DNA from: a virus
Direction: 5' to 3' (one strand)
IMG/VR virus record: IMGVR_UViG_3300021373_002055
Span: 1 to 54,252 of that record
DNA length: 54,252 nucleotides
Under the pieces are notes generated by a model that saw only the letters and a list, made by a program, of their open reading frames with translations, had not been told where the DNA came from and did not search any database. Made by a program: the position numbers and the translations under genes. Below are positions 1 through 54,252 of this stretch, piece after piece (within the stretch, counting starts at the first letter, position 1; every line of letters starts with the position of its first letter).

Positions 1-110
1 CCAGCTTTATCGTTTTGTTCTTCGGGTGTCCAGTTATTCATTCTATAATCATAATTCTTACTATGAAATATAATAGACCTTTCCCTTTCAGTTAATTCTT
101 CTTTACTCAT
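1..110 (-). CDS. Hypothetical protein, 3' part outside window
   Basis: An open frame starts at the ATG at 108-110 and runs off the left edge without a stop, so only the first 36 or so residues are visible. They begin MSKEELTERERSIIFHSKNY and are hydrophilic. The start overlaps the stop of the next gene upstream in an ATGA arrangement, which supports translational coupling and a real gene. I do not recognise the family and cannot assign a function. Confidence 0.6.
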   Translation of the reverse strand, partial: MSKEELTERERSIIFHSKNYDYRMNNWTPEEQNDKA

Positions 111-322
111 CTTTCTAATATTACAAATGATCCGAAGTTTTTATCAAATACTTCTAGTAAATTTTCATAATCTCCTGACGTCATTTCTTCTTGAAGTTTA
201 TTCCAATTCAATCCTAATTGCTGAGCATATGATTTAGCATAACCTAATAATACAAATGCATTGCCATCTGGACCTGTTAGGTCTATGATGATTTCTTTTT
301 TGGGTTGTTTCTTTCTTATCAT
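107..322 (-). CDS. Conserved phage-type small hypothetical protein (71 aa)
   Basis: A 71-residue soluble protein with a basic N-terminus followed by an IDLTGPDGNAFVLLGYAKS-like stretch. I associate this wording with small conserved proteins of large myoviruses, from memory only. No catalytic motif, signal peptide or membrane segment is visible. It lies downstream of a GC-rich structured spacer after the AAA+ ATPase gene and overlaps the next gene by ATGA. Function unknown. Confidence 0.7.
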   Translation of the reverse strand: MIRKKQPKKEIIIDLTGPDGNAFVLLGYAKSYAQQLGLNWNKLQEEMTSGDYENLLEVFDKNFGSFVILER

Positions 323-342
323 AGTGTTTAAAATTATAGTAA

Positions 343-392
343 AAGGGCTACTCGTCCTTCCGGTGCACCGGTGCTTTCACCCCTCAGCTATG
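343..392 (-). other. GC-rich, palindrome-containing intergenic element
   Basis: The spacer between the AAA+ ATPase and the 71-aa gene is unusually GC-rich for this genome. It contains the perfect 12-base palindrome CCGGTGCACCGG at 360-371. As RNA on the coding strand it can form a GGUG-AAAG-CACC hairpin, a CCGG-UGCA-CCGG hairpin and an outer GAGGG/CCCUU pairing, followed by UUUU. It could be a terminator, an mRNA processing site or a small structured RNA. It matches no riboswitch or ribozyme consensus I can recall with confidence. Confidence 0.4.
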
Positions 393-397
393 AAAAA

Positions 398-1546
398 TTA
401 GTCTGCAATATTAAAAATATCTTGATCTTCTGTTGCCATATGTTTCTGAATAACCTGCTTGACAAATGTTCTTTCAGAGTCACTGCCACCCGTTGGGTCA
501 AAGAATGGTAGTATTGCTACCTGTGTGGCTTCTGCTAAATCGAATCCGTCTACTAGCAAATCACAAAGTCTAACAGTCATACGAGTTGAAACCATAGTGC
601 TAAGTTTGCCTTCTTCTGATCTCCATTCTTTTCGGGTTGTGTCAGCAATATCAGCTACCGATTCAATTAGCTCTGTGTCTAGACTCGGAAAACGTTTTTG
701 CAACAACATTTGCTCTTGGGCTTGATTGAGAATGTCTACTTCAATAATTTCAAAACGATCCATCAAGGCTCTGTCTAATACCCGGCTTGAAGTATACTCT
801 GTTCCAATATTAGCAGTTGCAATAAAACATACGCCTTCTGCTACTTTGATAATTGGACTGTCTATAGATTCATCGAGCCTCAAATAGCGTTGCTCTTCGT
901 CTAACACCGTCATCAATATGTTCCAAGCTTCTGGATGTGCTCTAGATAATTCGTCTAATAATATAATAGCATTGGGTGTCTCTAATGCTTTAACAAACGG
1001 GGACTTGTCAAATAAAGTCTCTCCTTTCTTAAAATGAGTATTACCAATCAAAGCCGCTCTAGGGTCTTGTGTCGATCCCAAATTGAAATAAAAGAATGGC
1101 TTATCGGTGGCTTCAGGCAGACTCTTTGCGGCTTGTGTCTTACCACAACCAGCAGGTCCAACCATCATTATGTTTTTGCCTCGTACTGTGGACCTAACTA
1201 AATATTTCCATTTGACGTCTGACATCTCCAATGTGTCAGGTTTAATACTAGGAGCATTTTTAATAAATGCAATCACCGGATCATTGTCTTTGACTTTGGC
1301 TCTCGGAGCTTCACTAACATCATCTTTAGGTAAGTCTGACAATTCAATTCGTTTACCTCTACCGGTTTCTTCATTAAATTCTAATGCTTGATTGTTTTCG
1401 TGAGCCAAGCGAATCATGTCTGGCCTAAATAGATGTGTAATGTCTTTGCTACTATCTACTTGGAATACTGTATACACAGTTTCTTCGCCGGTTGAGATTG
1501 ATGGGATTGTTGATGATACGATTGTACCATAAATTTTGTTTTTCAT
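398..1546 (-). CDS. AAA+ ATPase, MoxR/CobS-like
   Basis: A 382-residue AAA+ ATPase. The Walker A motif GPAGCGKT lies near residue 130, followed by Walker B AIILLDE, a sensor-1 region IATAN and an arginine-rich ALMDRFE region. This is the layout of MoxR/CobS-type chaperone ATPases. Homologues labelled CobS occur in T4-like marine phages, where their real role is unsettled, and chelatase activity is not shown here. The first 90 or so residues form a separate, unassigned domain. A TATAAATA octamer lies on the coding strand about 15-22 bases upstream of the ATG (1561-1568). The phage also encodes a B12-type ribonucleotide reductase, so a cobalamin link is possible but unproven. Confidence 0.85.
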   Translation of the reverse strand: MKNKIYGTIVSSTIPSISTGEETVYTVFQVDSSKDITHLFRPDMIRLAHENNQALEFNEETGRGKRIELSDLPKDDVSEAPRAKVKDNDPVIAFIKNAPSIKPDTLEMSDVKWKYLVRSTVRGKNIMMVGPAGCGKTQAAKSLPEATDKPFFYFNLGSTQDPRAALIGNTHFKKGETLFDKSPFVKALETPNAIILLDELSRAHPEAWNILMTVLDEEQRYLRLDESIDSPIIKVAEGVCFIATANIGTEYTSSRVLDRALMDRFEIIEVDILNQAQEQMLLQKRFPSLDTELIESVADIADTTRKEWRSEEGKLSTMVSTRMTVRLCDLLVDGFDLAEATQVAILPFFDPTGGSDSERTFVKQVIQKHMATEDQDIFNIAD

Positions 1547-1607
1547 AACTGATTATTTAATATTTATACTATTAATATAAATAAAAAAAATCAATTATCC
1601 AAGCATT

Positions 1608-1958
1608 TTACCATTTACGACAAGACCAATATCTTGCTTTGTGTCTTGGTCCTGGATTATCGCAGTTGTGTCTTGCTCTGAATGACTTACGAGCTTTAGG
1701 ATTGTTTTTTCTGATTCGCATGGTTTTCTGTCCTGCTTTTTTTGCAGAGGTTCCACCATGACCAAAGTTTACTTTAACCACGTTACCTTTTGGATTCTTA
1801 ACATACACTTTGAATTTTTTAACATCGCCTCGCATTGGCTTTCCAAGTTTAACTTTACGTCCTCGGTATTCGGCTTCATTAACATCTGGTTTATACTCTC
1901 GTATAAATTGTATGAACTCTTTTATGTCATGATAATTTTCTACAATATATTCTTGCAT
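1608..1958 (-). CDS. Basic Cys/Trp-motif protein, probable structural or internal protein
   Basis: A 116-residue, strongly basic protein. The C-terminal half holds a GDVKKFKVYVKNPKGNVVKV segment, and the end is FRARHNCDNPGPRHKARYWS followed by CRKW. I recall this C-terminal pattern from small proteins and C-terminal domains of T4-like marine phage head proteins. No enzyme motif is visible. The N-terminus contains IVE at residues 5-7, which weakly resembles a gp21 protease site. The gene sits next to a protein with a clearer leader of that type. A DNA-contacting head protein is a reasonable but unproven guess. Confidence 0.65.
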   Translation of the reverse strand: MQEYIVENYHDIKEFIQFIREYKPDVNEAEYRGRKVKLGKPMRGDVKKFKVYVKNPKGNVVKVNFGHGGTSAKKAGQKTMRIRKNNPKARKSFRARHNCDNPGPRHKARYWSCRKW

Positions 1959-1959
1959 C

Positions 1960-2709
1960 TTACAAATCCTGTCTTATTCCTAGTTTAGGTAGCATTGTTC
2001 GCCACCGCTTTATTATTTTTTCTTTTTCTTCGTTAGTCAACGTTCCATTGTCGACCCATATGTCTAAATATGAATTGATTACTTCAGCAAATGGTTTACG
2101 TTCTTTCTTGGCTCTAAAATACAATCCCTGAATCATTGCTGGTTGTTCTTTTTGTAACAGCCAATAATTTATAGTGTCGATGTCGCCTCGATTAATTTTG
2201 TTTCTTCGAGCCATATCCGATCTCAAATACTTGCCTTGTTTAACATTCCATCCACTCTGTGTTATGTGTTCAATTTCATGACGAAGTATGTCTTTGAGGT
2301 CCATTGATACTTCGGAAAGTACTCTCGGATATTGTTCTGGATCTATTTCAAGTCTAACTTCGATTAGTGGAGGAGTGTCTGCCTTTGCCGGGTCTTTTGC
2401 TGAGTCATTGAATGCGTCCCCGCCATAACGATATGCATTGAGTCCTTCTACCCATTGTATTTTGAGAGTCAGATAAAATTCTAATTGCACATTAGGTGCT
2501 TCAATCTCTTCGAAGTATATTTCTGGATGTTCTTCTATATGTGGTACGGACTCTCCTTTTGCAAAAAACGTTTTCTTTCCTGCAAACATACCGTCCTCTG
2601 ATTCAACACAAGAATAACTGTTTTTAACTACACTTAACAACGTGTTAGATAGTTTAGTTACCAGACTGTCATAACGGCCTTCTACAATTAATGCTTTCAT
2701 TGATATCAT
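1960..2709 (-). CDS. HExxH metallopeptidase-like protein with capsid-targeting-type leader
   Basis: A 249-residue protein. HEIEH at residues 144-148 fits the zincin zinc-binding motif HExxH and sits in an amphipathic helix, as expected. I cannot place the rest in a named peptidase family. The N-terminus is MISMKALIVEGR; a second ATG four codons in gives MKALIVEG. IVE followed by Gly matches the T4 prohead protease consensus [IL]-x-E before Ala, Gly or Ser, and resembles the T4 internal-protein leader. I infer a head-packaged, processed and possibly injected peptidase. No signal peptide is seen. An ATATTTAT box lies just upstream on the coding strand. Confidence 0.65.
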   Translation of the reverse strand: MISMKALIVEGRYDSLVTKLSNTLLSVVKNSYSCVESEDGMFAGKKTFFAKGESVPHIEEHPEIYFEEIEAPNVQLEFYLTLKIQWVEGLNAYRYGGDAFNDSAKDPAKADTPPLIEVRLEIDPEQYPRVLSEVSMDLKDILRHEIEHITQSGWNVKQGKYLRSDMARRNKINRGDIDTINYWLLQKEQPAMIQGLYFRAKKERKPFAEVINSYLDIWVDNGTLTNEEKEKIIKRWRTMLPKLGIRQDL

Positions 2710-2722
2710 ATATTAATAAATA

Positions 2723-3271
2723 TCATTCAAGTAAATTGTAGTTCCAATAACGTTCTTTGTCTTCGTTATATGGATTTCCTGATTGTTGATAGTAACAGTT
2801 CATGCAAAGCATTTGCAGATTGTCTATACAATGGTTAGTCGTATCTCCGTCTTTATGATCTAATAAAAGAGGCACAGTGTCATCTGTTATGCGACGTTCT
2901 TCATAACCACAACTAGCACATTTTTCTGGCAGTATGGCTAATGCTAAAAGTCTATTGCGCAGTTTCCATATAGGATACTTAGGATGTTTGCCTAAAAGTA
3001 TATTGTCTATACTATACACTCCTCGATTGGCTTTGACTACATCTTTAGGTATTCCAACTCCGAATTGATTTTTATGAAGTTCATACAATGTCTTACCAGT
3101 AGCTCTGTCAGTATACATTCGAGCATATTTTTTATAAGATGTAAATGATATCTTAAGAAAACGAGCTGCAGCTGCATTGGACTTAGTATTTTCCATTGCA
3201 TAGCGTATATCAGACTCAGGCACATTTAACGCCGTTCTTCCTTGACCATATACATACTTATATTCACTCAT
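2723..3271 (-). CDS. HNH endonuclease
   Basis: A 182-residue protein with a C-terminal HNH domain. It shows a CxxC pair (C118, C121), LLDHKDGD with H139, a conserved Asn near 151 and a second CxxC (C156, C159). The double CxxC is the zinc-stabilised HNH form. Residues 20-55 look like a helix-turn-helix DNA-reading segment (IRYAMENTKSNAAAARFLKI). Together these suggest a sequence-specific, homing-type nuclease, common in T4-like genomes. It starts where the preceding gene stops (TAATG overlap). The target site cannot be read from this window, and a recombination or packaging role is an alternative. Confidence 0.85.
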   Translation of the reverse strand: MSEYKYVYGQGRTALNVPESDIRYAMENTKSNAAAARFLKISFTSYKKYARMYTDRATGKTLYELHKNQFGVGIPKDVVKANRGVYSIDNILLGKHPKYPIWKLRNRLLALAILPEKCASCGYEERRITDDTVPLLLDHKDGDTTNHCIDNLQMLCMNCYYQQSGNPYNEDKERYWNYNLLE

Positions 3272-3657
3272 TAATATACACCTTGTTTTCTTAAATATTC
3301 AACAGTATCTCTAATTGATGTTTTTTTAGAATATAATTCTTGTAATTCTGGTTTTAGTTTTAATGTGAAATCTACAAACGTTCTGTGATATACTCCACTC
3401 TTTTTTTGTACCGCGGCTATCCAATATGAATATACTGGGAAGTCATCATCAAAGCGATTGGCATCCGTACGGTTATTCATATACTCAATTTGATCTTTCA
3501 GTGGCCATAAGTTAAAAGGTACATCTGGTGACTTGCGTCGAGTTGGTAATAAGTCTTTGTGTTTATTACGTTTTTCGTTTCTAGTAATAAATTTATCCAT
3601 CATATTGATAGATCTGTCTTTTGGCGATTCGCCACTATGTGCTGCTTTCTTTCCCAT
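3271..3657 (-). CDS. Hypothetical protein (128 aa)
   Basis: A hydrophilic 128-residue protein, basic at the N-terminus, with a Trp/Tyr-rich middle (FPVYSYWIAAVQ). There is no signal peptide, membrane segment or recognised motif. The ATG overlaps the end of the preceding gene by 23 bases, and its own stop forms TAATG with the HNH gene start, which supports real translation in a coupled string. Family and function not recognised. Confidence 0.6.
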   Translation of the reverse strand: MGKKAAHSGESPKDRSINMMDKFITRNEKRNKHKDLLPTRRKSPDVPFNLWPLKDQIEYMNNRTDANRFDDDFPVYSYWIAAVQKKSGVYHRTFVDFTLKLKPELQELYSKKTSIRDTVEYLRKQGVY

Positions 3658-3838
3658 CGTTTGGTTTATTTTTATTTAATAATATAACTAATTTGCGCCA
3701 AGCATCTTCTGCTCGGTATATGTATTTTTTAAATTTAACTACGTTTTGTTGAGTTCTGGCGATCTGTGCCCACTTCATGTTTCGGTGATATGTAGCATGA
3801 AGAAATCCTATACGTATTGTTCTTATAAGTTTAAACAT
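3635..3838 (-). CDS. Small basic hypothetical protein (67 aa)
   Basis: A 67-residue, very basic protein rich in Arg, Lys and aromatics, starting MFKLIRTIRIGFLHATYH. It overlaps the ClpS stop by 8 bases and the next gene by 23 bases, which fits tight coupling. No family is recognised. The charge suggests nucleic-acid or membrane-surface contact, but that is a guess. Confidence 0.5.
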   Translation of the reverse strand: MFKLIRTIRIGFLHATYHRNMKWAQIARTQQNVVKFKKYIYRAEDAWRKLVILLNKNKPNDGKESST

Positions 3839-4097
3839 TTTTCTTTTGTTTTTTTACAATAACCGTTAATCCATTTTTAACTAAGTTTTCCCAAACTGAA
3901 TAACAGTTGTCATAGTTGTCTACGAATATAGAACATTTGCCGTTATTATGTGTTAATAAAGCACATTGGTTGGCTTGATATTCATTGTGCCCACATAATT
4001 CAACTAAGCACGTCATAACGTGATCGAAACTAACCGATTCGTCGTTGTGAAGTATTAATTCAAATTTACCTCTAGGCTTTGATTGTTTTTTGGACAT
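3831..4097 (-). CDS. clpS: ClpS-like ATP-dependent Clp protease adaptor
   Basis: An 88-residue ClpS-fold protein. Cellular ClpS brings N-degron substrates to ClpAP. The sequence carries FELILHNDE, the strand with the Asn-Asp pair that binds the substrate alpha-amino group, then the helix FDHVMTCLVELCGHNEYQAN, then CALLTHNNGKC and a final hydrophobic strand. It covers nearly the whole domain, and its wording is closer to Bacteroidota ClpS (NQCALxxHxxGKC) than to the E. coli protein. I prefer the ATG at 4097 (MSKKQSKP) over 4121 because it shortens the overlap with the preceding gene. I infer diversion of host Clp proteolysis, or stabilisation of phage proteins by a decoy adaptor. Confidence 0.88.
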   Translation of the reverse strand: MSKKQSKPRGKFELILHNDESVSFDHVMTCLVELCGHNEYQANQCALLTHNNGKCSIFVDNYDNCYSVWENLVKNGLTVIVKKQKKNV

Positions 4098-4275
4098 CTC
4101 TAATAATTGAACATTGTTCATATAACTCTAATTCTATTGCATATTCAAGGCTTTCGTCTAAAAATTTTTGTTTGCGTGTGTCGTCCCATCTTTCTGGCCA
4201 TTCCCAATCTGTAGTTTTCATGTGATTGATTGACCGTTTAAATAGAACCTCAACAAAATTTCTTGCTTCTTCCAT
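4072..4275 (-). CDS. Small protein with UVR-like helical motif (67 aa)
   Basis: A 67-residue acidic helical protein. Its C-terminal third (FLDESLEYAIELELYEQC followed by SIIRD) follows the spacing of the UVR motif, an E-x-A-x-E-x-(Y/F)E-x-A-x-x-(I/L)RD pattern found in UvrB/UvrC and in Clp-system partners such as McsA and ClpC. The match is by eye and imperfect. It sits directly upstream of clpS and overlaps it by about 26 bases, so a joint role in Clp control is tempting. It has its own ATG and an ATATTTAT box upstream (coding strand, 4287-4294). Confidence 0.55.
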   Translation of the reverse strand: MEEARNFVEVLFKRSINHMKTTDWEWPERWDDTRKQKFLDESLEYAIELELYEQCSIIRDVQKTIKA

Positions 4276-4312
4276 AATATATAATAATAAATATTAGGCA
4301 AAGACCCAAATA

Positions 4313-4840
4313 CTATTTTTTAGATTTTTCTAATTGATCAGCATAGTACTTGAATCTATTATAATTCCATTGCATACGCTTTTTGATACCGGGTGCACCC
4401 GTTTTATATTCATTATGATTGATGTACTCTTGTGCGGCATCTTTCCAATTATTTTGTTTCATATACTGTACTGTGTTATGAGTACTTTTCAATTCTCCAC
4501 GAAACATTGCGTTAATTAATGCCTGTTTGACATACTTTGGAAGTGTGTTAAAATTTATACCTAATGTATTTTTAATTTTACTAATAGCTTTAGACACATC
4601 CATTAATAGTAAGGTAGTTGCTTCTTTTTCTGTTATTCCTTGTGAATAGTCATCCGTCGACTTCATTTTATGACCATAAGCAATAGTATCAGTTCCGCCT
4701 TCTAAACTTCCATGGGGGAACCACTTTTTCTTTTCTTTGTCCCAGCCTCGTTTAATAGAGTTTTCAAAATATTTTAACAGATCAAGAAAACTAGTAGTAG
4801 TTACCAATGATTCATTTAATATGTTATTTAGTCTAATCAT
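4313..4840 (-). CDS. GH24-type phage lysozyme with capsid-targeting-type leader
   Basis: A 175-residue muramidase-like protein. E26 (YFENS) and the segment GGTDTIAYGHKM (residues 48-59) match the Glu...Thr-Ile-x-Tyr-Gly-His core of GH24 lysozymes. The latter half (QALINAMFRGEL, then GIKKRMQWNYNRF) matches the GH24 helical lobe. An insertion separates the catalytic Glu from the GH24 strand. The N-terminus MIRLNNILNES matches the shared leader, with a gp21-type site LNE before Ser. There is no secretion signal. It overlaps the M15 peptidase gene by 4 bases. I infer a virion-packaged wall-degrading enzyme for entry, separate from the endolysin at 13.7-14.7 kb. Confidence 0.8.
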   Translation of the reverse strand: MIRLNNILNESLVTTTSFLDLLKYFENSIKRGWDKEKKKWFPHGSLEGGTDTIAYGHKMKSTDDYSQGITEKEATTLLLMDVSKAISKIKNTLGINFNTLPKYVKQALINAMFRGELKSTHNTVQYMKQNNWKDAAQEYINHNEYKTGAPGIKKRMQWNYNRFKYYADQLEKSKK

Positions 4841-5565
4841 TTTAAATCTACATGAAAATGTGGAGCCGATTTTCCTCGTTCATCAATGTAACTACTAATT
4901 AATCCGTTGTCCTTTGCATAGTCTAAAAATTTAATAACGTTGTTATTATTTTTGCCATACTTACCTCCTCGGAACAATGATAGATCTATTGCTTTACCAG
5001 ATTGGTGTCTAGACATATATTTGCCTTGTTTTTCCATGTTTTTTAAAAATGCAATTGCTTTCCGCTTTGCTTTATTTGGCTTATCTTCATGTTCTATAAA
5101 AATAGCCTCAATTGGATCACCAGCCCATCTACCATATCCAACACCTCCCTCACTTCTAGGTTTTAGGTAATTTTTATCTCCACTCCATTGCGCCCATATT
5201 GCATTAATTTGTCTTTCAGGCCCTCGATATCCAGATGTCACTACTGGACCTATAGGTCCTAGATTAGTATTAGCATCCATCCATTGAGTATATGCATTAG
5301 CAAAATTTCTAACTTTGCCTCGTATGCCTCTTAAATTAATATCTTTTGTTTGCCAATATGAACCTCTACGTTTACGAACTGTTCTATTGCGCACATACTT
5401 CCAATCATCAGCTTTAGTAGTTTGTTTGCCTGTAGATTTATCAAATACAATATTGATCTGTTCTAGATTTTGTATTGGTGGATCACCAATGTCGTACATG
5501 TCTATAGAAACCGCAGGACCGCCTTCTTGTGTAGATTCTAATAATATGTTTTTAAGTCGTATCAT
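4837..5565 (-). CDS. M15-like peptidoglycan peptidase with capsid-targeting-type leader
   Basis: A 242-residue protein. Its C-terminal half has the D-Ala-D-Ala / L-Ala-D-Glu peptidase (M15) zinc site: SGYRG near 111-115, H187-x6-D194 in HQSGKAID, and H236-x-H238 in PHFHVD. These are the expected zinc ligands in the expected order. The N-terminal 100 residues are unassigned and may dock the protein in the virion. The leader MIRLKNILLES carries LLE before Ser, a good T4 gp21-type cleavage site. It is co-transcribed with, and overlaps, the lysozyme, so one cuts glycan and the other peptide. A TATTTATA box lies just upstream. Confidence 0.82.
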   Translation of the reverse strand: MIRLKNILLESTQEGGPAVSIDMYDIGDPPIQNLEQINIVFDKSTGKQTTKADDWKYVRNRTVRKRRGSYWQTKDINLRGIRGKVRNFANAYTQWMDANTNLGPIGPVVTSGYRGPERQINAIWAQWSGDKNYLKPRSEGGVGYGRWAGDPIEAIFIEHEDKPNKAKRKAIAFLKNMEKQGKYMSRHQSGKAIDLSLFRGGKYGKNNNNVIKFLDYAKDNGLISSYIDERGKSAPHFHVDLK

Positions 5566-5589
5566 TTTATATAAATATAAACAAATTGA

Positions 5590-5718
5590 TTATCTGCCTT
5601 GTCCTTTGTATTTAGACTTATGACCATTCTGTCCTTTACTGGCATTCTTTGAATGAACACCTGGACGTTTCTTTTTTTGTGTGTCTTGTTTTCCTATAGA
5701 TATGTTTCTTATTGCCAT
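5590..5718 (-). CDS. Small basic conserved protein (42 aa)
   Basis: A 42-residue, very basic, Gly/Lys-rich protein beginning MAIRNISIGKQDTQKKKRPG and ending KYKGQGR. It overlaps the preceding stop as TAATG, so it is translationally coupled. Small proteins of this wording recur in Bacteroidota and T4-like phage genomes as far as I recall, with no known function. It lacks the leader of its neighbours. Charge and size suggest nucleic-acid binding. Confidence 0.65.
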   Translation of the reverse strand: MAIRNISIGKQDTQKKKRPGVHSKNASKGQNGHKSKYKGQGR

Positions 5719-5939
5719 TATTTTTTCTTTTTCTTTTTAGACTTATTGCCCCAATTTTTTGCACCTTTCTTTCTGCATTGCACTAATGCACCAGATGCAT
5801 AAGCAGACGGCCATACTTTATAACGTCGTTTTACTTTGTGATAACAAGCGTCTCGTTTTTTCTTTTTCTTTTTACTCTTGCGTTTCTTTTTACGCTTTTC
5901 ATCAAGAGCAACTTCCAATAAGTCTTTGAGTCGTATCAT
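5718..5939 (-). CDS. Lys-rich internal head protein candidate (73 aa)
   Basis: A 73-residue protein, over a third lysine or arginine, with poly-Lys tracts on both sides of a folded core CYHKVKRRYKVWPSAYASGA, then LVQCRKKGAKNWGNKS. I recall this two-Cys core from proteins and C-terminal domains of large marine phages. The leader MIRLKDLLEVALDEK contains LLE and LDE, possible gp21-type sites, although the following Val or Lys is not ideal. The extreme charge fits a DNA-neutralising internal head protein like T4 internal proteins. It overlaps both neighbours by ATGA or TAATG. Confidence 0.65.
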   Translation of the reverse strand: MIRLKDLLEVALDEKRKKKRKSKKKKKKRDACYHKVKRRYKVWPSAYASGALVQCRKKGAKNWGNKSKKKKKK

Positions 5940-6313
5940 TTTGATTTACCCCATTTTGTACCTCTACCTGGATCATCACACGCTGCTGGGGTCTTTCTGC
6001 AATCAGGACTTTTTTTACGTCCTTTCCCGGCACAAGCTTTACATTTTATTCTTCTGCCTGTTTTTTTGCTACGCTTACATGTATTGCAATCTATCCAACC
6101 TTTGCCTTTGTTGCGACTAAACCATTTTTTTAGATCTTCATCAATCTCATCTTCATACATGATCATTTGATCTTTATCAGAAAATCCGTCATCTGGAAGT
6201 TTTGCTTCTCGTTTAACGCAATTAGGAACACGCTTACCGAACATGGTTTTCATGCCCTTCTTCTCATAGCCTTTCCAGCATTTTTCTGATAATAATGGTT
6301 TAAGTTTTATCAC
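5936..6313 (-). CDS. Cys-rich protein with capsid-targeting-type leader, GTG start
   Basis: I place the start at the GTG at 6311-6313, two bases after the preceding stop, rather than the ATG at 6340 inside the previous gene. This gives a 125-residue protein beginning M(V)IKLKPLLSEK, which restores the leader shared by its neighbours (LSE as gp21-type site). The body has CWKGYEKKGMKTMFGKRVPN followed by CVK, and then a C-terminal basic Cys-rich region with WIDCNTC and IKCKACAGKG. The latter resembles a small Cys-rich domain in other T4-like marine phage proteins. Zinc binding is plausible. No enzyme function is recognised. Confidence 0.65.
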   Translation of the reverse strand: MIKLKPLLSEKCWKGYEKKGMKTMFGKRVPNCVKREAKLPDDGFSDKDQMIMYEDEIDEDLKKWFSRNKGKGWIDCNTCKRSKKTGRRIKCKACAGKGRKKSPDCRKTPAACDDPGRGTKWGKSK

Positions 6314-6315
6314 AA

Positions 6316-6822
6316 TTATATTCCTGCTTTGCGTGCCCATTCTTTTGAAACTTTATCTGAATCAATTGGTCCACCTTTAGCCCACGTGTCACACGTTCTA
6401 GCTGAATGGCATTTGAAATGATGCATCCAACAATATCCAAATCCTACGTATGCATCTTCTGGCATACCTGGAAAGTCTGATGCTGGTAAATCAGCCATCA
6501 TGCTATCTGCAACATCCATTGGGTCAGCATCTTCTAAATCTTCTGGAGCTTCGACAGTAGGTAAACACTTTTGCATTCTTTGTGAAATATCAAATGCTAC
6601 ACAATTACCACAACGCATACCTCGAGCTTCTGCAGGAGTAGCACCTTCCCATTCTTCACTCATCTTTTCCCAGTAACCATCACTTTCTGCAGATGGATTC
6701 ATTGGACCATATGCATGTTTTTTCCTAGTGCTGTTTCTGTTTTTAGTGTTGAGATCAACGTCTTGAGTTGCTGCTGGACATTTAGTTTCAGCTTCGATTA
6801 GTATGTGTTTTAATTTTTTCAT
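6316..6822 (-). CDS. Cys-rich protein with capsid-targeting-type leader (168 aa)
   Basis: A 168-residue protein with leader MKKLKHILIEAE; LIE before Ala is a near-perfect T4 gp21-type site. The body has an acidic middle and two Cys-rich stretches, MRCGNCVAFDIS near residue 70 and GYCWMHHFKCHSARTCDTW near 130-148. The spacing resembles small HiPIP-like or zinc-binding domains found in phage head-associated proteins. Metal type is undetermined. It lies directly upstream of the GTG-start gene with two bases between. Probably a packaged or head-associated protein. Confidence 0.65.
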   Translation of the reverse strand: MKKLKHILIEAETKCPAATQDVDLNTKNRNSTRKKHAYGPMNPSAESDGYWEKMSEEWEGATPAEARGMRCGNCVAFDISQRMQKCLPTVEAPEDLEDADPMDVADSMMADLPASDFPGMPEDAYVGFGYCWMHHFKCHSARTCDTWAKGGPIDSDKVSKEWARKAGI

Positions 6823-6852
6823 TAATGTCTTTTATAATAAATATTAATTGTT

Positions 6853-7575
6853 TTAATTTGAACTAGATACTGCGGATGCTAATCTTGTGAAGCTGTGAAC
6901 TCTCCATCCGTTGCCACCCATACTTCTAATCATGAGTGAATCTGTTTGACGTAATCCAGCATCAGTGTCTAATGTTAATTTATCTACATTTAACAATGCA
7001 TCAGTACTATTAGTAGCATATGAAATACCAGATATCTTTGAAGAACCACTTTGTATTACAAATTTGGCAGTACTCCCTCCAATTGCAGCAATATCAAATG
7101 TATACTCATATCCTAAATATGTATCATCACCATCGTTAGCTGCTGGTAGTTGCACTGTAATAGTTTGAGTATCAGACGACAATAGTACCCGAGTCCGACC
7201 GCCGGCGGGTAAGCTACCTAAGTTAGGTCCTAATGTTACTGTAGAAGGTCCAATTGTAGTAGTTGGTAGTATTATTTGAGAAGCTGACTGAAAATTAACT
7301 TCTGACCCAGAGACTAATAAACTTCCTGTTATGACAGCATCTCCATTAAATGGAAATCCAGATCCAGCACCAGCATTTTCTGCATATGAAGCAGTAACAG
7401 CATATGAAGCACTTGTTATAGTTCCAGCATATGTTCCATTAAATGAACCAGTAAATGACCCGGTAGCTACAACTTCTGTAGTCGCGGTGCCATCTAATGC
7501 ATCAATGATGCGAGTTATATGTTCTGCCTTACTGGTTAATCCGTCTTGTATACCTGTTTTACTTATTGTTGCCAT
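6853..7575 (-). CDS. Tail fibre / structural repeat protein (240 aa)
   Basis: A 240-residue Ser/Thr/Gly/Ala-rich protein with beta-repeat wording (GSFTGSFNGTYAGTITSASY, then AVTASYAENAG) typical of phage fibre shafts. A second half (LLSSDTQTITVQLPAAND) resembles a beta-structured knob. There is no signal peptide. It is short for a full fibre, so it may be a fibre tip, a whisker or a capsid decoration. The ATG overlaps the preceding gene's end by 17 bases. Receptor specificity cannot be read from sequence. Confidence 0.6.
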   Translation of the reverse strand: MATISKTGIQDGLTSKAEHITRIIDALDGTATTEVVATGSFTGSFNGTYAGTITSASYAVTASYAENAGAGSGFPFNGDAVITGSLLVSGSEVNFQSASQIILPTTTIGPSTVTLGPNLGSLPAGGRTRVLLSSDTQTITVQLPAANDGDDTYLGYEYTFDIAAIGGSTAKFVIQSGSSKISGISYATNSTDALLNVDKLTLDTDAGLRQTDSLMIRSMGGNGWRVHSFTRLASAVSSSN

Positions 7576-7750
7576 TTACATTCCTTTTCTTATACATGGG
7601 CCAATTCTTAGTTTTTTCATTGAGCCAATCTTGTCTTTCATCACACCCACAATCTTCGTCTAATAGTTTAGCAATTTTTTCTGTTAATTGATCTAATCGT
7701 GTTGCTGATGTAATCTTTTTAATGTCGTCTCCTAATCCTCTAGATTTCAT
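7559..7750 (-). CDS. Small hypothetical protein (63 aa)
   Basis: A 63-residue charged protein with a helical middle (SATRLDQLTEKIAKLLDEDC) and a Cys-x-Cys pair (DCGCDE). It overlaps the fibre-like gene start by 17 bases and follows the nucleotidyltransferase-like gene by 9 bases. A chaperone or small structural partner of the fibre is possible but only from position. Not recognised. Confidence 0.5.
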   Translation of the reverse strand: MKSRGLGDDIKKITSATRLDQLTEKIAKLLDEDCGCDERQDWLNEKTKNWPMYKKRNVNGNNK

Positions 7751-7759
7751 ATAATGTCC

Positions 7760-8977
7760 TTAATATTTATCAGTTACCGGGTATCCTTTATTAATACTGT
7801 CATTTGGATGTTTACCTGGTCCTTTTTTAAAATTTGTTTTATGACGATGTCCGGTACCCCATGGGCCTCCATAATCTGAGTAATCATGTTCTTTACCAAA
7901 TGGTCCTGCAAAGTCTTGTTCTTTTATAGTAGTCATATCCGTTAACAATTTCTTAAGTTTTTTAAGTATAGTGTTATGTTCTGGAGTCATTGGTATTTCT
8001 AATACTTTGCCTCCTGGGTAACCATAATCTTTTTCTGGGTGCATTATTTTGCTATGTCCAGTATCATCAATTCCCAATACTTTGTAAGGAACATTTTTCA
8101 TTGTTATTTGATTGCTAGGTATTACTGTGCATTGTTTTGGATGATCCCATTGACCTCTCGGATCTTCAATTGCGTTCATATATTTTAAAACATTTTGCCA
8201 ACTATTTTTGTCTAATGTTTTACGTTTTGTTATATGTGCTGCTAAATCGCCTATTACATCCATTTTAACGCCTCCTACAACTTGTTCTATTTGTAATTGA
8301 CTCAATGTAATACGTTTAGACATCTCTTTTAAACGAGCTAATAACCCTTTATTACGAAGTTTTTTGAAAGCTAAGTTTTCTATAGAATATTCACCTTCTG
8401 CTTCTAACCCGGTTTGTCTCATTTTGTATAATCGTTCTAATATATGTTTAATTTGATATTCTAATTTAGGATCTCGCTCTGACAAATTTTCTATTTCGTA
8501 TTCAAGTGGAGCCATTTTTGCATCAATAACTTCATCGTCGATTGATATAACATCAGCATTTGGTTTTTTTAACCATTTACTCTTCATTAATGAATATTGT
8601 CCTACTGATGAATGTAAACGATCATTCCAATCTTGTGCATATAATTCAATATCCATTCCCTTGTATGTTAACGGATAATTAGTACTCCATATGCTTTTTT
8701 TAGCCATCATTAAATTTTTAACTAAATGTAAATTCTTTCCTACTGATTGATAATCAATAACAACATGAAGATCGATATCTGATTTATCTGTCCAATTATA
8801 GTTTGCATTACTCCCAATAAGCAGAACATCTAATATTTTTGCTGTGTCTGGAACTTCTAAAAAATCATAGAATGCTTTTGCTATGCGAAGAAATTTATAG
8901 GATAGTCCTTTTTTAAGACGATCTCCGTCCCAAAGTTTTGGGTTTAATGTGCTCTGTGTTTCGTATTCGTGTAGCAT
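7760..8977 (-). CDS. Nucleotidyltransferase-fold protein (405 aa)
   Basis: Residues 40-120 carry the Pol-beta-type nucleotidyltransferase signature: GSNANYNW at 55-62, then SDIDLHVVID with D67 and D69, and a third acidic site in MDIELYAQD. The helix before it (SYKFLRIAKAFYDFLEVPD) also fits. Such proteins transfer NMP to protein, RNA or small molecules; the substrate here is unknown. A middle helical region follows, and the C-terminus (PFGKEHDYSDYGGPWGTGHR) is Gly/His-rich. Similar proteins sit near structural genes in marine T4-like phages as far as I recall. It could be a toxin-like or injected modifier, but no leader is seen. Confidence 0.7.
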   Translation of the reverse strand: MLHEYETQSTLNPKLWDGDRLKKGLSYKFLRIAKAFYDFLEVPDTAKILDVLLIGSNANYNWTDKSDIDLHVVIDYQSVGKNLHLVKNLMMAKKSIWSTNYPLTYKGMDIELYAQDWNDRLHSSVGQYSLMKSKWLKKPNADVISIDDEVIDAKMAPLEYEIENLSERDPKLEYQIKHILERLYKMRQTGLEAEGEYSIENLAFKKLRNKGLLARLKEMSKRITLSQLQIEQVVGGVKMDVIGDLAAHITKRKTLDKNSWQNVLKYMNAIEDPRGQWDHPKQCTVIPSNQITMKNVPYKVLGIDDTGHSKIMHPEKDYGYPGGKVLEIPMTPEHNTILKKLKKLLTDMTTIKEQDFAGPFGKEHDYSDYGGPWGTGHRHKTNFKKGPGKHPNDSINKGYPVTDKY

Positions 8978-8992
8978 TTAATATAAATACCG

Positions 8993-9340
8993 TTACTTCC
9001 AAAAGAGCTGAATTGCTATAATTGAAAATGCTAATATTAAACATGTAGCTGTTTTTAAATTTACAGCTTCACCTCGAAATAAGTATGTCATGGCTGTAAA
9101 TATAACTATCCCTGATACAAAAGAAAGAAATCGGCCTGGCCAGAATTCTCCTTGAAATCCATCAACTGACAGTCGTGTTGCCTCCATGAATAAATATGTT
9201 ATTGGAATTCCACAAAACATTAAAGCCCAACGCCATTCTTTTGCCCACGGCCATATAATTGGTCCATTGACTTGTATCCATACGATACATTGTCCAAAAG
9301 TAAATAGTAATGCTGATAATGTGATATATTTTAGATTCAT
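8993..9340 (-). CDS. Small integral membrane protein, about four TM helices
   Basis: A 115-residue hydrophobic protein with roughly four membrane segments (near 5-25, 38-54, 70-86 and 95-113). It has a Trp-rich first loop (WIQVNGPIIWPWAKEWRW) and a short charged end. There is no catalytic motif. It lies among other membrane and exported small proteins downstream of the lysis region, so an antiholin, superinfection-exclusion or envelope-stress role is possible. Family not recognised. Confidence 0.6.
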   Translation of the reverse strand: MNLKYITLSALLFTFGQCIVWIQVNGPIIWPWAKEWRWALMFCGIPITYLFMEATRLSVDGFQGEFWPGRFLSFVSGIVIFTAMTYLFRGEAVNLKTATCLILAFSIIAIQLFWK

Positions 9341-9370
9341 TTATATATTATAAGAAATATATTTTACAAA

Positions 9371-9700
9371 TCAAAATCCTCCCATTACTGCCTCGTCGAT
9401 TGCTTCTTGCATTTCACTTTTTGTAGCTGAAATTTTAAACGAAATGTCTGCTTGATAACGTTTTATTTCTTCCCCATCTAAAAACATTACGACTGTCGGC
9501 ACAACAACAACTTTATATTTTTGTTGTAAGTTTGGATATTTAGTTATATCGTAGTACTTAACATTACAATCCGTTAACTTAGTAAGCCATGTTACTTTGT
9601 TAGCGTTATTCCATGCTGCGTTAAAATGTTTAACGGTAATCTGACTATAACAATTCATCGTAAAAACTAATATACTTATAAGTAAAAATAATTTTTTCAT
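9371..9700 (-). CDS. Exported thioredoxin-fold protein lacking CxxC
   Basis: A 109-residue protein with a clear signal peptide (MKKLFLLISILVFTMNCYSQ). The mature part has a thioredoxin-like order: a helix, VKYYDITKYPNLQQKYKVVV, then VPTVVMFLDGEE with the cis-Pro strand, and a C-terminal helix. The usual CxxC is replaced by WNNANK. It is therefore probably not an oxidoreductase, and may be a periplasmic binding or folding module. A different, cytoplasmic thioredoxin with CGPC is encoded at 38.9-39.1 kb. Export suggests action in the host envelope. Confidence 0.6.
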   Translation of the reverse strand: MKKLFLLISILVFTMNCYSQITVKHFNAAWNNANKVTWLTKLTDCNVKYYDITKYPNLQQKYKVVVVPTVVMFLDGEEIKRYQADISFKISATKSEMQEAIDEAVMGGF

Positions 9701-9706
9701 AATAGA

Positions 9707-9991
9707 CTATCTTAAATTATCAATTTTTTCTTCAATTCTATCCATATCTTCTTTAAGTTCGGATACATCTTCTTGTGTAGTCATGATGGTCTGTCGTATT
9801 AACTGATCTTTCATGTCATATTCCATTCGGGTAACTTCTGGATCTGGTGGCTTTGGTAATTCTTTTGCCTCTTGTATGTCTGCCTGTAAAGCAAACCACA
9901 TTCCCACTACCGTTGCAATTGCAAATGCAATTCCTATCAATGTTTTAATACTTACCTTAAAACCAGTGTCTTCATTTAATTCTGTTGCCAT
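9707..9991 (-). CDS. Single-TM coiled-coil protein, spanin- or XhlA-like
   Basis: A 94-residue protein with one membrane segment near residues 15-36 (IKTLIGIAFAIATVVGMWFA) followed by an acidic heptad-like helix (QEDVSELKEDMDRIEEKIDN). This bitopic layout fits inner-membrane spanins or XhlA-type lysis accessory proteins, but no partner lipoprotein is evident. It sits 3-4 kb downstream of the holin/endolysin pair and next to exported proteins. A scaffold for an envelope complex is another option. Confidence 0.5.
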   Translation of the reverse strand: MATELNEDTGFKVSIKTLIGIAFAIATVVGMWFALQADIQEAKELPKPPDPEVTRMEYDMKDQLIRQTIMTTQEDVSELKEDMDRIEEKIDNLR

Positions 9992-10001
9992 ATCTCTGTC
10001 T

Positions 10002-11063
10002 TTATAATATTATATAATTTACTCCTACACTAAAATTGTGCCATCTTCTGTTCCAATATTTATTATATTTTCCTTCAAGGAATACTCCTAAACTTTTATT
10101 AAATTTATATCCAAATATCAATCCTCCAGAATAATCAATCCATTGACCGTCATTAAAATTGTGATATGAATATTCATTTGCAGTTTTAATATGAAGTGGC
10201 ATCAAGTTAGCCCAAGAATGAAGCCAAAAGTCTTTTGTATAGTGATAAAAATCAAAACCTAATACTAATGAATGATTCCATTGTAAGTCTAATGCGTTAC
10301 GTTCTTTTTCTGTATACTCTGCTAATACTTCTGGAACTACAACTGCTTCCCATACTTGTGTGTTTTCTGCAACTATATTACCTGCAGGATCAAAATATGT
10401 TACTCCACCATCACCATCAAATTCGATATTATATCCTTGTTGTAGTGCTAATTGTGTATAATGAAGATTTCCATCTGACAGTAACCATTCGTCTAATGGA
10501 TTATACCCATATGGTTCTGATATTCGTTGTACTGCACCAATATTAAATGATAATTTGTTTCCTAGTTTTTGTCTATAACGTTCTGAAGACTCAAAATACT
10601 GTATATCGGCAAATCCGTCTTGTACATATTCTACTTTTGCTATCCAATTTTTAGCAACATATCGTAAAAAGTGATCTTGATTAAAAAACGATGTACCTTG
10701 TTGACGTGTCCAATCTGCTTCAAATAAAAATTCAAATCCATTTATTTTTCCTATAGTAGCAGCGTCACCATATGTTTTTTCTGTACCATCAAAAAATACA
10801 TTAGTTCGATTTTCATATCCAAATCTTGCAATCTTTCTGATACCTAATGCAATAGAATAATCAAATGGTGTTTTTTCAGTAAACGTCTCTAATCCATCTG
10901 TTACAGAATAAACATCTACATCTGATACTGAATTACCTCCTGTTATTGCACCATAAAATGTAGAATATTTAAAAACTTTTTTAATTGTTTTTTTAAACTT
11001 AGAATCTGTTTGACTAAATGCAATGGTTGGTATTAGTAAAAATAATATTAATAATTGTTTCAT
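10002..11063 (-). CDS. Phage-encoded outer-membrane beta-barrel protein
   Basis: A 353-residue protein with a signal peptide (MKQLLILFLLIPTIAFSQ), then alternating aromatic/polar strands (SLVLGFDFYHYTKDFWLHSW, LIFGYKFNKSLGVFLEGKY) and a terminal strand NFSVGVNYIIL, as in Bacteroidota outer-membrane barrels. The final residue is Leu rather than the usual Phe. It starts inside the stop of the T9SS-type gene (ATGA), so the two are co-translated. I infer a partner or anchor for that protein, or a receptor-masking barrel. It does not read like PorP/SprF. Confidence 0.72.
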   Translation of the reverse strand: MKQLLILFLLIPTIAFSQTDSKFKKTIKKVFKYSTFYGAITGGNSVSDVDVYSVTDGLETFTEKTPFDYSIALGIRKIARFGYENRTNVFFDGTEKTYGDAATIGKINGFEFLFEADWTRQQGTSFFNQDHFLRYVAKNWIAKVEYVQDGFADIQYFESSERYRQKLGNKLSFNIGAVQRISEPYGYNPLDEWLLSDGNLHYTQLALQQGYNIEFDGDGGVTYFDPAGNIVAENTQVWEAVVVPEVLAEYTEKERNALDLQWNHSLVLGFDFYHYTKDFWLHSWANLMPLHIKTANEYSYHNFNDGQWIDYSGGLIFGYKFNKSLGVFLEGKYNKYWNRRWHNFSVGVNYIIL

Positions 11064-13435
11064 TGTTTTATAATTTTCTTGTTAAATTGTTTTCCGTCGT
11101 GCGTTATTGTTAAGAAATACACTCCAGTTTCTAATGTGTTTAGGTATAAACGATCGTCATTCCCGGTTAATACTACTTTACCAGTTGCGTCTTTTAATTC
11201 ATATACGATACTTAAATGGGTCTTAATATTTAAAATATTATCGGTTGGGTTTGGAAATACAACTATACCATTTGCTAACATTTCGTCTAAACCAACAGGC
11301 CACCCTTCTTCGCAATAGTCATACATTGATTGGCATGATGCATCCCATTCTGTTTCGCAACAATATACATCTACATCTATTACCCAAGCATAACAGCCGT
11401 TGTTTAGCCAATAAGGATTACCAGGTCCACCAACGCACCCTGCGTCGTATAGACACGCAGTTGAGTCAGATACATTTGCTTCAGGATTATAATTATATGC
11501 ATTTGGATCTGTACATCCTGCTAATGGTAGTATACAAGTCCCATTATCTGTATTAGCTAATGGATCGTAATTTAATGCAGTTGTGTCCGTACAACCAAAT
11601 ACTACTTCTATACATGATCCATTATCTGTGTTTGCTAAGGGGTCATAATTGAATGATGTTGGATCCATACAACCATAAATTACCGGTATACAAGAGCCAT
11701 CATCTACGTTTGCTAATGGATTATAATTAAAAGATTCTGGGTCTGTGCAACCATATATAGGATATATACAAGTTCCATTGTCTACATTTGCTGTTGGGTC
11801 ATAATTTAATGCTAAAGAATCCATACAGCCAAAGTATATACATGAACCATCATCGATATTTGCTTCTGCATTATAATTCCAAGACAACGGATCCATACAT
11901 CCATATACAGTAGATATGCAAGTGCCATCGTCAATATTGGCATTTGGATCATAATTAAATGCCAACTCATTTGTGCACCCATATACAATAGGAATACATG
12001 AGCCATCGTCTGTATTAGCTAATGGATTATAATTAAATGAAGTAGAGTCTAAACAACCATATATTTTAGGTTCGCAATAGTCTCCACAATATGGTAATGC
12101 TGAATATGTAATCCATGATGGAGATTCAAAAGGTTGTAATGCACCTTGTCCATTATTGGCAAAAGGATTTGATCCTTCATACATTAATTCAACACCATCT
12201 TCGTTAGTTAATTTAAATGAATTATGCCATGTTTGAAATTCAACTTCTTCTGGCGATTGTTGTGGTAACGCATTTTCAAAGTAGTAAACATATACTGGTT
12301 TATTAGTATTTAATGGGATATTAAAAGTTTGTTCACTCAATCCGAAGCCCATTGTATATGTTCCTAATGTGTTTCCGTCTTGATACACTCCGATATATGA
12401 GTTACCCCAGCCGTCAGCTGCAGCGTCACCAATCCATAATGTATAATTACATGTTTCTACTATTTGATTTATAGTAGCATCTGGATTATAATTATAAGCC
12501 GCGGTGTCGATGCACCCATATATATGCAAATTAGCACAAGTACCATCATCTACTGTAGCTTCTGGATTATATTCTTGATATGCTGAATTAGTACATCCTG
12601 GTATTGGTTCTATATTATTACACGGAACTCCATTAACAACTCCAGAATATGCAGTAGACCCAAAATTTGGCTCAGGTAGTTCCCACAATACGTTTCCATT
12701 GCAGTCATATATGACAACATCTCCGTCAATATTTCCACCAGTTGTAGATCCAGCTAAACCGTCACCATATGAATCATTAAAAACTAATTCTGCGCCAGCT
12801 GCAGGAATACATGTAGTATAACTATATGTTTGACCAATATCATTAAAGTTATAGGTACCTTGTGATATATTATATAATAAGTTCCCATTTGATTGATCTA
12901 CAAATAACCACGATGTTTCTCCTGGATAACTGTCTAATGTAACTTCGATTGTTACTTCGAAATCGCCAGGATCACAATTTTCTCCGCTGGTACCATCACA
13001 TGAACCGTCATCTTGATTAGCCCATGGGTTGTAATTTTCAGAGGTAGGCTCTGTACATCCAGGTATACATGCATATGGTGTATATGATATAGTGTCTGAT
13101 TGTGTACCGTCTACATAATTAATAACTAGATAATGTTCTACTGACCAATTTGGTGGCATATTTTGTGTCCCGGCATATACGCCAAAGTTACCACCAGGAA
13201 CATTTGCTGGTTGTCCAATTGGATATGTAAATGGACCTACACCTTCTGCCGTTGAATAAGAAACAGATTCTACTTCACAACTTCCTGGACCGTTAAACCA
13301 TTCGAATATTATAGCTGCTTGAGCGCCGTCATTGATGCATAGTTGGTATGCATTAGAACTTTCAAAATTACAATTCTGCGTTACACTTAAAAACGGAATA
13401 ATACTTACTAATAATAATAACAAAAACTTTTTCAT
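11060..13435 (-). CDS. Secreted repeat protein with type IX secretion C-terminal sorting domain
   Basis: A 791-residue exported protein. A signal peptide (about 1-20) is followed by a beta-sandwich-like region (TLDSYPGETSWLFVD, FNDSYGDGLAG) common in Bacteroidota surface proteins. Next come about eleven 24-residue repeats of the type GCxDxxxxNYNPxANxDDGSC, mostly in tandem at 11450-12065, and then a Cys-rich segment (YCCETEWDASCQSMYDYC). The last 75 residues (VVFPNPTDNILNIKT...GVYFLTI...KKIIKQ) match the type A T9SS sorting domain, which Bacteroidota use to secrete and anchor proteins. I infer that the infected host exports it to the surface. The downstream barrel gene overlaps it. Confidence 0.85.
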   Translation of the reverse strand: MKKFLLLLLVSIIPFLSVTQNCNFESSNAYQLCINDGAQAAIIFEWFNGPGSCEVESVSYSTAEGVGPFTYPIGQPANVPGGNFGVYAGTQNMPPNWSVEHYLVINYVDGTQSDTISYTPYACIPGCTEPTSENYNPWANQDDGSCDGTSGENCDPGDFEVTIEVTLDSYPGETSWLFVDQSNGNLLYNISQGTYNFNDIGQTYSYTTCIPAAGAELVFNDSYGDGLAGSTTGGNIDGDVVIYDCNGNVLWELPEPNFGSTAYSGVVNGVPCNNIEPIPGCTNSAYQEYNPEATVDDGTCANLHIYGCIDTAAYNYNPDATINQIVETCNYTLWIGDAAADGWGNSYIGVYQDGNTLGTYTMGFGLSEQTFNIPLNTNKPVYVYYFENALPQQSPEEVEFQTWHNSFKLTNEDGVELMYEGSNPFANNGQGALQPFESPSWITYSALPYCGDYCEPKIYGCLDSTSFNYNPLANTDDGSCIPIVYGCTNELAFNYDPNANIDDGTCISTVYGCMDPLSWNYNAEANIDDGSCIYFGCMDSLALNYDPTANVDNGTCIYPIYGCTDPESFNYNPLANVDDGSCIPVIYGCMDPTSFNYDPLANTDNGSCIEVVFGCTDTTALNYDPLANTDNGTCILPLAGCTDPNAYNYNPEANVSDSTACLYDAGCVGGPGNPYWLNNGCYAWVIDVDVYCCETEWDASCQSMYDYCEEGWPVGLDEMLANGIVVFPNPTDNILNIKTHLSIVYELKDATGKVVLTGNDDRLYLNTLETGVYFLTITHDGKQFNKKIIKQ
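11450..12065 (-). repeat. Tandem coding repeats, about 24 codons each
   Basis: Eight consecutive repeats within the T9SS-type protein, each encoding GC-x-D-x3-(F/L/W/Y)-NY-(N/D)-P-x-AN-x-D-(D/N)-G-(S/T)-C with the two cysteines probably paired. Units are 69-75 bases. Related but more spaced copies occur earlier in the same gene. Copy number may vary between phage relatives, since such repeats expand by slippage. Confidence 0.75.
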
Positions 13436-13719
13436 ATTTCTTCTTCTGAGTCTGTTGAGTTAGGTCGTTTAAATATTTTACCTGCTTCTGCGATACCAAA
13501 ACATCCTAATGTAATCCATAAGAATGAATTGTAAATAAATTCGTTAACATGTAATGGATTTCCCATCCATCCAGTTACGATATCTGCTACTGCAAATAAC
13601 ACCATTACTGCAAACGAAGCAAATCCTACTACGCTTTTTTCATTGATATCATTTTCGTCTTTAAAAATATTTGCGAATGCCATGAGCTTTCCCTTTAAGT
13701 TTAAGAGTAACCTTTTCAT
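13432..13719 (-). CDS. Holin-like protein, two TM helices
   Basis: A 95-residue protein with two membrane segments (about 29-50, VVGFASFAVMVLFAVADIVT, and 65-85, FLWITLGCFGIAEAGKIF). It has a basic N-terminus and an acidic hydrophilic tail (STDSEEEI), the layout of class II holins. It lies immediately downstream of the endolysin. A second ATG at 13683 gives an 83-residue form (MAFANIFKDEND) behind a GGGAAAG-like ribosome site. Two starts would allow a holin/antiholin pair as in lambda. The stop overlaps the T9SS-type gene start. Confidence 0.68.
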   Translation of the reverse strand: MKRLLLNLKGKLMAFANIFKDENDINEKSVVGFASFAVMVLFAVADIVTGWMGNPLHVNEFIYNSFLWITLGCFGIAEAGKIFKRPNSTDSEEEI

Positions 13720-13738
13720 AATTGCAACCTTTTATTGT

Positions 13739-14653
13739 TTATAATTGTTTTAACATTTCTACTAGTTCTGGTTGTGGAAAACAATCGAATTTATCTTTTC
13801 TAACATTCGTATGTGTCCATAAGCCAAATTGCTTTGCATTGTATGCATCTGCGTTAAATTCAAATGCATCTTTTGGATGAACTCCTTCTTTTAATAGTTT
13901 AGGTAGTCCATTTTCCAAATCCATTTTAGGATAAATGTCTTTTAAATGTAGAATAAGTAATCTTAAACTTTCTATTTGCTTATCTGAGTAAGCGTGCCAG
14001 TATTGATGACCTCTAAATTTATATCCTAAATCACAAACATATTCTGGTTTTACTTCAGTATTGACATATGTATAATACTTGTCGCCTTTCTTTTTGAGGT
14101 ATCCAAAATTATTTAGTTCAACACCACCTGATAGTTTGGATATTTTAAAACTTCCTACTTTACCTAGGTGCCAACCTAAATAGTTGTTTGGAAAACATTC
14201 TACTACAACGCCATCATGTTTAGTCTTGCCTTTTACATTGCTTCCACCAATACAATATTGAGTAGCTACTCGGCCTCGTTTGTCTTTGTTCCACTGACTA
14301 ACTGTGTTATATGGATTATCCCAACCAGCAGTATGATGCAAAAAGAATCCTAATGGCTCTATTTTACCATAGTCTCTTACGTATTCGTCTTTGTCTAAGT
14401 ATTGACGGTCAATTACTAATCCATCTTTAGTAGTGTATTGTGATTCTTCAGCTGCAGCTTCAGTGTCAGTATCAATACCAATAGCTTCCCATGTTTTGGT
14501 TCCAACTATACCGTCTGCTGTTAATCCGTTTTCTGATTGAAATCTGCGTACTGCTAACTCTGTATCCGCACCGAATATACCGTCTGCGGATAATTCTAAT
14601 GCAGTTTGTAACTCTTTTACGTGTGAGCCTTTACTGCCTCGTTTTAATAACAT
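13739..14653 (-). CDS. Endolysin: N-acetylmuramoyl-L-alanine amidase with PG-binding domain
   Basis: A 304-residue lytic enzyme. Residues 1-60 form a PG_binding_1 domain (KRGSKGSHVKELQTAL, then GADTELAVRRFQ and GLTADGIVGTKTW). From about 85 the Amidase_2-type fold begins with FFLHHTAGW (first zinc His) and continues with NNYLGWHLGK and a C-terminal HAYSDKQIESLRLLI. It cuts the amide between MurNAc and L-Ala. It has no signal peptide, so release depends on the adjacent holin. It is separate from the two leader-bearing hydrolases at 4.3-5.6 kb, so the phage has at least three wall enzymes. An ATATTTAT box lies upstream (14669-14676). Confidence 0.88.
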   Translation of the reverse strand: MLLKRGSKGSHVKELQTALELSADGIFGADTELAVRRFQSENGLTADGIVGTKTWEAIGIDTDTEAAAEESQYTTKDGLVIDRQYLDKDEYVRDYGKIEPLGFFLHHTAGWDNPYNTVSQWNKDKRGRVATQYCIGGSNVKGKTKHDGVVVECFPNNYLGWHLGKVGSFKISKLSGGVELNNFGYLKKKGDKYYTYVNTEVKPEYVCDLGYKFRGHQYWHAYSDKQIESLRLLILHLKDIYPKMDLENGLPKLLKEGVHPKDAFEFNADAYNAKQFGLWTHTNVRKDKFDCFPQPELVEMLKQL

Positions 14654-14689
14654 ACTTATCCTTTAATAATAAATATGTATTGTTTAAGA

Positions 14690-15508
14690 TTACCGTAGAT
14701 ATTTTTTATTGTTTTGAGGATTGTGCTGTATATAACCGCCCCATTTGTATTGTGCGTAAGCGTGTCCTGCTGCTTCTGCCTTCATTCTTGCTTCTCCATT
14801 GGTTGATACTGAGGCAAAATGATAGAAGCTTGTGTTCTTGGTTCTACACATTTTAATTTCAGATAAATTGCACTTTAAAAAGAAGTCCCAATCTGCAACC
14901 ATTCCTAACTCATAGTTTTCATCCCACCCACCTAATCGTAGATAATCTTTCTTATACATCATAAACGGTAATGTTGAGCCATTCCAATTGTGCCCTGCTT
15001 TTACTAAGTTTTGTTCATACTTCCAGAAACGATCTAAATCGAAACTCTCAACATCAGTACCTAAGTTTTCTATTACAAAGTCTTTGAACATAGATGGGTA
15101 TGGTTCTATCTGATTTGGTGTCAATACTATAGGATATGATCTTTCCAAATTATCCCAATATGTTCTGCTACAGTTGGAATGATATATATTCCAATCTTCT
15201 TCTAAACGGGTATCCCAATCTTTAGGAAACACATTGTCATCATTAACGATCAACACCTTATCGTATTTTGCGTTCATTACTCCTAGATTGGTTCCTCTAC
15301 ACAATCCAACATTCTGTTCCATATCGAGAATGTCAATAGATCCACCTCTGACGCTGTCATACTTGTACAGCACTTCTTTGTTTATATCGTAATGACCATC
15401 GACTACTACGATTATCTGATTAAAATTCTTTTGACCCTTTGTCGCAGACTCTAGGCATAAGTCTAGCATTTCTGGATTTTTATATGTTGGTATTATTACT
15501 GATATCAT
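14690..15508 (-). CDS. Family 2 glycosyltransferase
   Basis: A 272-residue GT-A enzyme. It opens with MISVIIPTYKNPEMLDLCLE and has QIIVVVDG, then NVGLCRGTNLGV and LIVNDDNVFP with the DDN that takes the place of the DxD metal site. I use the ATG at 15508, which overlaps the upstream stop as ATGA, instead of the upstream TTG at 15526. Last gene of the glycan island in transcription order. Donor and acceptor unknown. Confidence 0.85.
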   Translation of the reverse strand: MISVIIPTYKNPEMLDLCLESATKGQKNFNQIIVVVDGHYDINKEVLYKYDSVRGGSIDILDMEQNVGLCRGTNLGVMNAKYDKVLIVNDDNVFPKDWDTRLEEDWNIYHSNCSRTYWDNLERSYPIVLTPNQIEPYPSMFKDFVIENLGTDVESFDLDRFWKYEQNLVKAGHNWNGSTLPFMMYKKDYLRLGGWDENYELGMVADWDFFLKCNLSEIKMCRTKNTSFYHFASVSTNGEARMKAEAAGHAYAQYKWGGYIQHNPQNNKKYLR

Positions 15509-16215
15509 ATTGTATATGCTCTCCAATTAGTTAATGGTGATAGCCAGGCTGTCTCTCCGTGTGTAGCATAGCCAGGTAAAGGTGTTATCAACAACTCTCC
15601 TTGCTGTCTTAACTCTAAAAACATTTGGAAATCATTAGGATGTGTTCCTGATGTATGTTTTCTTAATATGGACTCTACTCGTTTCAATGTAGATACCTTT
15701 GCAGCAAACGTCATGGTTGTGCTATTGGTTATTTTCCAATGACAGCTGTTAGTCAAATAAACTCTTGTGTCTTCACCGCCACCTTCGCAATATGGATTAC
15801 CTCCTTTGCTTGGGTCTAGGTATTTATCTGGATGATCATATAGTGCTACAAATGATGCTCCTAATTCAAACCCTTCTCGTATTATCTTTGCTGACTCTGG
15901 TTTATGTATGTAATCATTTTCTATAAAATAAACTATATCATCATCATTATATTTCAATGCTTCGTCTAATGCTAAGTTAAATGTGCCTGCTCCATGTCCT
16001 ACTGAAACTGATTTAACTTTGGTTTCTGCTAAATGAAAAGATGTTGTTACAGCTTTTACCATATCTGTAGTTTCATCACTACAATTATCAGCAATAACTA
16101 ACCAATCTTCCTTTTCGAATCGATTCGACGCATTTACTAAACATGTTTCATTGTCTATGTAATCTGGTTTTTCTTTTTTATAACCAGCATCTGATATTCT
16201 ATAAATTATTTTCAT
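15505..16215 (-). CDS. GT-A-type glycosyltransferase-like protein
   Basis: A 236-residue protein with a GT2-like pattern: LVIADNCSDETTDMV for the nucleotide-binding strand-helix, GAGTFNLALDEAL, and VYFIENDYIHKP with the acidic END in place of DxD. The first 30 residues replace the usual I-P-x-x-N-E start, so it is a divergent member. It overlaps both neighbours by 4 bases. Glycan target unknown. Confidence 0.75.
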   Translation of the reverse strand: MKIIYRISDAGYKKEKPDYIDNETCLVNASNRFEKEDWLVIADNCSDETTDMVKAVTTSFHLAETKVKSVSVGHGAGTFNLALDEALKYNDDDIVYFIENDYIHKPESAKIIREGFELGASFVALYDHPDKYLDPSKGGNPYCEGGGEDTRVYLTNSCHWKITNSTTMTFAAKVSTLKRVESILRKHTSGTHPNDFQMFLELRQQGELLITPLPGYATHGETAWLSPLTNWRAYTI

Positions 16216-17924
16216 GTTAATTTAATTTTATTTTTTGGTACCGTATAAAAATGTTCTGATTGTTTTTTATTTAACAATGTTTGATGTGCGACAAATGTTT
16301 CTTTAATTGCATTTAAACGTATCCAATTATGCTTCCATAAAACATATGGAAATGAAATCTGATCTCGAATAGAATTATTATTTATTTCTGCCCACCACAT
16401 TTCATTGAAACTAACAATGTGACTATTGTTTCGTCTCATCAATATACCAGTTTCATATAATCCATAATCTTCATATTGTTCTCGAAGATATTTTTTTATT
16501 TGATTATTAACAATTGTGCTATCATCTAAGTTTCTTTGAATTATAACTTCTGCTTCTTGTATTATATTACTTCGATCACAATGTTCATGTAGACACATAT
16601 CAAAATTTGTCATATACAATTCAAATAAATCAACTGGGTCGTATTTAAACAAACATGAATTATCCATCCATATCCAAGCATCATAATTTGGTAAATATTT
16701 GTGCGGTAACATTTTATATTTACGGGCTTGTTTTCTAGCAGACAATTCACAATCAACTAATCTAATATCCCATGTATTAGATTTTAAATGTGGTGTATTA
16801 GTAAAACATATAAATTCTATAGAGCTATCTCTATATTCTGGCAATGTTCCGTGTATGTGTTCAATATCATCTGTAAACAATGCAGTATATACTACTAATC
16901 TTTCTTTATTCATATCAATGTTTTCAATGTGTTTAACATAATGTTTTGTGCTACAAAATTCTTCTCCGCCTTTTATAGTATTTTTTATATAGTCATTATA
17001 TCTACCATGTTCTATTTGTTCTTCAATATTTTTTTTCACAACATCTGGTTGCATTTCTACTAATCCAGGATATGAATCAAACGCACCAACGGCTCCTGCG
17101 CCTTTAATTAACACGGTTGGTATTCCTAATTGTATAGGTTTAAAACATAGTGTCGACGGAGCAGCAACTATTAGAATTGAATCTGCTATTAATTGATCAA
17201 TATCCTCACAATTTGTAACAACATCACAATCTAGTATACTTTTAACATAATTTATATCTTCAACATAGTTTGGTTTATCAAGTCTTGTTTTTATTTTAAC
17301 CTTTATAGGACATTGAAACTTTTCTTGTAATTCTAATAGACCGGTTCGTTGTATAAATGTTTTATCAAAGTTAACTGGAAATATGGAGCTACGATTTGAT
17401 AAAAAGTTAGTTATAACTAAAATATGCTTATTGTTACCTTTAACATGTTTTAGTGTGTCATTAGTTGGTATGCCTCCTTTACTAAAGTCCATACTATAAT
17501 CATATGCAGTTCCAATTTCGTTATGTGGTGAATCTTCATTTCCGTGTGAGTTGCCGATTACTATAACATTATTTTGTTTACAATATTGATAAAAAGATGG
17601 AATATTATATTCTGGTTTCTTTCTATTGTCATCGTATATTACAAACTTATACTTAGATATATCTATATAATCACAAAGACTTTGCTTTATACGATCTCCA
17701 TGAAATTGCACTCCTGGCCCTTGTATTATATTATCAATATAATCTTTGTATTGTTCTAGTTTTAACTCACGTTCATCTATATCACCTACCCATGGTGTTT
17801 CGTTACTAAACAATCCAATTGAAAACAAATCAATAACATAATTTTTAGATAATTCGGGTATGATAGGCCATAGTTTTTCTGCAACACGATGATTAGTAAA
17901 TAATAATAAAACACGTTGATCCAT
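16212..17924 (-). CDS. Two-domain glycosyltransferase, DUF616-like C-terminus
   Basis: A 570-residue protein in two parts. Residues 1-320 have GT-B-like wording (LLLFTNHRVAEKLWPIIPEL, then ADSILIVAAPSTLCFKPIQL and IPTVLIKGAGAVGAF), as in polysaccharide-processing transferases. From about 325 the DUF616 pattern begins: LVVYTALFTDDIEHI, IEFICFTN, SARKQARKYKMLPHKYLP, DAWIWMDNS and YGLYETGILMRRN. The fusion could perform two sequential additions. I use the ATG at 17924 (TAATG overlap), not the TTG at 17942. Confidence 0.75.
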   Translation of the reverse strand: MDQRVLLLFTNHRVAEKLWPIIPELSKNYVIDLFSIGLFSNETPWVGDIDERELKLEQYKDYIDNIIQGPGVQFHGDRIKQSLCDYIDISKYKFVIYDDNRKKPEYNIPSFYQYCKQNNVIVIGNSHGNEDSPHNEIGTAYDYSMDFSKGGIPTNDTLKHVKGNNKHILVITNFLSNRSSIFPVNFDKTFIQRTGLLELQEKFQCPIKVKIKTRLDKPNYVEDINYVKSILDCDVVTNCEDIDQLIADSILIVAAPSTLCFKPIQLGIPTVLIKGAGAVGAFDSYPGLVEMQPDVVKKNIEEQIEHGRYNDYIKNTIKGGEEFCSTKHYVKHIENIDMNKERLVVYTALFTDDIEHIHGTLPEYRDSSIEFICFTNTPHLKSNTWDIRLVDCELSARKQARKYKMLPHKYLPNYDAWIWMDNSCLFKYDPVDLFELYMTNFDMCLHEHCDRSNIIQEAEVIIQRNLDDSTIVNNQIKKYLREQYEDYGLYETGILMRRNNSHIVSFNEMWWAEINNNSIRDQISFPYVLWKHNWIRLNAIKETFVAHQTLLNKKQSEHFYTVPKNKIKLT

Positions 17925-18568
17925 TATCCTATACCTTTCCAAGTTGCTCCATTTCCAGTATAAAAATGATTAACTGATATGGATGAGTCGTAAATATAAT
18001 GTTGATGTTTATCTATCATATCTTTTGCCCAATATCTATCTTCTTTGCCTGGATATTGTTCCGGCATTGGATTATTAACTAAAACGGCTTTTTCATAAAA
18101 ACAAAATGCGTTATGAAGAAAATATCGTTGTTCTATATCTGAATACATATCCAATGTATCTTCTTCAGAAAAATGACTCCATATATATCTTTTTGATATT
18201 TTTTTGCCTTTGTATACAGGAATTTGATTTCCAAATACTGCTACATTTTTATTTTTAAAATGCATCACAACACGTTCAAGATTCATGTTAGTAATTTGAG
18301 CGTGTGCTGATAGTACCAAAACATAGTCATTAGAACATTGTTTAACACCCATATTAATTGATTTGCCAGGCGTATAGTCGTTGATTGATATAATTTTAAT
18401 CGTAGTTCGATCTTTAAATAAATTGACAATTTCTAATGAATCATCAGTAGATTTATTATCTACTATTATGATTTCTGGTTTTTTGAAATGATCTAAACAA
18501 GATTGAATAGCAAATCCTATAAACTCGGCCTCATTTCTATTTCTTATAATAATGCTAATATTATCCAT
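17924..18568 (-). CDS. Family 2 glycosyltransferase (short)
   Basis: A 214-residue GT2: ISIIIRNRNEAEFIGFAIQS, EIIIVDNKSTDDS with the conserved Asp, GKSINMGVKQC and LVLSAHAQI in place of the usual DxD stretch, then RYIWSHFSEED. The missing canonical DxD may mean metal-independent or changed donor use. The real start is the ATG at 18568; the codon before it is TTG. It overlaps the NeuB gene by 8 bases. Confidence 0.8.
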   Translation of the reverse strand: MDNISIIIRNRNEAEFIGFAIQSCLDHFKKPEIIIVDNKSTDDSLEIVNLFKDRTTIKIISINDYTPGKSINMGVKQCSNDYVLVLSAHAQITNMNLERVVMHFKNKNVAVFGNQIPVYKGKKISKRYIWSHFSEEDTLDMYSDIEQRYFLHNAFCFYEKAVLVNNPMPEQYPGKEDRYWAKDMIDKHQHYIYDSSISVNHFYTGNGATWKGIG

Positions 18569-19358
18569 CAAATCTACCTGTATAATTTAATCTTGAATCT
18601 AACTCAAAATCTTGATAATCTAGTCCATTTTCAATCATCATATCATTTCGTAATTTTAAGTATTCAGATAAGTTATTTAATTGTTTAGGAAGTATTGCAA
18701 ATTTATTGTCTCTTCCTGGCAATTCATTATCTACCGTAAAATGTTTTTCAATTGCATGTATTCCGAATTCAATTGCAACTTTTGCAGATTCAACCCCTTG
18801 CATATGATCTGAATATCCAACCCATTTAAACAATTTATTTAATTCTTTTAATTTTAAAATATTTGCATTTTTTGGATGTAATGGATATGTTGAAACACAA
18901 TGCATTATACACGTTTTATTAATATCAATAATACGTGCTAACTCTTTAACTTCATCCCATGTAGTAGTTCCAATTGATATATATACTTTATCAAACACCT
19001 CCATGCATTTTTTAATAAGCGGATAATTTCTACTTTCGAAAGATGGTATCTTTACACACTTTGTTGTTACTTGTTTATATATCTCAATATCTCGTAATGA
19101 AAATACAGATGACATAAATTCGATATTATTATCATCACATACCTGTTTAAGATATTTATGGTCAGCTAATGTTAATTGAGCTTTTTCATATATTTCACGA
19201 CGGCCATCAGTATCCCATACTCCAGGTTTAAGATTACTTACTGACCATGATTGAAATTTTGCATGTGTCGCTCCATTTGCTGCCGCTTCATTAATCATTT
19301 GTTTTGCTAATGCCATATCACCCATATGGTTCCAGCCTATTTCTGCTATAATATTCAT
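18561..19358 (-). CDS. neuB: NeuB-like sialic acid (nonulosonate) synthase, without SAF domain
   Basis: A 265-residue PEP-dependent aldol synthase of the NeuB family. It has MNIIAEIGWNHMGDMALAKQ, THAKFQSW, FMSSVFSLRD, KIPSFE, YISIGTTTWDEVKEL and a late AIEKHFTVDNELPGRD, which cover the TIM barrel and its metal and PEP sites. Usual NeuB is about 340-350 residues with a C-terminal antifreeze-like SAF domain; this copy ends before it. NeuB joins PEP to a ManNAc- or bacillosamine-type hexose to make sialic, legionaminic or pseudaminic acid. NeuA follows it, overlapping by 4 bases. The exact sugar is unknown. Confidence 0.85.
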   Translation of the reverse strand: MNIIAEIGWNHMGDMALAKQMINEAAANGATHAKFQSWSVSNLKPGVWDTDGRREIYEKAQLTLADHKYLKQVCDDNNIEFMSSVFSLRDIEIYKQVTTKCVKIPSFESRNYPLIKKCMEVFDKVYISIGTTTWDEVKELARIIDINKTCIMHCVSTYPLHPKNANILKLKELNKLFKWVGYSDHMQGVESAKVAIEFGIHAIEKHFTVDNELPGRDNKFAILPKQLNNLSEYLKLRNDMMIENGLDYQDFELDSRLNYTGRFDG

Positions 19359-19894
19359 AGTCGTTCTTTTGCTCGTTCTAAATCTTGTTGGTAATGTATA
19401 TCGGTTGCATCATCTTTTATACATCCTATTCTTTTTGAAACATTACTGTTTAGTAAATGATCATATTTAAAAATTCTAACAGATCCGCTCCGTTTAAATG
19501 ATGGTTCAATTGTAATCAAATCGTCATAGTTATTATCTATCATATAATCTACACAATAATCAAAAGTATGTTCTCTGTCTGGATGATCAGGTTGTAAACA
19601 AACTATTAAATCAAATTCTTTATCTATTGAATTAAGTAAATCAATATACACATCTGTTACCTCTGCGTCTTTAAGTAAATGTACTGGTCGCTCTACAAAT
19701 GTTACTTTATTATCTAATGCTATTTTTAATACTTCATCACTTTCTGATGAAACAACAATTGTAGGATTATATTTACTTTGTTTAGCATAATCAATTGAAT
19801 ACTCAACTAATGTTTTACCTTTAATTTTTTGTATATTTTTTTTAGGTAATCTAGTTGAATCTGTTTTTGCTGGTATTATTGTTAATATCTTCAT
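19355..19894 (-). CDS. neuA: NeuA-like CMP-nonulosonate cytidylyltransferase
   Basis: A 179-residue nucleotidyltransferase of the CMP-sialic acid synthetase group. IIPAKTDSTRLPKKNIQKIK matches the CTP-binding signature (A-R/K-x-x-S-x-R-x-P-x-K-N). KTLVEYSI, IVVSSESDEVLKIA and LIVCLQPDHP follow in the usual order. It is shorter than the usual 220-residue enzyme but keeps the core. It would activate the NeuB product with CMP for transfer. It overlaps neuB and the dehydrogenase gene by 4 bases each, so all three are one unit. Confidence 0.85.
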   Translation of the reverse strand: MKILTIIPAKTDSTRLPKKNIQKIKGKTLVEYSIDYAKQSKYNPTIVVSSESDEVLKIALDNKVTFVERPVHLLKDAEVTDVYIDLLNSIDKEFDLIVCLQPDHPDREHTFDYCVDYMIDNNYDDLITIEPSFKRSGSVRIFKYDHLLNSNVSKRIGCIKDDATDIHYQQDLERAKERL

Positions 19895-20838
19895 AATTTA
19901 TTTATAGCCCATTTATATGCTCTAGTTTGACCTTCAATCGTCATTCCGCCAGTATGTGGTGTAACAATTATATTTTCTCCTTGATTCATTGCTTGTATAA
20001 TAGGAGATGCTTGTAAGTCGTCAAATTCATTTTCAACTACATCTGCACCATAACCTGATATAACTTTATTTTCCAATGCTTCTACAATGTCTTGTTCGTT
20101 AACTATTTCTCCTCTACTGGTATTAATAATATATGGAGATTTTTTACTATATCCAAGTAATTCTTTATTAATCATGTACTTCGTTTCATCAGTAACATGC
20201 ACGTGTAACGATATAACATCACATTGTTTAAACATATCTGTTAACTCGCAATAAGTATTAAGTAAAAACGCATCATCCATTTCATCTCGTTTATATGGAT
20301 CATATACTTTTACATTAGCTCCAAATGCTTTACAATAACTGTACATCATTTTTCCTAAACGACCGTAGCCAATGATACCTATAGTCAATGATTTAACTTC
20401 TCGTCCTATAAATGGTATATAGTCCCAATTATATTCAGAAACATGTTGTTTGCTTTGTGGTATACTTCGTAGCAATGACAACATTAGTCCAAATGCTAAT
20501 TCTGAAGTAGATGGTAACTGTTTAATTAATTCATAATCTTTAGTTAAAGACAAAATTTTAATGTTTTGTTTTTTACAATATTCAACGTCGATATGATTCA
20601 TACCAGTTGAACATGTATTGATTAAGTTAACATCGGTTCCTTGTAATAGCTCTTTATCAATTTTATATGTTTGTTGATTAGGATTACAAACTATAGTATC
20701 AATATTACGTTTTAATAGTAAATCTCTAACTTGTTCTTTTGTTGATTCTTCACGAAGATATAACTCGTCACTTTTATTTATAAGTAATTGTACGATTCCG
20801 TCTAAATGAAATACTGGGGTTATTACTGCTATTTTCAT
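19891..20838 (-). CDS. D-2-hydroxyacid dehydrogenase
   Basis: A 315-residue NAD-dependent dehydrogenase. The Rossmann motif is GIIGYGRLGKMMYSYCKAFG. NTSRGEIVNEQDIVEALE carries the catalytic Arg, GYGADVVENEFDD the catalytic Glu, and TPHTGGMT the catalytic His. Members reduce 2-keto acids. In this setting it may supply or trim a 2-keto acid sugar or a PEP/pyruvate-derived group near neuA and neuB, but the substrate cannot be read. Full length for the family. Confidence 0.85.
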   Translation of the reverse strand: MKIAVITPVFHLDGIVQLLINKSDELYLREESTKEQVRDLLLKRNIDTIVCNPNQQTYKIDKELLQGTDVNLINTCSTGMNHIDVEYCKKQNIKILSLTKDYELIKQLPSTSELAFGLMLSLLRSIPQSKQHVSEYNWDYIPFIGREVKSLTIGIIGYGRLGKMMYSYCKAFGANVKVYDPYKRDEMDDAFLLNTYCELTDMFKQCDVISLHVHVTDETKYMINKELLGYSKKSPYIINTSRGEIVNEQDIVEALENKVISGYGADVVENEFDDLQASPIIQAMNQGENIIVTPHTGGMTIEGQTRAYKWAINKL

Positions 20839-21791
20839 TTTTTATTTTGTATGTTTAAACAAATTTCCTGAATTACTTCGTTTGTGTTTTTTCTAATTTT
20901 ATAATCTAGCAATTTTTCTGCCTTTGTAATATTAGCAAATCTAACTAATATTTCTTGATAATTTCCAAATATTTTTTCAGCTGGGACAAATATTATGTCT
21001 GATTGATTTTTAAAATAATTATTAATATATTCTGCAGTGTATTTTACTGTAGTTTGTTCATTGGTTCCTAAATTTATAATTTCACCATTTGTAGTTTGTT
21101 GATTATTTAAAATACTTACAAATCCAGCTGCTATATCATTTGCGTGAGAAATTGATCTAGTTTGCAATCCATCACCATGTATTACAATGTCTTTACCTTG
21201 AGATGATAATTTAGCAAATAATGGAATATGTCCTCCACTCCATGTTGTCGAAGACCGTTTTGAAGCACACCCAAAGATACGTATTACGGTGCACTCTAAT
21301 CCTTGTTGCTGAAAGGTATTTAGTATGTGTTGTTCACTATACCATTTTGATAAAGCATATGAATATCGTACGTTAGTGGGGGCGCCCATTGTTATGTTAT
21401 CGTCTTCGCAAAATGTTTTTGAATTTCCATATATATCACTAGTAGATGCAAATATAAATTTAGTTTTATGTTGTAAACAACGTTGAACTAATAACTTAGT
21501 CATATGATAATTTGTATCTAATATGTCTGCAGATAATACACTACCATCCCATGCTTTTTTTAACGATGCAAAATGATATATAATATCATATTTTGTTTTA
21601 TAGTTTTCAATGTTTTCTACTTTGTCATGTATAAATTTAAAATTTTTGTTTTTTATAGCATCTGACAAGTTATCTAGCCTTCCATATGATAAGTCGTCAA
21701 TACCATCAACCATATGTCCTGCTTCAAGCAATAAATCTGTTGTATGACTTCCTATCAGCCCGGCAGCTCCTGTTACTAATATTTTTTTCAT
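20835..21791 (-). CDS. NAD-dependent nucleotide-sugar epimerase/dehydratase
   Basis: A 318-residue extended SDR. GAAGLIGSHTTDLLL binds NAD, FASTSDIYG holds the catalytic Ser/Thr, and YSYALSKW gives Y-x3-K. RIFGCASKRSS and SRSISHANDIAAGF follow at the substrate end. Best described as a UDP-GlcNAc/UDP-Gal-type epimerase or dehydratase. It overlaps both neighbours. A distinct, related SDR lies one gene away. Confidence 0.85.
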   Translation of the reverse strand: MKKILVTGAAGLIGSHTTDLLLEAGHMVDGIDDLSYGRLDNLSDAIKNKNFKFIHDKVENIENYKTKYDIIYHFASLKKAWDGSVLSADILDTNYHMTKLLVQRCLQHKTKFIFASTSDIYGNSKTFCEDDNITMGAPTNVRYSYALSKWYSEQHILNTFQQQGLECTVIRIFGCASKRSSTTWSGGHIPLFAKLSSQGKDIVIHGDGLQTRSISHANDIAAGFVSILNNQQTTNGEIINLGTNEQTTVKYTAEYINNYFKNQSDIIFVPAEKIFGNYQEILVRFANITKAEKLLDYKIRKNTNEVIQEICLNIQNKK

Positions 21792-22750
21792 ATGTTAACA
21801 CTTTTTAATGGTCCATTATTTACATTGTGATTAAAAAATTCTAAAATAAGAGTATTTGCATAATGTTGCTCTATTACATCAGAATATTTATGAACATTTT
21901 CATAATGCCATCCCCATCTGTCTTTCCATGCTTTAAAGTTAGAATATTCACCAAAGTGATAATCGTTTCCTTGTATCGCTCCCTGTGCTGAATTTTTATT
22001 TATGTTGTATTTTTCTTTTAATGATTGATTGTTTAAACAATATAAATCTGGTAATATTAAACATGGTTTATTTTTATGATTGAATTGCATAGCAATATCA
22101 GGTAACCATAAGTGAAAATGATATTGATTTGTTGCAATTATATGTTTATTCCAATTTGAAACATTTATTCCAACGGCTGCCCACATCGGAAACTCTACAA
22201 TAAATGGAGTTCTCCATACTTCTTGTTTTAGTAATTCTGTTTGCCGCTTTGTACATAACCAACGTTTAGAATTATTTCGAATTGACAAATGACACATTCC
22301 TATCATTCCTAGCGGAGACTCTCCTCGATCGAATTGCTGTAAACTATTTGATGTGTAGTTACCATGATCTAAAACATTGAATCCAACTATACCAAAGTCA
22401 TTGAGTTTATCACTTTGTATATATTTGTCTAACTTCGAAAAAAAGTTTTTTGATATAGGGTATATATCATGTTGAAAACAAACTACCCATTTACAGTTAG
22501 GACGATTTTCATTAACAAAGTCTATAAGTGTTTGAGTAGCCATTTGTACACCTCTATCTTTGTTCTTTAGAAAAACAACATCATGTTGTTTGCAAATAGC
22601 TTCACCTTTATTTAATTCATCAACAGAAGAATTGTCATCAACATTGATAAATTCAAAACCTTCGGTATTAATGTTTTTCAATACCTCATTTTCTAACATA
22701 TCATAATTGTTTCTTGAAGATACATATATGATAATACTATCACGCTTCAT
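21788..22750 (-). CDS. Glycosyltransferase-like protein (320 aa)
   Basis: A 320-residue GT-A-type protein: SIIIYVSSRNNYDMLENEVL, FEFINVDDNSSVDEL for the nucleotide site, KWVVCFQHDIYPISKNF with HD in the metal-site position, and a later MWAAVGINVSNWNKHI. The C-terminal third (WKDRWGWHYENVHKYSDVIE) is Trp-rich and may bind sugar. Divergent, so the family number is uncertain. Between the two SDR genes. Confidence 0.72.
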   Translation of the reverse strand: MKRDSIIIYVSSRNNYDMLENEVLKNINTEGFEFINVDDNSSVDELNKGEAICKQHDVVFLKNKDRGVQMATQTLIDFVNENRPNCKWVVCFQHDIYPISKNFFSKLDKYIQSDKLNDFGIVGFNVLDHGNYTSNSLQQFDRGESPLGMIGMCHLSIRNNSKRWLCTKRQTELLKQEVWRTPFIVEFPMWAAVGINVSNWNKHIIATNQYHFHLWLPDIAMQFNHKNKPCLILPDLYCLNNQSLKEKYNINKNSAQGAIQGNDYHFGEYSNFKAWKDRWGWHYENVHKYSDVIEQHYANTLILEFFNHNVNNGPLKSVNI

Positions 22751-23614
22751 TTAATACATACCTTTAAAAGATTCTACATAGTTAGTAATATTTTGTTTAG
22801 GTTGATAGCCAAAATTTTGTGTAGCTGATATATCTGCTAATGTAATTCTAGCTTCACCTGGTCGTGCTGGAATATATGTAGTGTCATCGCTAAACATAGC
22901 AGCAATTTCATTTATAGAATAATTTGTTCCGGTACCTAGGTTATAAACTTCTCCAGTATGAGTATGTTTACTCAAACATATCAATCCGTCACAAATATCA
23001 TATACATGAGTAAAGTCTCTTCGTTGTTCTCCATCACCTGTTATAGTTAATGATTTGCCATTTGAATACTGTCTTTCAAAGATACCTATAATAGTTGCAT
23101 ATGTTCCTTCGGTTGGATGTCGATCTCCATATACATTAAAAAATCTAGCACTCACCGTTGATATATTATATACTTCAGAATACATTTTCAACGTTTCTTC
23201 ACCAGTCCATTTTGCAAATGCATATGGATTTAATTTTGGTCCACCATATGCGGAACTACTAGCAGCATATATAATTTTTGCATTACATCTCCTTGCTAAT
23301 TCACAAACATTAACAGTACCCATTATATTGGACTGAAAATAACGTATTGGATCTTTAAATGATGGTTGAATTCTTGCAAGAGCTGCTAAATGAAAAATTA
23401 AATCAAAATTTAAATCTTCATATTTAACATTATCTAAGTTGTTAATATCATCAATAATGTATTTAACATTTTTATGTTTGTTGTTTCTACTGCTAGATTG
23501 TGAAGACAAATTATCAATAACAGTTATTTCATAATCTGTTGTTTGTAATAATCGTTTTACTAAGTTATATCCAATAAAACCTAAGCCTCCGGTAACTAAT
23601 ACTCGTTTTTTCAT
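22751..23614 (-). CDS. UDP-glucose/GlcNAc 4-epimerase-like SDR
   Basis: A 287-residue extended SDR: GGLGFIGYNLVKRLL for NAD, FHLAALARIQPSFKDP, AASSSAYGG for the catalytic Ser, NPYAFAKWTGEE for Y-x3-K, SARFFNVYGDRHPTEGTYAT, and RRDFTHVYDICDGL. These are the hallmarks of GalE/WbpP-type epimerases. It probably supplies a galacto- or rhamno-configured nucleotide sugar for the neighbouring transferases. It follows a GT2 gene directly with no overlap. Confidence 0.87.
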   Translation of the reverse strand: MKKRVLVTGGLGFIGYNLVKRLLQTTDYEITVIDNLSSQSSSRNNKHKNVKYIIDDINNLDNVKYEDLNFDLIFHLAALARIQPSFKDPIRYFQSNIMGTVNVCELARRCNAKIIYAASSSAYGGPKLNPYAFAKWTGEETLKMYSEVYNISTVSARFFNVYGDRHPTEGTYATIIGIFERQYSNGKSLTITGDGEQRRDFTHVYDICDGLICLSKHTHTGEVYNLGTGTNYSINEIAAMFSDDTTYIPARPGEARITLADISATQNFGYQPKQNITNYVESFKGMY

Positions 23615-24268
23615 TTATAATCCTTCGTATAATTTATTTTGTCGTTCTTGTCGATCAATTGTTTTGTCGTGACGTAAACACCACTGCTCTTCAATTGGAA
23701 GATAACTCATTGTCCGGTAGCCTTCTAATACTTCATGAACTCGATTTACCCATGTTATCTTTTTATTGTTCTTGTAAATGCGCCATTGAAAGTCCGGAAA
23801 GTTTACCCAACCTTGATCATTAACACCCCAATTCCATTTTGCTATATGTTCTTTAGTAAGCCCTTCAACTGTGTTTATTCTAGGAACTTTTAACACATCA
23901 ACGTCATTATGTTTTAATACTTCAGGTATCATATCCATCATATATGTTGTAGGCATCTCATCTGCGTCTATCTGAAATATGTAATCTCCTGAGCAATTAT
24001 CTGTTAGGTTGTTTTTAAAGTTGGCAAAGTGATTATCTAATGAAAAATCACATATAAATTTAATTCGACCTTCTTTATATAAATTACCACAATATAGATT
24101 AACTTCCATTTCGGGTGTTAGTGGAGTATGGGATGCAGATTTTTTATATGCCCCATCTTGTTGTACAACTATCTCATCTTGCTCACGTTTGTTTTCTAAA
24201 AGAAAATTCAGTAAACGTTGTATCTCTATAAATTCATTGCAGACTGTTATAGCGTAACTTATTTTCAT
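23615..24268 (-). CDS. Family 2 glycosyltransferase
   Basis: A 217-residue GT2: ISYAITVCNEFIEIQRLLN, DEIVVQQDGAYK, NNLTDNCSGDYIFQIDADEM with the DAD metal site, and later WRIYKNNKKITWVNRVHEVL. The short C-terminus matches simple transferases of the LPS/KDO-type group. Overlaps the 60-aa gene by 4 bases. Confidence 0.85.
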   Translation of the reverse strand: MKISYAITVCNEFIEIQRLLNFLLENKREQDEIVVQQDGAYKKSASHTPLTPEMEVNLYCGNLYKEGRIKFICDFSLDNHFANFKNNLTDNCSGDYIFQIDADEMPTTYMMDMIPEVLKHNDVDVLKVPRINTVEGLTKEHIAKWNWGVNDQGWVNFPDFQWRIYKNNKKITWVNRVHEVLEGYRTMSYLPIEEQWCLRHDKTIDRQERQNKLYEGL

Positions 24269-24447
24269 TCGGAGTGTTTTTCTAAATCGTTTAACAATGC
24301 TAAAGTTTCACCAAAATTATAGTATTTACATTTGCCTAATTTTATATAATAGTCAAAGGTATCTCGATTTATTCCTATATTGATTTCAATACCGGTAATT
24401 AATTTGGATCTTTCTATTTTTAATAATTCTGTTTCTTTCTGTGTCAT
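24265..24447 (-). CDS. Small hypothetical protein (60 aa)
   Basis: A 60-residue soluble protein beginning MTQKETELLKIERSKLITGI. It has no recognised motif. It is coupled to the GT2 gene by an ATGA overlap and lies just after the two large GT4-type genes, so it travels with the glycan island. A regulatory or partner role is possible only from position. Confidence 0.55.
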   Translation of the reverse strand: MTQKETELLKIERSKLITGIEINIGINRDTFDYYIKLGKCKYYNFGETLALLNDLEKHSE

Positions 24448-24478
24448 ATTATATTATAATAAATTTACTTTAAATATC

Positions 24479-25735
24479 CTATACTTTTTGAAGTTTTGGA
24501 AGTTTTAATTTAGGAAGTTTTAATTCTACTTGCTCTGGTATACTATTAGTACCTTTATCAATAATATCCAATAACAAGTCATATTGTTCAGATACAGCGG
24601 TTTCCGTAAATTTGCTATTAACAAAATATCGTTGACGAGTAGCCAATTGTTTCCATCGTTTATAATTTTTAAGAACGTCTACTAGCATTTTGCTGGCATA
24701 CCCATAATCAACCGTAAACCATTGGGCTTCTTTTAATAAGAAGTTGTTTGCTGCAGATTCATGTATATTAGTTAACGTTCCTGGTAATGCACATATGAAT
24801 TCCTTTTTCAAGAAGTCGGCCTGGCCAGAATAATGTGGAGCAATAATAGGTTTACCTGTTGTAGCAAATTCTAATAACGGTCTTCCGAATCCTTCTGCTT
24901 TTGTAAAACTAATCATGGCTTTAATTTTTTTGTCATTATACAATGCATTCATTTCTGCATTTGTTAAATCTCCATGAAGTAAATACACTGATGGTAGTTT
25001 GTGTTTCTCTGCTCCAAATGTATCTCGTATCTGATTGATTTTGTTTTCAATCTCCCAACGATCTGTTACACTATATGTAGCCCCACTTGTTTTCAGTACT
25101 AGAGCCGGCTTAGTTTTTTTGTCTTTGAATGTTTTAAAGAAACAATGCAACGCGCCGCTTATATTTTTTCGATCTTCCCCCAATTGGCCAGACAACCAAT
25201 GTCCACACATTAAGAATGCTTCTTTTTCTTGGATAGTCGACAAAGCCGGTACCGAAGTAGTTACGTTGTTACTGTCATATATTTTATCATTGAAATATTC
25301 AGATATTACTTGTAAATTGGTAGTTATAGTTTTACCATGTTTTGCTGCCGTATCTTCGAAAGTCTTTTTGGTAAATTCACTTGGTACAATGGTTATTTGC
25401 ATTTGATTGATTCTGTCAATCCATTCTGGGTTACAAACACTTCCTTCTGTCCCTGCTGTGACTCCTATATTGTATTGACCAACTGCTTGAAACTCATTAG
25501 GCACAGTTATTTGTACCCAGATATCTGGCTTAGTTTGTAATGGTAATCCTATAAACTTTTGTCGCCACTCAGTAGGTATAGGATATGTAAATGGAGTATT
25601 GCCCCATGGCATTGAAAGCAGATTAATATCCCATTCATCTTTTTTCTTGTCTATAAATTGTTTAATAACTTCTCGGGCATGATGTCCGTAACCAGATTGT
25701 GTTGCTACTGGTGATGATATAACTACTTTTCTCAT
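24479..25735 (-). CDS. GT4-type glycosyltransferase
   Basis: A 418-residue GT-B transferase. VVISSPVATQSGYGHHAREV forms the N-lobe loop, and KAMISFTKAEGFGRPLLEFA carries the E-x7-E donor site, followed by TTGKPIIAPHYSGQADFL. It ends in the odd tail VELKLPKLKLPKLQKV. A matching KLPKLQ stands at the N-terminus of the upstream partner gene. The start overlaps that gene as TAATG. Sugar and acceptor unknown. Confidence 0.85.
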   Translation of the reverse strand: MRKVVISSPVATQSGYGHHAREVIKQFIDKKKDEWDINLLSMPWGNTPFTYPIPTEWRQKFIGLPLQTKPDIWVQITVPNEFQAVGQYNIGVTAGTEGSVCNPEWIDRINQMQITIVPSEFTKKTFEDTAAKHGKTITTNLQVISEYFNDKIYDSNNVTTSVPALSTIQEKEAFLMCGHWLSGQLGEDRKNISGALHCFFKTFKDKKTKPALVLKTSGATYSVTDRWEIENKINQIRDTFGAEKHKLPSVYLLHGDLTNAEMNALYNDKKIKAMISFTKAEGFGRPLLEFATTGKPIIAPHYSGQADFLKKEFICALPGTLTNIHESAANNFLLKEAQWFTVDYGYASKMLVDVLKNYKRWKQLATRQRYFVNSKFTETAVSEQYDLLLDIIDKGTNSIPEQVELKLPKLKLPKLQKV

Positions 25736-27204
25736 TATGCTATTCCTATGTTTTCGTATTGTTTTTCTTCAACTTTATTAAATGTGTATCTAGGGCGGCT
25801 CAAAGGTCGACTAATTAATAAATCAGTCATTTCGATAACTTTGTCTGCCATTTGCTTTGCGGTTAATCCATTATCCAAACAAAACTGTCTACCTCTTGCG
25901 CCTAATGCTAGTCTTGAAAATAAATCCATATCCCACCAATGATGCATAGCATCTGCTACATCTTCTGGTTGACATCTATCGTCAAATATATACGGTGTTG
26001 GCACACTTCCTTGTAATGATCTGTTGCTTGGAAATACTGGTTTAGCCCAAGCCCCATGTCTATTATATTTACCCATATGATTAGTTGGAAATTCTCCATC
26101 GAATCGTATCCATTCATCATTTTCATCTAGGAATCCACATTGGTCTTGAAGACCTCCGGTAACATTGTTTATGATAGGTGTTCCTGCTAGCATTGATTCT
26201 GTGCTACTTAGTCCCCAACCTTCATTGCTGGCTATATTCACAACTACATCGGCAACGTTATACATTGCATTAAGATCCTGTACAGAAAGTTTAGCTTCTG
26301 AAAACATTATTTTACAATCCGGAGCAATATTCTTTGCAACTGCTCTTAAATCAGTTCCGTTGCCATCAGTTGGCGTTGTGTGCATAAGCAGCATTGTTTT
26401 GCTTCGTTGTTGTGGCGTTAACTTGTCATTGAACATTTTAAATGCAAGTATCACATCACCTGGTTGTTTTCTTCTTATATTCCTATTATTCCAAAATACT
26501 ACAAAATCTGCGCCATTGGCTTCTTTTATTTGTTTGTGCATATTTTGATATTCGGGTTTATTTCGATCTAATGGTGTATATACATTTTCGTCTAATCCAT
26601 GTGGTACATATCCGGTAATGATACCTTTTTGATCTTTTTCTTCTGAATCATAGTCATATACCTCAAATCCATTCTGTTTAAGCACTTCTCTGTGTATATT
26701 GTCTGACTGCTTACTGATTCCCATAATCATATCGCAACTACCGTAAAATGGGGCGTTCCACATTGGATACGGGAGATCGTCCCAAATTGAAAGATATGAA
26801 ATAGGAGTACCATATGTAGTTTTAATTTCGTGCTCTAAAGCATATAACCATGTCCAATATCTTGGATCGGTAAAATGCATAATAACATCTGGCTTTTCTT
26901 GATTTAATATTGAGAATAGTACATTACGATCGCCATATCCTGTCCATGGAATAACTTTTACATCAGCATCCGTAACACCCGTCTCTTGAGCTACTTGTTG
27001 TGATACATCTTGACCCTTACCGTGATTGGGATGCTCAAGAGCTGCTCCTAGTTGCACCCAATCATAATGGTGAACTGTTTTCATGATTATTTCACGACTA
27101 ATAGTTCCAATACCACTTGGTAAACGAAAATCATCAGATAGTAATAATATTTTTTTCTTTGTTGGTTTGTTAGCTTCTACTGGTTGTAGCTTTGGTAACT
27201 TCAT
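25735..27204 (-). CDS. GT4-type glycosyltransferase (489 aa)
   Basis: A 489-residue GT-B transferase. The N-lobe has KKKILLLSDDFRLPSGIGTI, and the donor site is NIASNEGWGLSSTESMLAGT followed by PIINNVTGG. It starts with a MKLPKLQPVE tag shared with its neighbour's C-terminus. First gene of the glycan island in transcription order. It has a ribosome site (AAGGAG, 27210-27215) and an ATATTTAT box (27227-27234) upstream. Confidence 0.87.
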   Translation of the reverse strand: MKLPKLQPVEANKPTKKKILLLSDDFRLPSGIGTISREIIMKTVHHYDWVQLGAALEHPNHGKGQDVSQQVAQETGVTDADVKVIPWTGYGDRNVLFSILNQEKPDVIMHFTDPRYWTWLYALEHEIKTTYGTPISYLSIWDDLPYPMWNAPFYGSCDMIMGISKQSDNIHREVLKQNGFEVYDYDSEEKDQKGIITGYVPHGLDENVYTPLDRNKPEYQNMHKQIKEANGADFVVFWNNRNIRRKQPGDVILAFKMFNDKLTPQQRSKTMLLMHTTPTDGNGTDLRAVAKNIAPDCKIMFSEAKLSVQDLNAMYNVADVVVNIASNEGWGLSSTESMLAGTPIINNVTGGLQDQCGFLDENDEWIRFDGEFPTNHMGKYNRHGAWAKPVFPSNRSLQGSVPTPYIFDDRCQPEDVADAMHHWWDMDLFSRLALGARGRQFCLDNGLTAKQMADKVIEMTDLLISRPLSRPRYTFNKVEEKQYENIGIA

Positions 27205-27233
27205 TTAAACTCCTTATAACTTTTATATAAATA

Positions 27234-27632
27234 TCAGCCTAGTACAACTACCGGCTTTTTTTGTTTATTAATATTTGTATATGCTGTTTTTAAAAATGGA
27301 TCCATTTTATCTTCGTTAGTCATTATGATCATATAATCACAATTTTCTGCAATGAGTTTCATTCTGTGATGCAATTGACTGAAATGATATGATTTACCAT
27401 AATATGTTTTAGGCATTGCTGAGTATAAGTTATACCCTGAATAAGACGGATTATATTCTTTATATGACATTCCAAATTCTAATGCATATTTTCTAACCAT
27501 ATGATTTGCGCCTTCGGCACCACCAGCACCTATAATTGTAACATTTTCATATTTAGTTTTTAACTCCCGCAATGCTTCTTGAACTTTGCGTCTGTTCTGC
27601 CAATGTTTATTTCCTATCAATGCAACTTTCAT
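27234..27632 (-). CDS. SLOG/DUF2493-like nucleotide-binding protein
   Basis: A 132-residue Rossmann-like protein. MKVALIGNKHWQNRRKVQEA is followed by NVTIIGAGGAEGANHMVRKY, the G-A-x-G-A-(D/N) helix start of the YspA/DUF2493 branch of SLOG proteins. SLOG proteins bind or sense nucleotide derivatives. It overlaps the nuclease gene by 4 bases. Its ligand is unknown. Confidence 0.72.
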   Translation of the reverse strand: MKVALIGNKHWQNRRKVQEALRELKTKYENVTIIGAGGAEGANHMVRKYALEFGMSYKEYNPSYSGYNLYSAMPKTYYGKSYHFSQLHHRMKLIAENCDYMIIMTNEDKMDPFLKTAYTNINKQKKPVVVLG

Positions 27633-28591
27633 TCTCGTATTCTATTTTCTTTAGGACAATTAACATAGTCTGTCTTGAACGGGCACCATTTACAATTCTT
27701 TGCACCTTTGCCTGCTAATGCTAAATATTTACGGTCTGCATTTTTATTGCCCTCGCCATCAAAGCACTCTTCGATAAATGTATCAATTCGCTTCTGCACT
27801 TTCTTTTGTGTAACTGTGCCAGAAGATGGTCTATGTTGTTGTATTCGTTTCTGTGGGAACATTGAGTTTTCCATTAGCTTTCGTTTAACTATGAAAAATT
27901 CTACATTAATATTTTCTTTAGGTATTCCATACTGATCAGAAAAATAATTTTTATATGTAACCAATTGAGCTGATTTTAATGAGTCGGCTTTTTGATATTT
28001 ATTCCATCCCATTCTGCTTGTTTTAATATCAATAATATCAATAGTATTAGTAGGTTTATGTCGTATAACTAAATCCATAAAGCCATACCAATATACTGAC
28101 TCATTTTTTGTAGATGCTTGTGTACATAATTCCATTTCAATACCTAATAATTCGTAGTCACGACTTGAAAAGTATTGGCCTCTTCTTTTCTTAAACCATT
28201 CTAATATAGCTACACCATCTTGATGATACTCTGCTAATTGTAATGGATTCGAAAAATGTTCTCCGTCTTTATCAGAAACACATTTGCTATATTCAGTTTT
28301 AATATTATCCATTAACAATGCTGACAAATCTATACTATCAGCTCTTTTAACAGAATCGGTATACATAACCGTTAAATAATGTTGAAACGTTTCGTGAAAT
28401 GCCGTACCAAATACAGTTTCTATAGAAGAAGTAAATGGAGCTAATCCATCTATATATGCAAGTTTCCAATTCAATGGACAACGCTCATACATACTCCATT
28501 GAGAATATGATATTCTTCTAGGCACCGACTTAGGGTCTCGTACTGCTAGTTTATATATTGGACTAATATAGTTTACGCTTTCCTTACTCAT
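27629..28591 (-). CDS. RecB/Cas4-like PD-(D/E)XK nuclease with Fe-S cysteines
   Basis: A 320-residue nuclease. The RecB-type core is GTAFHETFQH, then ELLGIEMEL, FMDLVIRHK and TIDIIDIKTSRMG (the D...DxK part). C38 plus C300-x2-C303-x8-C312 form the four-cysteine layout of AddB/Cas4 4Fe-4S nucleases, where the cluster clamps the N- and C-termini. Likely roles are host DNA breakdown or recombination end-processing with UvsX and gp32. A TATAAATA sequence lies upstream on the coding strand near 28605. Not part of a CRISPR locus. Confidence 0.85.
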   Translation of the reverse strand: MSKESVNYISPIYKLAVRDPKSVPRRISYSQWSMYERCPLNWKLAYIDGLAPFTSSIETVFGTAFHETFQHYLTVMYTDSVKRADSIDLSALLMDNIKTEYSKCVSDKDGEHFSNPLQLAEYHQDGVAILEWFKKRRGQYFSSRDYELLGIEMELCTQASTKNESVYWYGFMDLVIRHKPTNTIDIIDIKTSRMGWNKYQKADSLKSAQLVTYKNYFSDQYGIPKENINVEFFIVKRKLMENSMFPQKRIQQHRPSSGTVTQKKVQKRIDTFIEECFDGEGNKNADRKYLALAGKGAKNCKWCPFKTDYVNCPKENRIRE

Positions 28592-28654
28592 TACACGTTT
28601 TATTTATAATATAAGGAAATTATTAGTATATACCAAATTCTATTCAGATATAAT

Positions 28655-29128
28655 TTATGATTTTTTCTTGAACTTAATCGGCCATTTCCATCCGACATTA
28701 AGCACATGTATATATTCACCTCGACCGGATTGACCTGTACCCATTTCGGCACAAAAAGTAAAGAATCCTAAATCATCGATTTTAATGTGATACTGTGCAT
28801 ATAGCATAGCTGGTCTAAATCTCACACCTAATATGATACTAGCATTTTCAATACCACCCATATCATAATAAGATCCTAAACCTATTTTTGCAGTCCATAT
28901 ATCGGGAAAAGAAACACCTGCTGATATGTCAATTAAACTATAATCACCAAAATCTGATGTTCGGCCGATGCATAGTGAAGTAAATGGAAGATTACTAACC
29001 TCCCAATCATCAATAACACCTATACCGGTATTTGCTTCTACGTATATTTGATTATCCGGACGAAATTGTCTTGTTTGTCCTAGGAGGAGGGTAGGGGCTA
29101 GTAGTAATACTAATAGTATGCGTTTCAT
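28655..29128 (-). CDS. Small exported outer-membrane beta-strand protein
   Basis: A 157-residue protein with a signal peptide (MKRILLVLLLAPTLLLGQ) and alternating strands (TGIGVIDDWEVSNLPFTSLC, SIILGVRFRPAMLYAQYHIK), ending in VLNVGWKWPIKFKKKS. This suits a small eight-stranded barrel. The basic tail is unusual for barrel biogenesis. It is a second phage-encoded exported barrel besides that at 10.0-11.1 kb, yet it sits beside replication genes. Likely early expressed. Function unknown; superinfection exclusion is one option. Confidence 0.62.
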   Translation of the reverse strand: MKRILLVLLLAPTLLLGQTRQFRPDNQIYVEANTGIGVIDDWEVSNLPFTSLCIGRTSDFGDYSLIDISAGVSFPDIWTAKIGLGSYYDMGGIENASIILGVRFRPAMLYAQYHIKIDDLGFFTFCAEMGTGQSGRGEYIHVLNVGWKWPIKFKKKS

Positions 29129-29210
29129 ATCTATATCTCTTTGTCATATTTAATGTAAATTAGTTGTAAATTTATTATAAATATAGAACTCTAACGCATT
29201 CCATTAACAA

Positions 29211-29444
29211 TTATTGAAATTCTTTTAGATAGATATCGATTACGTCTTTTGTTTTTTGTAAATCCTGTTCAAATTTGCCTTTTCGTCGGCATCTTACAAT
29301 TCGTTTAAGTATGTCAAATTCATATGCATTAAGCTCCCACTCAGTTGCAAATTTATATAAACTGTCTTTGCCTGTATAATGTTTCTGTGTGTGTATTGTG
29401 TCACCTTCGAAATCAATTGTTTCGCCTTGCTTATTTACAAACAT
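29211..29444 (-). CDS. DUF3310-like small protein
   Basis: A 77-residue protein. The end LNAYEFDILKRIVRCRRKGK followed by QDLQKTKDVIDIYLKEF resembles the DUF3310 helix pair (N-A-x-K-Y-(I/L)-x-R-x-x-x-K...DL-K-A-x-x-Y-L), common in phages near nucleotide metabolism genes. The resemblance is moderate. It sits directly after the gp62 stop with no spacer. Confidence 0.5.
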   Translation of the reverse strand: MFVNKQGETIDFEGDTIHTQKHYTGKDSLYKFATEWELNAYEFDILKRIVRCRRKGKFEQDLQKTKDVIDIYLKEFQ

Positions 29445-29876
29445 TTACTTTATTCCTTTCATCATTTTTTTCTTCTCTGCTGCAGTATACCCATATAATG
29501 ATAGTATACGATCACAAGAATCTTTATTCAACAATTCTAAATATTCAGTAGATTCACTTTTGCTTACCTGATAATGATCTGCTAATTGCGTAATTAATTT
29601 TGGGTCATACTTATCAGACTTTTTGCCTTTAACATATTTTGCAAATGCTTTGTTATTAGGAAGCAGATCATGATACAATTTATATGTGTCTCTGGGTTTC
29701 AACTGGCCTATAGTATAGCATTGAAGTTCATTGACAAGATCCGTTAACTCCATTCTCATTGATAGCCAACGATTCACAATAAATGGAGAGAACTTTTTTT
29801 GCTCTACATCAGTCCATTTATTCCAAGCTTTCTTTTTGCTTGTTATACCTCCAATAAAATCAAATATTGTTGCCAT
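29445..29876 (-). CDS. 62: Clamp loader small subunit, T4 gp62-like
   Basis: A 143-residue protein with the wording of T4-like clamp loader subunit A: FSPFIVNRWLSMRMELTDLV, LKPRDTYKLYHDLLPNNKAF, AKYVKGKKSD and a helical end QVSKSESTEYLELLNK. In T4, gp62 with four gp44 subunits loads the gp45 clamp. The gp44 and gp45 genes lie 0.5-2.6 kb upstream on the same strand, which supports the call. Overlaps the preceding gene by one base (TAATG). Confidence 0.82.
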   Translation of the reverse strand: MATIFDFIGGITSKKKAWNKWTDVEQKKFSPFIVNRWLSMRMELTDLVNELQCYTIGQLKPRDTYKLYHDLLPNNKAFAKYVKGKKSDKYDPKLITQLADHYQVSKSESTEYLELLNKDSCDRILSLYGYTAAEKKKMMKGIK

Positions 29877-30091
29877 TATAAATTATATTTTTTTCGCCAT
29901 TTAGCTTCAAAATCCGGACCCATTCCCATTTCTAATATTATAGCATTTTCTGGGATACCAACCAATTTTTTTGCTGTTAATATATCATCGATACTCTTAC
30001 GTTTATATGTTTTAATTTTTGTCTTTGCATTGCTGCGATTACTTGTTTTAAAAACTAGAGTAATTGTTCCCTTTAAGATCTTATCTGCCAT
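29876..30091 (-). CDS. Small basic hypothetical protein (71 aa)
   Basis: A 71-residue basic protein, MADKILKGTITLVFKTSNRS, followed by a helical segment (SIDDILTAKKLVGIPENAII) and a Trp/Arg end. It lies between the clamp loader subunits and is overlapped by the neighbouring 48-aa gene. Not recognised. A regulator or replication partner is possible by position only. Confidence 0.55.
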   Translation of the reverse strand: MADKILKGTITLVFKTSNRSNAKTKIKTYKRKSIDDILTAKKLVGIPENAIILEMGMGPDFEAKWRKKYNL

Positions 30092-30219
30092 AATCTTTTT
30101 ATTATTAATTTAGGTTTAAACTGTATTAAACTTTCATGATTTGCTACAATTATATCAATTAGATTAATATGAGCAAAATGATCTGGACATAGTCCTATTA
30201 CATGTAATACTTCGTGCAT
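30073..30219 (-). CDS. 48-aa protein with HExxHxxG motif
   Basis: I use the ATG at 30219, one base after the stop of the upstream gene, rather than the ATG at 30279 that runs 59 bases into it. The product starts MHEVLHVIGLCPDHFAHINL and is 48 residues. HEVLHVIG resembles the metzincin HExxHxxG zinc motif, with further Cys and His residues (C, D-H, H) close by. It is far too small for a known metzincin, so a small zinc-binding protein is more likely. Conserved across phages as far as I recall, without known function. Confidence 0.55.
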   Translation of the reverse strand: MHEVLHVIGLCPDHFAHINLIDIIVANHESLIQFKPKLIIKRLWQIRS

Positions 30220-30220
30220 A

Positions 30221-30418
30221 TTATTGATTTGCGTGTTCCAATTGATTTTCATTGAATATATGTAATAATCCAAATTCATCCATTTCTCCTACAATTCGAA
30301 TATCTCCTTTAAGGGTTTGAAATACTCCTACTATAGTACATGGAAATGCATATCCTTTTGGTTTTACTGCTTTGTCGCCAACTTTAAATTTACTTTTCAT
30401 TTTAACCTTATATTTCAT
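30221..30418 (-). CDS. SH3-like small protein (65 aa)
   Basis: A 65-residue protein with the strand pattern FKVGDKAVKPKGYAFPCTIV, then GVFQTLKGDIRIVGEMDEFG and LLHIFNENQLE. This is a small SH3/KOW-like barrel common in phages. It overlaps the gp44 start region by 11 bases. A nucleic-acid or protein docking role is likely, but no partner is known. Confidence 0.7.
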   Translation of the reverse strand: MKYKVKMKSKFKVGDKAVKPKGYAFPCTIVGVFQTLKGDIRIVGEMDEFGLLHIFNENQLEHANQ

Positions 30419-31334
30419 TCATAATATTAACAAACATAGCCATTATGTTTATTTCTTTGTCTACCACCGTAGCATCTTTAAACTGTGCTTCTGCAATAAT
30501 CAATATAATTGCAGCAATATGACCTGTAGCAAACTCTTCTAAATTATCATATAAAAATGTATATAAAGGTGTAAAGTCTTTTACTTTGCTATCTGCAATA
30601 CATTGTCGTATTTTATTAAAGGTTGCTTTTTTGTCTTTAGCTGTTTTAAGCATTTCCAATACCTCGGTCATATAATTTGCTTGTATTGCACTAGCTTTGT
30701 CTAATTGCAACACACCATCTACCACTGAAGCTTGAGCAGCATTGATTGCTCTTCGTATATCCGGATATGATGCATTGATAATTGCTGCAATATCCTGAAT
30801 GTCGTATGTAACCCCTTTTTGTTCTAACACCGTAACTAATCGCTTTGCCACATCTGTTTTATTAGGAGGTGTTATTGCAAATGTCTGACATCTGCTTTGT
30901 ATTGGGTCGATAATCTTTTCTACATAATTACATGTTAATATGAATCGAGTAGTTTTGCTATATGTTTCCATTAGGTTTCGCAGAGCTGCTTGAGCATTAG
31001 GTGTCAAATAGTCTGCTTCATCTAATATCACAATCTTCCAACGTTTAAATCCTACAGTTGATGCATAACGCTTAATCTTGTCTCGAACTGCATCTACTGA
31101 GTTTTCGTCTGATGCGTTAATATACATCATATCAGCATCCACACTACCAGCAATAATTTTTGCTAAAGTTGTCTTACCGGTTCCAGCTGGTCCAAAGAAT
31201 AACAAATGCGGAACATCCCCATTCTTAATGAATATCTTGACTTTGTCAATAATATGCTCATTACCAATATATCCATCCATTGTGTCTGGGCGGAAGGATT
31301 CTACCCATAATGTATTTTCTGTTACTCCAAACAT
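30408..31334 (-). CDS. 44: Clamp loader ATPase, T4 gp44-like
   Basis: A 308-residue RFC-small-subunit-type AAA+ ATPase. Walker A is GPAGTGKTTLAK, Walker B VILDEADYL, sensor 1 RFILTCNYVEKI and the SRC arginine-finger motif IDPIQSRCQTF. The length and C-terminal collar helices match T4 gp44 (319 aa). It opens and loads gp45 onto primer-template DNA with gp62. It sits in a gp45-dUTPase-gp44-gp62 run. Confidence 0.93.
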   Translation of the reverse strand: MFGVTENTLWVESFRPDTMDGYIGNEHIIDKVKIFIKNGDVPHLLFFGPAGTGKTTLAKIIAGSVDADMMYINASDENSVDAVRDKIKRYASTVGFKRWKIVILDEADYLTPNAQAALRNLMETYSKTTRFILTCNYVEKIIDPIQSRCQTFAITPPNKTDVAKRLVTVLEQKGVTYDIQDIAAIINASYPDIRRAINAAQASVVDGVLQLDKASAIQANYMTEVLEMLKTAKDKKATFNKIRQCIADSKVKDFTPLYTFLYDNLEEFATGHIAAIILIIAEAQFKDATVVDKEINIMAMFVNIMNEI

Positions 31335-31341
31335 AATTTAT

Positions 31342-31773
31342 TTATTTATTACCTGTTGATCCAAATCCGTGTTCGCCTCGTTTAGTACCTGTTAGACTTG
31401 TTACTGGATTCCATTCTATTCGTTCTACTTTGTTCATTACCAATTGACCAATTCTTTCTCCTTTTTGCAAAAAGACTTGTTCTTTTCCATGATTAATCAA
31501 GATTACTCCTATTTCTCCTCTATAATCTGCATCTATTGTGCCAGGACTATTCAATACGGTTATTCCTTTAGACAAAGCCAATCCGCTTCTAGGTCTAACT
31601 TGAATTTCATAGCCAATTGGAATTTCAACGGATAATCCTGTTTTAACTAACAATTTATCACCCGGATTGATAGTGGCATCATGATTAGATCTTATATCAC
31701 AACCAGCCGCAGCTGCGGTTTCTGCCATTGGCAATTTAATGCCAGCGTCTTTTACTACTACGTTAACTTGCAT
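31342..31773 (-). CDS. dut: dUTP pyrophosphatase
   Basis: A 143-residue trimeric-type dUTPase with all five motifs: AGCDIRS (1), RPRSGLAL (2), GTIDADYRGEIGVIL (3, catalytic Asp), ERIGQLV (4) and RGEHGFGSTG (5). It hydrolyses dUTP to dUMP, keeping uracil out of DNA and feeding dTMP synthesis. It is one base from the clamp gene. Full length. Confidence 0.95.
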   Translation of the reverse strand: MQVNVVVKDAGIKLPMAETAAAAGCDIRSNHDATINPGDKLLVKTGLSVEIPIGYEIQVRPRSGLALSKGITVLNSPGTIDADYRGEIGVILINHGKEQVFLQKGERIGQLVMNKVERIEWNPVTSLTGTKRGEHGFGSTGNK

Positions 31774-31774
31774 A

Positions 31775-32485
31775 TTAATTTTGTAATTGTACTAACCAAT
31801 AATTGGACTCAAAATCACTACCATCAAAGTCAATTCTTGATAATCCTTGACTCGAAACATGCATTGTACCTTTGTCGCCTTTATTAGCAACTAATACTTC
31901 CTTGAGCTTATCAGCACTAAAACATATTGGCTCTAAATCACCTTCAGAAGTCGTACCAACAGAAAATGTAATGTTGTCTGAATTAACGGTTGAATAGTTA
32001 ATAATAAATTTAATTTCTCCATTGACTACTTGCACTGCAAAATTCTTAGCATCTGGTAATGCATTTTTTGCTTTGATAAATTTTGTCACAAATTCATCGT
32101 CTATTGGCAGAGTCACTTCATATGGTGGCTCAGCATTGATAGCGGGAACTGCAGGAATAACGGTTGTGTCTGCTAACATGAAAGTTGCTTTAGTGCTCCC
32201 TTCGCTAATCTTCATAGCATAGTTTTTACCGGCAGCATCTTGTACATCTATATTGATGTTTTCGCCAACTGCAGACAACATTTTCATCAATGCTCCTGTA
32301 TGATTGATACCCAATTCTCCCTTCATAAAAGGAGTCGTTTTCCATTGCAGTTTCCCAACCACAGTTTGATCCATGTCGATAAGTTCACAACCTACCCCTG
32401 TTTCATTTTCTTTTAATATTACCGCTTCGCAATTACCTGCAAGATAATAACGATTGATAAATGATTGTAATTTACTTTTTTCCAT
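31775..32485 (-). CDS. 45: Sliding clamp, T4 gp45-like
   Basis: A 236-residue sliding clamp. The N-terminal LQSFINRYYLAGNCEAVILK, the middle MSEITGALMKML-like segment (NHTGALMKMLSAV) and the strand-rich C-terminus DFESNYWLVQLQN fit the T4 gp45/PCNA-type fold at nearly the same length (T4: 228 aa). Three copies would encircle DNA and tether gp43. Its place directly upstream of dUTPase and gp44 supports the call. Confidence 0.88.
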   Translation of the reverse strand: MEKSKLQSFINRYYLAGNCEAVILKENETGVGCELIDMDQTVVGKLQWKTTPFMKGELGINHTGALMKMLSAVGENINIDVQDAAGKNYAMKISEGSTKATFMLADTTVIPAVPAINAEPPYEVTLPIDDEFVTKFIKAKNALPDAKNFAVQVVNGEIKFIINYSTVNSDNITFSVGTTSEGDLEPICFSADKLKEVLVANKGDKGTMHVSSQGLSRIDFDGSDFESNYWLVQLQN

Positions 32486-32497
32486 TGTATAACCTAA

Positions 32498-33754
32498 TTA
32501 AAATTTAAAAAATTTCTCGAATTGTTTAGCATCGGTAGTTGATATACTATCTCCACCAAATTTCTTGTATGTCTTTTTATATGTTGCATATACATTCATT
32601 GCATTGTCTGGATCTGCGAACATTTCGTGTAATGATAGTATAACATTAAATAATTCCTTTGGAATAGCCGTTTCTAATAATTCAACATGATTATGTGTCA
32701 ATTTATTAATGTCTTTAACAATTTCACAATACAGATGCGTATTATGAACTACCATTCGGGGCATTCCTTCTTGTGAATATCTGTCTAACCCAGTTGCTGT
32801 CTGTCCTCCTAAGTATTCATATGTAAAGTCTTTACATGCTGGGCAGTCAATACTACAAGGAACATGTTTAGTTTTGTCAATGCTTATTTCACCGTCTTTG
32901 CCTTGTTTAACATGAGTCTTTCTGCGATACTCAGCATTCTTTGGAAAATACAATTCAGTGAATGTCTGTGTCTTATAGTTGCCAGAATGAAGATATGTTC
33001 CAAATACTGGATATTGACCTGGTGAAGATGAGTCAGACATCAATTGTATGCGATTGTCTGTCAGTTTATTCAATAACTCTTGCAAGGTTGCTAATATAAA
33101 GAAATCTGATATTTTGCTTATTCCTAGCAAATGCACATATTCTACATGTTTCTTTTCAAATTCTCGTTCTTGAAGCATTAGTGCAATTACATACATAAAG
33201 TCTACTAATTTTTTAGGACCTCCTATACACCAACCTTTAAAGTCAAAGTCTTTGAACTTGTGATACCATTCTTTATATTCCTCACTAAATGTACCTTGAA
33301 TAACATTTAAGAATTTTGTCTTACCACTTTGATTTTTTTCAAACCATTTAAAATTGTCAAATGATATATCCATTGAGTCTTGAAATCTATTTTCAAATGT
33401 AACTCTAGGTGGTATATCTAAGTTTGCGGCTACATCACTATTAGCTTCTAACCAATGAAATATTTTTTCACGAATTGTGCTATCCCATTTAAGAGCACCA
33501 GTAGCAATCTGGAATCCTCCTGAGTCGCCAAATACAAATGTTTCGTCATCTAATCCCAATTGGTCACGAAAATCCATTTTCTTGTAATGATGTCCTGCTG
33601 TTACCAAAAAATATGGATGTCTCCACTTTTCGGGGTATTCTTTTGCAAAGAATCGCATTGTAGTGCCATCTTCAAATTTAGTATCCTTTTTAAATGCAGA
33701 TACCATGCTACCCGCAGATAATGACGGTATATATAAAAACTCTTTTCTATCCAT
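32498..33754 (-). CDS. dpdA: DpdA-like DNA 7-deazaguanine transglycosylase (TGT family)
   Basis: A 418-residue member of the tRNA-guanine transglycosylase superfamily. FGDSGGFQIATG (D77, base-binding Asp) is the family signature. NLDIPPRV, NVIQGTFSEEYKEWY, GWCIGGPKK and MSDSSSPG (D241, candidate nucleophile) follow. C300-x3-C304-x2-C307 and a later His give the zinc site. It lies between gp45 and gp43 genes, not with tRNA genes, and FolE, QueD and QueE are encoded 6-8 kb upstream. So DpdA, which swaps guanine in DNA for a 7-deazaguanine, is the best call; a tRNA-acting TGT is the alternative. Confidence 0.82.
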   Translation of the reverse strand: MDRKEFLYIPSLSAGSMVSAFKKDTKFEDGTTMRFFAKEYPEKWRHPYFLVTAGHHYKKMDFRDQLGLDDETFVFGDSGGFQIATGALKWDSTIREKIFHWLEANSDVAANLDIPPRVTFENRFQDSMDISFDNFKWFEKNQSGKTKFLNVIQGTFSEEYKEWYHKFKDFDFKGWCIGGPKKLVDFMYVIALMLQEREFEKKHVEYVHLLGISKISDFFILATLQELLNKLTDNRIQLMSDSSSPGQYPVFGTYLHSGNYKTQTFTELYFPKNAEYRRKTHVKQGKDGEISIDKTKHVPCSIDCPACKDFTYEYLGGQTATGLDRYSQEGMPRMVVHNTHLYCEIVKDINKLTHNHVELLETAIPKELFNVILSLHEMFADPDNAMNVYATYKKTYKKFGGDSISTTDAKQFEKFFKF

Positions 33755-34922
33755 TCTGTTCCTGTTCTAATAAATGTTTACAATATGCTTCTTCATGCCA
33801 CACATTGATTTCTTTGTCATAGTCATTTGCTATAATATAACCTTCCATCTGTCGACCTAAGTCTGATACAATTGGAAATCTCATAGTTTGAAAGTTATTG
33901 CCTCGTTCAATAACATGATCAAATGTCTTTAAGCAGTCATTGACATCAAATGGTTGATATAGTTTGTCTTGTGGTATAAATTCCGGGAATGATCTAAAAT
34001 TAGGATATACAACATCACAACCAAACAGAGTAGCTTCTAGCACTGTCCAAGAGACATAGTCTTGTAAAGCTGAATTAAATTGTATACGAGCCGTGGATAA
34101 TTGTTCGTAATATTCTTGTTTAGTTAAGTTATGCATACAAACAAATCTAGGTTGACGTTTTTCTAGCTCATGCATTGCTCCCAATACCCCCGGCAACGAA
34201 GATTTAAATTCTTTACCAGATGTGGTAACGTGCCATGTCCAATTAGGATTATCTGCTAAAAATGCTTCTGCTACTTCAAGCATAAAAAACGGATTCTTTT
34301 CTTTGTCTAATCTACTAGAATATACAACAGTATTTTGTCGTTGATCTAATGGATTGTACTTTGGATTCTTATCTAATGCCATTTCTGCATGTAATGGAAG
34401 TGAAACAACGTGTATTGGTGCTTCAAATCCTGCTTGTCTGAGTTGTTCTTTATGAATAGTAGAACCTACAAATATTCCTGTCATTCGTTTGTCTAATCCT
34501 AATTCAAAACCACGCATCCATGAACGCATTGGATACACAAAGTCATATTCGTCTACACTTTGTGCGTGAAGCATTGAATAAAATTTCAAATCAATACCAT
34601 ACAAGTCAATCGCATATAATATAGACTCAATACCCGGATGCCAATAGTCTTGAAGAAATATGATATCGCCATCGTTTACTTCTCCACGATTAAGCATATC
34701 TAAAAAGTTAGCACATTGACTCATTGCAAATTTGCCTCTGCCTACGGCGTCGAGTACTACTCCAATCTTTATTTGCTGATCGGGGTCAAACTCTCCTTCA
34801 ACGTCTATAAACTCTAATTGATCTGCATATGGCTTGAAAGTAGCCGGCATCCATTCTTTTGATAGCTGATATGTATATCTAGCTTTTAGCGGCTCTAGGC
34901 CAAAATAAAATAATTTTCTCAT
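33747..34922 (-). CDS. GT-B glycosyltransferase in the DNA-modification/replication block
   Basis: A 391-residue transferase. MRKLFYFGLEPLKARYTYQL starts the N-lobe, and NTVVYSSRLDKEKNPFFMLE and SWTVLEATLFGCDVVYPNF form the donor lobe with the conserved Glu. I use the ATG at 34922, which overlaps the preceding stop as ATGA; the ORF could also start at 34958. It lies 12 kb of minus-strand DNA away from the glycan island and directly before dpdA, overlapping it by 8 bases. A DNA-base glycosyltransferase like those of T4 is possible but unproven. Confidence 0.72.
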   Translation of the reverse strand: MRKLFYFGLEPLKARYTYQLSKEWMPATFKPYADQLEFIDVEGEFDPDQQIKIGVVLDAVGRGKFAMSQCANFLDMLNRGEVNDGDIIFLQDYWHPGIESILYAIDLYGIDLKFYSMLHAQSVDEYDFVYPMRSWMRGFELGLDKRMTGIFVGSTIHKEQLRQAGFEAPIHVVSLPLHAEMALDKNPKYNPLDQRQNTVVYSSRLDKEKNPFFMLEVAEAFLADNPNWTWHVTTSGKEFKSSLPGVLGAMHELEKRQPRFVCMHNLTKQEYYEQLSTARIQFNSALQDYVSWTVLEATLFGCDVVYPNFRSFPEFIPQDKLYQPFDVNDCLKTFDHVIERGNNFQTMRFPIVSDLGRQMEGYIIANDYDKEINVWHEEAYCKHLLEQEQNG

Positions 34923-35263
34923 CTTTCTATTATTGCTCCGTTTTCCCAATCTTCCCATACTTCTACTTTATATAGATAACCAGGATTATTATTTAATATC
35001 CATTCTCCAATGTCTTCACAACTCATTCTACCAAATTCTAATATATTACCACCAAAATTAGTTCTTAATTGTTTTTTTAATCTTCGCTGCATTAAGATAA
35101 ACTCTTCATCTCTATCTGTATGACTTACTTTTGCATAACAACGAAATCCAAATTGATGTCTATGTCTATCTGATAAAAATGCTACTTCTTGTAACACTTC
35201 GTTAGCTTCTGGCCAACTATGAAATCCTTCTGCGGTAAATGATACTACTACACTATATTTCAT
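34919..35263 (-). CDS. Hypothetical protein, possibly T-fold/QueD-like (114 aa)
   Basis: A 114-residue protein with VVSFTAEGFHSWPEANEV, FLSDRHRHQFGFRCYAKV, SCEDIGEWIL and VEVWEDWENGAIIE. The order of a His-rich strand pair, a helix and a final V-x-V-x-E strand recalls the 6-pyruvoyltetrahydropterin synthase T-fold. The match is weak and the QueD Cys-x3-His-Gly-His core is not present. It sits in the same coupled string as the glycosyltransferase and dpdA. Treat as unknown, with T-fold as a testable idea. Confidence 0.5.
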   Translation of the reverse strand: MKYSVVVSFTAEGFHSWPEANEVLQEVAFLSDRHRHQFGFRCYAKVSHTDRDEEFILMQRRLKKQLRTNFGGNILEFGRMSCEDIGEWILNNNPGYLYKVEVWEDWENGAIIER

Positions 35264-35712
35264 ACTTGTTCATCAAATTTATAGTTATCTGGCTTAATTT
35301 CCATCATGTTGCATTTAGTAACCTGATGAACTCGATACCAACCAGCATCTACACTGAATGTGTCTGTGTCTTTTAATTTTTGTAATGCTTCGTCTTGAAT
35401 ACGATATATAACATGGCAACGATTAAATACATCTGGTGGTAAATTTCCTAATACAGATTCATTAGCTTCTATAGTAATTACACTATTTGTAGAGTCTAAT
35501 ATTGCCCTAATAGGATCATATAAATTTTGTTTATTTTGCCATTTATCAGAATTCATAGCAGCCTCCATATATTCTATAGTAAAATAATAATGAGGATAAT
35601 CACATAAATTTTCTACATTAATACCATCTCCTAAGTTGCGAACAAAGTATGTCATCATGTCTGAGTAACGACCTTCTACTTCTCTACCACGCCATTGATC
35701 TTTTCCGTACAT
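35260..35712 (-). CDS. Hypothetical protein (150 aa)
   Basis: A 150-residue soluble protein with a helical N-half (SDMMTYFVRNLGDGINVENL) and a strand-rich C-half (NSVITIEANES, WYRVHQVTKCNMMEIK). No motif is recognised. It is immediately downstream of the gp43 gene and coupled (ATGA) to the T-fold-like gene, so it belongs to the replication and DNA-modification string. Confidence 0.6.
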   Translation of the reverse strand: MYGKDQWRGREVEGRYSDMMTYFVRNLGDGINVENLCDYPHYYFTIEYMEAAMNSDKWQNKQNLYDPIRAILDSTNSVITIEANESVLGNLPPDVFNRCHVIYRIQDEALQKLKDTDTFSVDAGWYRVHQVTKCNMMEIKPDNYKFDEQV

Positions 35713-35745
35713 ATAACTTTTTTATTTATTATAGTAAATTTATTC

Positions 35746-38256
35746 TTATTTTCCAAAAGAAAAGAATTTATTCACTGTATTATTTTCTGGTAATTTACCC
35801 CAATTCATTGCAGCATAGAAATCATCTATTTTACCCTGCAGGTCTCGTTCGAACATCTTATCTCGATCAATATACATATTAACAAATTCAACTAATTCAG
35901 GTGGATCTTCGTATCCTCGAAGTGCCATAGTATCAAATCCATATGGATTATTTTTAAGATATCCCCATTTAACCTTTTCACCATTTTTAATTTCAGTAAC
36001 ATCAGTTTTTAATTGTGTTAACATATCATTAAAATTTATTGCAGATTTAACATGGGCAGGAGTTCCTGACATATATCCAGTAAATGGCTTACGTGCTTTT
36101 GTATATTTAGAAACCTCTTTGACACCAGAATTTTTCATTACGTCTAATACATTGGATTTTTGTATAGATTGTTTAAAGTCAAATATAACATCGGAAGTAT
36201 CTGTTTTGCTTTTTTCTTTCAACACACACCACAAAGTTTCTTTCATTATCTTTTTGAAATCTGTTGGGAAACTACTCCTAACTACATCTAAACCTTTGAT
36301 ATCCATTTTATCCGTAGGTTTGCCTTCTTTGAATATGACCCATTGAGCATATCTCTTTTTTGCTATCCAAAGACCAGATTTAGCAACATATTCCTGTTTA
36401 ATCTGAAATTGATGCTCTGTTGTATTGTGAAAATGCACAGCATACTGATCATACATGGTATTAACATACTTTTGTATTTCGGATGCTACTTCGTTTGTCT
36501 TTTCAATCATGAATTGTTCATCAGTTTCATCATATCCAGGATAACGCTTTTCTATGAGTGGTAATGAACTAACAAATGTAGAATCTGTGTCTGTATAAAA
36601 ACTAAATTCTGCTTTATTACCATTTGCATTGATAAAATGATCTTTACCAGTTTCTTTAGCATAATATGCATTGATTGCTTTTGCAGAAAATTTAATTACA
36701 CTTTGACCTGTTGCTGTAATAGCACCTGCATTGTCTAAGTCATGGAATCGGAAAGTCTTAAGTCCCAATACTCCATAAAATGAATTCAACAACACTTTTT
36801 GTGTTAATTGCAATGCATCATAAAATTTATATTCTTCAGAGCCAACTTCATACTCATCTCGCTTGTTTTTATATTCAACACGCTCAATAAACCATTTTTT
36901 AAGAATAGCTGGAAGAAACCCAATCCTAGATGTATCATATACCGCTCCATTACTAGCAACTGTATATTTGTTATCTTGTAGCCATTGTTTAACGTCTGGT
37001 ATAGTTTGATTGTTAATCGTAACAGATACAGCATCAGATTGTAACAAGTATTCTTGATTCCAATTTTTAATAACTCCAATTTTAGTCTCTGGAGATATAT
37101 TCAAACTCATAATAATACTAGGATACAGAGAAGTTAAATCTAAATCGTATATCCATTTATATAGCCCTGGAATTGGAGGCATTACATATGCTCCTGCTAA
37201 TGCATCTTGCCGTTCTTCTTCAATAAATCGAAATTGTTTGTTAGGAGCAACATATCCGTTACGCTTCAAGTCTACAATAGCAGCACCATCAAGATATTTA
37301 GATGCGTAATATACATCTTCATATGGAACATGTCCTTTATGGCATATAGTTCTTGCAAGATTGATGAGTTGTAGTTTTTCGTCTAATTCATATACCAAAT
37401 CAACATCTGTCATATTATAATAAGCAAACTTGTGAATGTCTTGTTCAAACAAATCATCTAAATCGCCATCATATTCAACTTTACCCTTATTGAGTTCAGT
37501 TTTACCAACAGTGTCTAATCTGTAATTAGGAAGTTCTGTGTATGTGAAGTTTTTATATAATTTAATATAATCTAAACTAGATACACCAAATATCTTCCAT
37601 TTTTTACTTTTAGGATTTTGTGTAACAATTCCTGCAGGCGAAAATTTCTTGATAGACTGATTGCCTAATACTTTTTTACATCTGCCTAATAAATATGGAA
37701 TATCATAACCGTCAGTATTCCAACCAGTTATAACAGTAGGCTGTATTTCTGCAAATGCGTTTATGAATCTAGTAAGTAAGTCTTTTTCACTGCGAAATAT
37801 TTCCAAAGTATATCCGTCACCTTGTATAACACTATCTTTGATGCGTTTACGTTCATCTAATATGAGTACTCTGCGGTCATTACCACTTTTATCATAATAT
37901 GCTATGGATGTTATAGCCGTTCTTACATCCTCAATAGTACTATATCCATTCTCATCTTTTGCCGTTTCAATATCAAAGAAAAAGTCTCTATGTCCTTTAG
38001 AAACAGTGTCATCTTCATAGTATAAATCTATTAGAGTGCGAACTTCTTCATTTAAATCAGATTCATATGCATCTGGGTTATCTCGATGATTGCCGGGGAC
38101 TTTAGCCAATTGTACACCATCCAATGTTTTGTATTTACCAGTGTCGGAAGGCAAATATCCATATGGTTGAAATGGAAACTTTTGATGACCTAATTCATCA
38201 TCCCATACGTGCATTATGCCTCCGCGCTTGTCATAACCTATTGCTTGATATGCCAA
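35746..38256 (-). CDS. 43: Family B DNA polymerase, T4 gp43-like
   Basis: An 836-residue replicative polymerase. Exo I is FFFDIETA (D95, E97), Exo II TGWNTDGYDIPYL and Exo III YNMTDVDLVYELD. Motif A is DLTSLYPSII, motif B KVLLNSFYGVLG and motif C YTDTDSTF, all intact, so both proofreading and synthesis are expected. Somewhat shorter than T4 gp43 (898). The start codon is TTG at 38254-38256; a stop codon lies in frame five codons upstream, so no ATG is possible before it. An AAAGGAAAG ribosome site precedes it. The start overlaps the previous gene by 19 bases. Confidence 0.95.
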   Translation of the reverse strand: MAYQAIGYDKRGGIMHVWDDELGHQKFPFQPYGYLPSDTGKYKTLDGVQLAKVPGNHRDNPDAYESDLNEEVRTLIDLYYEDDTVSKGHRDFFFDIETAKDENGYSTIEDVRTAITSIAYYDKSGNDRRVLILDERKRIKDSVIQGDGYTLEIFRSEKDLLTRFINAFAEIQPTVITGWNTDGYDIPYLLGRCKKVLGNQSIKKFSPAGIVTQNPKSKKWKIFGVSSLDYIKLYKNFTYTELPNYRLDTVGKTELNKGKVEYDGDLDDLFEQDIHKFAYYNMTDVDLVYELDEKLQLINLARTICHKGHVPYEDVYYASKYLDGAAIVDLKRNGYVAPNKQFRFIEEERQDALAGAYVMPPIPGLYKWIYDLDLTSLYPSIIMSLNISPETKIGVIKNWNQEYLLQSDAVSVTINNQTIPDVKQWLQDNKYTVASNGAVYDTSRIGFLPAILKKWFIERVEYKNKRDEYEVGSEEYKFYDALQLTQKVLLNSFYGVLGLKTFRFHDLDNAGAITATGQSVIKFSAKAINAYYAKETGKDHFINANGNKAEFSFYTDTDSTFVSSLPLIEKRYPGYDETDEQFMIEKTNEVASEIQKYVNTMYDQYAVHFHNTTEHQFQIKQEYVAKSGLWIAKKRYAQWVIFKEGKPTDKMDIKGLDVVRSSFPTDFKKIMKETLWCVLKEKSKTDTSDVIFDFKQSIQKSNVLDVMKNSGVKEVSKYTKARKPFTGYMSGTPAHVKSAINFNDMLTQLKTDVTEIKNGEKVKWGYLKNNPYGFDTMALRGYEDPPELVEFVNMYIDRDKMFERDLQGKIDDFYAAMNWGKLPENNTVNKFFSFGK

Positions 38257-38486
38257 AGTCTTTCCTTTTTAGTTTTGCATATGTTCCATATGCCGTAAAT
38301 ATTAATTGATATAATAACTAAACTCAACACCATATGGCTGATATTAGTTATTAACAAATCATACGTAACCCAACCAATATCTCCAAGTATCCAAGAAAAC
38401 ATTGCTAGTTTAGTATAGTGCCGGGCATTAAAAATATACCCCGCTAAAACTAATATGGTGCTAATCCATCCTAGAGTCTCAATCAT
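38238..38486 (-). CDS. Small membrane protein, three TM helices (YgjV-like)
   Basis: An 82-residue protein with three hydrophobic helices (about 3-20, 28-46 and 50-68), IETLGWISTILVLAGYIFNA and MVLSLVIISINIYGIW, and a basic cytoplasmic tail. The pattern resembles YgjV/half-PnuC-type small membrane proteins. It overlaps the gp43 start and the GroES stop, so it is co-translated with both. Role in replication-membrane contact or transport is unknown. Confidence 0.6.
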   Translation of the reverse strand: MIETLGWISTILVLAGYIFNARHYTKLAMFSWILGDIGWVTYDLLITNISHMVLSLVIISINIYGIWNICKTKKERLWHIKQ

Positions 38487-38772
38487 TGACTACTGCAATT
38501 TCCGATTCTCTTACTAATACATATTGAGTGTCGTCTAATACAATCTCTTTGTTCTCGCCTAAATTAGACTTATAAACATATACCGAGTTTCCAACTTTGA
38601 CTGTCATTGGAATACGAGCTCCTGTCTGAGTAAATAACCCATCTCCAGTTGCTACTACTTCTCCTAACACAAATGCCATGTCTCGATCTACGAGTATAAT
38701 TCCAGATTTTGTCTTTTCTGCAGTTTTTTCTACTTTTAGCAATACTTGATCGCCAATTGGTTTCCAATTCAT
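38479..38772 (-). CDS. groES: GroES-like co-chaperonin (T4 gp31 counterpart)
   Basis: A 97-residue GroES-fold protein: MNWKPIGDQVLLKVEKTAEK, TKSGIILVDRD (mobile loop), GEVVATGDG, VKVGNSVYVYKSNLGENKEI and YVLVRESEI. These are the strands of the GroES barrel in order. The loop ends in the IIL hydrophobic triplet that touches GroEL. I prefer the ATG at 38772, which has an AAAAGGAA ribosome site, to that at 38790. Phage GroES proteins such as T4 gp31 let host GroEL fold large phage proteins, notably the capsid protein. Confidence 0.88.
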   Translation of the reverse strand: MNWKPIGDQVLLKVEKTAEKTKSGIILVDRDMAFVLGEVVATGDGLFTQTGARIPMTVKVGNSVYVYKSNLGENKEIVLDDTQYVLVRESEIAVVND

Positions 38773-38860
38773 AACTTGTTCCTTTTCCATTGTATGTTTT
38801 TATATTTATAAATGTATTTTATTTTTAAATTTTCGTATGTTGTTGTGCTATACCAATACA

Positions 38861-39097
38861 TCATAACCTTTTTATATTGTCAATAGTTACACTGTTTCCT
38901 ACTATTCTTGATACTTCTTGTCCTTGTGCATCGATTCGCATAAAACAAGGAATATTTCTAACATTGTAATGGTTAGCCGTTGCCATATCTTGATCAATAT
39001 TAATTGTTCGAAATGGAACGGTTAACTGATTCAATTTAGGCTTTAATAATTTACATGGTCCGCACCATGGTGCTGTAAAATATAGTAATTGACTCAT
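38861..39097 (-). CDS. Thioredoxin (short, CGPC)
   Basis: A 78-residue thioredoxin: LLYFTAPWCGPCKLLKPKLN with the active-site CGPC, FRTINIDQDMATANHYNVRN, and IPCFMRIDAQGQEV with the cis-Pro loop. It lacks the first strand and helix of full thioredoxins (about 105 aa), as in many phage versions. The likely client is the ribonucleotide reductase. It overlaps the QueE stop by one base (TAATG). Confidence 0.9.
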   Translation of the reverse strand: MSQLLYFTAPWCGPCKLLKPKLNQLTVPFRTINIDQDMATANHYNVRNIPCFMRIDAQGQEVSRIVGNSVTIDNIKRL

Positions 39098-39867
39098 TAT
39101 ACTCCTCTTTCTGTATCATATGCAATGATGTGGTCTCTACCTGTCATATTATAACCATGTTCAGCAACCATTTCAAATACGAGTGGATACATTTTAATTA
39201 ATTCTTCTCTTGTGTCTCCAGCTGGCATAACATATGTTTTATGTTTTGGTATATTATGCAATACACGGAAGTCTTCAATTTCTTTTAAAGTTTCTTCGGT
39301 ACCATCCCATACTGGTTTATAATGATAGTCATGATGATATTTCAATGTCTTGCTAATAGCTTCATGATTCAATCTCAATCTGTTATGTGTCTTGATCATT
39401 TTTTCATCAACTATTTTACCGGCAGGAGTCTTAGTTCCGACAACCGGCACACTATTGCTAAACTTAGGTGAAAGTGACACTAAATCAAATGGCATTGGTG
39501 TTTCTATAAAATGACTACCTTCTGTTTCTACAGTTGTCATAATACCACGTTTAGATGCAAACAATGTTAATTCATTCATTAAAGCAGGATGCATTGTGGG
39601 AGAACCTCCCGTTATCATCATCTCTTTAACTTGTGGATTAGCATCATATATGTCTACAATGTCTTGAAAGCAAAATGTGCCTTTTTCTGGATGTATACTA
39701 GTATACCATGAATCACACCAACCACCTTCGCCAAAATAACATCGATGAGTACATCCGGTTGTTCTTATTGCTATAGTGGGCATTCCGAATCTACTGCCTT
39801 CACTTTGCACACATCTGTATACTTCTAATACAGGTAATCTTTTTTTATAATCTTCTATTCGTTTCAT
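39097..39867 (-). CDS. queE: QueE-like 7-carboxy-7-deazaguanine synthase
   Basis: A 256-residue radical SAM enzyme. VQSEGSRFGMPTIAIRTTGC carries the QueE Q-x-E-G...G-x-P signature. C39, C43 and C51 (GCTHRC...WCDS) bind the 4Fe-4S cluster, and MMITGGSPTMHP is the GGE-like SAM motif. It turns 6-carboxytetrahydropterin into 7-carboxy-7-deazaguanine. I place the start at the ATG at 39867, one base after the upstream stop; a longer frame would begin at 39915. Same string as queD and folE. Confidence 0.9.
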   Translation of the reverse strand: MKRIEDYKKRLPVLEVYRCVQSEGSRFGMPTIAIRTTGCTHRCYFGEGGWCDSWYTSIHPEKGTFCFQDIVDIYDANPQVKEMMITGGSPTMHPALMNELTLFASKRGIMTTVETEGSHFIETPMPFDLVSLSPKFSNSVPVVGTKTPAGKIVDEKMIKTHNRLRLNHEAISKTLKYHHDYHYKPVWDGTEETLKEIEDFRVLHNIPKHKTYVMPAGDTREELIKMYPLVFEMVAEHGYNMTGRDHIIAYDTERGV

Positions 39868-39868
39868 A

Positions 39869-40207
39869 CTAGAATGGGAGGTCATCGGCAGGGCCGACAT
39901 TACTATTGGTAACATTTATTAATTCATTTAATTTATTTTCTAATCGAGTAACTTTATCATGTAACATATCAAACTGATCTTTACGTACTAATATCTGTTC
40001 AGGTCGTTTATATATACTGTCTAAAAAGTCTATAGGCCATGTTGCAACTGATTTATACTTATCATTTTGCAATTCTTCTGGTAACATCTTGGTTCCTGAC
40101 TTGATGCCTCGACTTGCTGCTAACTCAGCAACTCGTATGCCGTCATCAGAGTTAGCAGTAGACCGACCTAAATAGTCATATAAAGATACATATACAGTTT
40201 TACTCAT
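39869..40207 (-). CDS. Hypothetical protein between queE and queD (112 aa)
   Basis: A 112-residue protein from the ATG at 40207, which overlaps the queD stop by 8 bases: MSKTVYVSLYDYLGRSTANS, then an acidic/helical middle, a C-terminal coiled coil (FDMLHDKVTRLENKLNELIN) and a disordered end. It is not QueC: the ATP-PPase SGGxDS motif is absent. Being locked between two pathway genes, it may aid modification, but I cannot support a function. Confidence 0.6.
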   Translation of the reverse strand: MSKTVYVSLYDYLGRSTANSDDGIRVAELAASRGIKSGTKMLPEELQNDKYKSVATWPIDFLDSIYKRPEQILVRKDQFDMLHDKVTRLENKLNELINVTNSNVGPADDLPF

Positions 40208-40661
40208 AACTTGCTGAATTTTTAGCGTGTTCGTATACTTCAACTTTACTAGCTCTTACACGACCGTCTGTTTCTTTAAGTAAGAATCCATTGATAACCT
40301 TATATAAAAACTCTGCAAACTTTTCGCACCCAGTATCATCAATAACTCTGAGTTGAATAATACCTTGTGCATCCATCATTCTGAATGAATCTAGCTCTGG
40401 GTCGTCGTTTGCTATGATTACTGTGTGATCTAATAACCAATCAAAATAATCTTTCGGAGCATATCCATTTATTTCGTGTTTAGAACGTTTCATACCACCA
40501 AAGTCAAATACCCAGTTGCGATGATCCAATTCTCCTTCAAACCATACTCGAAATGATAGTGCATATCCATGTAAATAACTACAATGCGTTTCAGTTGCTT
40601 TCCATTGTCGGAAACAAGTTGAGTATCCGTCAAATAATTTAGTTGATGTAAATTTAGCCAT
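40200..40661 (-). CDS. queD: QueD-like 6-carboxytetrahydropterin synthase
   Basis: A 153-residue T-fold enzyme. YSTCFRQWKATETHCSYLHG gives the Cys27-x3-His31-Gly core, VFDFGGMKRS the conserved Asp-Phe-Gly strand, LLDHTVII the catalytic Asp-His and VEVYEHAKNSASY the final Glu strand. The second zinc His of E. coli QueD (H33) is Tyr here and the first (H16) looks like Cys, so the metal site differs. It converts dihydroneopterin triphosphate to 6-carboxytetrahydropterin. Overlaps folE by 8 bases. Confidence 0.88.
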   Translation of the reverse strand: MAKFTSTKLFDGYSTCFRQWKATETHCSYLHGYALSFRVWFEGELDHRNWVFDFGGMKRSKHEINGYAPKDYFDWLLDHTVIIANDDPELDSFRMMDAQGIIQLRVIDDTGCEKFAEFLYKVINGFLLKETDGRVRASKVEVYEHAKNSASYE

Positions 40662-41319
40662 TATATCCTTTTACAAATTCATAATATTCATTTCTAGTTG
40701 CTGGGTCGTCTTTGAATGCACCTGTCAGTTTGCTTGTCTTCATTGATGCACCTCCGTGCTTAACACCTCTACATGATACACAATTATGGGTAGCATCAAT
40801 CATAACAGCAACACCTTTATTGTCATTGATAATAGTATCAATTGAATTGTGTATAGCAACAGTTAGTTGTTCTTGAATAGCACCACGTCTTGCAAAATGC
40901 TCTACTAATCTATTCAATTTACTCAAACCAATTACTTTGCTATCGTTACCTGGAATATATGCTACATGCACTTTACCCATAATGGTTTGATGATGATGTG
41001 AACACATTGATGTTAATGGAATACCTCCTTCGAATACCATACCGTCATATCCATCACTAGGAAATGCAGTAATATTAGGAGCACCATTATATCTACCTGC
41101 CCATAAATCGTTTACATATGCTTTTGCAACACGATGTGGTGTATTGTCTGAGTTTGGATCATTTCTCCAATCACATTTAAGTGCATCTAAAAACAAACCA
41201 AATGCATTTGCTGCAGCATTAATCATTGTAGCTTTCTGATTTTCAGTGAGAGGCTCATTCTGAGCCACACCATTAGCAAAGCCTTCTTTAACTAGTTCTA
41301 TACTTTTCTTTATTGTCAT
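40654..41319 (-). CDS. folE: GTP cyclohydrolase I
   Basis: A 221-residue FolE: NTPHRVAKAYVNDL, then TSMCSHHHQTIMGKVHVAYI (zinc Cys and His, active-site His), GLSKLNRLVEHFARRGAIQE and NCVSCRGVKHGGASM (second zinc Cys). It opens GTP to 7,8-dihydroneopterin triphosphate. With QueD and QueE downstream it feeds the 7-deazaguanine path and not folate alone. It has an AAAGGAA ribosome site. Confidence 0.93.
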   Translation of the reverse strand: MTIKKSIELVKEGFANGVAQNEPLTENQKATMINAAANAFGLFLDALKCDWRNDPNSDNTPHRVAKAYVNDLWAGRYNGAPNITAFPSDGYDGMVFEGGIPLTSMCSHHHQTIMGKVHVAYIPGNDSKVIGLSKLNRLVEHFARRGAIQEQLTVAIHNSIDTIINDNKGVAVMIDATHNCVSCRGVKHGGASMKTSKLTGAFKDDPATRNEYYEFVKGYNG

Positions 41320-41351
41320 AACTTCCTTTATTACTTATAATATAATATATT

Positions 41352-41567
41352 TTATTGGGCTTTCAAAGTTTTTTCACCTTTTTTATTTTTTGGATAATAT
41401 GGACAATGTCGACAACCATTACCGCAACAATAACCTCGCCTGGTATGATATGATTCTGTCATGACACGATATCCATTTTCATAGTAAAAATCTGTAGAAA
41501 GGAGCTTGTTTCCAAACTCCCTTACATATGCTTGTTGTATCCAATCTTTATCCGCCGGAATCATCAT
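41352..41567 (-). CDS. DUF5522-like Cys-rich small protein
   Basis: A 71-residue protein with YHTRRGYCCGNGCRHCPYYP, matching the H-x-x-R-G-Y-C-C-G-N-G-C-R-H-C-P-Y pattern of DUF5522, a family I associate with Bacteroidota. The cysteines probably bind a metal. It overlaps the reductase stop as ATGATG/TGA, so the two are co-translated. Function unknown; a reductase accessory role is suggested by position. Confidence 0.75.
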   Translation of the reverse strand: MMIPADKDWIQQAYVREFGNKLLSTDFYYENGYRVMTESYHTRRGYCCGNGCRHCPYYPKNKKGEKTLKAQ

Positions 41568-43420
41568 TTTATCTCACAAGCTCCACCAGCACAAGCTAAT
41601 TCGCCTGATAAATCGGTGTTATCATCTAGTTCTACAATTTTAGATAAATCTATGTCTTTTAGTGCCAACATCATTTCATTGTACTTTGCCTCATCACAAT
41701 CTTCAAATGGTGCCTGAACATAAGTACCACCGTCATATGGAAGCACGGATAATCCATTATAATGTGCTTTATTTTCCCACATCCATTGTCCTGCTAAATC
41801 CCATTCATCTTCTTTTAAAGATACTGTAGCAGACACGTTATGAGTATTATTCCCGGTACGGTGTCCTGGTTTTACCCATTCTAAATGAACTTTCTTGATT
41901 CTGTCTAACAATTGGAATGGTGATTCAGTTCTCATTATTGCGCCTGTTGGTGCTTTTTGTGGAATACTAATAACTGCAGTGTCGTGAGGTCGGAAATATT
42001 CATCTTCAATTAGCTCTGGATGATTTGTAGACAAATAGGTGTATATTGCTTCATTTTTACCAACTCTGACTCTTCGAATATAATAGTCATTGTGCCATGC
42101 ATGAATACCGGAACTAGTACCTAATGCCAATGATGTTGTACCAGCTGGTTTAACAGTTGTGGTTCTTGCACTTGCATTGATTCCTAATATTTTAGCTACA
42201 CGCACATTTTCTTGTTTAACAATTTCTGCAGCTGCTGTCATATCATATCCTAATACTGTTCCACTTCCAATTCCTGTCATTGATACGCCTATTAAAGCAT
42301 CTTTTTCAGTGGTTCTTTGCCATACTGGTCTTAAATAATGAAATTCAGTGTAGCCGGCTTGAAGTGTACCTATAAATGCTGCAGCTTTTACTCTGTTTTC
42401 AAAATCTTCTTGAGATTCAATATCTGATGCATTTACTTCACAAAGATTACAGAATTGAAATGGTCGCAAAGCAATTTCACAACATGGATTTGTTCCCCAA
42501 TCTTTGTCATTTGTTAAATATATACCAGGTTCGCCTGCTCCTGACAATTCTACTCGCTTCCAAAGATCCATAAAAAACGATTTGGTTAATTTATGTCTCA
42601 TTAATGCTGCAGAGTTATTAGCACGTCCTCGTTGAGGATTTGTTTCCCACCAATTGCCTGATTTACATGCAATCATTTCTTCGTCATCAGCCGAAAATAA
42701 ACTAATAAGTGCCGCACGCCTAATACCGCCTGCCAATACGGCGTCTGCAATATGACAAACCATGTCATGTACTTCAATTGGTGACAAAAATTCACCATTA
42801 TGTTTAGCATCTAATATTCCTTGTACTTTGATTAAACATTCTTTTAATGGTTGTGGTCCTGGAGCTTTACCACCCGATGTTACTAATCTTGCTCCCTTAG
42901 GTCTAATATCTGAAAAATCAAATTTTAATTTTGATGTTCCTTGAAAATAGCTTTTAACAAGTGCTTTAACTGCATCTGCCCAACCTTCAATTGAATCTGC
43001 TATAAGAAAACGACGTGTTCTATCAAAATTTGGTTTACGTATTTCTGGTAATTTTTCTACATGGTGTTTTTGCACAGAATAACCAACGCCAGTACCACCT
43101 AATAACAAAAACATAGTTTCACCGAAAGCTCTGTAATCGTCAATTGGAAGATACGCACAATTATAAATTCGATTAGGAGAGATTTCTATGGGTTTACCAC
43201 CAAATTGTAATGATCGCATCGATGGTAATACTTTTTTTGCATATACATATTCATATGCTTCCATTATTTCTTTGCGTAGTTTAGGATATTGTTCTATGTG
43301 CATATCTCGGTTACGGTCTACTAATTCGTCCCATGTCTCGCGCCGTTCGAGTTCTGGGATATACTTGGCATACTTCATGTATACTGTAATGTCACTCAAA
43401 ATTTTGTTTGAAATCTCCAT
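41564..43420 (-). CDS. nrdJ: Class II (B12-dependent) ribonucleotide reductase
   Basis: A 618-residue RTPR-like reductase: PSMRSLQFGG, NCAYLPIDDYRAFGETMFLL, NPCCEIALRPFQFCNLCEVN (active-site Cys-x-Glu), GVSMTGIGSG and TVKPAGTTSLALGTSSGIHA. It ends ACAGGACEIK with the redox Cys pair re-reduced by thioredoxin. This fits the monomeric adenosylcobalamin type and needs no NrdB partner, which is absent. It supplies deoxynucleotides for replication. It has an AAGGAGA ribosome site and follows a terminator. Confidence 0.88.
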   Translation of the reverse strand: MEISNKILSDITVYMKYAKYIPELERRETWDELVDRNRDMHIEQYPKLRKEIMEAYEYVYAKKVLPSMRSLQFGGKPIEISPNRIYNCAYLPIDDYRAFGETMFLLLGGTGVGYSVQKHHVEKLPEIRKPNFDRTRRFLIADSIEGWADAVKALVKSYFQGTSKLKFDFSDIRPKGARLVTSGGKAPGPQPLKECLIKVQGILDAKHNGEFLSPIEVHDMVCHIADAVLAGGIRRAALISLFSADDEEMIACKSGNWWETNPQRGRANNSAALMRHKLTKSFFMDLWKRVELSGAGEPGIYLTNDKDWGTNPCCEIALRPFQFCNLCEVNASDIESQEDFENRVKAAAFIGTLQAGYTEFHYLRPVWQRTTEKDALIGVSMTGIGSGTVLGYDMTAAAEIVKQENVRVAKILGINASARTTTVKPAGTTSLALGTSSGIHAWHNDYYIRRVRVGKNEAIYTYLSTNHPELIEDEYFRPHDTAVISIPQKAPTGAIMRTESPFQLLDRIKKVHLEWVKPGHRTGNNTHNVSATVSLKEDEWDLAGQWMWENKAHYNGLSVLPYDGGTYVQAPFEDCDEAKYNEMMLALKDIDLSKIVELDDNTDLSGELACAGGACEIK

Positions 43421-43428
43421 TGTTTGTA

Positions 43429-43435
43429 ATCTCCT
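43429..43435 (-). promoter_or_regulatory. Shine-Dalgarno site of the ribonucleotide reductase
   Basis: AAGGAGA on the coding strand, 8 bases before the ATG at 43420. It is a strong match to the anti-SD of 16S rRNA, notable if the host is Bacteroidota, where such sites are rarely used. Confidence 0.7.
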
Positions 43436-43466
43436 TGTTTTTTATTAAACGATTTGTTATTAGATG

Positions 43467-43491
43467 AAAAAAGCCCAACATTATGTCGGGC
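43467..43491 (-). terminator. Rho-independent terminator after gp41
   Basis: On the coding strand GCCCGACA-TAA-TGTTGGGC forms an 8-bp stem with a 3-base loop and is followed by six T. It lies 24 bases after the gp41 stop (43515) and 47 bases before the reductase start, so it separates the gp32-gp41 unit from the reductase-que unit. Confidence 0.85.
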
Positions 43492-43514
43492 GAATTGCTT
43501 ATATAAATATGACA

Positions 43515-44870
43515 CTACCCTAACGTTCCGCCAAGATCTTTGAACTTTTGCGCAAGATTTTTTTTCACCATGTTTTCTCCTGTTTTCATAACTTGTGTAG
43601 TTTGCTTTCCTTGTGTAGTCTGTGGTTCAAAGAATTGAAACTGACCATTGTTTGTGTTTATTTTACACGGTAATGTTATACCGTCTGGACCGAATCTATT
43701 TTTAATTACATGACCTCTACCTGTGCCTGACATTTTATCTTCTACTTTTCTAGAAAGTGACATTAAAAAGTCTGCTACCATTACTTTACCATATGACGAT
43801 GCAATCTTGTCTGCTTCAATAACATCTTCTTCTAATGCAGACCTGCCTGCTTGTGATGCTGTCCAAACTGGTATGTTATATTCGCCGGCCATACCTCGCA
43901 TTTCTTCATATAATTCTTCTAATGCTTCATGTTTATCTTTTTTAGCGTTAACCTTTAAAAGATCACCATAATCAATAATAACCAGATCTGGACTATTTCC
44001 TAGCATAATAGTTTTTTCTATATGAGCCTTGATACCCATTACTCCTATAGATTTAGTTGGATAGTGTTTTATAATTAACTCACCTTTCAACGTGTCCATT
44101 TTTTCTTGTATGTCTTCCTGATAGTTTTTCAAGTTCTGTGCATTAATACCAGTTACTACAGAATCATATCTTTGACCTACGTAGTTTTCATTAAGTTCTA
44201 ATGTATAATGAATAACAGTTTTGCCGGCTTTAACTGCATTTGCTCCTATATTGATAAGCAACCAAGACTTACCAATACCAGCTGGAGCCATTACTACTCC
44301 CAATTCTCCTGGTGCTAATCCACCGTCCATTAAATCGTCAATAACATCCCAACCAGTTGTCATTGTATGTCGGGCTGCTTCGTCATAACGAATTGCTACA
44401 TTGTCTTTGTATTCTAATCCTATATCAGTATCTGCACCAGCTTTCATTGCACTGTCCATAATGCTTTTAATTTCATCGTAACTACCCATCTTGAGTAATC
44501 CGACACTATCCATTATGGCTCTTTTAATCTCTTGATTTTTGCAAAATTTGAGTATTTCGTCTTTAACAAATTTAAGGTCGTCTGATTCCATGTAACGAAA
44601 AACTTCCTTTAATTGTTCTAATATGGCGGTCTTAAGCACATCATTCTCTATGCCAGTAACCTTGACTTTTAATACGTCTTTTGAAGGAGGAGCCTTATAT
44701 TCTCGGAAATGTTCTAATATAACGTCCAATAGCCAACTATTAGCATCTGACTCAAAATAGTCTGCTTGTATAATATCAGTTATTTGTTGTAAAAATATTC
44801 TGTCCGTAAACATTGCGGCTAAAACTTTTACTTGAAAGCTCCATCCGTATTCACTTAATTTATCTGTCAT
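43515..44870 (-). CDS. 41: Replicative helicase, T4 gp41-like (DnaB type)
   Basis: A 451-residue RecA-core helicase. Residues 1-150 form a helical N-domain like DnaB/gp41. GLAPGELGVVMAPAGIGKSW holds Walker A, VIHYTLELNENYVGQR motif H1a, LVIIDYGDLL Walker B, and WTASQAGRSAL the glutamine sensor. It should form a hexamer and unwind DNA ahead of gp43. Length matches T4 gp41 (475). Confidence 0.9.
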   Translation of the reverse strand: MTDKLSEYGWSFQVKVLAAMFTDRIFLQQITDIIQADYFESDANSWLLDVILEHFREYKAPPSKDVLKVKVTGIENDVLKTAILEQLKEVFRYMESDDLKFVKDEILKFCKNQEIKRAIMDSVGLLKMGSYDEIKSIMDSAMKAGADTDIGLEYKDNVAIRYDEAARHTMTTGWDVIDDLMDGGLAPGELGVVMAPAGIGKSWLLINIGANAVKAGKTVIHYTLELNENYVGQRYDSVVTGINAQNLKNYQEDIQEKMDTLKGELIIKHYPTKSIGVMGIKAHIEKTIMLGNSPDLVIIDYGDLLKVNAKKDKHEALEELYEEMRGMAGEYNIPVWTASQAGRSALEEDVIEADKIASSYGKVMVADFLMSLSRKVEDKMSGTGRGHVIKNRFGPDGITLPCKINTNNGQFQFFEPQTTQGKQTTQVMKTGENMVKKNLAQKFKDLGGTLG

Positions 44871-44904
44871 ATTAGATAATAATAAAAATTAAAATAAAAT
44901 CAAA

Positions 44905-45957
44905 TCATTTTTGTGTTTGTTTTGCGAATGCATCCAAAGACAGCCAGGTTCGAGTCAACCAATCTGGAAGATTCTTCATTACTGCCCACATTTTATCTTC
45001 ATAGAATAAACGTTGAAACTCAGCACGATTTAGACTAGAAATTTCTTGATCCATTATGCCTCGTATTTTAGAAGATACATTTGCAGATATATCTAGAAGT
45101 TTTATATCCATAAGTTGCCAATTTTTTTGTAAGGTTTCTCGATGATCTAAAATTTTCTGATATTGTTTGGTTTCAGTTACAAGATCGTTACTTTTTTCAA
45201 ATAATTCTTCTAATGTAACTTGACGCTGATTTGCTATTTCTGGAATAAGTTTCATTATAGTCTTTGGACCTATTCCTGCTACGCCTGGTATATTGTCTGA
45301 CTTATCACCAGTAAATGATCTGTATAAAACCATGTTGCTGGGATGTACACCAAACTCATCTATGATTGCTTGGGTGTCATACATTTTCTTTTTGATAGGA
45401 GACCATACTTGAATACGGTCATCTACTAGTTGATAGAAATCTCTATCGGTTGAAACAATTGTAATCTTCTTACATGTTTCTTTATACATTTGTGCTATAT
45501 ATGCAATAGTGTCATCTGCTTCTATTCCATCCATTGCTAAAAAAGTTACAGGCAAGTTATCTAAATATGAAACTAATCGACTAAACTGTTTTCTCATTGA
45601 TTCTTGCTCATCTTCTATACTTGTTTCATGATGATCGAATCTACGCAGTTTAGTTTTATTGGCTCTGTTTGCCTTGTAACCTTTGTAAATTTTTCTTCTT
45701 TTAGCGTTACCGCCACGTCCATCAAATGCAATAACACATCTGCTTGGTTTAAAGTCTCTGACAGTTTTACCTATAGAATATAAAAATCCAGTTATACCAC
45801 CTATATGGTCACCGTCTTCGTTATATGCCGGCGTTGCCCCAAAACTTCGAATAAAGGTATTGAGCCCGTCAAATACCATGATATGATCATTAGCATCCTT
45901 TGGGCTCGTTTCCTTTTCTTTTTGTAACTCTTTAAATAATCGTTGATACTTATTCAT
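44905..45957 (-). CDS. rnh: 5'-3' exonuclease / RNase H, FEN family
   Basis: A 350-residue flap nuclease. MVFDGLNTFIRSF supplies the first Asp, CVIAFDGRGGNAKRR the second, MDGIEADDTIAYIA and STDRDFYQLV the metal cluster, and FTGDKSDNIPGVAGIGPKTI the H3TH loop. T4 RNase H of this family removes RNA primers and flaps. It sits between helicase and UvsX genes and overlaps uvsX by one base. Confidence 0.9.
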   Translation of the reverse strand: MNKYQRLFKELQKEKETSPKDANDHIMVFDGLNTFIRSFGATPAYNEDGDHIGGITGFLYSIGKTVRDFKPSRCVIAFDGRGGNAKRRKIYKGYKANRANKTKLRRFDHHETSIEDEQESMRKQFSRLVSYLDNLPVTFLAMDGIEADDTIAYIAQMYKETCKKITIVSTDRDFYQLVDDRIQVWSPIKKKMYDTQAIIDEFGVHPSNMVLYRSFTGDKSDNIPGVAGIGPKTIMKLIPEIANQRQVTLEELFEKSNDLVTETKQYQKILDHRETLQKNWQLMDIKLLDISANVSSKIRGIMDQEISSLNRAEFQRLFYEDKMWAVMKNLPDWLTRTWLSLDAFAKQTQK

Positions 45958-47126
45958 TATCCTTCTTCATCAATTACTTCTTCATCGATAACAACGTCAT
46001 CAATTCCTCCGTCTACACCTGCCTGATATTTGAAGATATAAGCGTCGCAGATTCTTTTGTATAACCTTTCTTTTGCTTCAGGGTTTTGCATAACCTTACT
46101 AACAAAATCTTTGCTCTGGAATTTCATTTCTCCAAAGACTTCACCAGTTTCATGATCTATATCTTCCAATGTATACCATGCTCCTGCTTGTTTAACCAAT
46201 TTGAATTTCTTCATTAGGTTCAACCAACCACCGAAATTGTCAATACCGCTATCATAATAGATTTCATAATCAATTTTACGATGTGGTGGACCCATACGGT
46301 TTTTAACTACCTGCACTTGAGTTTTGCTACCCACTACCTGTTCTGCACCATTAACTGTTGCTTTAATCTGACCGGTATTTTTTAATCGAAGTCTAACAGA
46401 TGCATGGAAAGGAATAGCCTTACCACCTGCTGTTGTCCATTGATCTCCAAATGACACACCCATTTTAACTCTGAGTTGATTGGTAAATATTAAACAGATA
46501 CGCTCCCGAGCAATCCAATTTGTAACCTTACGCATTGCTTTTGACAGAATGATTGATTTAGAGGTTGCATAACCATCCTTATCATATTCTGCAGACATTT
46601 CAATTTTTGTAGATGCGCCCATAATTGAGTCTACTACAATAGTAACTAATCTGTCTTTGTCAGATTTACGTACCCCGTCCACAATAGTTTCAATTGTTTC
46701 AAAAATCTCTTCTACTGTTTCAAGAGGTACGTATAGCATTGTTTTCAAATCGGCACCGATTGCAGTTAAGAATTCAGAACTAGTTGCTGACTCTGTGTCT
46801 ATATAGACAGCCAGACCACCTTTCTTTTGTGTTTCTGCTAAAGTGTGTGCTGCTAGCAATGATTTACCCGAAGCTTCTAACCCTGTTATTTCGGTAATTC
46901 TACCAACAGGAAACCCTCCGCCTGGTCTATTAGATATTGCTAAATCCAAAGAATCACATCCTGAAGATATCCACTCCTTAACATTACTTGGCGAATCGTC
47001 ATCGCCAGAAAGAAAGAATGCGGTCTTTAACGCTTGACCTTTAAACTGTTTGTTTATACTATCGGCCAATGTGTTTGCTAACGCATCTTCCAGTTCGTCC
47101 TTACTTTTGCTTTTTTTCTTTGCCAT
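45957..47126 (-). CDS. uvsX: RecA-like recombinase UvsX
   Basis: A 389-residue recombinase. ITEITGLEASGKSLLAAHTL holds Walker A, GLAVYIDTESATSSEFL the catalytic Glu, VTIVVDSIMGAS Walker B, and LIFTNQLRVKMG plus TAGGKAIPFHASVRLRL loops L1/L2. An acidic tail (DDVVIDEEVIDEEG) resembles RecA tails. It drives strand exchange and recombination-dependent replication with gp32. It has an AGGAG ribosome site at 47134-47138. Confidence 0.92.
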   Translation of the reverse strand: MAKKKSKSKDELEDALANTLADSINKQFKGQALKTAFFLSGDDDSPSNVKEWISSGCDSLDLAISNRPGGGFPVGRITEITGLEASGKSLLAAHTLAETQKKGGLAVYIDTESATSSEFLTAIGADLKTMLYVPLETVEEIFETIETIVDGVRKSDKDRLVTIVVDSIMGASTKIEMSAEYDKDGYATSKSIILSKAMRKVTNWIARERICLIFTNQLRVKMGVSFGDQWTTAGGKAIPFHASVRLRLKNTGQIKATVNGAEQVVGSKTQVQVVKNRMGPPHRKIDYEIYYDSGIDNFGGWLNLMKKFKLVKQAGAWYTLEDIDHETGEVFGEMKFQSKDFVSKVMQNPEAKERLYKRICDAYIFKYQAGVDGGIDDVVIDEEVIDEEG

Positions 47127-47136
47127 TTAAAGACTC

Positions 47137-47922
47137 CTACTTGTTAAATAAATCGTTGAATGCTGATGCTACATCTGTTTGTTTTTCTTCAGTTTTGGCT
47201 TCTGCCTTTTCCTCAGTTTTTGCAGATGTATCTGCTGTGGTGTTAGATGATGTATCAACGTCAGCACTGTCATCTTCCGGATTCATCCACGCTTTAAGAG
47301 CGTTTTCTAACTCTTCATAAGTTGGTTCTGGGAAAATGTCTGTGATTACAGGCTGATTCATAATCTTCTCTGCAATACCTTTGTCTTCGGTTGCAGGTGT
47401 TGTGTTAGGTTTAACACGAATTGTAGTCTTTGGATAACCTCCGCCCTCTGCAGGAATAAACTCTACGTCGATGTCACGACCATTCATTAAGTCGGTAATA
47501 TCACCATAGTCTGGATCGGACACAATGGAAAGCAATTCTGTGTAGATCGTTTTACCGAATCCCCAAAATTTAACACCTTCTGCTTCTTTACCGCGTACGA
47601 TAACAGGAACATAAGTTCTCATTTTAGGTTCAATTTTACGACCCATCAGCCACTCATCTTTGTCTCCGGTCTTCTTGAGTTTTTCTGCAAATTCAACTAC
47701 CGGGTCTGCATTACCAAATGATACTGGTGATAGCATTGACCTTTTGGCAATGTCATAATGAAAATACAATTCTAGAAATGGATTGTCTTTGCGGTGAACG
47801 TAAGGTACAATTCTTACTCTTGTTTTTGGGCCAGCTTCTGGCTTCCATAGGTTGTTACGACGATCGTCGGTTTTGTTTAATTGGTTAAGTTTTGCCTTGA
47901 TGGCGTCTAAGTTAAGTCCCAT
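47137..47922 (-). CDS. 32: Single-stranded DNA-binding protein, T4 gp32-like
   Basis: A 261-residue gp32-type SSB: basic N-terminus (LDAIKAKLNQLNK), RVRIVPYVHRKDNPFLELYF, the OB-fold segment GVKFWGFGKTIYTELLSIVS and the acidic C-tail ending VASAFNDLFNK for partner contact. The usual zinc site is gone: the protein has no cysteine at all, and the loop after FHYDIAKRSMLSPVSFGNAD has lost the Cys ligands. The gene has a strong AAAGGAG site. Confidence 0.88.
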   Translation of the reverse strand: MGLNLDAIKAKLNQLNKTDDRRNNLWKPEAGPKTRVRIVPYVHRKDNPFLELYFHYDIAKRSMLSPVSFGNADPVVEFAEKLKKTGDKDEWLMGRKIEPKMRTYVPVIVRGKEAEGVKFWGFGKTIYTELLSIVSDPDYGDITDLMNGRDIDVEFIPAEGGGYPKTTIRVKPNTTPATEDKGIAEKIMNQPVITDIFPEPTYEELENALKAWMNPEDDSADVDTSSNTTADTSAKTEEKAEAKTEEKQTDVASAFNDLFNK

Positions 47923-47929
47923 TTAAGTA

Positions 47930-47936
47930 CTCCTTT
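47930..47936 (-). promoter_or_regulatory. Shine-Dalgarno site of gp32
   Basis: AAAGGAG on the coding strand, 7 bases before the gp32 ATG at 47922. One of several strong sites on replication genes. Confidence 0.7.
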
Positions 47937-47970
47937 GTTAAGTTATTAATTTATGTTATTTATTAATTAT

Positions 47971-47999
47971 ATATTAGATAATTAAATCGTTAAGTCCAA
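47971..47999 (-). promoter_or_regulatory. Possible promoter upstream of gp32
   Basis: In the 105-base spacer before gp32 the coding strand reads TTGGAC, 17 bases, TAATAT. This has sigma70-like spacing but imperfect boxes, and AT-rich DNA yields such matches by chance. The spacer holds nothing else apparent. Confidence 0.3.
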
Positions 48000-48027
48000 G
48001 TAATTGTTTAATTTTTTTATTGTTTTT

Positions 48028-48393
48028 TTAGTAGCGCATTTTGTCTAAGTTGCGTTTTAATTCTGAAATGAAACGATCATAATTATGTGTTCCATAACTG
48101 TCTTCAAGTACCCTAGCAACAGCAAATGCAAGATCTTGATATGACATTGAGTCATTGATGTTGTTAATTGCATCGTAAATATCTTCGGCTAATTGCTCTC
48201 CCGTTGGATTTGCATCTAGTTTAGTATGACTAGCATCTTGTGGTACATAATAATGCCCGCCTGGATCAAATTCTGAATCACCTTGTTCTTTTAAATTAGA
48301 TTCATGTTTAGCAGTTGCATCTGCTAATGTCGGCAAAGAACCATCTGATTTACGCTCCCACGCATATCCTTCTAGTAGTTGTTTTAGTTTCAT
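48028..48393 (-). CDS. Protein with capsid-targeting-type leader (121 aa)
   Basis: A 121-residue acidic protein with N-terminus MKLKQLLEGYAWE. LLE before Gly matches the T4 gp21 consensus, as in the proteins at 2.0-6.8 kb. The rest is a Gly/Asp region (DPGGHYYVPQDAS) and a helical domain (EDIYDAINNINDSMSYQDLA). Function not recognised. Predicted head-packaged, by leader only. It has an AAAAGGAA ribosome site. Confidence 0.6.
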   Translation of the reverse strand: MKLKQLLEGYAWERKSDGSLPTLADATAKHESNLKEQGDSEFDPGGHYYVPQDASHTKLDANPTGEQLAEDIYDAINNINDSMSYQDLAFAVARVLEDSYGTHNYDRFISELKRNLDKMRY

Positions 48394-48408
48394 TGTTAAT
48401 TCCTTTTA

Positions 48409-49128
48409 TTAAAATCCAGGTACTTCATCAAACCCCTGGCCAGGATCTTTTCGTTTCAAATAGTAACCAATCTCTCGGTCATCGATACCATACTGTTTAG
48501 CTACTTGTGGATCTTCAATTTCCATGCTTTCAACGTTACCATCTTCATCAAATATCATTTTTAAATCTATGGTAGTTCCGTCTTGTATTAGTATTTCACA
48601 ATCTGCTTTAAATTCACTGCTTTCTAATCTGGTTTGATCATATGCTGGATTGCCGTCGTCATCCGTTTGATTGGTAGACTCGGCATCTGTTATTAAAGTT
48701 TGTATACCGTCTATGACACGATCTTTTGTTAACAATGTTTCTGGTTTGAATGGTAACCAAACCGTATTGAAATTGGTGCTACCATCGATGCTATTGATAA
48801 ATATTTGAATTCTTGCTGCATCAGTCATTTCAATGGTATCCGGATCCATTTCAGTATTTTCACCGTTATAATCTTGATATGCATCAATTGAAAATTTAGC
48901 TAATGAATCAGGATCGTGTGCTATATAATAAACATCTCGACCTTCATTTCCATGATCTTCTACAACATCCATGTCATCATACTCGCCAAAATCAATTACG
49001 TATTTCTTTCCATAATATGTAAATGAAGCTACATCTGTTTTGTAGTCGAATTTTACATTTTGTAATGCAGGTTCTTTGAATTGCCTACGAGACATTTGTT
49101 CTGTTATTAAATCTTTAAGTCGAATCAT
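48409..49128 (-). CDS. Protein with capsid-targeting-type leader (239 aa)
   Basis: A 239-residue acidic, beta-rich protein. The N-terminus MIRLKDLITEQMSRR has the shared leader with ITE as possible gp21-type site (Gln after it is not ideal). The body (DVASFTYYGKKYVIDFGEYD, DLKMIFDEDGNVESMEIEDP) shows no enzyme motif. It ends FDEVPGF. A box ATATTTAT lies upstream (49150-49157). Likely internal or structural, unproven. Confidence 0.6.
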   Translation of the reverse strand: MIRLKDLITEQMSRRQFKEPALQNVKFDYKTDVASFTYYGKKYVIDFGEYDDMDVVEDHGNEGRDVYYIAHDPDSLAKFSIDAYQDYNGENTEMDPDTIEMTDAARIQIFINSIDGSTNFNTVWLPFKPETLLTKDRVIDGIQTLITDAESTNQTDDDGNPAYDQTRLESSEFKADCEILIQDGTTIDLKMIFDEDGNVESMEIEDPQVAKQYGIDDREIGYYLKRKDPGQGFDEVPGF

Positions 49129-49161
49129 ATTATTACCTTATTATATATAATAAATATCAGG

Positions 49162-49545
49162 TTACCAAGAAATCTTCTTGAAAAATATTAATTCAACTAC
49201 ACGGTAGCTGTCGTCGTCTGTTAGTATAAATGAATTTTGATAGTGTGACCAATCTACTTGATATGATTTATCTAAAACTCCGTTGTTGACTCGACGTATA
49301 ATTGCGTTAAGAGCATTGACTGTATACAGAGTATTGGTTTCTTTTTTACGATGTATGCTTATGGTGTTTTGTCCCCGTCGAGTTGTGCTATCAGCATTGT
49401 AGGTGCAATACAATTGATCTTGTTGATCTGCATTGGAAAACACGAATATTCGTTGTTCTGGTATAGTGTAACTTTGTTGTATGTAATCAGTTACAATGTT
49501 TAAATCTGTCTGATGAGCGAATGTGCAAAGTAGTTGTGTTTTCAA
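49162..49545 (-). CDS. Hypothetical protein (127 aa)
   Basis: A 127-residue protein, MKTQLLCTFAHQTDLNIVTD, with alternating beta-strands (QRIFVFSNAD, LYCTYNAD, NTISIHRKKE) and a final hydrophobic VVELIFFKKISW. No motif recognised. It lies in the structural/replication border region. Function unknown. Confidence 0.6.
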   Translation of the reverse strand: MKTQLLCTFAHQTDLNIVTDYIQQSYTIPEQRIFVFSNADQQDQLYCTYNADSTTRRGQNTISIHRKKETNTLYTVNALNAIIRRVNNGVLDKSYQVDWSHYQNSFILTDDDSYRVVELIFFKKISW

Positions 49546-49555
49546 TTGTTTAGTC

Positions 49556-50494
49556 CTAGAATTTTTTTGGCTGTATAAATATTTTAAAAACTATAGATAC
49601 ATTATTTCCAATGTCGAATTGTTTTGCAAATTCTCCAGTTTCTCCGGTCGTTATTGCTGCAATAATTTGTTCTTTAAAATTAGTTTTTTCTAATCCAGCT
49701 TCAACTTGTGTAGTTAATATGTCTGAAATTTGTGATTCGGTACCTAACTGTGAATAAATTTTTTCTCCTAATGATATTCTGCGCAATAGTTGTGATGAAA
49801 TAATATATACCGGACTAATTGAGTTAAATTTATAGCCTCCACTATTTCTAAAACCAAATATATAAAATTTATTTGGATCGTTAGAAAAAAATGTAGTTTG
49901 TAAATTTAAATTAATATTACCAGTAGTTGCAGTTTTAACTTCAAATTTATTGTTACCATCCTCCCCGTCTACACCTTTTGCTTGGGATGTTACATGTTGA
50001 ATATTTGTGTTAAATTTAGAATTCAAGTAAGTAAATATAACTGCTTCTGCTGCTATGCCTGGAGATGTGTAATCAGATATTGGCAAATTAGTTTTATTAT
50101 TATTTCCTAGTGTATAGTGCCCATCATATCCGTCAGTATATTGGTCAATGTCTGTAATTGAAAATACTGTTTCGAAACTAGGTTTATAATGTTTTTTAGT
50201 ATATTCTGCTAATTGTTGTAACTGACCAATTTTGTTTTTAGTTTTTAACAATTGCAATAAATCCGCAAAATCATCAGTTGCTGAATTTGGATCTGATGAT
50301 AACATACCAGATGTCTCTTCTTCATCTTGTTCTTCTAATCCCATTGCTCTGCGCACAATTGCATCTTGTTGAGGTTCGGGTAAATCAGTTTGTTCGCGTA
50401 AAACGTTGCGCAACTCAATGTAATCTTCGGGGCAGTCTGGATAACCTTTTTCTAATCGGTATGTCCATTCTGTAATTATAGAATCTATATTCAT
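49556..50494 (-). CDS. PD-(D/E)XK nuclease-like protein with TEW-type N-domain
   Basis: A 312-residue protein. Residues 1-35 (MNIDSIITEWTYRLEKGYPD) match a short N-terminal module that I recall from several proteins of marine T4-like phages. The C-part has GIAAEAVIFTYLNS, then GVDGEDGNNKFEVKTATTG with D176 and E185-x-K187, followed by a beta-strand region. This fits the D...ExK core of restriction-type nucleases. Host DNA cutting or packaging-related cutting is possible. The gene overlaps the polymerase-like gene by 4 bases. Confidence 0.6.
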   Translation of the reverse strand: MNIDSIITEWTYRLEKGYPDCPEDYIELRNVLREQTDLPEPQQDAIVRRAMGLEEQDEEETSGMLSSDPNSATDDFADLLQLLKTKNKIGQLQQLAEYTKKHYKPSFETVFSITDIDQYTDGYDGHYTLGNNNKTNLPISDYTSPGIAAEAVIFTYLNSKFNTNIQHVTSQAKGVDGEDGNNKFEVKTATTGNINLNLQTTFFSNDPNKFYIFGFRNSGGYKFNSISPVYIISSQLLRRISLGEKIYSQLGTESQISDILTTQVEAGLEKTNFKEQIIAAITTGETGEFAKQFDIGNNVSIVFKIFIQPKKF

Positions 50495-51813
50495 AACGTG
50501 ATAGTTCTCATTTTATCATAAATATCGCCAACTTTACATTTCACCGGAAATTTTCCCTGTTCCATGATAGTTTTTATTTGTGGCAATATGCCTTTGGCTT
50601 CTGATAAAGGAACATCGAATAGAACGGAGTCATATGTATACAATATTATACATGCTTCATAGTCTTGCAGATATTTTTGTAGTTCTGCTAATTTTTTAAC
50701 AGACACCTCTGTTTCAGTGGCCTGCAAATAATAGTTAAACAACTTATATGATGTCATGTTGGTGACTTGATCTTTGCAAATGCTACGACCTATTATAGGA
50801 GTTTTTATGCAACCACTGCGCTTCCATGTAGCCCAAAGCTTAAACACAAAATCATTTACTTGCTGAAAAAATGGAATCGTTAAAAACTCTTTGTCTATGC
50901 CTCCATATAAAAGTCTAAACGTAATAGCTTTACTTTCTTCTCTTTGTTGTTGTGTTAATTCTTCAACACCAAAATAAAAGCGACCCAAATAGTCATGTAT
51001 ACTAGTTTCAGGCAAATCATATCCAATAAGTTTAGCAATCAGTCTAACATGATAACTGTCAAAATCCATTTCAACCAAAGCACCTTCAGTGTGTCTGCTT
51101 ACAAATGCCGCTCTAGTTCCATCTTCTTTGTTCATTGCCGCATAATTGAATCCACCATATGCATTGCTTGGTCGACCCGTTGTGGTATGATAGTTGTATC
51201 TGGAATACACTCGATTGCCGTTAACTAGTTCTGGCATTCGAAAAGTGCTGTTAACTGCTAATCCATTTTGTTCTATGTCAGCAAACGTTCTGGGATACAA
51301 CTCATTGAAACGTTTATATGAATCGGTGAGTTTTGCATTGACAATCATGGGCCATGCATAATGTCTAATCTTCTGACACATAGCCAAATGTTGCTGCATT
51401 GGTATTACTGCATTTACTTGTGGTAATGATTTGAGTCGACGCCAATAAAAATCATGAGCTGGTGTAGGATAATGAGACTCATCATATGCTTCATTATATG
51501 TATACCACCACAAAGTCTTTACATCCCATACGGCATCGTTTCCACCGGTTTGAAGCCACCGCTTCTTGTCATGGATAAATATATTATCTAGTTGCAAGAA
51601 CTGTTTTAGATATTGTGAAAAGCCCCTTATTTGTTCTGTATGAGCCATTGGTATCAACCATTCACTTTTATCTTCACAATAAATGTAAACTGCGTGAATA
51701 TCTTGTTGTGATTCGTGGGTAGTTGGATTTGCATAGATAGGAACTAGTAATGTCTTGTTTTCTGCTATTATACTTAGGCAGGTCGTAACATCAGATTCAT
51801 AGTCCACTATCAT
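50491..51813 (-). CDS. Compact family A DNA polymerase-like protein
   Basis: A 440-residue Pol I-like protein. TGRPSN (212-217) and the adjacent NYAAMNKEDGTRAAFVSR match the template-binding region. Motif A is ALVEMDFDSYHVRLIA (D250, D252), motif B R291-x3-K295-x3-F299-x3-Y303-G304, and motif C LYTYDSVLFD, where the usual H-D-E is Y-D-S (Y394, D395, S396). The first 150 residues may be a degenerate exonuclease domain. This is a second polymerase besides gp43. Activity is uncertain because the motif C Glu is missing. Confidence 0.78.
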   Translation of the reverse strand: MIVDYESDVTTCLSIIAENKTLLVPIYANPTTHESQQDIHAVYIYCEDKSEWLIPMAHTEQIRGFSQYLKQFLQLDNIFIHDKKRWLQTGGNDAVWDVKTLWWYTYNEAYDESHYPTPAHDFYWRRLKSLPQVNAVIPMQQHLAMCQKIRHYAWPMIVNAKLTDSYKRFNELYPRTFADIEQNGLAVNSTFRMPELVNGNRVYSRYNYHTTTGRPSNAYGGFNYAAMNKEDGTRAAFVSRHTEGALVEMDFDSYHVRLIAKLIGYDLPETSIHDYLGRFYFGVEELTQQQREESKAITFRLLYGGIDKEFLTIPFFQQVNDFVFKLWATWKRSGCIKTPIIGRSICKDQVTNMTSYKLFNYYLQATETEVSVKKLAELQKYLQDYEACIILYTYDSVLFDVPLSEAKGILPQIKTIMEQGKFPVKCKVGDIYDKMRTITL

Positions 51814-51837
51814 ATAACATATAATAGTAAATAATTT

Positions 51838-52470
51838 TTACGAATCCAATCCGTTGATGTCTGTGGGTTTGATAAAGTCTGTGTCGGTATAGTATTGAAG
51901 TGGGTCTGTTAATATGTTGGAGATGCCTGGTAATTTTACTTTAGCTAAATTTATTTGTTGTCGATTTTTTGATATTACTCCTAGAGTCGACACAATACCA
52001 TTAAAAGAATCTTGTTTTGGACCTGAAATATACCATTTTATTTCAATAATTGAATATAATTTTTTATCAGAAATATTACTAGATATATCGTCATATGATT
52101 TTTTTTCAATTTCTTGTATACTATTACTATCATATTTCTTAATAAAATATCTTGTTATATATCCTGTTGATATATTTTCTTTAGTTAAGTTTACTGGTAT
52201 TAAAGAAACTGATTTAAATTTTGTTTTAATCTTTGGTTTTAATCTTCGGTATTCAGTTGCGCCAGGATTGTTAGGTGTTGGTGCTTGATATGCAATTAAT
52301 TTTTTTGATATTTTAGCATTCCATTTTGATTGTGTGTAAATTTCTCCAGTTAAGTATCGATGATATGCTCCTTTATATTCAATATTATCTGTAGTCATCC
52401 ATTGTTTACCTTTAGTAAACAAATTATTAATAGTTTCATCTGCAGTGTAATATGTTTTTTGTCTGCTCAT
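51838..52470 (-). CDS. Tail/baseplate-type structural protein (210 aa)
   Basis: A 210-residue protein: YYTADETINNLFTKGKQWMT, EYKGAYHRYLTGEIYTQSKW. I recall this T-A-D-x-I-x-x-N-L...Y-x-G-x-Y-H-x-Y-x-T-G-E-x-Y wording from structural proteins of marine myoviruses near baseplate genes. No enzyme motif. It follows the baseplate hub-like gene by one base. Exact position in the virion unknown. Confidence 0.6.
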   Translation of the reverse strand: MSRQKTYYTADETINNLFTKGKQWMTTDNIEYKGAYHRYLTGEIYTQSKWNAKISKKLIAYQAPTPNNPGATEYRRLKPKIKTKFKSVSLIPVNLTKENISTGYITRYFIKKYDSNSIQEIEKKSYDDISSNISDKKLYSIIEIKWYISGPKQDSFNGIVSTLGVISKNRQQINLAKVKLPGISNILTDPLQYYTDTDFIKPTDINGLDS

Positions 52471-52471
52471 A

Positions 52472-54252
52472 TTAATCTATATTAGGCCTCATTATACATT
52501 TAACTTTAGTAGTCCACATTCCATCTGTCCCAACGGTATGGTTTATTCCTATAATACTAAATACCGTGTTTGTTGTGTATTTTTTTGGTAATGCAGCAAA
52601 AGACAATACGTCGCCATATCGCAGTCCATTAATGCCATCGATGGTAAATGATGCATCGAATGGGAATATTGGTGCAGTTAATTGCTGTGACTGACGTATG
52701 TCAGATCCTGGATATTTTAGATATTCTAACAATGCAGTTTTTAGATCCGCTTCTGTTTCGGAGTCTTGTGGAGATAATCCATATTTTTCTGCTGCTTGAT
52801 TTAAGTTTTTTATTGCTTCTGTATGTTTACTTTTATAATTTTTGATAATATTGTTTAGACCGGCTACGTCGTCCGCATTAAACATAAAATTCATATATGG
52901 TGCAATTTTTTCTTCTGATATGTCAGTACCCTGATTTAAAACATAGCTAAGATTTTTTACACTTGTAGGCAACTTTGCAGAGAATTGAAAATCGTGAACT
53001 ATTGTACCAATAGGATCATTAGCAAACATTGGAACATTGTATGGAATAACATTTTCTCTGTCTATATATCCAGCGTCAGCAAATACTATTTTAGTATTGT
53101 CTTCTTTTAATTCAGTTAATACCAATTTAATTGCCCCTGCAGTTGCATTTTTAACTAAGTCTGATATTGATTCTAAAAATTTTCCAATTTTAAATGAATT
53201 TTTATTAGTAGATAAACTATCGATAATTGCGTCAATTGCTCCTAGATTTATAAAGATGCGGGTTGGAAATATTTTAGATGAACTATCTGTACCTGCTGAT
53301 TGATATATTCCTGGCCAATCTTGATATATATTTTTATCTTGCAAATTTTGTTGATAATCGAGTGTGTTTCTAACAGCAAATTCATAATATCCAGTTTCTC
53401 CATACCAATTCATATCTCCTGGAATAGATGGGTCTTTTGGTAACAACAAAACATTTTCAGGATCATTTGATTTTAAATGTTTATAATATGTACTAGCAAT
53501 CTGAATGTCATCACATAAAACACCTATACCTTGTTGTTTACTAGCTACTTGTGTGTTTATAAAATGTATTAATGCGCCTATTGTTATGTATCGATTTTCA
53601 TCAGTTAATATTTCTTTCGCTCGTTTTTCTTCTTTTTCAAATTGTTCTTTTTGAGCAGCTTCTTCTTGTTCTGCAGCTAGTTGTACAGTTTCTAATTCAG
53701 TTTCTATTGCTGCTATTTCTGTTTCTATTCCAGGTATAACTGTTAGATTATTTGTATCATTTGCAAAGTTTAATTCTGCATTTAAATCTTCTAATTGTGT
53801 TAATAAATTTTGCTCTGTTCCTTCTGTTTGTGATGGTTCATAAACAAATTGTCTTGTTATATTTGTTGTAAATGGTTGGCCAAACAATATAAATCTGTCA
53901 GTGGTACTAACATTTGACTCACCTTCAATAAAGAATGGCATTATTCCAGTAGACATATCATTGGTAGCAGCTTTAAATTTGCCTCGCAATTCGTCATCTA
54001 CTATACCTGACAATGTTTCGTAAAATTCTTTTTGAGTATCATCGTCTGGTTCTGTAACTTCTGGCTGAGCTGCATTTAATTCTATGTTGCTTGTTGCAGT
54101 TAATTTTGATTTTTTTTCTTTTTCTGGATCCATTAACATTGATACGTCTGTATATATATCACTAGTACCAGTTAATGAAATTGTTATTTCTACCGATGCA
54201 TCTGCTGCATATGATAAATCAAAATTAGTTATTAATCCAGTAAATGTATATG
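52472..54252 (-). CDS. Baseplate hub-like protein, 5' end outside window
   Basis: The frame is open to the right edge without a stop, so the ATG at 54139 is internal and the true start lies beyond 54252. Upstream residues YTFTGLITNFDLSYAADASV fit the strand pattern of tail hub proteins. The last 60 residues (FTIDGINGLRYGDVLSFAAL, then VFSIIGINHTVGTDGMWTTK) match the closing domain of gpD/gp27-type hubs. The middle holds a long coiled coil (EDLNAELNFANDTNNL...EEEAAQKEQFEKEEKRAKEI, with breaks). It would connect tail tube and spike. Confidence 0.72.
   Translation of the reverse strand, partial: YTFTGLITNFDLSYAADASVEITISLTGTSDIYTDVSMLMDPEKEKKSKLTATSNIELNAAQPEVTEPDDDTQKEFYETLSGIVDDELRGKFKAATNDMSTGIMPFFIEGESNVSTTDRFILFGQPFTTNITRQFVYEPSQTEGTEQNLLTQLEDLNAELNFANDTNNLTVIPGIETEIAAIETELETVQLAAEQEEAAQKEQFEKEEKRAKEILTDENRYITIGALIHFINTQVASKQQGIGVLCDDIQIASTYYKHLKSNDPENVLLLPKDPSIPGDMNWYGETGYYEFAVRNTLDYQQNLQDKNIYQDWPGIYQSAGTDSSSKIFPTRIFINLGAIDAIIDSLSTNKNSFKIGKFLESISDLVKNATAGAIKLVLTELKEDNTKIVFADAGYIDRENVIPYNVPMFANDPIGTIVHDFQFSAKLPTSVKNLSYVLNQGTDISEEKIAPYMNFMFNADDVAGLNNIIKNYKSKHTEAIKNLNQAAEKYGLSPQDSETEADLKTALLEYLKYPGSDIRQSQQLTAPIFPFDASFTIDGINGLRYGDVLSFAALPKKYTTNTVFSIIGINHTVGTDGMWTTKVKCIMRPNID

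Follow-up and report, generated by a model that had tools for sequence, protein, structure and literature searches.

Why should a T4-like phage of Bacteroidota maintain a gene for ClpS, a small host adaptor that selects the proteins degraded by Clp, and what might the phage protein do to Clp proteolysis in the infected cell? The question is raised by a locus in the linear IMG/VR record IMGVR_UViG_3300021373_002055, all 54,252 nt of which were analyzed (hereafter, the window). ClpS has been described in phages before: Iyer and colleagues noted several jumbo phages that encode it and suggested that it recruits targets to host ClpAP (PMC7824862), and Atu_ph07 also carries it (PMC6102473). The first-pass annotation of this DNA supposed that few phages encode ClpS, a view at odds with these published cases and with our profile scan, in which relatives were encoded in at least 546 IMG/VR stretches. 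Among annotated phage genomes, ClpS was present in three huge phages, and jumbo phages of Serratia and Erwinia gave weak matches. A phage ClpS is thus nothing new in itself; the novelty lies in its fixed status in the lineage described here. In the literature we found no experiment on a phage-borne Clp inhibitor or on the function of a phage ClpS.

The gene and the parts of its product considered below are as follows.

Positions 3831..4097, minus strand: clpS, 88 aa, with the ClpS core fold (beta-alpha-alpha-beta-alpha-beta; Pfam, AlphaFold2, and Foldseek).
Positions 4068..4097, minus strand: short basic tail MSKKQSKPRG, the place of the delivery extension in bacterial ClpS (length and charge comparison).
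Positions 4038..4046, minus strand: N18-D19-E20, equivalent to E. coli N34-D35-D36 (alignment to E. coli ClpS).
Positions 3948..3950, minus strand: H50, equivalent to the amine contact H66 of E. coli (alignment).
Positions 3933..3941, minus strand: GKC strand, G53-K54-C55 (sequence).

The minus-strand ORF at 3831-4097 had been proposed to encode ClpS, and Pfam and fold agree. It matched the Pfam ClpS family (PF02617) with E=1e-12 and 48.1 bits (cut-off 23), at the one ClpS place revealed by a search of the whole record. The AlphaFold2 model, for which an alignment of 40 relatives was the input, had a mean pLDDT of 90.2, and all 38 of its Foldseek matches in the PDB with E<=0.001 were ClpS (TM up to 0.85), one of them being the ClpS portion of a malarial fusion protein. 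The top match was M. smegmatis ClpS with a bound dipeptide (TMq 0.84 at 0.9 A; rmsd range, 0.7-0.9), and the model also retrieved annotated phage ClpS from a viral structure library. The Asn-Asp pair and GKC strand noticed earlier were both located, as N18-D19 and G53-K54-C55 (88-aa numbering), and the Cys of the strand is kept in 36/36 lineage and 73/77 Bacteroidota sequences. The window ORF is a genuine gene encoding a true ClpS.

The ORF listing gives a 96-aa form (3831-4121) with an internal ATG at 4097 (88 aa), and the inner start had been given earlier. Since 14 of 64 distinct relatives have an in-frame stop among the 22 codons that precede the N34 position, making a longer start impossible, and since in the window the extra 8 codons of the 96-aa form fall within the upstream gene, which overlaps clpS at its 3' end, translation likely begins at 4097 rather than 4121. 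In several relatives (L007, L009, L043, and L053-L056), the stop falls between the two start positions. The internal ATG is missing in two others (L035 and L038), so the longer form is possible in some relatives. A conserved MNNVQL N-terminus was considered as an evolved N-terminal extension but set aside, since it falls inside the region shared with the upstream gene and is broken by stops in several lineages.

The clpS gene is the second of a five-gene block, in the order U67, ClpS, D67, 128-aa protein, and HNH protein, and in the window each gene overlaps the next. Its other members are:

Positions 4072..4275, minus strand: U67, a 67-aa three-helix protein (51/51 loci; 26-nt overlap with clpS).
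Positions 3635..3838, minus strand: D67, a 67-aa basic protein with no function assigned (51/51 loci, family alignment; 8-nt overlap with clpS).
Positions 3271..3657, minus strand: 128-aa conserved protein with no function assigned (51/51 loci).
Positions 2723..3271, minus strand: HNH endonuclease-like protein (PHROG 14736, E=2e-15).

The order of the first four genes was kept in all 51 window-clade relatives, and the HNH gene came next in 49 of them; in L017 and L056 the contig stops before the HNH position. To avoid bias from a ClpS-based search, we also used the 128-aa and HNH proteins as baits. ClpS was present in 80/80 loci fetched with the former and in 78/78 loci newly fetched with the latter, and the two sets together showed the full block in a single order in 157 of 158 cases (one lacked an HNH match), although these sets comprise best matches with contigs in common and more distant, ClpS-less relatives are possible. 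In this environmental lineage of T4-like Bacteroidota phages, ClpS is therefore a fixed core gene, whereas phage ClpS has so far been regarded as an extra that turns up sporadically. The HNH gene is the most conserved of the block (84% mean column identity), far above its neighbors, and conservation of this degree, unusual for a homing-type endonuclease, suggests that its product has a core function.

Could the gene instead be host contamination, or a decayed passenger? That the contig is metagenomic is the one point in favor of contamination, but the same contig encodes a T4-type DNA polymerase, clamp loader, UvsX, and helicase, and an identical block recurs in more than 150 fetched loci. Contamination was ruled out by this synteny and phage gene content. 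Decay is opposed by pairwise dN/dS values for ClpS of 0.06-0.31 outside the overlap (i.e., <0.32); the lineage ClpS is under purifying selection. We regard the chance that either explanation holds as negligible. The identity of the host is indicated by a repeat-containing protein of 791 aa that bears a sorting tail for type IX secretion (PF18962; 11060-13435, minus strand) and by cellular ClpS, for which the best 80 loci among GTDB species were all from Bacteroidota, bearing out the "Bacteroidota-like" wording of the first-pass annotation. Together, the sorting tail and these matches point to a Bacteroidota host.

In a ClpS tree of 136 sequences and 76 columns, whose deeper order is without resolution, the clade forms a single group nested among Bacteroidota ClpS (SH-aLRT 78 alone, 98 with L057), and the branches with strong support cannot be reconciled with fewer than three origins of viral ClpS. 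The phage copy shares with the Bacteroidota branch of bacterial ClpS its fold, core length, and pocket wall, as well as Phe at the gatekeeper site and a two-residue deletion after GK, and the window has the triad N/E/H. On this sequence evidence, the lineage ClpS descends from a gene acquired from a Bacteroidota cell. Among the features proper to the phage are a basic C-terminal extension and the operon in which the gene is fixed. ClpS of jumbo and huge phages (Serratia BF, Klebsiella RaK2, Agrobacterium Atu_ph07; LR745206, LR756502, and LR756504) is likewise phage-borne, and host Clp is its proposed target (PMC7824862). However, the huge-phage proteins have separate origins in the tree and a host-like tail length, and they occur alongside ClpP, whereas in this lineage ClpS stands alone in a fixed block. 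The huge phages with LR accessions (L003, L004, and L005, respectively; 635-642 kb) have 2-3 ClpP genes besides ClpS, and a Clp_N ATPase was not found in LR745206, the sole huge-phage record searched for it.

Whether the phage protein could act as an ordinary N-recognin depends on its binding pocket. The roles of the triad residues are taken from Asn47, Asp49, and His79 of Caulobacter ClpS (PMC12493166). By alignment, the window triad is complete (N18, E20, and H50); N18 and E20 are the predicted contacts of the N-degron alpha-amino group, and the stretch that holds them would also form part of the pocket wall. At E. coli positions 32, 33, 38, 40, 43, 62, 65, and 99, the aligned window residues are L, H, V, F, V, A, T, and L, all within the Bacteroidota classes except for V in place of N at 38. 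The comparison of key residues with host ClpS suggested at first pass, run here by alignment, showed no loss of pocket residues in the window copy. Since its own triad is intact, the window copy may bind N-degrons normally. Three E. coli residues known as contacts of the Clp ATPase N-domain, E79, E82, and K84 (PMC12493166), are N, N, and Y in the window, and these positions are not conserved in Bacteroidota ClpS either. The intact triad and hydrophobic pocket are the main argument that the phage hijacks the canonical pathway, its ClpS raising N-degron delivery to host ClpCP so as to remove host or unwanted phage proteins. Such a delivery role has been proposed for jumbo-phage ClpS (PMC7824862), and the hosts have ClpC and, mostly, Aat. 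However, the host has a ClpS of its own, the phage tail is short and basic, and the triad is complete in only a minority of lineage copies, all of which makes ordinary delivery somewhat unlikely, though an explanation to be taken seriously.

Indeed, the full triad (N, D/E, H) was present in 77/77 Bacteroidota ClpS but in only 14/64 distinct clade copies, being changed in the other 50; since a strict pattern missed 22 loci, this count is biased to the less divergent copies. Site by site among the 64, position 36 is acidic in 23, position 34 is Asn in 47, and position 66 is His in 54. The replacements are D36 to N, S, or Q, N34 to D, and H66 to D, and changes recur on the tree, at least six times at site 36 and at least four times at site 34. 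The hydrophobic wall, as judged from the alignment, is kept across the lineage. Recurrent change at the amine contacts beside a conserved wall would fit a recognin altered to read other N-termini, e.g., those lacking the usual charged amino group, with N34, D36, and H66 exchanged. The replacements are nonetheless many and different, which is more like relaxed constraint than a single new specificity, and the window retains the original triad. We therefore consider a new specificity quite improbable.

The N-terminal tail also sets the lineage apart. E. coli ClpS inserts a 25-residue N-terminal extension in the ClpA channel, and delivery stops when entry is blocked (PMC9663308). Window ClpS has 17 residues before the N34 position, compared to 26 in Bacteroidota (the commonest value) and 33 in E. 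coli. Measured from the inner start, tails in the clade are mostly about 9-12 residues, versus about 18 in Bacteroidota; that of the window is about 9 residues from the ATG at 4097 and about 17 from the ATG at 4121. Taken from the inner start, the phage tail is basic and spans roughly 9 residues where cellular ClpS has 18 (Bacteroidota) or 25 (E. coli). Mean net charge over the 12 residues before the core was +5.06 in the lineage and -2.03 in hosts.

Searches of the lineage's long records, themselves perhaps incomplete, revealed no Clp_N, Aat, or ClpP, so the viral ClpS would have to act via host ClpC. ClpS and Clp_N ATPases were present in 9/9 Bacteroidota genomes searched and Aat in 7/9; the Bacteroidota ATPase tested, of ~850 aa, is of the ClpC type with a UVR motif. 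Two precedents bear on what a docked but poorly delivering ClpS could do. E. coli ClpS blocks the degradation of ssrA substrates (PMC9663308), and Leptospira ClpS1, whose triad is altered to Asp30/Asn32/Asp62, retains ClpA binding, reduces the ATPase activity of ClpA, and suppresses degradation of ssrA-GFP (PMC12493166). Some lineage copies share with Leptospira ClpS1 the Asp/Asn exchange and the His to Asp change in the triad; Leptospira ClpS1 differs in being cellular, in having a 22-residue N-domain and a Tyr gatekeeper, and in its known biochemistry. Because of these precedents, we rank shielding or switching of ClpCP first. The phage ClpS would dock on the host ClpC ATPase, compete with and displace the host's own ClpS, and so alter the choice of substrates by ClpCP in the infected cell; with poor delivery, ClpCP would be diverted or restrained, and phage or tagged proteins might be shielded. 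Shielding is favored over N-degron delivery because the tail is short and basic and the amine triad is altered in most copies. Against it stand the intact triad of the window (N, E, and H) and the possible use of the outer start, since the 96-aa form would have a tail of host-like length. Docking, competition, shielding, and the direction of the effect are all inferred, and our preference is a tentative one, at a little under even confidence. The first-pass annotation had offered two roles, feeding chosen host proteins to ClpAP or protecting phage proteins as a decoy. The altered triads of most relatives and the short basic tail lean to shielding or switching. The natural variants at the residues that recognize N-degrons provide a ready set for dissecting docking, delivery, and inhibition, and the lineage is a direct route to testing for phage rewiring of ClpCP proteolysis in Bacteroidota.

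The gene upstream of clpS may bear on shielding as well. In chloroplasts, ClpF, a UVR protein, and ClpS1 form a binary adaptor on a UVR-bearing ClpC (PMC7966870), and U67 may carry a UVR hairpin. Its AlphaFold2 model (pLDDT 93.4) has three helices, the last hairpin of which, ELYEQCSIIRD, weakly resembles QKYEEAAKLRD of the host ClpC UVR motif. By hhalign, U67 aligned with the host ClpC UVR at the right place with P=0.037, 9 of 200 shuffles being equally good; against McsA 133-173, identity was 22% and Z 4.8, within noise for small helical bundles. The Pfam UVR model (PF02151) matched none of 31 U67 members, Pfam and PHROG scans of U67 returned nothing, its profile found no UVR proteins among PDB sequences and host genomes, and Foldseek gave no PDB match at E<=0.001. 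Unlike ClpF, U67 has no YccV domain, and its pairing with ClpS is by gene overlap alone. The likeness of the hairpin to UVR is weak and is kept as a lead. If U67 mimicked a ClpC or McsA UVR hairpin and ClpS, its amine pocket worn and its tail short and basic, docked without delivering, the two could together shut or retarget host ClpCP during infection, and their overlapping genes would be a joint module, like the plant ClpF pairing. We think such a two-protein Clp control module improbable.

It had also been suggested that ClpS handles N-termini freed by a gp21-type prohead protease, and many proteins with MIRLKxxLxE leaders are indeed encoded in the same genome. Across the lineage, however, the predicted P1' residues of 88 leader-bearing N-termini, some of them near-duplicates, included Gly (23), Ala (19), Ser (13), and Phe (2), with no Leu, Trp, or Tyr. 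Since the new first residues are mostly Gly, Ala, and Ser, the cut would make no canonical ClpS substrates. Moreover, leader cleavage in T4 takes place inside the prohead. The suggestion was accordingly dropped, and we give it very little chance of being correct. In the window, leaders of this type occur at 4313-4840, 4837-5565, 5718-5939, 6316-6822, 48028-48393, and 48409-49128 (minus strand); they fit cleavage after [LI]xE, mostly with small residues next, across relatives.

Elsewhere in the window, genes for QueE (39097-39915), a QueD-like 6-pyruvoyl-tetrahydropterin synthase (40200-40661), GTP cyclohydrolase (40654-41319), and a TGT-like protein (32498-33754) lie on the minus strand. Together, these four genes resemble a pathway to 7-deazaguanine, which might serve in DNA modification.

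Follow-up and report, generated by a model that had tools for sequence, protein, structure and literature searches.

A lysozyme and an M15-like peptidase with predicted capsid-targeting leaders suggest delivery of wall enzymes from the head of a T4-related phage

Here, we describe two adjacent genes for predicted peptidoglycan hydrolases that both start with a leader of the type that directs T4 internal proteins to the capsid. The genes are located in a virus record of 54,252 bases (the window, i.e., the whole stretch of DNA that was analysed), which is a fragment without head genes and from which the baseplate genes are also mostly missing. A gene for an M15/VanY-like zinc peptidase of 242 aa (4837-5565, minus strand) is followed by a gene for a GH24 lysozyme of 175 aa (4313-4840, minus strand), and the two overlap by ATGA at 4837-4840, the 4-base overlap that the original prediction had reported. 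Based on sequence comparisons, we suggest that both enzymes are probably head cargo of a T4-superfamily phage and leave the head together with the DNA in order to open the wall.

In T4, internal proteins carry a capsid targeting sequence (CTS) of 10 residues, in which residues 4 and 7 function in targeting and residues 8 and 10 in processing, and the protease gp21 cleaves after the Glu residue in an L/I-x-E motif (PMC9026906). Otherwise, these proteins are a diverse set in which only the CTS is conserved (PMC3012670). Both window enzymes start with MIRL[KN]NIL[LN]E, and the window leaders have L4, I7, L8 and E10. MIRLKNILLE/S of the peptidase (5536-5565, minus strand, 10 codons, supported by the leader profile; the slash marks the predicted cut) and MIRLNNILNE/S of the lysozyme (4811-4840, minus strand, 10 codons) have hydrophobic residues at positions 4, 7 and 8 and Glu at position 10, and in this way fit the T4 rule, as expected from the claim that both carry a gp21-type leader. 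The exact pattern was matched at residue 1 of four ORFs in the window and at three nominally internal places in ~19,000 positions, one of which is a GTG start. A chance origin of the leader was ruled out because the matches concentrate at residue 1 and the codons vary synonymously. A conserved DNA element was also ruled out because the conserved positions are encoded by five different Leu codons and by both common Ile codons; this synonymous variation argues that selection acts on the peptide and not on the DNA. Finally, hydropathy analysis ruled out a signal peptide on either enzyme. The hydrophobic N-terminal segment that is present in the true signal peptides of the window is absent from both, and the earlier statement that they have no secretion signal is borne out.

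The identity of the lysozyme is firm, with its activity being predicted from sequence and structural modelling. The protein matches PF00959 above the cut-off of 22.3 (26.5 bits, E=8.5e-6), and an AlphaFold2 model computed from nine sequences has a pLDDT of 87, with residues 1-8 below 50. This model matches T4 lysozyme (T4L) with a Foldseek probability of 1.00 and a VIA Z score of ~12.9 over 136 residues (rmsd 2.7-2.8); the earlier assignment as GH24-like is thus confirmed. In the VIA alignment, residues 16-166 of the model correspond to residues 1-156 of T4L. Because residue 16 corresponds to T4L residue 1, the leader is a segment added ahead of the fold. E26 aligns with the catalytic E11 of T4L, and T52 precedes IAYGH in the same way as T26 precedes IGIGH in T4L; E26, T52, G56 and H57 are invariant in the nine lysozyme homologues. 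The loop at the position of T4L D20 is longer, and the invariant E47 is a candidate second acid.

For the second enzyme, we consider it very likely from its motifs that 4837-5565 encodes a true M15-type peptidase. The zinc motif SxHxxGxAxD and the downstream HxH are present as SRHQSGKAID and HFH (S185, H187, G190, A192, D194, H236 and H238), and a VTSGYR...Q segment aligns with M15, with a hhalign probability of only 19%. Matches to Pfam were below the cut-off of 25 (PF02557 (VanY), 15.9 bits, E=0.012; PF13539, 13.2 bits), a single-sequence model was poor (pLDDT 51), and no sequence match was found in the PDB. Relatives of the peptidase were found neither in viral contigs nor in phage records at E<=1e-3 nor in 11 related records; at E<=10, the sole match of the C-terminal part was to a "peptidase M15B and M15C" of P-HM1 (two records, one phage) with E=7, which is a hint and not evidence. 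The original prediction named H187, D194, H236 and H238, and these residues are in place within the motifs; its wording "M15-like" is the right one, plain "M15" being unproven with sub-threshold Pfam scores.

The two enzyme genes are the last ones in a closely spaced series of leader-tagged genes on the minus strand. Upstream of them, 6316-6822 encodes a protein of no assigned function (MKKLKHILIE/A), 5936-6313 a basic protein with a GTG start (VIKLKPLLSE/KCWKGYEKKG) in which a module directly follows the leader Glu, and 5718-5939 a basic protein (MIRLKDLLEV) with the module DACYHKVKRRYKVWPSAYASGALVQCRK, which is also present in a cyanophage protein encoded between neck and terminase genes. 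Amid these tagged genes, a lysine-rich, basic ORF of 42 aa (5590-5718, minus strand) is itself untagged, and a sequence resembling its end also precedes the lysozyme gene in the related contig L002. Elsewhere in the window, a tagged acidic protein of no assigned function (MIRLKDLITE/Q) is encoded at 48409-49128 on the minus strand, and 48028-48393, on the same strand, has a variant leader. A HExxH protein encoded at 1960-2709 (minus strand) has the variant CTS-like start MISMKALIVE/GRYDS; the protein is conserved in relatives, in nearly all of which its start is leader-like, and may be a tagged metalloprotease. The endolysin with PG_binding and Amidase_2 domains (13739-14653, minus strand) is untagged and serves as an internal control; it is in the same strand block as the tagged enzyme genes but 8 kb apart from them. 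The earlier note had described an amidase endolysin next to a holin. The amidase is confirmed by Pfam, whereas the supposed holin (13432-13719) is only a small ORF of membrane type that matched no family.

To examine the leader more broadly, we compiled 60 non-redundant starts from related phages, which were selected on residues 1-8 only. Although Glu was not a search term, 40 of the 60 have it at position 10 and a further 8 at position 9, and many of the starts without Glu at either position are evident signal peptides. The cytidylyltransferase of S-SM1 (T4-GC190) was detected by mass spectrometry in virions (PMC3037559), and this protein begins with MKKFSAFLNE/A, a leader of equal length. 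Moreover, the basic modules of 5718-5939 and 5936-6313 recur within one cyanophage protein, which is encoded between the neck/small-terminase and large-terminase genes and is annotated as a structural protein in S-P4; in P-TIM68, the module directly follows a Glu as it does in 5936-6313 (NLDE/KCWPGYEKKG vs LLSE/KCWKGYEKKG). The S-SM1 start and the cyanophage module boundary are two independent anchors that support processing of the leader. What are separate tagged genes at 5718-6313 are fused in the cyanophage T4-GC119 protein, and the comparison suggests that the latter may be a cleaved internal head polyprotein. We also note that cytidylyltransferase-type proteins with CTS-like leaders are encoded both in G003 (80754-81668, MGIRMKSILQE) and in S-SM1 (148256, MKKFSAFLNE).

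Larger relatives of the window phage were reached through the neighbouring gene 7760-8977. The gp21/S77 protease is encoded in G001 (131 kb), G002 (160 kb), G003 and G009 (E 2e-26 to 4e-35), its gene is surrounded by those for portal, scaffold and major capsid protein (MCP) in those relatives read, and the MCPs of relatives have [IV]xE/[AS] at the position of the T4 gp23 cut. At the locus matching 4313-5565, relatives encode a leader-tagged wall hydrolase, the family of which changes. Tagged GH24 enzymes, often with LysM, are found in L002, L003, L020, L021, G002 and G011, GH24 enzymes of a different type in G003 and G005/L033, Phage_lysozyme2 in G001 (with LysM), G007 and L023, and SleB/Hydrolase_2 in L034 and L036 (below cut-off in L036). 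G006, which is the closest relative as judged from the neighbouring gene, has tagged SleB and VanY proteins side by side, and G002 has, at another locus, a second tagged protein that is a fusion of M23 and Phage_lysozyme2. Thus, the pairing of a peptidase with a glycosidase recurs with unrelated enzymes; a search with the G006 VanY protein found no further relatives. In freshwater L012, a lysozyme gene with a variant leader adjoins the MCP, scaffold and gp21 genes. By contrast, the lysis amidase has the leader in none of seven copies. A rough Fisher test for enrichment of the leader on wall hydrolases gave p=6e-12, a value that is a guide only because it uses approximate gene counts, only two of the seven amidases and non-independent relatives. 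Because a family search of the genomes missed the G002 GH24 enzyme that was found by Pfam hmmscan, absences in that search were not counted as evidence.

Other proteins in the relatives have similar starts. A Fe/Mn superoxide dismutase (SOD) with the leader MKLMSILTE/S or A is encoded in L002 (7831-8469), L003 (3327-3965), L020 (12771-13409) and L021 (4699-5337), where the genes adjoin those for tagged basic proteins, and may be packaged in the head; the start of G011 22246-22887, MITLKRILTE, is similar to this leader. Tagged kinase-like proteins, with a glycine-rich loop and DN...D recognized by eye, are encoded in G001 (101480-102025), G002 (107621-108163) and G003 (71479-72027), and the one that was run against Pfam had no kinase match. 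In G001, a tagged protein of 163 aa (44098-44589) has a LTTYHGS motif reminiscent of ADP-ribosyltransferases (cf. T4 Alt) and no family match, and three tandem paralogues (124506-126541) each have a MIKMKNILAENMIRFGTKNLSE-like sequence near the start, i.e., a duplicated leader-bearing N-terminus.

The window phage is T4-related, and its host is probably a member of the Bacteroidota (flavobacteria and kin). Adjoining the lysis genes, 11060-13435 encodes a protein of 791 aa in which 'YGCTD..A.NYNP.A..DDGSC' units are repeated and the C-terminus resembles a type IX secretion sorting domain; the repeats together with this C-terminus point to a Bacteroidota host. The window also has a large sugar operon (14690-27204) with glycosyltransferases, epimerases and NeuA/NeuB-like genes (18561-19894), and genes of the 7-deazaguanine pathway (32498-33754 and 39097-41319; TGT-like, QueD/QueE/FolE-like), which suggest that the phage DNA is modified.

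Tail-borne wall enzymes were compared in the same group of phages. In immuto, a Flavobacterium phage isolate with an MCP that is 56% identical to that of G002, the tail-region protein gp033 ends in a VanY/M15 domain (PF02557, E=6.6e-10); leaders are few in immuto, and none of its annotated wall enzymes carries one. In cyanophage P-HM1, an M15 gene is located among baseplate genes. The window encodes a tail protein (52472-54250, minus strand) that is homologous to the N-terminal part of gp033 without the C-terminal M15 domain, and the M15 motif is absent from the gp033 homologues of the window, G001, G002 and G006. Ten further proteins of G002, mostly of the tail region, matched no hydrolase family, and thus no hydrolase was recognized in any of the tail or baseplate proteins examined in this relative. 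These comparisons are consistent with a move of the wall-cutting function from the tail to the head in this clade, although the phage may also have a divergent or second wall enzyme on the baseplate.

Altogether, these findings can be accommodated in a model in which the leader docks the newly made enzyme into the prohead core and gp21 then cleaves after E10. The basic mature enzymes (pI of the precursors ~9.6-9.8) would remain with the DNA in the head, exit through the tail at infection and act in the periplasm, where the muramidase would cut glycan strands and the peptidase stem peptides or cross-links, thereby opening the wall for DNA entry. The pair in the head would replace the tail-borne wall enzyme of T4 (gp5), cyanophages and immuto. 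Because the window lacks head genes, we infer its own gp21 and core from relatives. The step from a gp21-type leader to head cargo, as made in the original prediction, has gained strong comparative support from the T4 rule, gp21 in relatives, the unrelated tagged hydrolases and the untagged amidase; nevertheless, it is a step that we still infer. The main difficulty is the site of release. T4 internal proteins end up in the cytoplasm, in which a wall enzyme would serve no purpose, and release in the periplasm must, therefore, be assumed; the presence of LysM on several of the tagged lysozymes is an argument for peptidoglycan as the target. The size of the enzymes is no obstacle, given that T4 delivers Alt and that even beta-galactosidase is delivered when fused to a CTS (PMC9026906).

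As an alternative, the enzymes could be packaged and ejected but function after entry, in wall remodelling, sealing, superinfection exclusion or against the host. In T4, the internal proteins and Alt have their role once the DNA has entered (PMC9026906), and other apparent cargo (Fe/Mn SOD, kinase-like and basic DNA-binding-type proteins) is of a post-entry type. However, domains that degrade peptidoglycan and LysM domains require the periplasm, the recurring pairs of glycosidase and peptidase resemble entry enzymes, and the tail homologue examined has no wall enzyme of its own; we consider such a role unlikely. That the enzymes are accessory lysis enzymes made late, of which little or none is packaged and in which the leader docks elsewhere or is an inhibitory propeptide, is quite improbable. 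While several of the domains in relatives are best known from endolysins, and the genes share a strand block with the distant amidase, the lysis amidase is never tagged, the leader is also present on SOD, kinase-like and basic proteins without a role in lysis, and E10 within the L/I-x-E rule fits gp21 rather than an export or membrane signal.

The best PHROG match of the lysozyme, "baseplate hub subunit and tail lysozyme", could instead suggest enzymes of the tail or baseplate like T4 gp5, with the leader as a tag for tail assembly, and both immuto and P-HM1 have M15 domains in proteins of the tail region, which agrees with such a location. However, the PHROG match spans the catalytic domain only, and 175 aa is too short to include the OB or beta-helix parts of gp5. 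The tagged set mostly comprises small basic proteins, SOD and other non-tail proteins, and the L012 lysozyme gene is next to head genes, making a tail location a shade more improbable than a role in lysis. The N-terminal similarity could also reflect a membrane-binding amphipathic helix and not a capsid tag, given that the pattern, judged by eye, is amphipathic with basic residues early. This is the least probable of the alternatives because Glu is fixed at position 10 (or 9) and the boundary is cut-like, with the cyanophage modules starting right after it. We, therefore, favor the model in which both enzymes are delivered from the head to open the wall. More tentatively, and with slightly less than even confidence, we suggest that a clade of T4-like Bacteroidota phages shifted its wall enzymes from the tail tip to the head, with a plug-in tag that packages, trims and injects any tagged enzyme via the contractile tail. 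On the same tentative footing, this cargo would comprise lysozymes of several families, M15/M23 peptidases, SOD, kinase-like proteins and the HExxH metalloprotease.

If correct, a contractile-tailed phage delivers small wall enzymes from the head instead of mounting them on the tail. The T4 capsid targeting sequence would then be a general address label beyond a few anti-restriction proteins, sequence alone would suffice to list what uncultured T4-like phages carry in the head, and the tagged genes would be a source of natural pairs of peptidase and muramidase, maybe co-evolved for Bacteroidota walls. Our literature search, which was incomplete in that most subscription papers were outside it, found no published report of CTS-tagged wall hydrolases. 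Compared to T4 IPI-IPIII and Alt, the window proteins are alike in having a 10-residue leader on unrelated proteins, ending with Glu in L/I-x-E and hydrophobic at positions 4, 7 and 8, and in the S77 protease gp21, here in relatives. They differ in that the T4 cargo is anti-restriction or ADP-ribosylating while the window cargo is wall-degrading. The T4 leader sequence, MKTYQEFIAE, is also unlike MIRLKNILLE of the window. Packaging of wall enzymes in the head, which the original prediction considered unusual, is in itself established in podoviruses, e.g., T7 gp16, SP6 gp36, phiKMV gp36 and phi29 gp3 (PMC5380687); what stands from that claim is the proposed use of the T4 targeting tag for this purpose in a T4-like myovirus. 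As we propose for the window phage, the podovirus hydrolases are in the head and are ejected at entry. However, they are large core/ejection proteins or linked to the DNA, whereas the window enzymes are small, stand-alone proteins with a predicted cleavable tag in a T4-like phage with a contractile tail. T4 gp5 shares the GH24 fold and the presumed role in entry but is a subunit of the tail spike, while the window lysozyme is a catalytic domain only with a head-type leader. Similarly, immuto gp033 and P-HM1 demonstrate M15-type peptidases in T4-superfamily phages, but within a tail-region protein, in contrast to the separate leader-tagged gene of the window. Finally, polyvalent proteins with lysozyme or DD-peptidase domains are predicted to be delivered (PMC5512222). 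They resemble the system described here in the predicted delivery of wall enzymes together with other effectors; however, they are large multidomain fusions, while the window encodes separate proteins with a common tag.

Follow-up and report, generated by a model that had tools for sequence, protein, structure and literature searches.

The window, IMGVR_UViG_3300021373_002055 (the whole stretch of DNA analysed here, 54,252 nt), is a fragment of a T4-like virus, and the evidence supports the presence in it of a 7-deazaguanine DNA-modification module with a TGT-superfamily DpdA and without QueC. The gene content suggests that the final base is processed beyond a plain intermediate, and that it probably bears a sugar. 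We lean slightly towards a scheme in which CDG (7-carboxy-7-deazaguanine) is made by the virus, converted by a protein designated o114, inserted by DpdA and provided with a sugar by a glycosyltransferase (GT). The chances are about even that a six-gene module of this type provides many marine and freshwater phages, as well as several cultured ones infecting Proteobacteria and cyanobacteria, with glycosylated 7-deazaguanine in their DNA.

Genome context and module layout

The host of this virus is probably a member of the Bacteroidota. Since the record is a 54-kb piece and relatives exceed 150 kb, its own genome is seen only in part. The folE, queD, queE and dpdA-like genes all lie on the minus strand within 32498–41319 (Table 1), and their original assignments were confirmed by profile matches. 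The dpdA-like gene had also been placed in the replisome block, and it does directly adjoin the sliding clamp gene, with the B-family polymerase encoded in that block too. The gene order FolE-QueD-QueE-...-PolB-o150-o114-GT-DpdA-clamp is kept in IMG/VR relatives, 80 relatives showing conserved order. The GT and o114 genes sit between the polymerase and DpdA, and overlapping start and stop codons couple the o150, o114, GT and DpdA open reading frames. As read here, the six genes of the module specify FolE, QueD, QueE, a QueD-fold protein proposed to replace QueC, DpdA of the TGT family and a GT4 enzyme. The neighbours most often shared across 39 diverse o114 loci were QueE, FolE, GT, QueD and DpdA. 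Gene o150 is present in most sufficiently long loci of the window type and in four of the 39 diverse loci; profile comparison found no family match for its product.

Table 1. Genes of the predicted modification module and their positions in the window
Gene	Product	Position	Strand	Basis or remark
dpdA-like	DNA guanine transglycosylase, TGT superfamily (predicted)	32498..33754	-	Pfam TGT; invariant residues
GT	GT4-type (GT-B) glycosyltransferase (predicted)	33747..34922	-	AF2; PDB matches; ORF overlaps DpdA
o114	QueD/PTPS-fold paralogue (predicted)	34919..35263	-	AF2; PDB fold match; alignment
o150	No assigned function	35260..35712	-	Overlaps o114 by 4 bases
queE	Radical SAM CDG synthase	39097..39867	-	PHROG; NCBIfam; alignment
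queD	6-carboxy-tetrahydropterin synthase	40200..40661	-	Pfam PTPS; PHROG QueD-like
folE	GTP cyclohydrolase I	40654..41319	-	Pfam GTP_cyclohydroI; PHROG

CDG synthesis genes

FolE, which converts GTP to dihydroneopterin triphosphate, matches Pfam GTP_cyclohydroI (156.8 bits, 5.2e-46) and the PHROG GTP cyclohydrolase (1.7e-61), and QueD matches Pfam PTPS (9.4e-15) and a QueD-like PHROG (1.2e-35). QueE matches a QueE-like PHROG (2.6e-47) and the NCBIfam QueE model (4.5e-14), the latter at 52.6 bits, below the curated cut-off of 206; the three cysteines of its radical-SAM site are invariant in the family alignment. Met17 of the longest open reading frame is the more likely start of this protein, which shows 64% identity to the QueE of Flavobacterium phage immuto.

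DpdA-like enzyme

The DpdA-like protein scores 29.4 bits with Pfam TGT, above the cut-off of 26.3, and 24.0 bits with the NCBIfam TGT superfamily model, below its cut-off of 47.6. When its profile was compared with the PDB, TGTs made up 47 of the 48 matches listed (best E 0.001). In the family alignment the motifs DSGGxQ, D..P, QG and HxLG and a late Asp are invariant; D77, S78, G79, G80, Q82, D113 and P115, and likewise G154, G179, H208, L210, G211 and D241, are the same in all 22 aligned sequences. By alignment, these motifs correspond to the base-binding and nucleophile residues of TGT. A Cys cluster with a following His, which was compared with the Cys3-His zinc site of TGT, is present in the window clade and absent from the homologues in ACP17, X1 and BUCT-ZZ01. 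The profile of this DpdA type gave no match to the DpdA proteins of immuto, phiST and phiSM, and by sequence the enzyme does not belong to the short form found in phiST and immuto, which is probably DpdA2.

Absence of QueC and its proposed replacement by o114

QueC (PF06508) was sought in the window, 21 relatives, 12 complete phages, 27 large records and six further phages by a search which finds it in five control phages. The absence of QueC from the module, pointed out in the original prediction, was borne out: none was found in the rest of the 54-kb record, in the 21 relatives (three of them 100–160 kb) or in relatives as long as 173 kb. Full QueC is also absent from the 27 large records with o114 or GT, the single match above the cut-off there being partial and lying in another SGGxDS ATP-pyrophosphatase. 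Partial matches in G028, D479 and X1 look, on reading, like other ATP-pyrophosphatases. The whole virus group, and not the window alone, consistently lacks QueC.

Among 256 non-redundant loci o114 was present in 155 and QueC in 79, and never both (Fisher 1e-46, a value which overstates the evidence since scanning for these same families supplied the loci, and related contigs do not count as independent observations). The cultured complete phages PA5oct, phiST, BUCT-ZZ01, Phosso, ACP17 and X1 carry o114, which is absent from the complete cultured QueC carriers immuto, phiSM, PhiXhv-12, KoPa-5 and Vibrio phage 2.275.O; QueC is missing from five further o114 phages. The same division is seen within Cellulophaga phages, phiSM having QueC and phiST having an o114 homologue in its place. 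We propose that o114 is an enzyme which replaces QueC and acts on CDG.

The AF2 models were run on sequences from the window and IMG/VR loci. That of o114 (pLDDT 95.2) has the predicted T-fold of QueD/PTPS, its best PDB match being E. coli QueD 4ntk (Foldseek E 5.7e-7, prob 1.00, TM 0.70). Sequence profiles gave no more than a suggestive link to QueD (71% probability), and it was the comparison of the modelled fold which settled o114 as QueD-like. H15, H34, H36, R51, E54, SCE81-83 and ED104-105 are invariant, the three histidines (H..HxH) in all 42 sequences, where they form a likely zinc triad; in fold and in this probable triad o114 resembles E. coli QueD/PTPS (4ntk, 3qn9). It is unlike QueD in that Leu30, four residues before HxH, is invariant where QueD has its catalytic Cys (or PTPS-III a Glu), for which reason it was not filed as QueD, and in that phages whose module is complete encode a QueD in addition to it.

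Glycosyltransferase

The GT (AF2 model pLDDT 93) has a predicted GT4-type GT-B fold, its best PDB matches being BshA, MshA and glycogen synthase (E about 1e-12). In the donor site R204 and K209 are invariant, and the motif D288-x7-E296 of the window protein takes the form E-x7-E in the PA5oct, ACP17 and Phosso homologues. The window protein scores 19.5 bits in Pfam (cut-off 26.4), and the homologues in X1 (45.5) and BUCT-ZZ01 (26.5) pass.

In the unrelated phages PA5oct, ACP17, X1 and BUCT-ZZ01 this GT again adjoins a DpdA of the window type, and it also occurs in Phosso. Of 143 loci with the window DpdA type 116 have it, against none of 32 with the short phiST type. Nearly all QueC-less carriers of the window DpdA type have an adjoining GT, and the groups with GT which were tested as whole genomes all carry that type. 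A generic surface glycosyltransferase was not our first choice, since the GT profile gives no match to the window's other glycosyltransferases and only two of the 79 QueC loci possess a GT. PhiXhv-12 has GT with Gat-QueC and without o114, so GT does not require o114. Some GT/DpdA contigs also lack o114, and the sole long record among them (L227) has it elsewhere. Two neighbouring genes speak for the sugar scheme: in L186 o114 and GT are separated by a CTP_transf/mannose-P-isomerase gene, and the GT of PhiXhv-12 has a PIG-L deacetylase gene beside it.

Proposed pathway and alternatives

From the gene associations, which were observed, we infer the following chemistry. FolE, QueD and QueE would convert GTP to CDG, a step well supported by homology. 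In place of QueC, o114 would then divert CDG from the preQ0 route; our leading guess, prompted by the probable zinc site and the pterin/guanine-type pocket residues, is decarboxylation to 7-deazaguanine. DpdA, as judged from its family, would exchange guanine in replicated DNA for the modified base. The GT, to judge from its fold and gene association, would use a nucleotide sugar as donor to glycosylate the deazaguanine, either as free base or in DNA. DNA so modified would be protected against host restriction and perhaps also against nucleases which recognise smaller modifications. If o114 only decarboxylated CDG there would be no obvious C7 nucleophile for O- or N-glycosylation, so the guesses made for o114 and GT fit together poorly.

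In another reading, which we consider unlikely, o114 is a CDG decarboxylase, DpdA inserts dDG and the GT serves virion or host-surface glycosylation or some other purpose. The QueD-like fold with H..HxH and the exclusion of QueC suit such an enzyme, as does the CDG decarboxylase DpdL with its dDG, reportedly described in work discussed below; in phiST and others, Bakedbeans being a further phage with o114 only, o114 and the short DpdA occur in the absence of GT, so a system with o114 can be complete without it. The tie of the GT family to one DpdA type speaks against it, as does its rarity, with matches in only 20 of 50,697 phage records (E<=1e-3).

Rather improbable is the outcome favoured by the original prediction, that DpdA inserts CDG itself, dCDG being final and o114 and GT having other roles. 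FolE, QueD, QueE and DpdA are indeed present without QueC, and the same possibility has been raised for Mycobacterium phage Bipper (Hutinet 2019, PMC6884629). While the QueC-less 7-deazaguanine module is supported, plain CDG as its final base is not the best-supported reading: from phage to phage o114 stands exactly where QueC is missing, and GT, translationally coupled to DpdA, recurs with it in unrelated phages. The inference was weakened by overlooking these two genes, and the absence of QueC alone should not be read as plain dCDG.

Very unlikely is a route in which CDG made by the phage is converted by the host's QueC to preQ0 for insertion by DpdA. Cellular genomes usually have QueC (12 of 14 controls, including a Bacteroides), and in phage 9g DpdA by itself incorporates a certain amount of preQ0 drawn from the E. 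coli pool (PMC6884629), but the occurrence of o114 only where viral QueC is lacking would be left unexplained. A role of the que genes in queuosine formation in host tRNA or in supplying pterin/folate is hardly credible: FolE and QueD are common to pterin pathways and the DpdA, of predicted substrate, is a distant TGT relative, but this relative lies in the replisome block, where its conservation exceeds that of the polymerase in more distant window-type loci (83–88% against 64–80%), and QueE would be needless for folate.

Relation to known systems

The glycosylated deazaguanine scheme may be set beside several known systems. T4 alpha- and beta-glucosyltransferases act on 5-hydroxymethylcytosine; the likeness is a sugar on a modified base in T4-like phage DNA, here read from genes alone, and the differences are the deazaguanine base and a GT4-family enzyme with BshA and MshA as its closest solved folds. 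A CDG decarboxylase, DpdL, with dDG or dCDG in DNA, was reportedly described by Cui et al. in 2023, and would likewise be a CDG-diverting enzyme of QueC-less phages; o114, we presume, may well belong to its family. We know of no glycosyltransferase partner of DpdL. As the original prediction noted, dCDG is reported to occur in a Cellulophaga phage. With Cellulophaga phage phiST the module shares a QueC-less FolE-QueD-QueE set, an o114 homologue (CGPG_00067, 36.5% identical) and a close QueE (58%), whereas phiST has no GT and a different, short DpdA.

To our knowledge, the sugar-bearing bases of phage DNA are pyrimidines. Text searches of literature which did not include the 2023 work found nothing on point for DpdL and glycosylated deazaguanine, and as far as could be found glycosylated 7-deazaguanine DNA would be new. 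If real, it would be the purine counterpart of glucosylated hydroxymethylcytosine, adding a purine class of hypermodification, would matter for the range of host nucleases that these phages escape, and would make o114 and GT two enzymes with testable new chemistry. Enterobacteria phage 9g and E. coli phage CAjan, with preQ0/archaeosine DNA modification (Hutinet 2019, PMC6884629), are alike in having FolE, QueD, QueE and a TGT-family DpdA, and in that 7-deazaguanine in phage DNA resists restriction; they encode QueC or Gat-QueC, whereas the window module has a QueD-fold paralogue and a GT4 enzyme instead.

Distribution

The module is common, scans of IMG/VR having revealed at least 580 stretches each for o114 and GT, and the existence of cultured carriers makes the question directly testable. 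The bacterial occurrences of o114, among those read, mostly look like prophages or contigs of viruses, and a biosynthetic cluster may be present at one locus in Streptomyces.

Deazaguanine synthesis and DpdA

The original prediction of FolE, QueD, QueE and a TGT-like DpdA was borne out, all four genes being real and lying within nucleotides 32498–41319. A DpdA profile searched against the PDB retrieved tRNA-guanine transglycosylases, the residues invariant between DpdA and its distant homologs in the alignment are those marking the TGT active site, and by sequence the protein falls within the TGT superfamily. On homology, the module encodes the predicted synthesis of 7-carboxy-7-deazaguanine (CDG) and a putative TGT-type transglycosylase. 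The phage QueD proteins (alignment A4) possess HGY where E. coli QueD has its HGH zinc motif; the QueD-fold paralogue o114 keeps HxH.

Features of the window
Feature	Position	Strand	Basis
Secreted repeat protein, C-terminal type IX secretion sorting domain	11060–13435	-	NCBIfam TIGR04183, 2e-10
Sugar cluster	14690–24268	-	
DpdA (TGT family)	32498–33754	-	Homology
GT (391 residues)	33747–34922		GT4-type GT-B predicted fold
o114	34919–35263		QueD-like model
o150	35260–35712		
QueE	39097–39867	-	Homology; three cluster Cys kept
QueD	40200–40661	-	Homology
FolE	40654–41319	-	Homology
DUF5522 protein	41352–41567	-	PF17653, 4e-18
Polymerase-like protein (440 residues)	50491–51813	-	End of phrog_17

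Three ORFs between the polymerase and DpdA, which the prediction had not mentioned, specify o150, o114 and a glycosyltransferase (GT). Neighbors among these overlap by 4 bases and GT overlaps DpdA by 8, so that o150-o114-GT-DpdA is probably one translationally coupled unit. The order RNR-FolE-QueD-QueE-PolB-o150-o114-GT-DpdA-clamp is conserved in loci of sufficient length, and in window-type viruses the DUF5522 gene is kept between RNR and FolE.

QueC and o114

The predicted lack of QueC also held: PF06508 had no match in the record, nor in 21 IMG/VR relatives with 83–97% identical DpdA, three of them of 100, 140 and 160 kb. The search was sensitive enough, since it detected QueC in phages phiSM, immuto, PhiXhv-12, KoPa-5 and Vibrio 2.275.O; its absence is a trait of the virus group, though the record is a fragment.

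The AlphaFold model of o114 (pLDDT 95) has E. coli QueD as its top solved-structure match. Its invariant H15, H34 and H36 reproduce the QueD zinc triad pattern and its SCE and ED motifs are positioned like the pterin-binding residues, but an invariant Leu occupies the place of the catalytic Cys, and the modeled QueD-fold enzyme is therefore unlikely to perform the QueD reaction. Phages with complete modules retain a separate QueD.

Among complete cultured phages, o114 is present in PA5oct, phiST, BUCT-ZZ01, Phosso, ACP17 and X1, none with QueC above cut-off. Further cultured carriers (MA9V-3, Roos, Bakedbeans, RHph_I1_18 and Ahp1_CNU-2021) likewise gave no QueC match. The five QueC-bearing phages yielded no o114. 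Across 256 non-redundant locus clusters o114 occurred in 155, QueC in 79 and both in none, in scans selected for either family, which inflates the P-value for their exclusion; the complete lack of co-occurrence, whichever family is taken as the start, is as expected of a functional replacement. In D479 the only QueC hit was partial and fell within an ATP-pyrophosphatase that looks unrelated.

Longer proteins of Chryseobacterium phage MA9V-3 and Vibrio phage Bakedbeans have o114 as their C-terminal domain (L352, 7452–8333; L354, 7221–8372). Actinobacterial contigs L366, L369, L370 and L383 combine o114 with FolE and QueD/QueE, and some resemble prophages; the locus from Streptomyces NEAU-Y11 may be a biosynthetic cluster.

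The glycosyltransferase

The GT model (pLDDT 93) is nearest to BshA and MshA; the donor-site residues Arg204 and Lys209 are invariant, and the protein also has a D/E-x7-E motif. Its profile matched only 20 of 50,697 phage records (E<=1e-3), namely BUCT-ZZ01, X1, ACP17, Phosso and the PA5oct and PhiXhv/Ep032 groups; every GT phage examined as a whole genome, a set excluding Ep032, has the window's DpdA family. The GT and DpdA genes are adjacent in PA5oct, X1 and ACP17, separated by o114 alone in BUCT-ZZ01, and distant in Phosso. GT accompanies window-type DpdA in 116 of 143 IMG/VR clusters, many of the remainder being short contigs; it is missing from all 32 clusters with a short DpdA of the phiST type.

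In locus L186 a nucleotidyltransferase/mannose-P-isomerase gene sits between o114 and GT, and in Xanthomonas phage PhiXhv-12 (L089, 3818–9740) a Gat-QueC, annotated as glucosamine-fructose aminotransferase, is grouped with a PIG-L deacetylase, a GT homolog and an oxidoreductase. Such neighbors of GT make real sugar transfer likely. PhiXhv-12, possibly with a glycosylated archaeosine-type module, shows that a QueC-type pathway and GT can be found together.

Proposed product

FolE, QueD and QueE would make CDG, on which o114, given the mutual exclusion, may act in the stead of QueC. For a QueD relative that contains zinc, the simplest reaction on a single substrate would be decarboxylation; a CDG decarboxylase (DpdL) was reportedly described by Cui in 2023. 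GT, from gene association and fold, would attach a sugar to the base. A weak point of combining these steps is that decarboxylation would leave C7 without an evident oxygen or nitrogen to take the sugar; transfer may be to a different atom or to the C7 carbon, or else the o114 reaction may differ from decarboxylation. The prediction stands as regards a 7-deazaguanine module lacking QueC. Given o114 and GT, plain dCDG is no longer the likeliest product, a processed, probably glycosylated 7-deazaguanine being more probable.

The module would work like other phage 7-deazaguanine modifications but differs from the QueC route. Its closest relative found among cultured phages is the phiST type, with o114, short DpdA and no GT. 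A literature search, with subscription papers and preprints mostly outside its reach, found no description of a GT partner of DpdA. In Flavobacterium phage immuto (L081) a formyltransferase-fold gene (24370–24897) adjoins DpdA and QueF, consistent with a modification of formylated preQ1 type.

Genome context and probable host

The 54,252-base IMG/VR virus record lacks end repeats and is a fragment of a virus genome. On the minus strand, replication genes of T4-like type form a block specifying a clamp loader, dUTPase, sliding clamp, B-family polymerase, DnaB-type helicase, exonuclease, UvsX and single-strand-binding protein; the polymerase-like protein matching phrog_17, a large phage DNA polymerase family, shares the record with this full polymerase. 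The secreted repeat protein carries the sorting domain of type IX secretion, a system known from Bacteroidota, which points to a host of that phylum; the protein would be cargo that the virus encodes for such a system. The sugar cluster has the look of a pathway to nonulosonate-type sugars: it includes a NeuB/PseI-like synthase, a truncated CMP-sugar cytidylyltransferase-like protein, a 2-hydroxyacid dehydrogenase, two NAD-epimerases and several glycosyltransferases.

Follow-up and report, generated by a model that had tools for sequence, protein, structure and literature searches.

A divPolA1-type family A polymerase with a conserved Y-D-[S/A] motif C and a candidate partner protein in a phage genome encoding gp43

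The DNA analyzed here (the window) is a virus record of 54,252 bases. Positions 50491-51813 of its minus strand form a single open reading frame with an ATG start that encodes a protein of 440 amino acids, and the plus strand across the same interval is rich in stop codons. Residues 192-428 of this protein matched Pfam DNA_pol_A (PF00476) with an E value of 4.8e-13, exceeding the curated cut-off. Residues were paired with those of E. coli Pol I column by column using a profile alignment, and the motifs were located on the minus strand by alignment and conservation. The template-strand motif TGRPSN (residues 212-217; 51163..51180) contains R214, the equivalent of Klenow R668. Motif A, DFDSYHVR (residues 250-257; 51043..51066), carries the aspartates D250 and D252, with D250 pairing with D705 and H255 with the sugar-gate residue E710. 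Motif B, or O-helix, R-x3-K-x3-F-x3-YG (residues 291-304; 50902..50943), comprises R291, K295, F299, Y303 and G304, the first four of which pair with R754, K758, F762 and Y766. The segment NYYLQATET (residues 360-368; 50710..50736) keeps both N360 and Q364, the equivalents of Klenow N845 and Q849, and in motif C, LYTYDSVLFD (residues 391-400; 50614..50643), Y394-D395-S396 pairs with H881-D882-E883. A preliminary description of this locus had reported a 440-residue family A polymerase with the TGRPSN region, the motif A aspartates, a full motif B and Y-D-S in place of H-D-E, all of which were found here; the histidine at the sugar gate and the kept N360 and Q364 had been overlooked.

An AlphaFold2 model of the polymerase, built from 20 rather similar sequences, had a mean pLDDT of 77.5 and aligned with Bst DNA polymerase I over 405 residues (Z 24.8, rmsd 4.2). 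In this fold alignment the N-terminal part of the model corresponded to the exonuclease region of Bst Pol I. This exonuclease-like domain (residues 1-130; 51424..51813, minus), as delimited by model, fold alignment and conservation, does not contain the catalytic carboxylates. Relatives were aligned as a set of 197 sequences consisting of the query, IMG/VR sequences, sequences from three phage genomes and sequences from metagenome-assembled bacterial genomes; across residues 5-130 of this alignment E60 and D97 were the only conserved acidic columns and no DxE pair was present. Within the same domain H33, H58, K83, K84 and D97 (residues 33-97; 51523-51717, minus) were nearly invariant, which suggests that the dead exonuclease domain retains some job. 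The thumb (residues 136-182; 51268..51408, minus) appears shortened, with only two helices in the AlphaFold2 secondary structure; a truncated thumb is described for the family in PMC11348598.

A family B DNA polymerase, gp43, was located with Pfam at 35746-38256, and the co-existence of two polymerases proposed in the preliminary description is therefore real. The same description had placed the 440-residue protein near late genes and away from gp43. Tail-type genes do lie directly upstream, but the polymerase also heads a conserved replication block (43515..47922, minus) consisting of a gp32-like SSB (47137-47922), UvsX/RecA (45957-47126), a FEN 5'-3' exonuclease (44905-45957) and a DnaB-like helicase (43515-44870). 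In testable loci, the genes found downstream of the polymerase were those for a 127-amino acid protein (107/108), gp32 (65/65), UvsX (49/52), FEN (46/46) and the helicase (40/40). On the upstream side, two genes encoding proteins of 210 and 555 amino acids (51838..54139, minus) are conserved neighbors which in relatives come after tail sheath and tube genes; one relative has the sheath and tube genes upstream and a homing endonuclease inserted between the polymerase and the 127-amino acid protein. The larger genomes tested encode another DNA polymerase, which is a full PolA in Flavobacterium phage immuto and belongs to family B in the others, namely Mel-JY01, LR756508 and four IMG/VR contigs of 110-173 kb. 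No family B match was obtained in some shorter contigs or in the 93-kb contig G003, a result which is uninformative in fragments. With respect to promoters, the late-promoter motif TATAAATA was seen 12 times versus 14.3 expected, which is chance level, and sigma-70-like sites were likewise at chance level.

Also adjacent to the polymerase is a gene for a 312-amino acid protein (49556-50494, minus), with a 4-base overlap at the polymerase stop codon. This protein was matched in 102 of 119 relative loci and is nuclease-like by eye; neither Pfam nor PHROG assigned it to a family. Together with the products of 4837-5565, 48409-49128 and 1960-2709 (all minus), it begins with a short motif ending in LLE, ITE or IVE. 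These N-terminal motifs (MIRLKNILLE, MIRLKDLITE, MISMKALIVE and MNIDSIITE) resemble T4 prohead-protease head-targeting peptides, and the proteins that bear them may be packaged internal proteins. Elsewhere in the window, a 791-amino acid protein (11060-13435, minus) has a signal-peptide-like start, many repeats of the GCTDPxSFNYNPxANVDDGSC type and a C-terminus resembling a type IX secretion sorting signal, features suggesting that the host belongs to the Bacteroidota and that this phage protein is secreted. A 405-amino acid protein (7760-8977, minus) gave a weak match, under the curated cut-off, to a Pol beta-type nucleotidyltransferase. A TGT/DpdA-like gene (32498-33754), a radical SAM (QueE-like) gene (39097-39915), a PTPS (QueD-like) gene (40200-40661) and a GTP cyclohydrolase I gene (40654-41319), all on the minus strand, suggest 7-deazaguanine DNA modification.

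The 127-amino acid protein (49162..49545, minus) contains a highly conserved core, NTIxxHRKKxxNTLYTxNALN. It belongs to no Pfam or PHROG family and has no sequence relative in the PDB. Its structural model (pLDDT 79.8) has an alpha/beta arrangement of a common kind, for which no clear relative emerged; the matches obtained, to ferredoxin-like folds, were weak (Z ≤ 6.2). The start codon of the gene is TTG, and in most relatives TTG or GTG stands at that place, a conserved weak start that could keep expression low. When 50,697 phage records were searched, the 127-amino acid protein and the polymerase family occurred in exactly the same 6 records; two further records matched by the polymerase query contain PolAs of Mammaliicoccus phages, and the one inspected was an ordinary long PolA with H-D-S. 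Both genes were present in 169 fetched loci, and nearly all fetched loci with only one of them end close to the gene present. The clear exception was a locus (L157) in which a partial polymerase copy has 4 kb of sequence downstream of it but no companion. Because of the 6 shared phage records and the 169 common loci, we regard the 127-amino acid protein as a candidate partner of the polymerase, a partnership inferred from this co-occurrence.

The divPolA1 family was named by Yutin et al. (2024, Virol J 21:200, PMC11348598) from 14 phages, including immuto, and is described there as a divergent PolA lying beside a regular family A, B or C polymerase, with an inactivated exonuclease domain, a truncated thumb, conserved palm residues and replication genes downstream. 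The reading of the window protein as a second, accessory polymerase in the preliminary description agrees with this published family. Against immuto divPolA1 it gave a tblastn E value of 4e-51 at 30% identity over 92% of the query, and in a tree all divPolA1 sequences tested, including that of immuto, formed one clade with a support of 100/100 and a long stem, apart from regular PolAs. Because of this match and the single clade, the window polymerase can be assigned from its sequence to the known divPolA1 family as a new member, an assignment also consistent with the reading frame, the Pfam match and the fold. Homology to immuto, occurrence in addition to a regular DNA polymerase, the palm residues, exonuclease inactivation and downstream replication genes were all found, and no feature distinguishes the window protein from other members. 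Origin as a paralogue of the main PolA of immuto was rejected, the divPolA1 clade being separate.

Comparison with other polymerases was informative in several respects. The window protein resembles the Klenow and Bst fragments in fold, in the order of motifs A, B and C, in the two catalytic aspartates and in the equivalents of K758, F762, Y766, N845 and Q849. It differs from them in size (440 versus approximately 605 residues), in the apparently short thumb, in the missing DxE of the exonuclease domain, and in the substitutions E710 to H, H881 to Y and E883 to S, so that neither the H-D-E motif C nor the sugar-gate Glu of classical DNA polymerase I is present. The divPolA2 proteins of barbaviruses are likewise divergent PolAs found alongside a regular DNA polymerase but, by the description given in PMC11348598, are without a recognizable thumb or exonuclease domain and have variable gene neighborhoods. 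T7-type single-subunit RNA polymerase shares Ser as third motif C residue and absence of the motif A Glu, whereas the window protein has a DNA polymerase-type motif B and 440 rather than 883 residues. Membership in the T7 RNA polymerase family was rejected, as the profile alignment to T7 RNA polymerase was not meaningful.

Every one of the 193 relatives with sequence at motif C read Y-D-[S/A], and His stood at the Glu710 position in 191 of 191, these counts being of sequences, many closely related, rather than of independent events. Across approximately 190 relatives the two metal-binding aspartates D250 and D395 were invariant or nearly so, together with H255, K295, Y303, Q364 and Y394, as were the equivalents of F762 and R668. 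Among the other core catalytic residues checked, the motif B R754 equivalent alone was often replaced in relatives, about half of the sequences lacking it. Ratios of dN/dS against close relatives were 0.09-0.14, with a value of approximately 0.1 in the palm. Regular phage PolAs themselves vary at motif C: H-D-S is found in those of a T5-like phage, two Herelleviridae groups and HMO-2011, H-D-A in that of a Gordonia phage and H-D-Q in the main PolA of immuto. In the regular phage PolAs sampled (L239, L240, L241, L243, L244 and L097) the motif was often one of these three and not H-D-E. T5-type polymerases are active replicative enzymes. Since ordinary phage PolAs also lack the motif C Glu, a serine in third position is by itself unremarkable, and the real signature is the pair of Tyr for His in motif C and His for Glu710. 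The earlier view of a broken motif C and of lost synthesis is not supported, given a kept catalytic Asp, an invariant Y-D-[S/A], a dN/dS near 0.1 and the absence of the Glu from several regular phage PolAs, a T5-type enzyme among them; the survey of homologues proposed at the time returned Y-D-[S/A] and not H-D-E. By this comparison Y-D-[S/A] is a strictly conserved family signature rather than a broken site. A literature search found no text on Y-D-S or on the 127-amino acid companion, and the text of PMC11348598 does not mention the fixed Y-D-[S/A], the E710 to H change or the companion; the figures of that paper may show them.

We predict, with a probability of roughly 60%, that divPolA1 is an accessory DNA polymerase which retains catalysis, has a short thumb and no proofreading, and fills gaps or extends strands. 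This prediction is drawn from family, fold, the metal-binding aspartates and nucleotide-binding residues (R754 excepted), the lost exonuclease carboxylates and the linkage to SSB, UvsX, FEN and helicase genes, and the authors of PMC11348598 likewise concluded that the family is active and takes part in replication. Such an enzyme would act distributively at recombination intermediates and Okazaki joints, and together with the separate FEN nuclease would amount to a split Pol I, with UvsX and SSB also involved. The 127-amino acid protein would be a dedicated cofactor which may compensate for the missing thumb, and the altered gate and Y-D-S/A motif would tune substrate choice without abolishing synthesis. 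Linkage to replication genes does not fix the role, because replication led by gp43 makes use of those genes as well. Counted against this prediction are that E710H might impair dNTP use, that the R754 equivalent is dispensed with so often, and that the upstream tail-gene linkage may permit a late or virion role.

The same departures could suit a translesion or template-tolerant polymerase which copies damaged or 7-deazaguanine-modified phage DNA. Exonuclease loss, a short thumb and altered active-site residues fit low-fidelity enzymes, and the window has TGT-like and queuosine-pathway genes; in immuto, DpdA and Que genes are annotated. However, the window TGT/DpdA-like gene is unmatched in the three distant genomes of immuto, Mel-JY01 and LR756508, and immuto has a DpdA of its own while none was detected in Mel-JY01 or LR756508, yet the polymerase is kept. 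The role in copying modified guanines considered previously is thus weakened, and we judge this explanation unlikely. Complete loss of catalysis, with the protein retained as a structural cofactor, would accommodate the substitution of H881 and E883, and of R754 in many members; the invariance or near invariance of the metal-binding aspartates and nucleotide-binding residues makes this very improbable, and the low palm dN/dS also argues against it.

Use of ribonucleotides through an opened sugar gate, for primer synthesis or extension or for short RNA synthesis, falls somewhat behind the translesion explanation. Glu710 is the steric gate (PMC13228545) and is replaced by His in every relative covering it, and T7 RNA polymerase, with G542 and S813 (H-D-S), departs from DNA polymerases at this site and at the third residue of motif C as well. 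H-D-S is nevertheless also normal in phage DNA polymerases, motif B is of the DNA polymerase type and no primase is missing: of seven genomes tested, six have a Toprim primase gene and the seventh (Mel-JY01) a gene annotated as primase-like; immuto also has an annotated primase. With primases encoded in these genomes, a role as primase substitute is unlikely, and it was rejected as the main reading. A more ambitious proposal, to which we give a slimmer chance again, is that divPolA1 and its companion combine into a two-component polymerase whose sugar gate is altered and which makes or extends ribonucleotide-containing strands during recombination-dependent replication; such an enzyme would be part-way to an RNA polymerase and processive via a new kind of cofactor.

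What had appeared to be a lesion in one gene proves to be the fixed signature of a phage enzyme family that is widespread. IMG/VR contains at least 590 matching stretches, compared with the 14 genomes of the naming paper (PMC11348598), and the 127-amino acid protein is now a specific candidate for a companion gene. Activity combined with a relaxed choice of sugar or template would make the polymerase a new tool enzyme, and would help to account for the retention of two polymerases by such phages.
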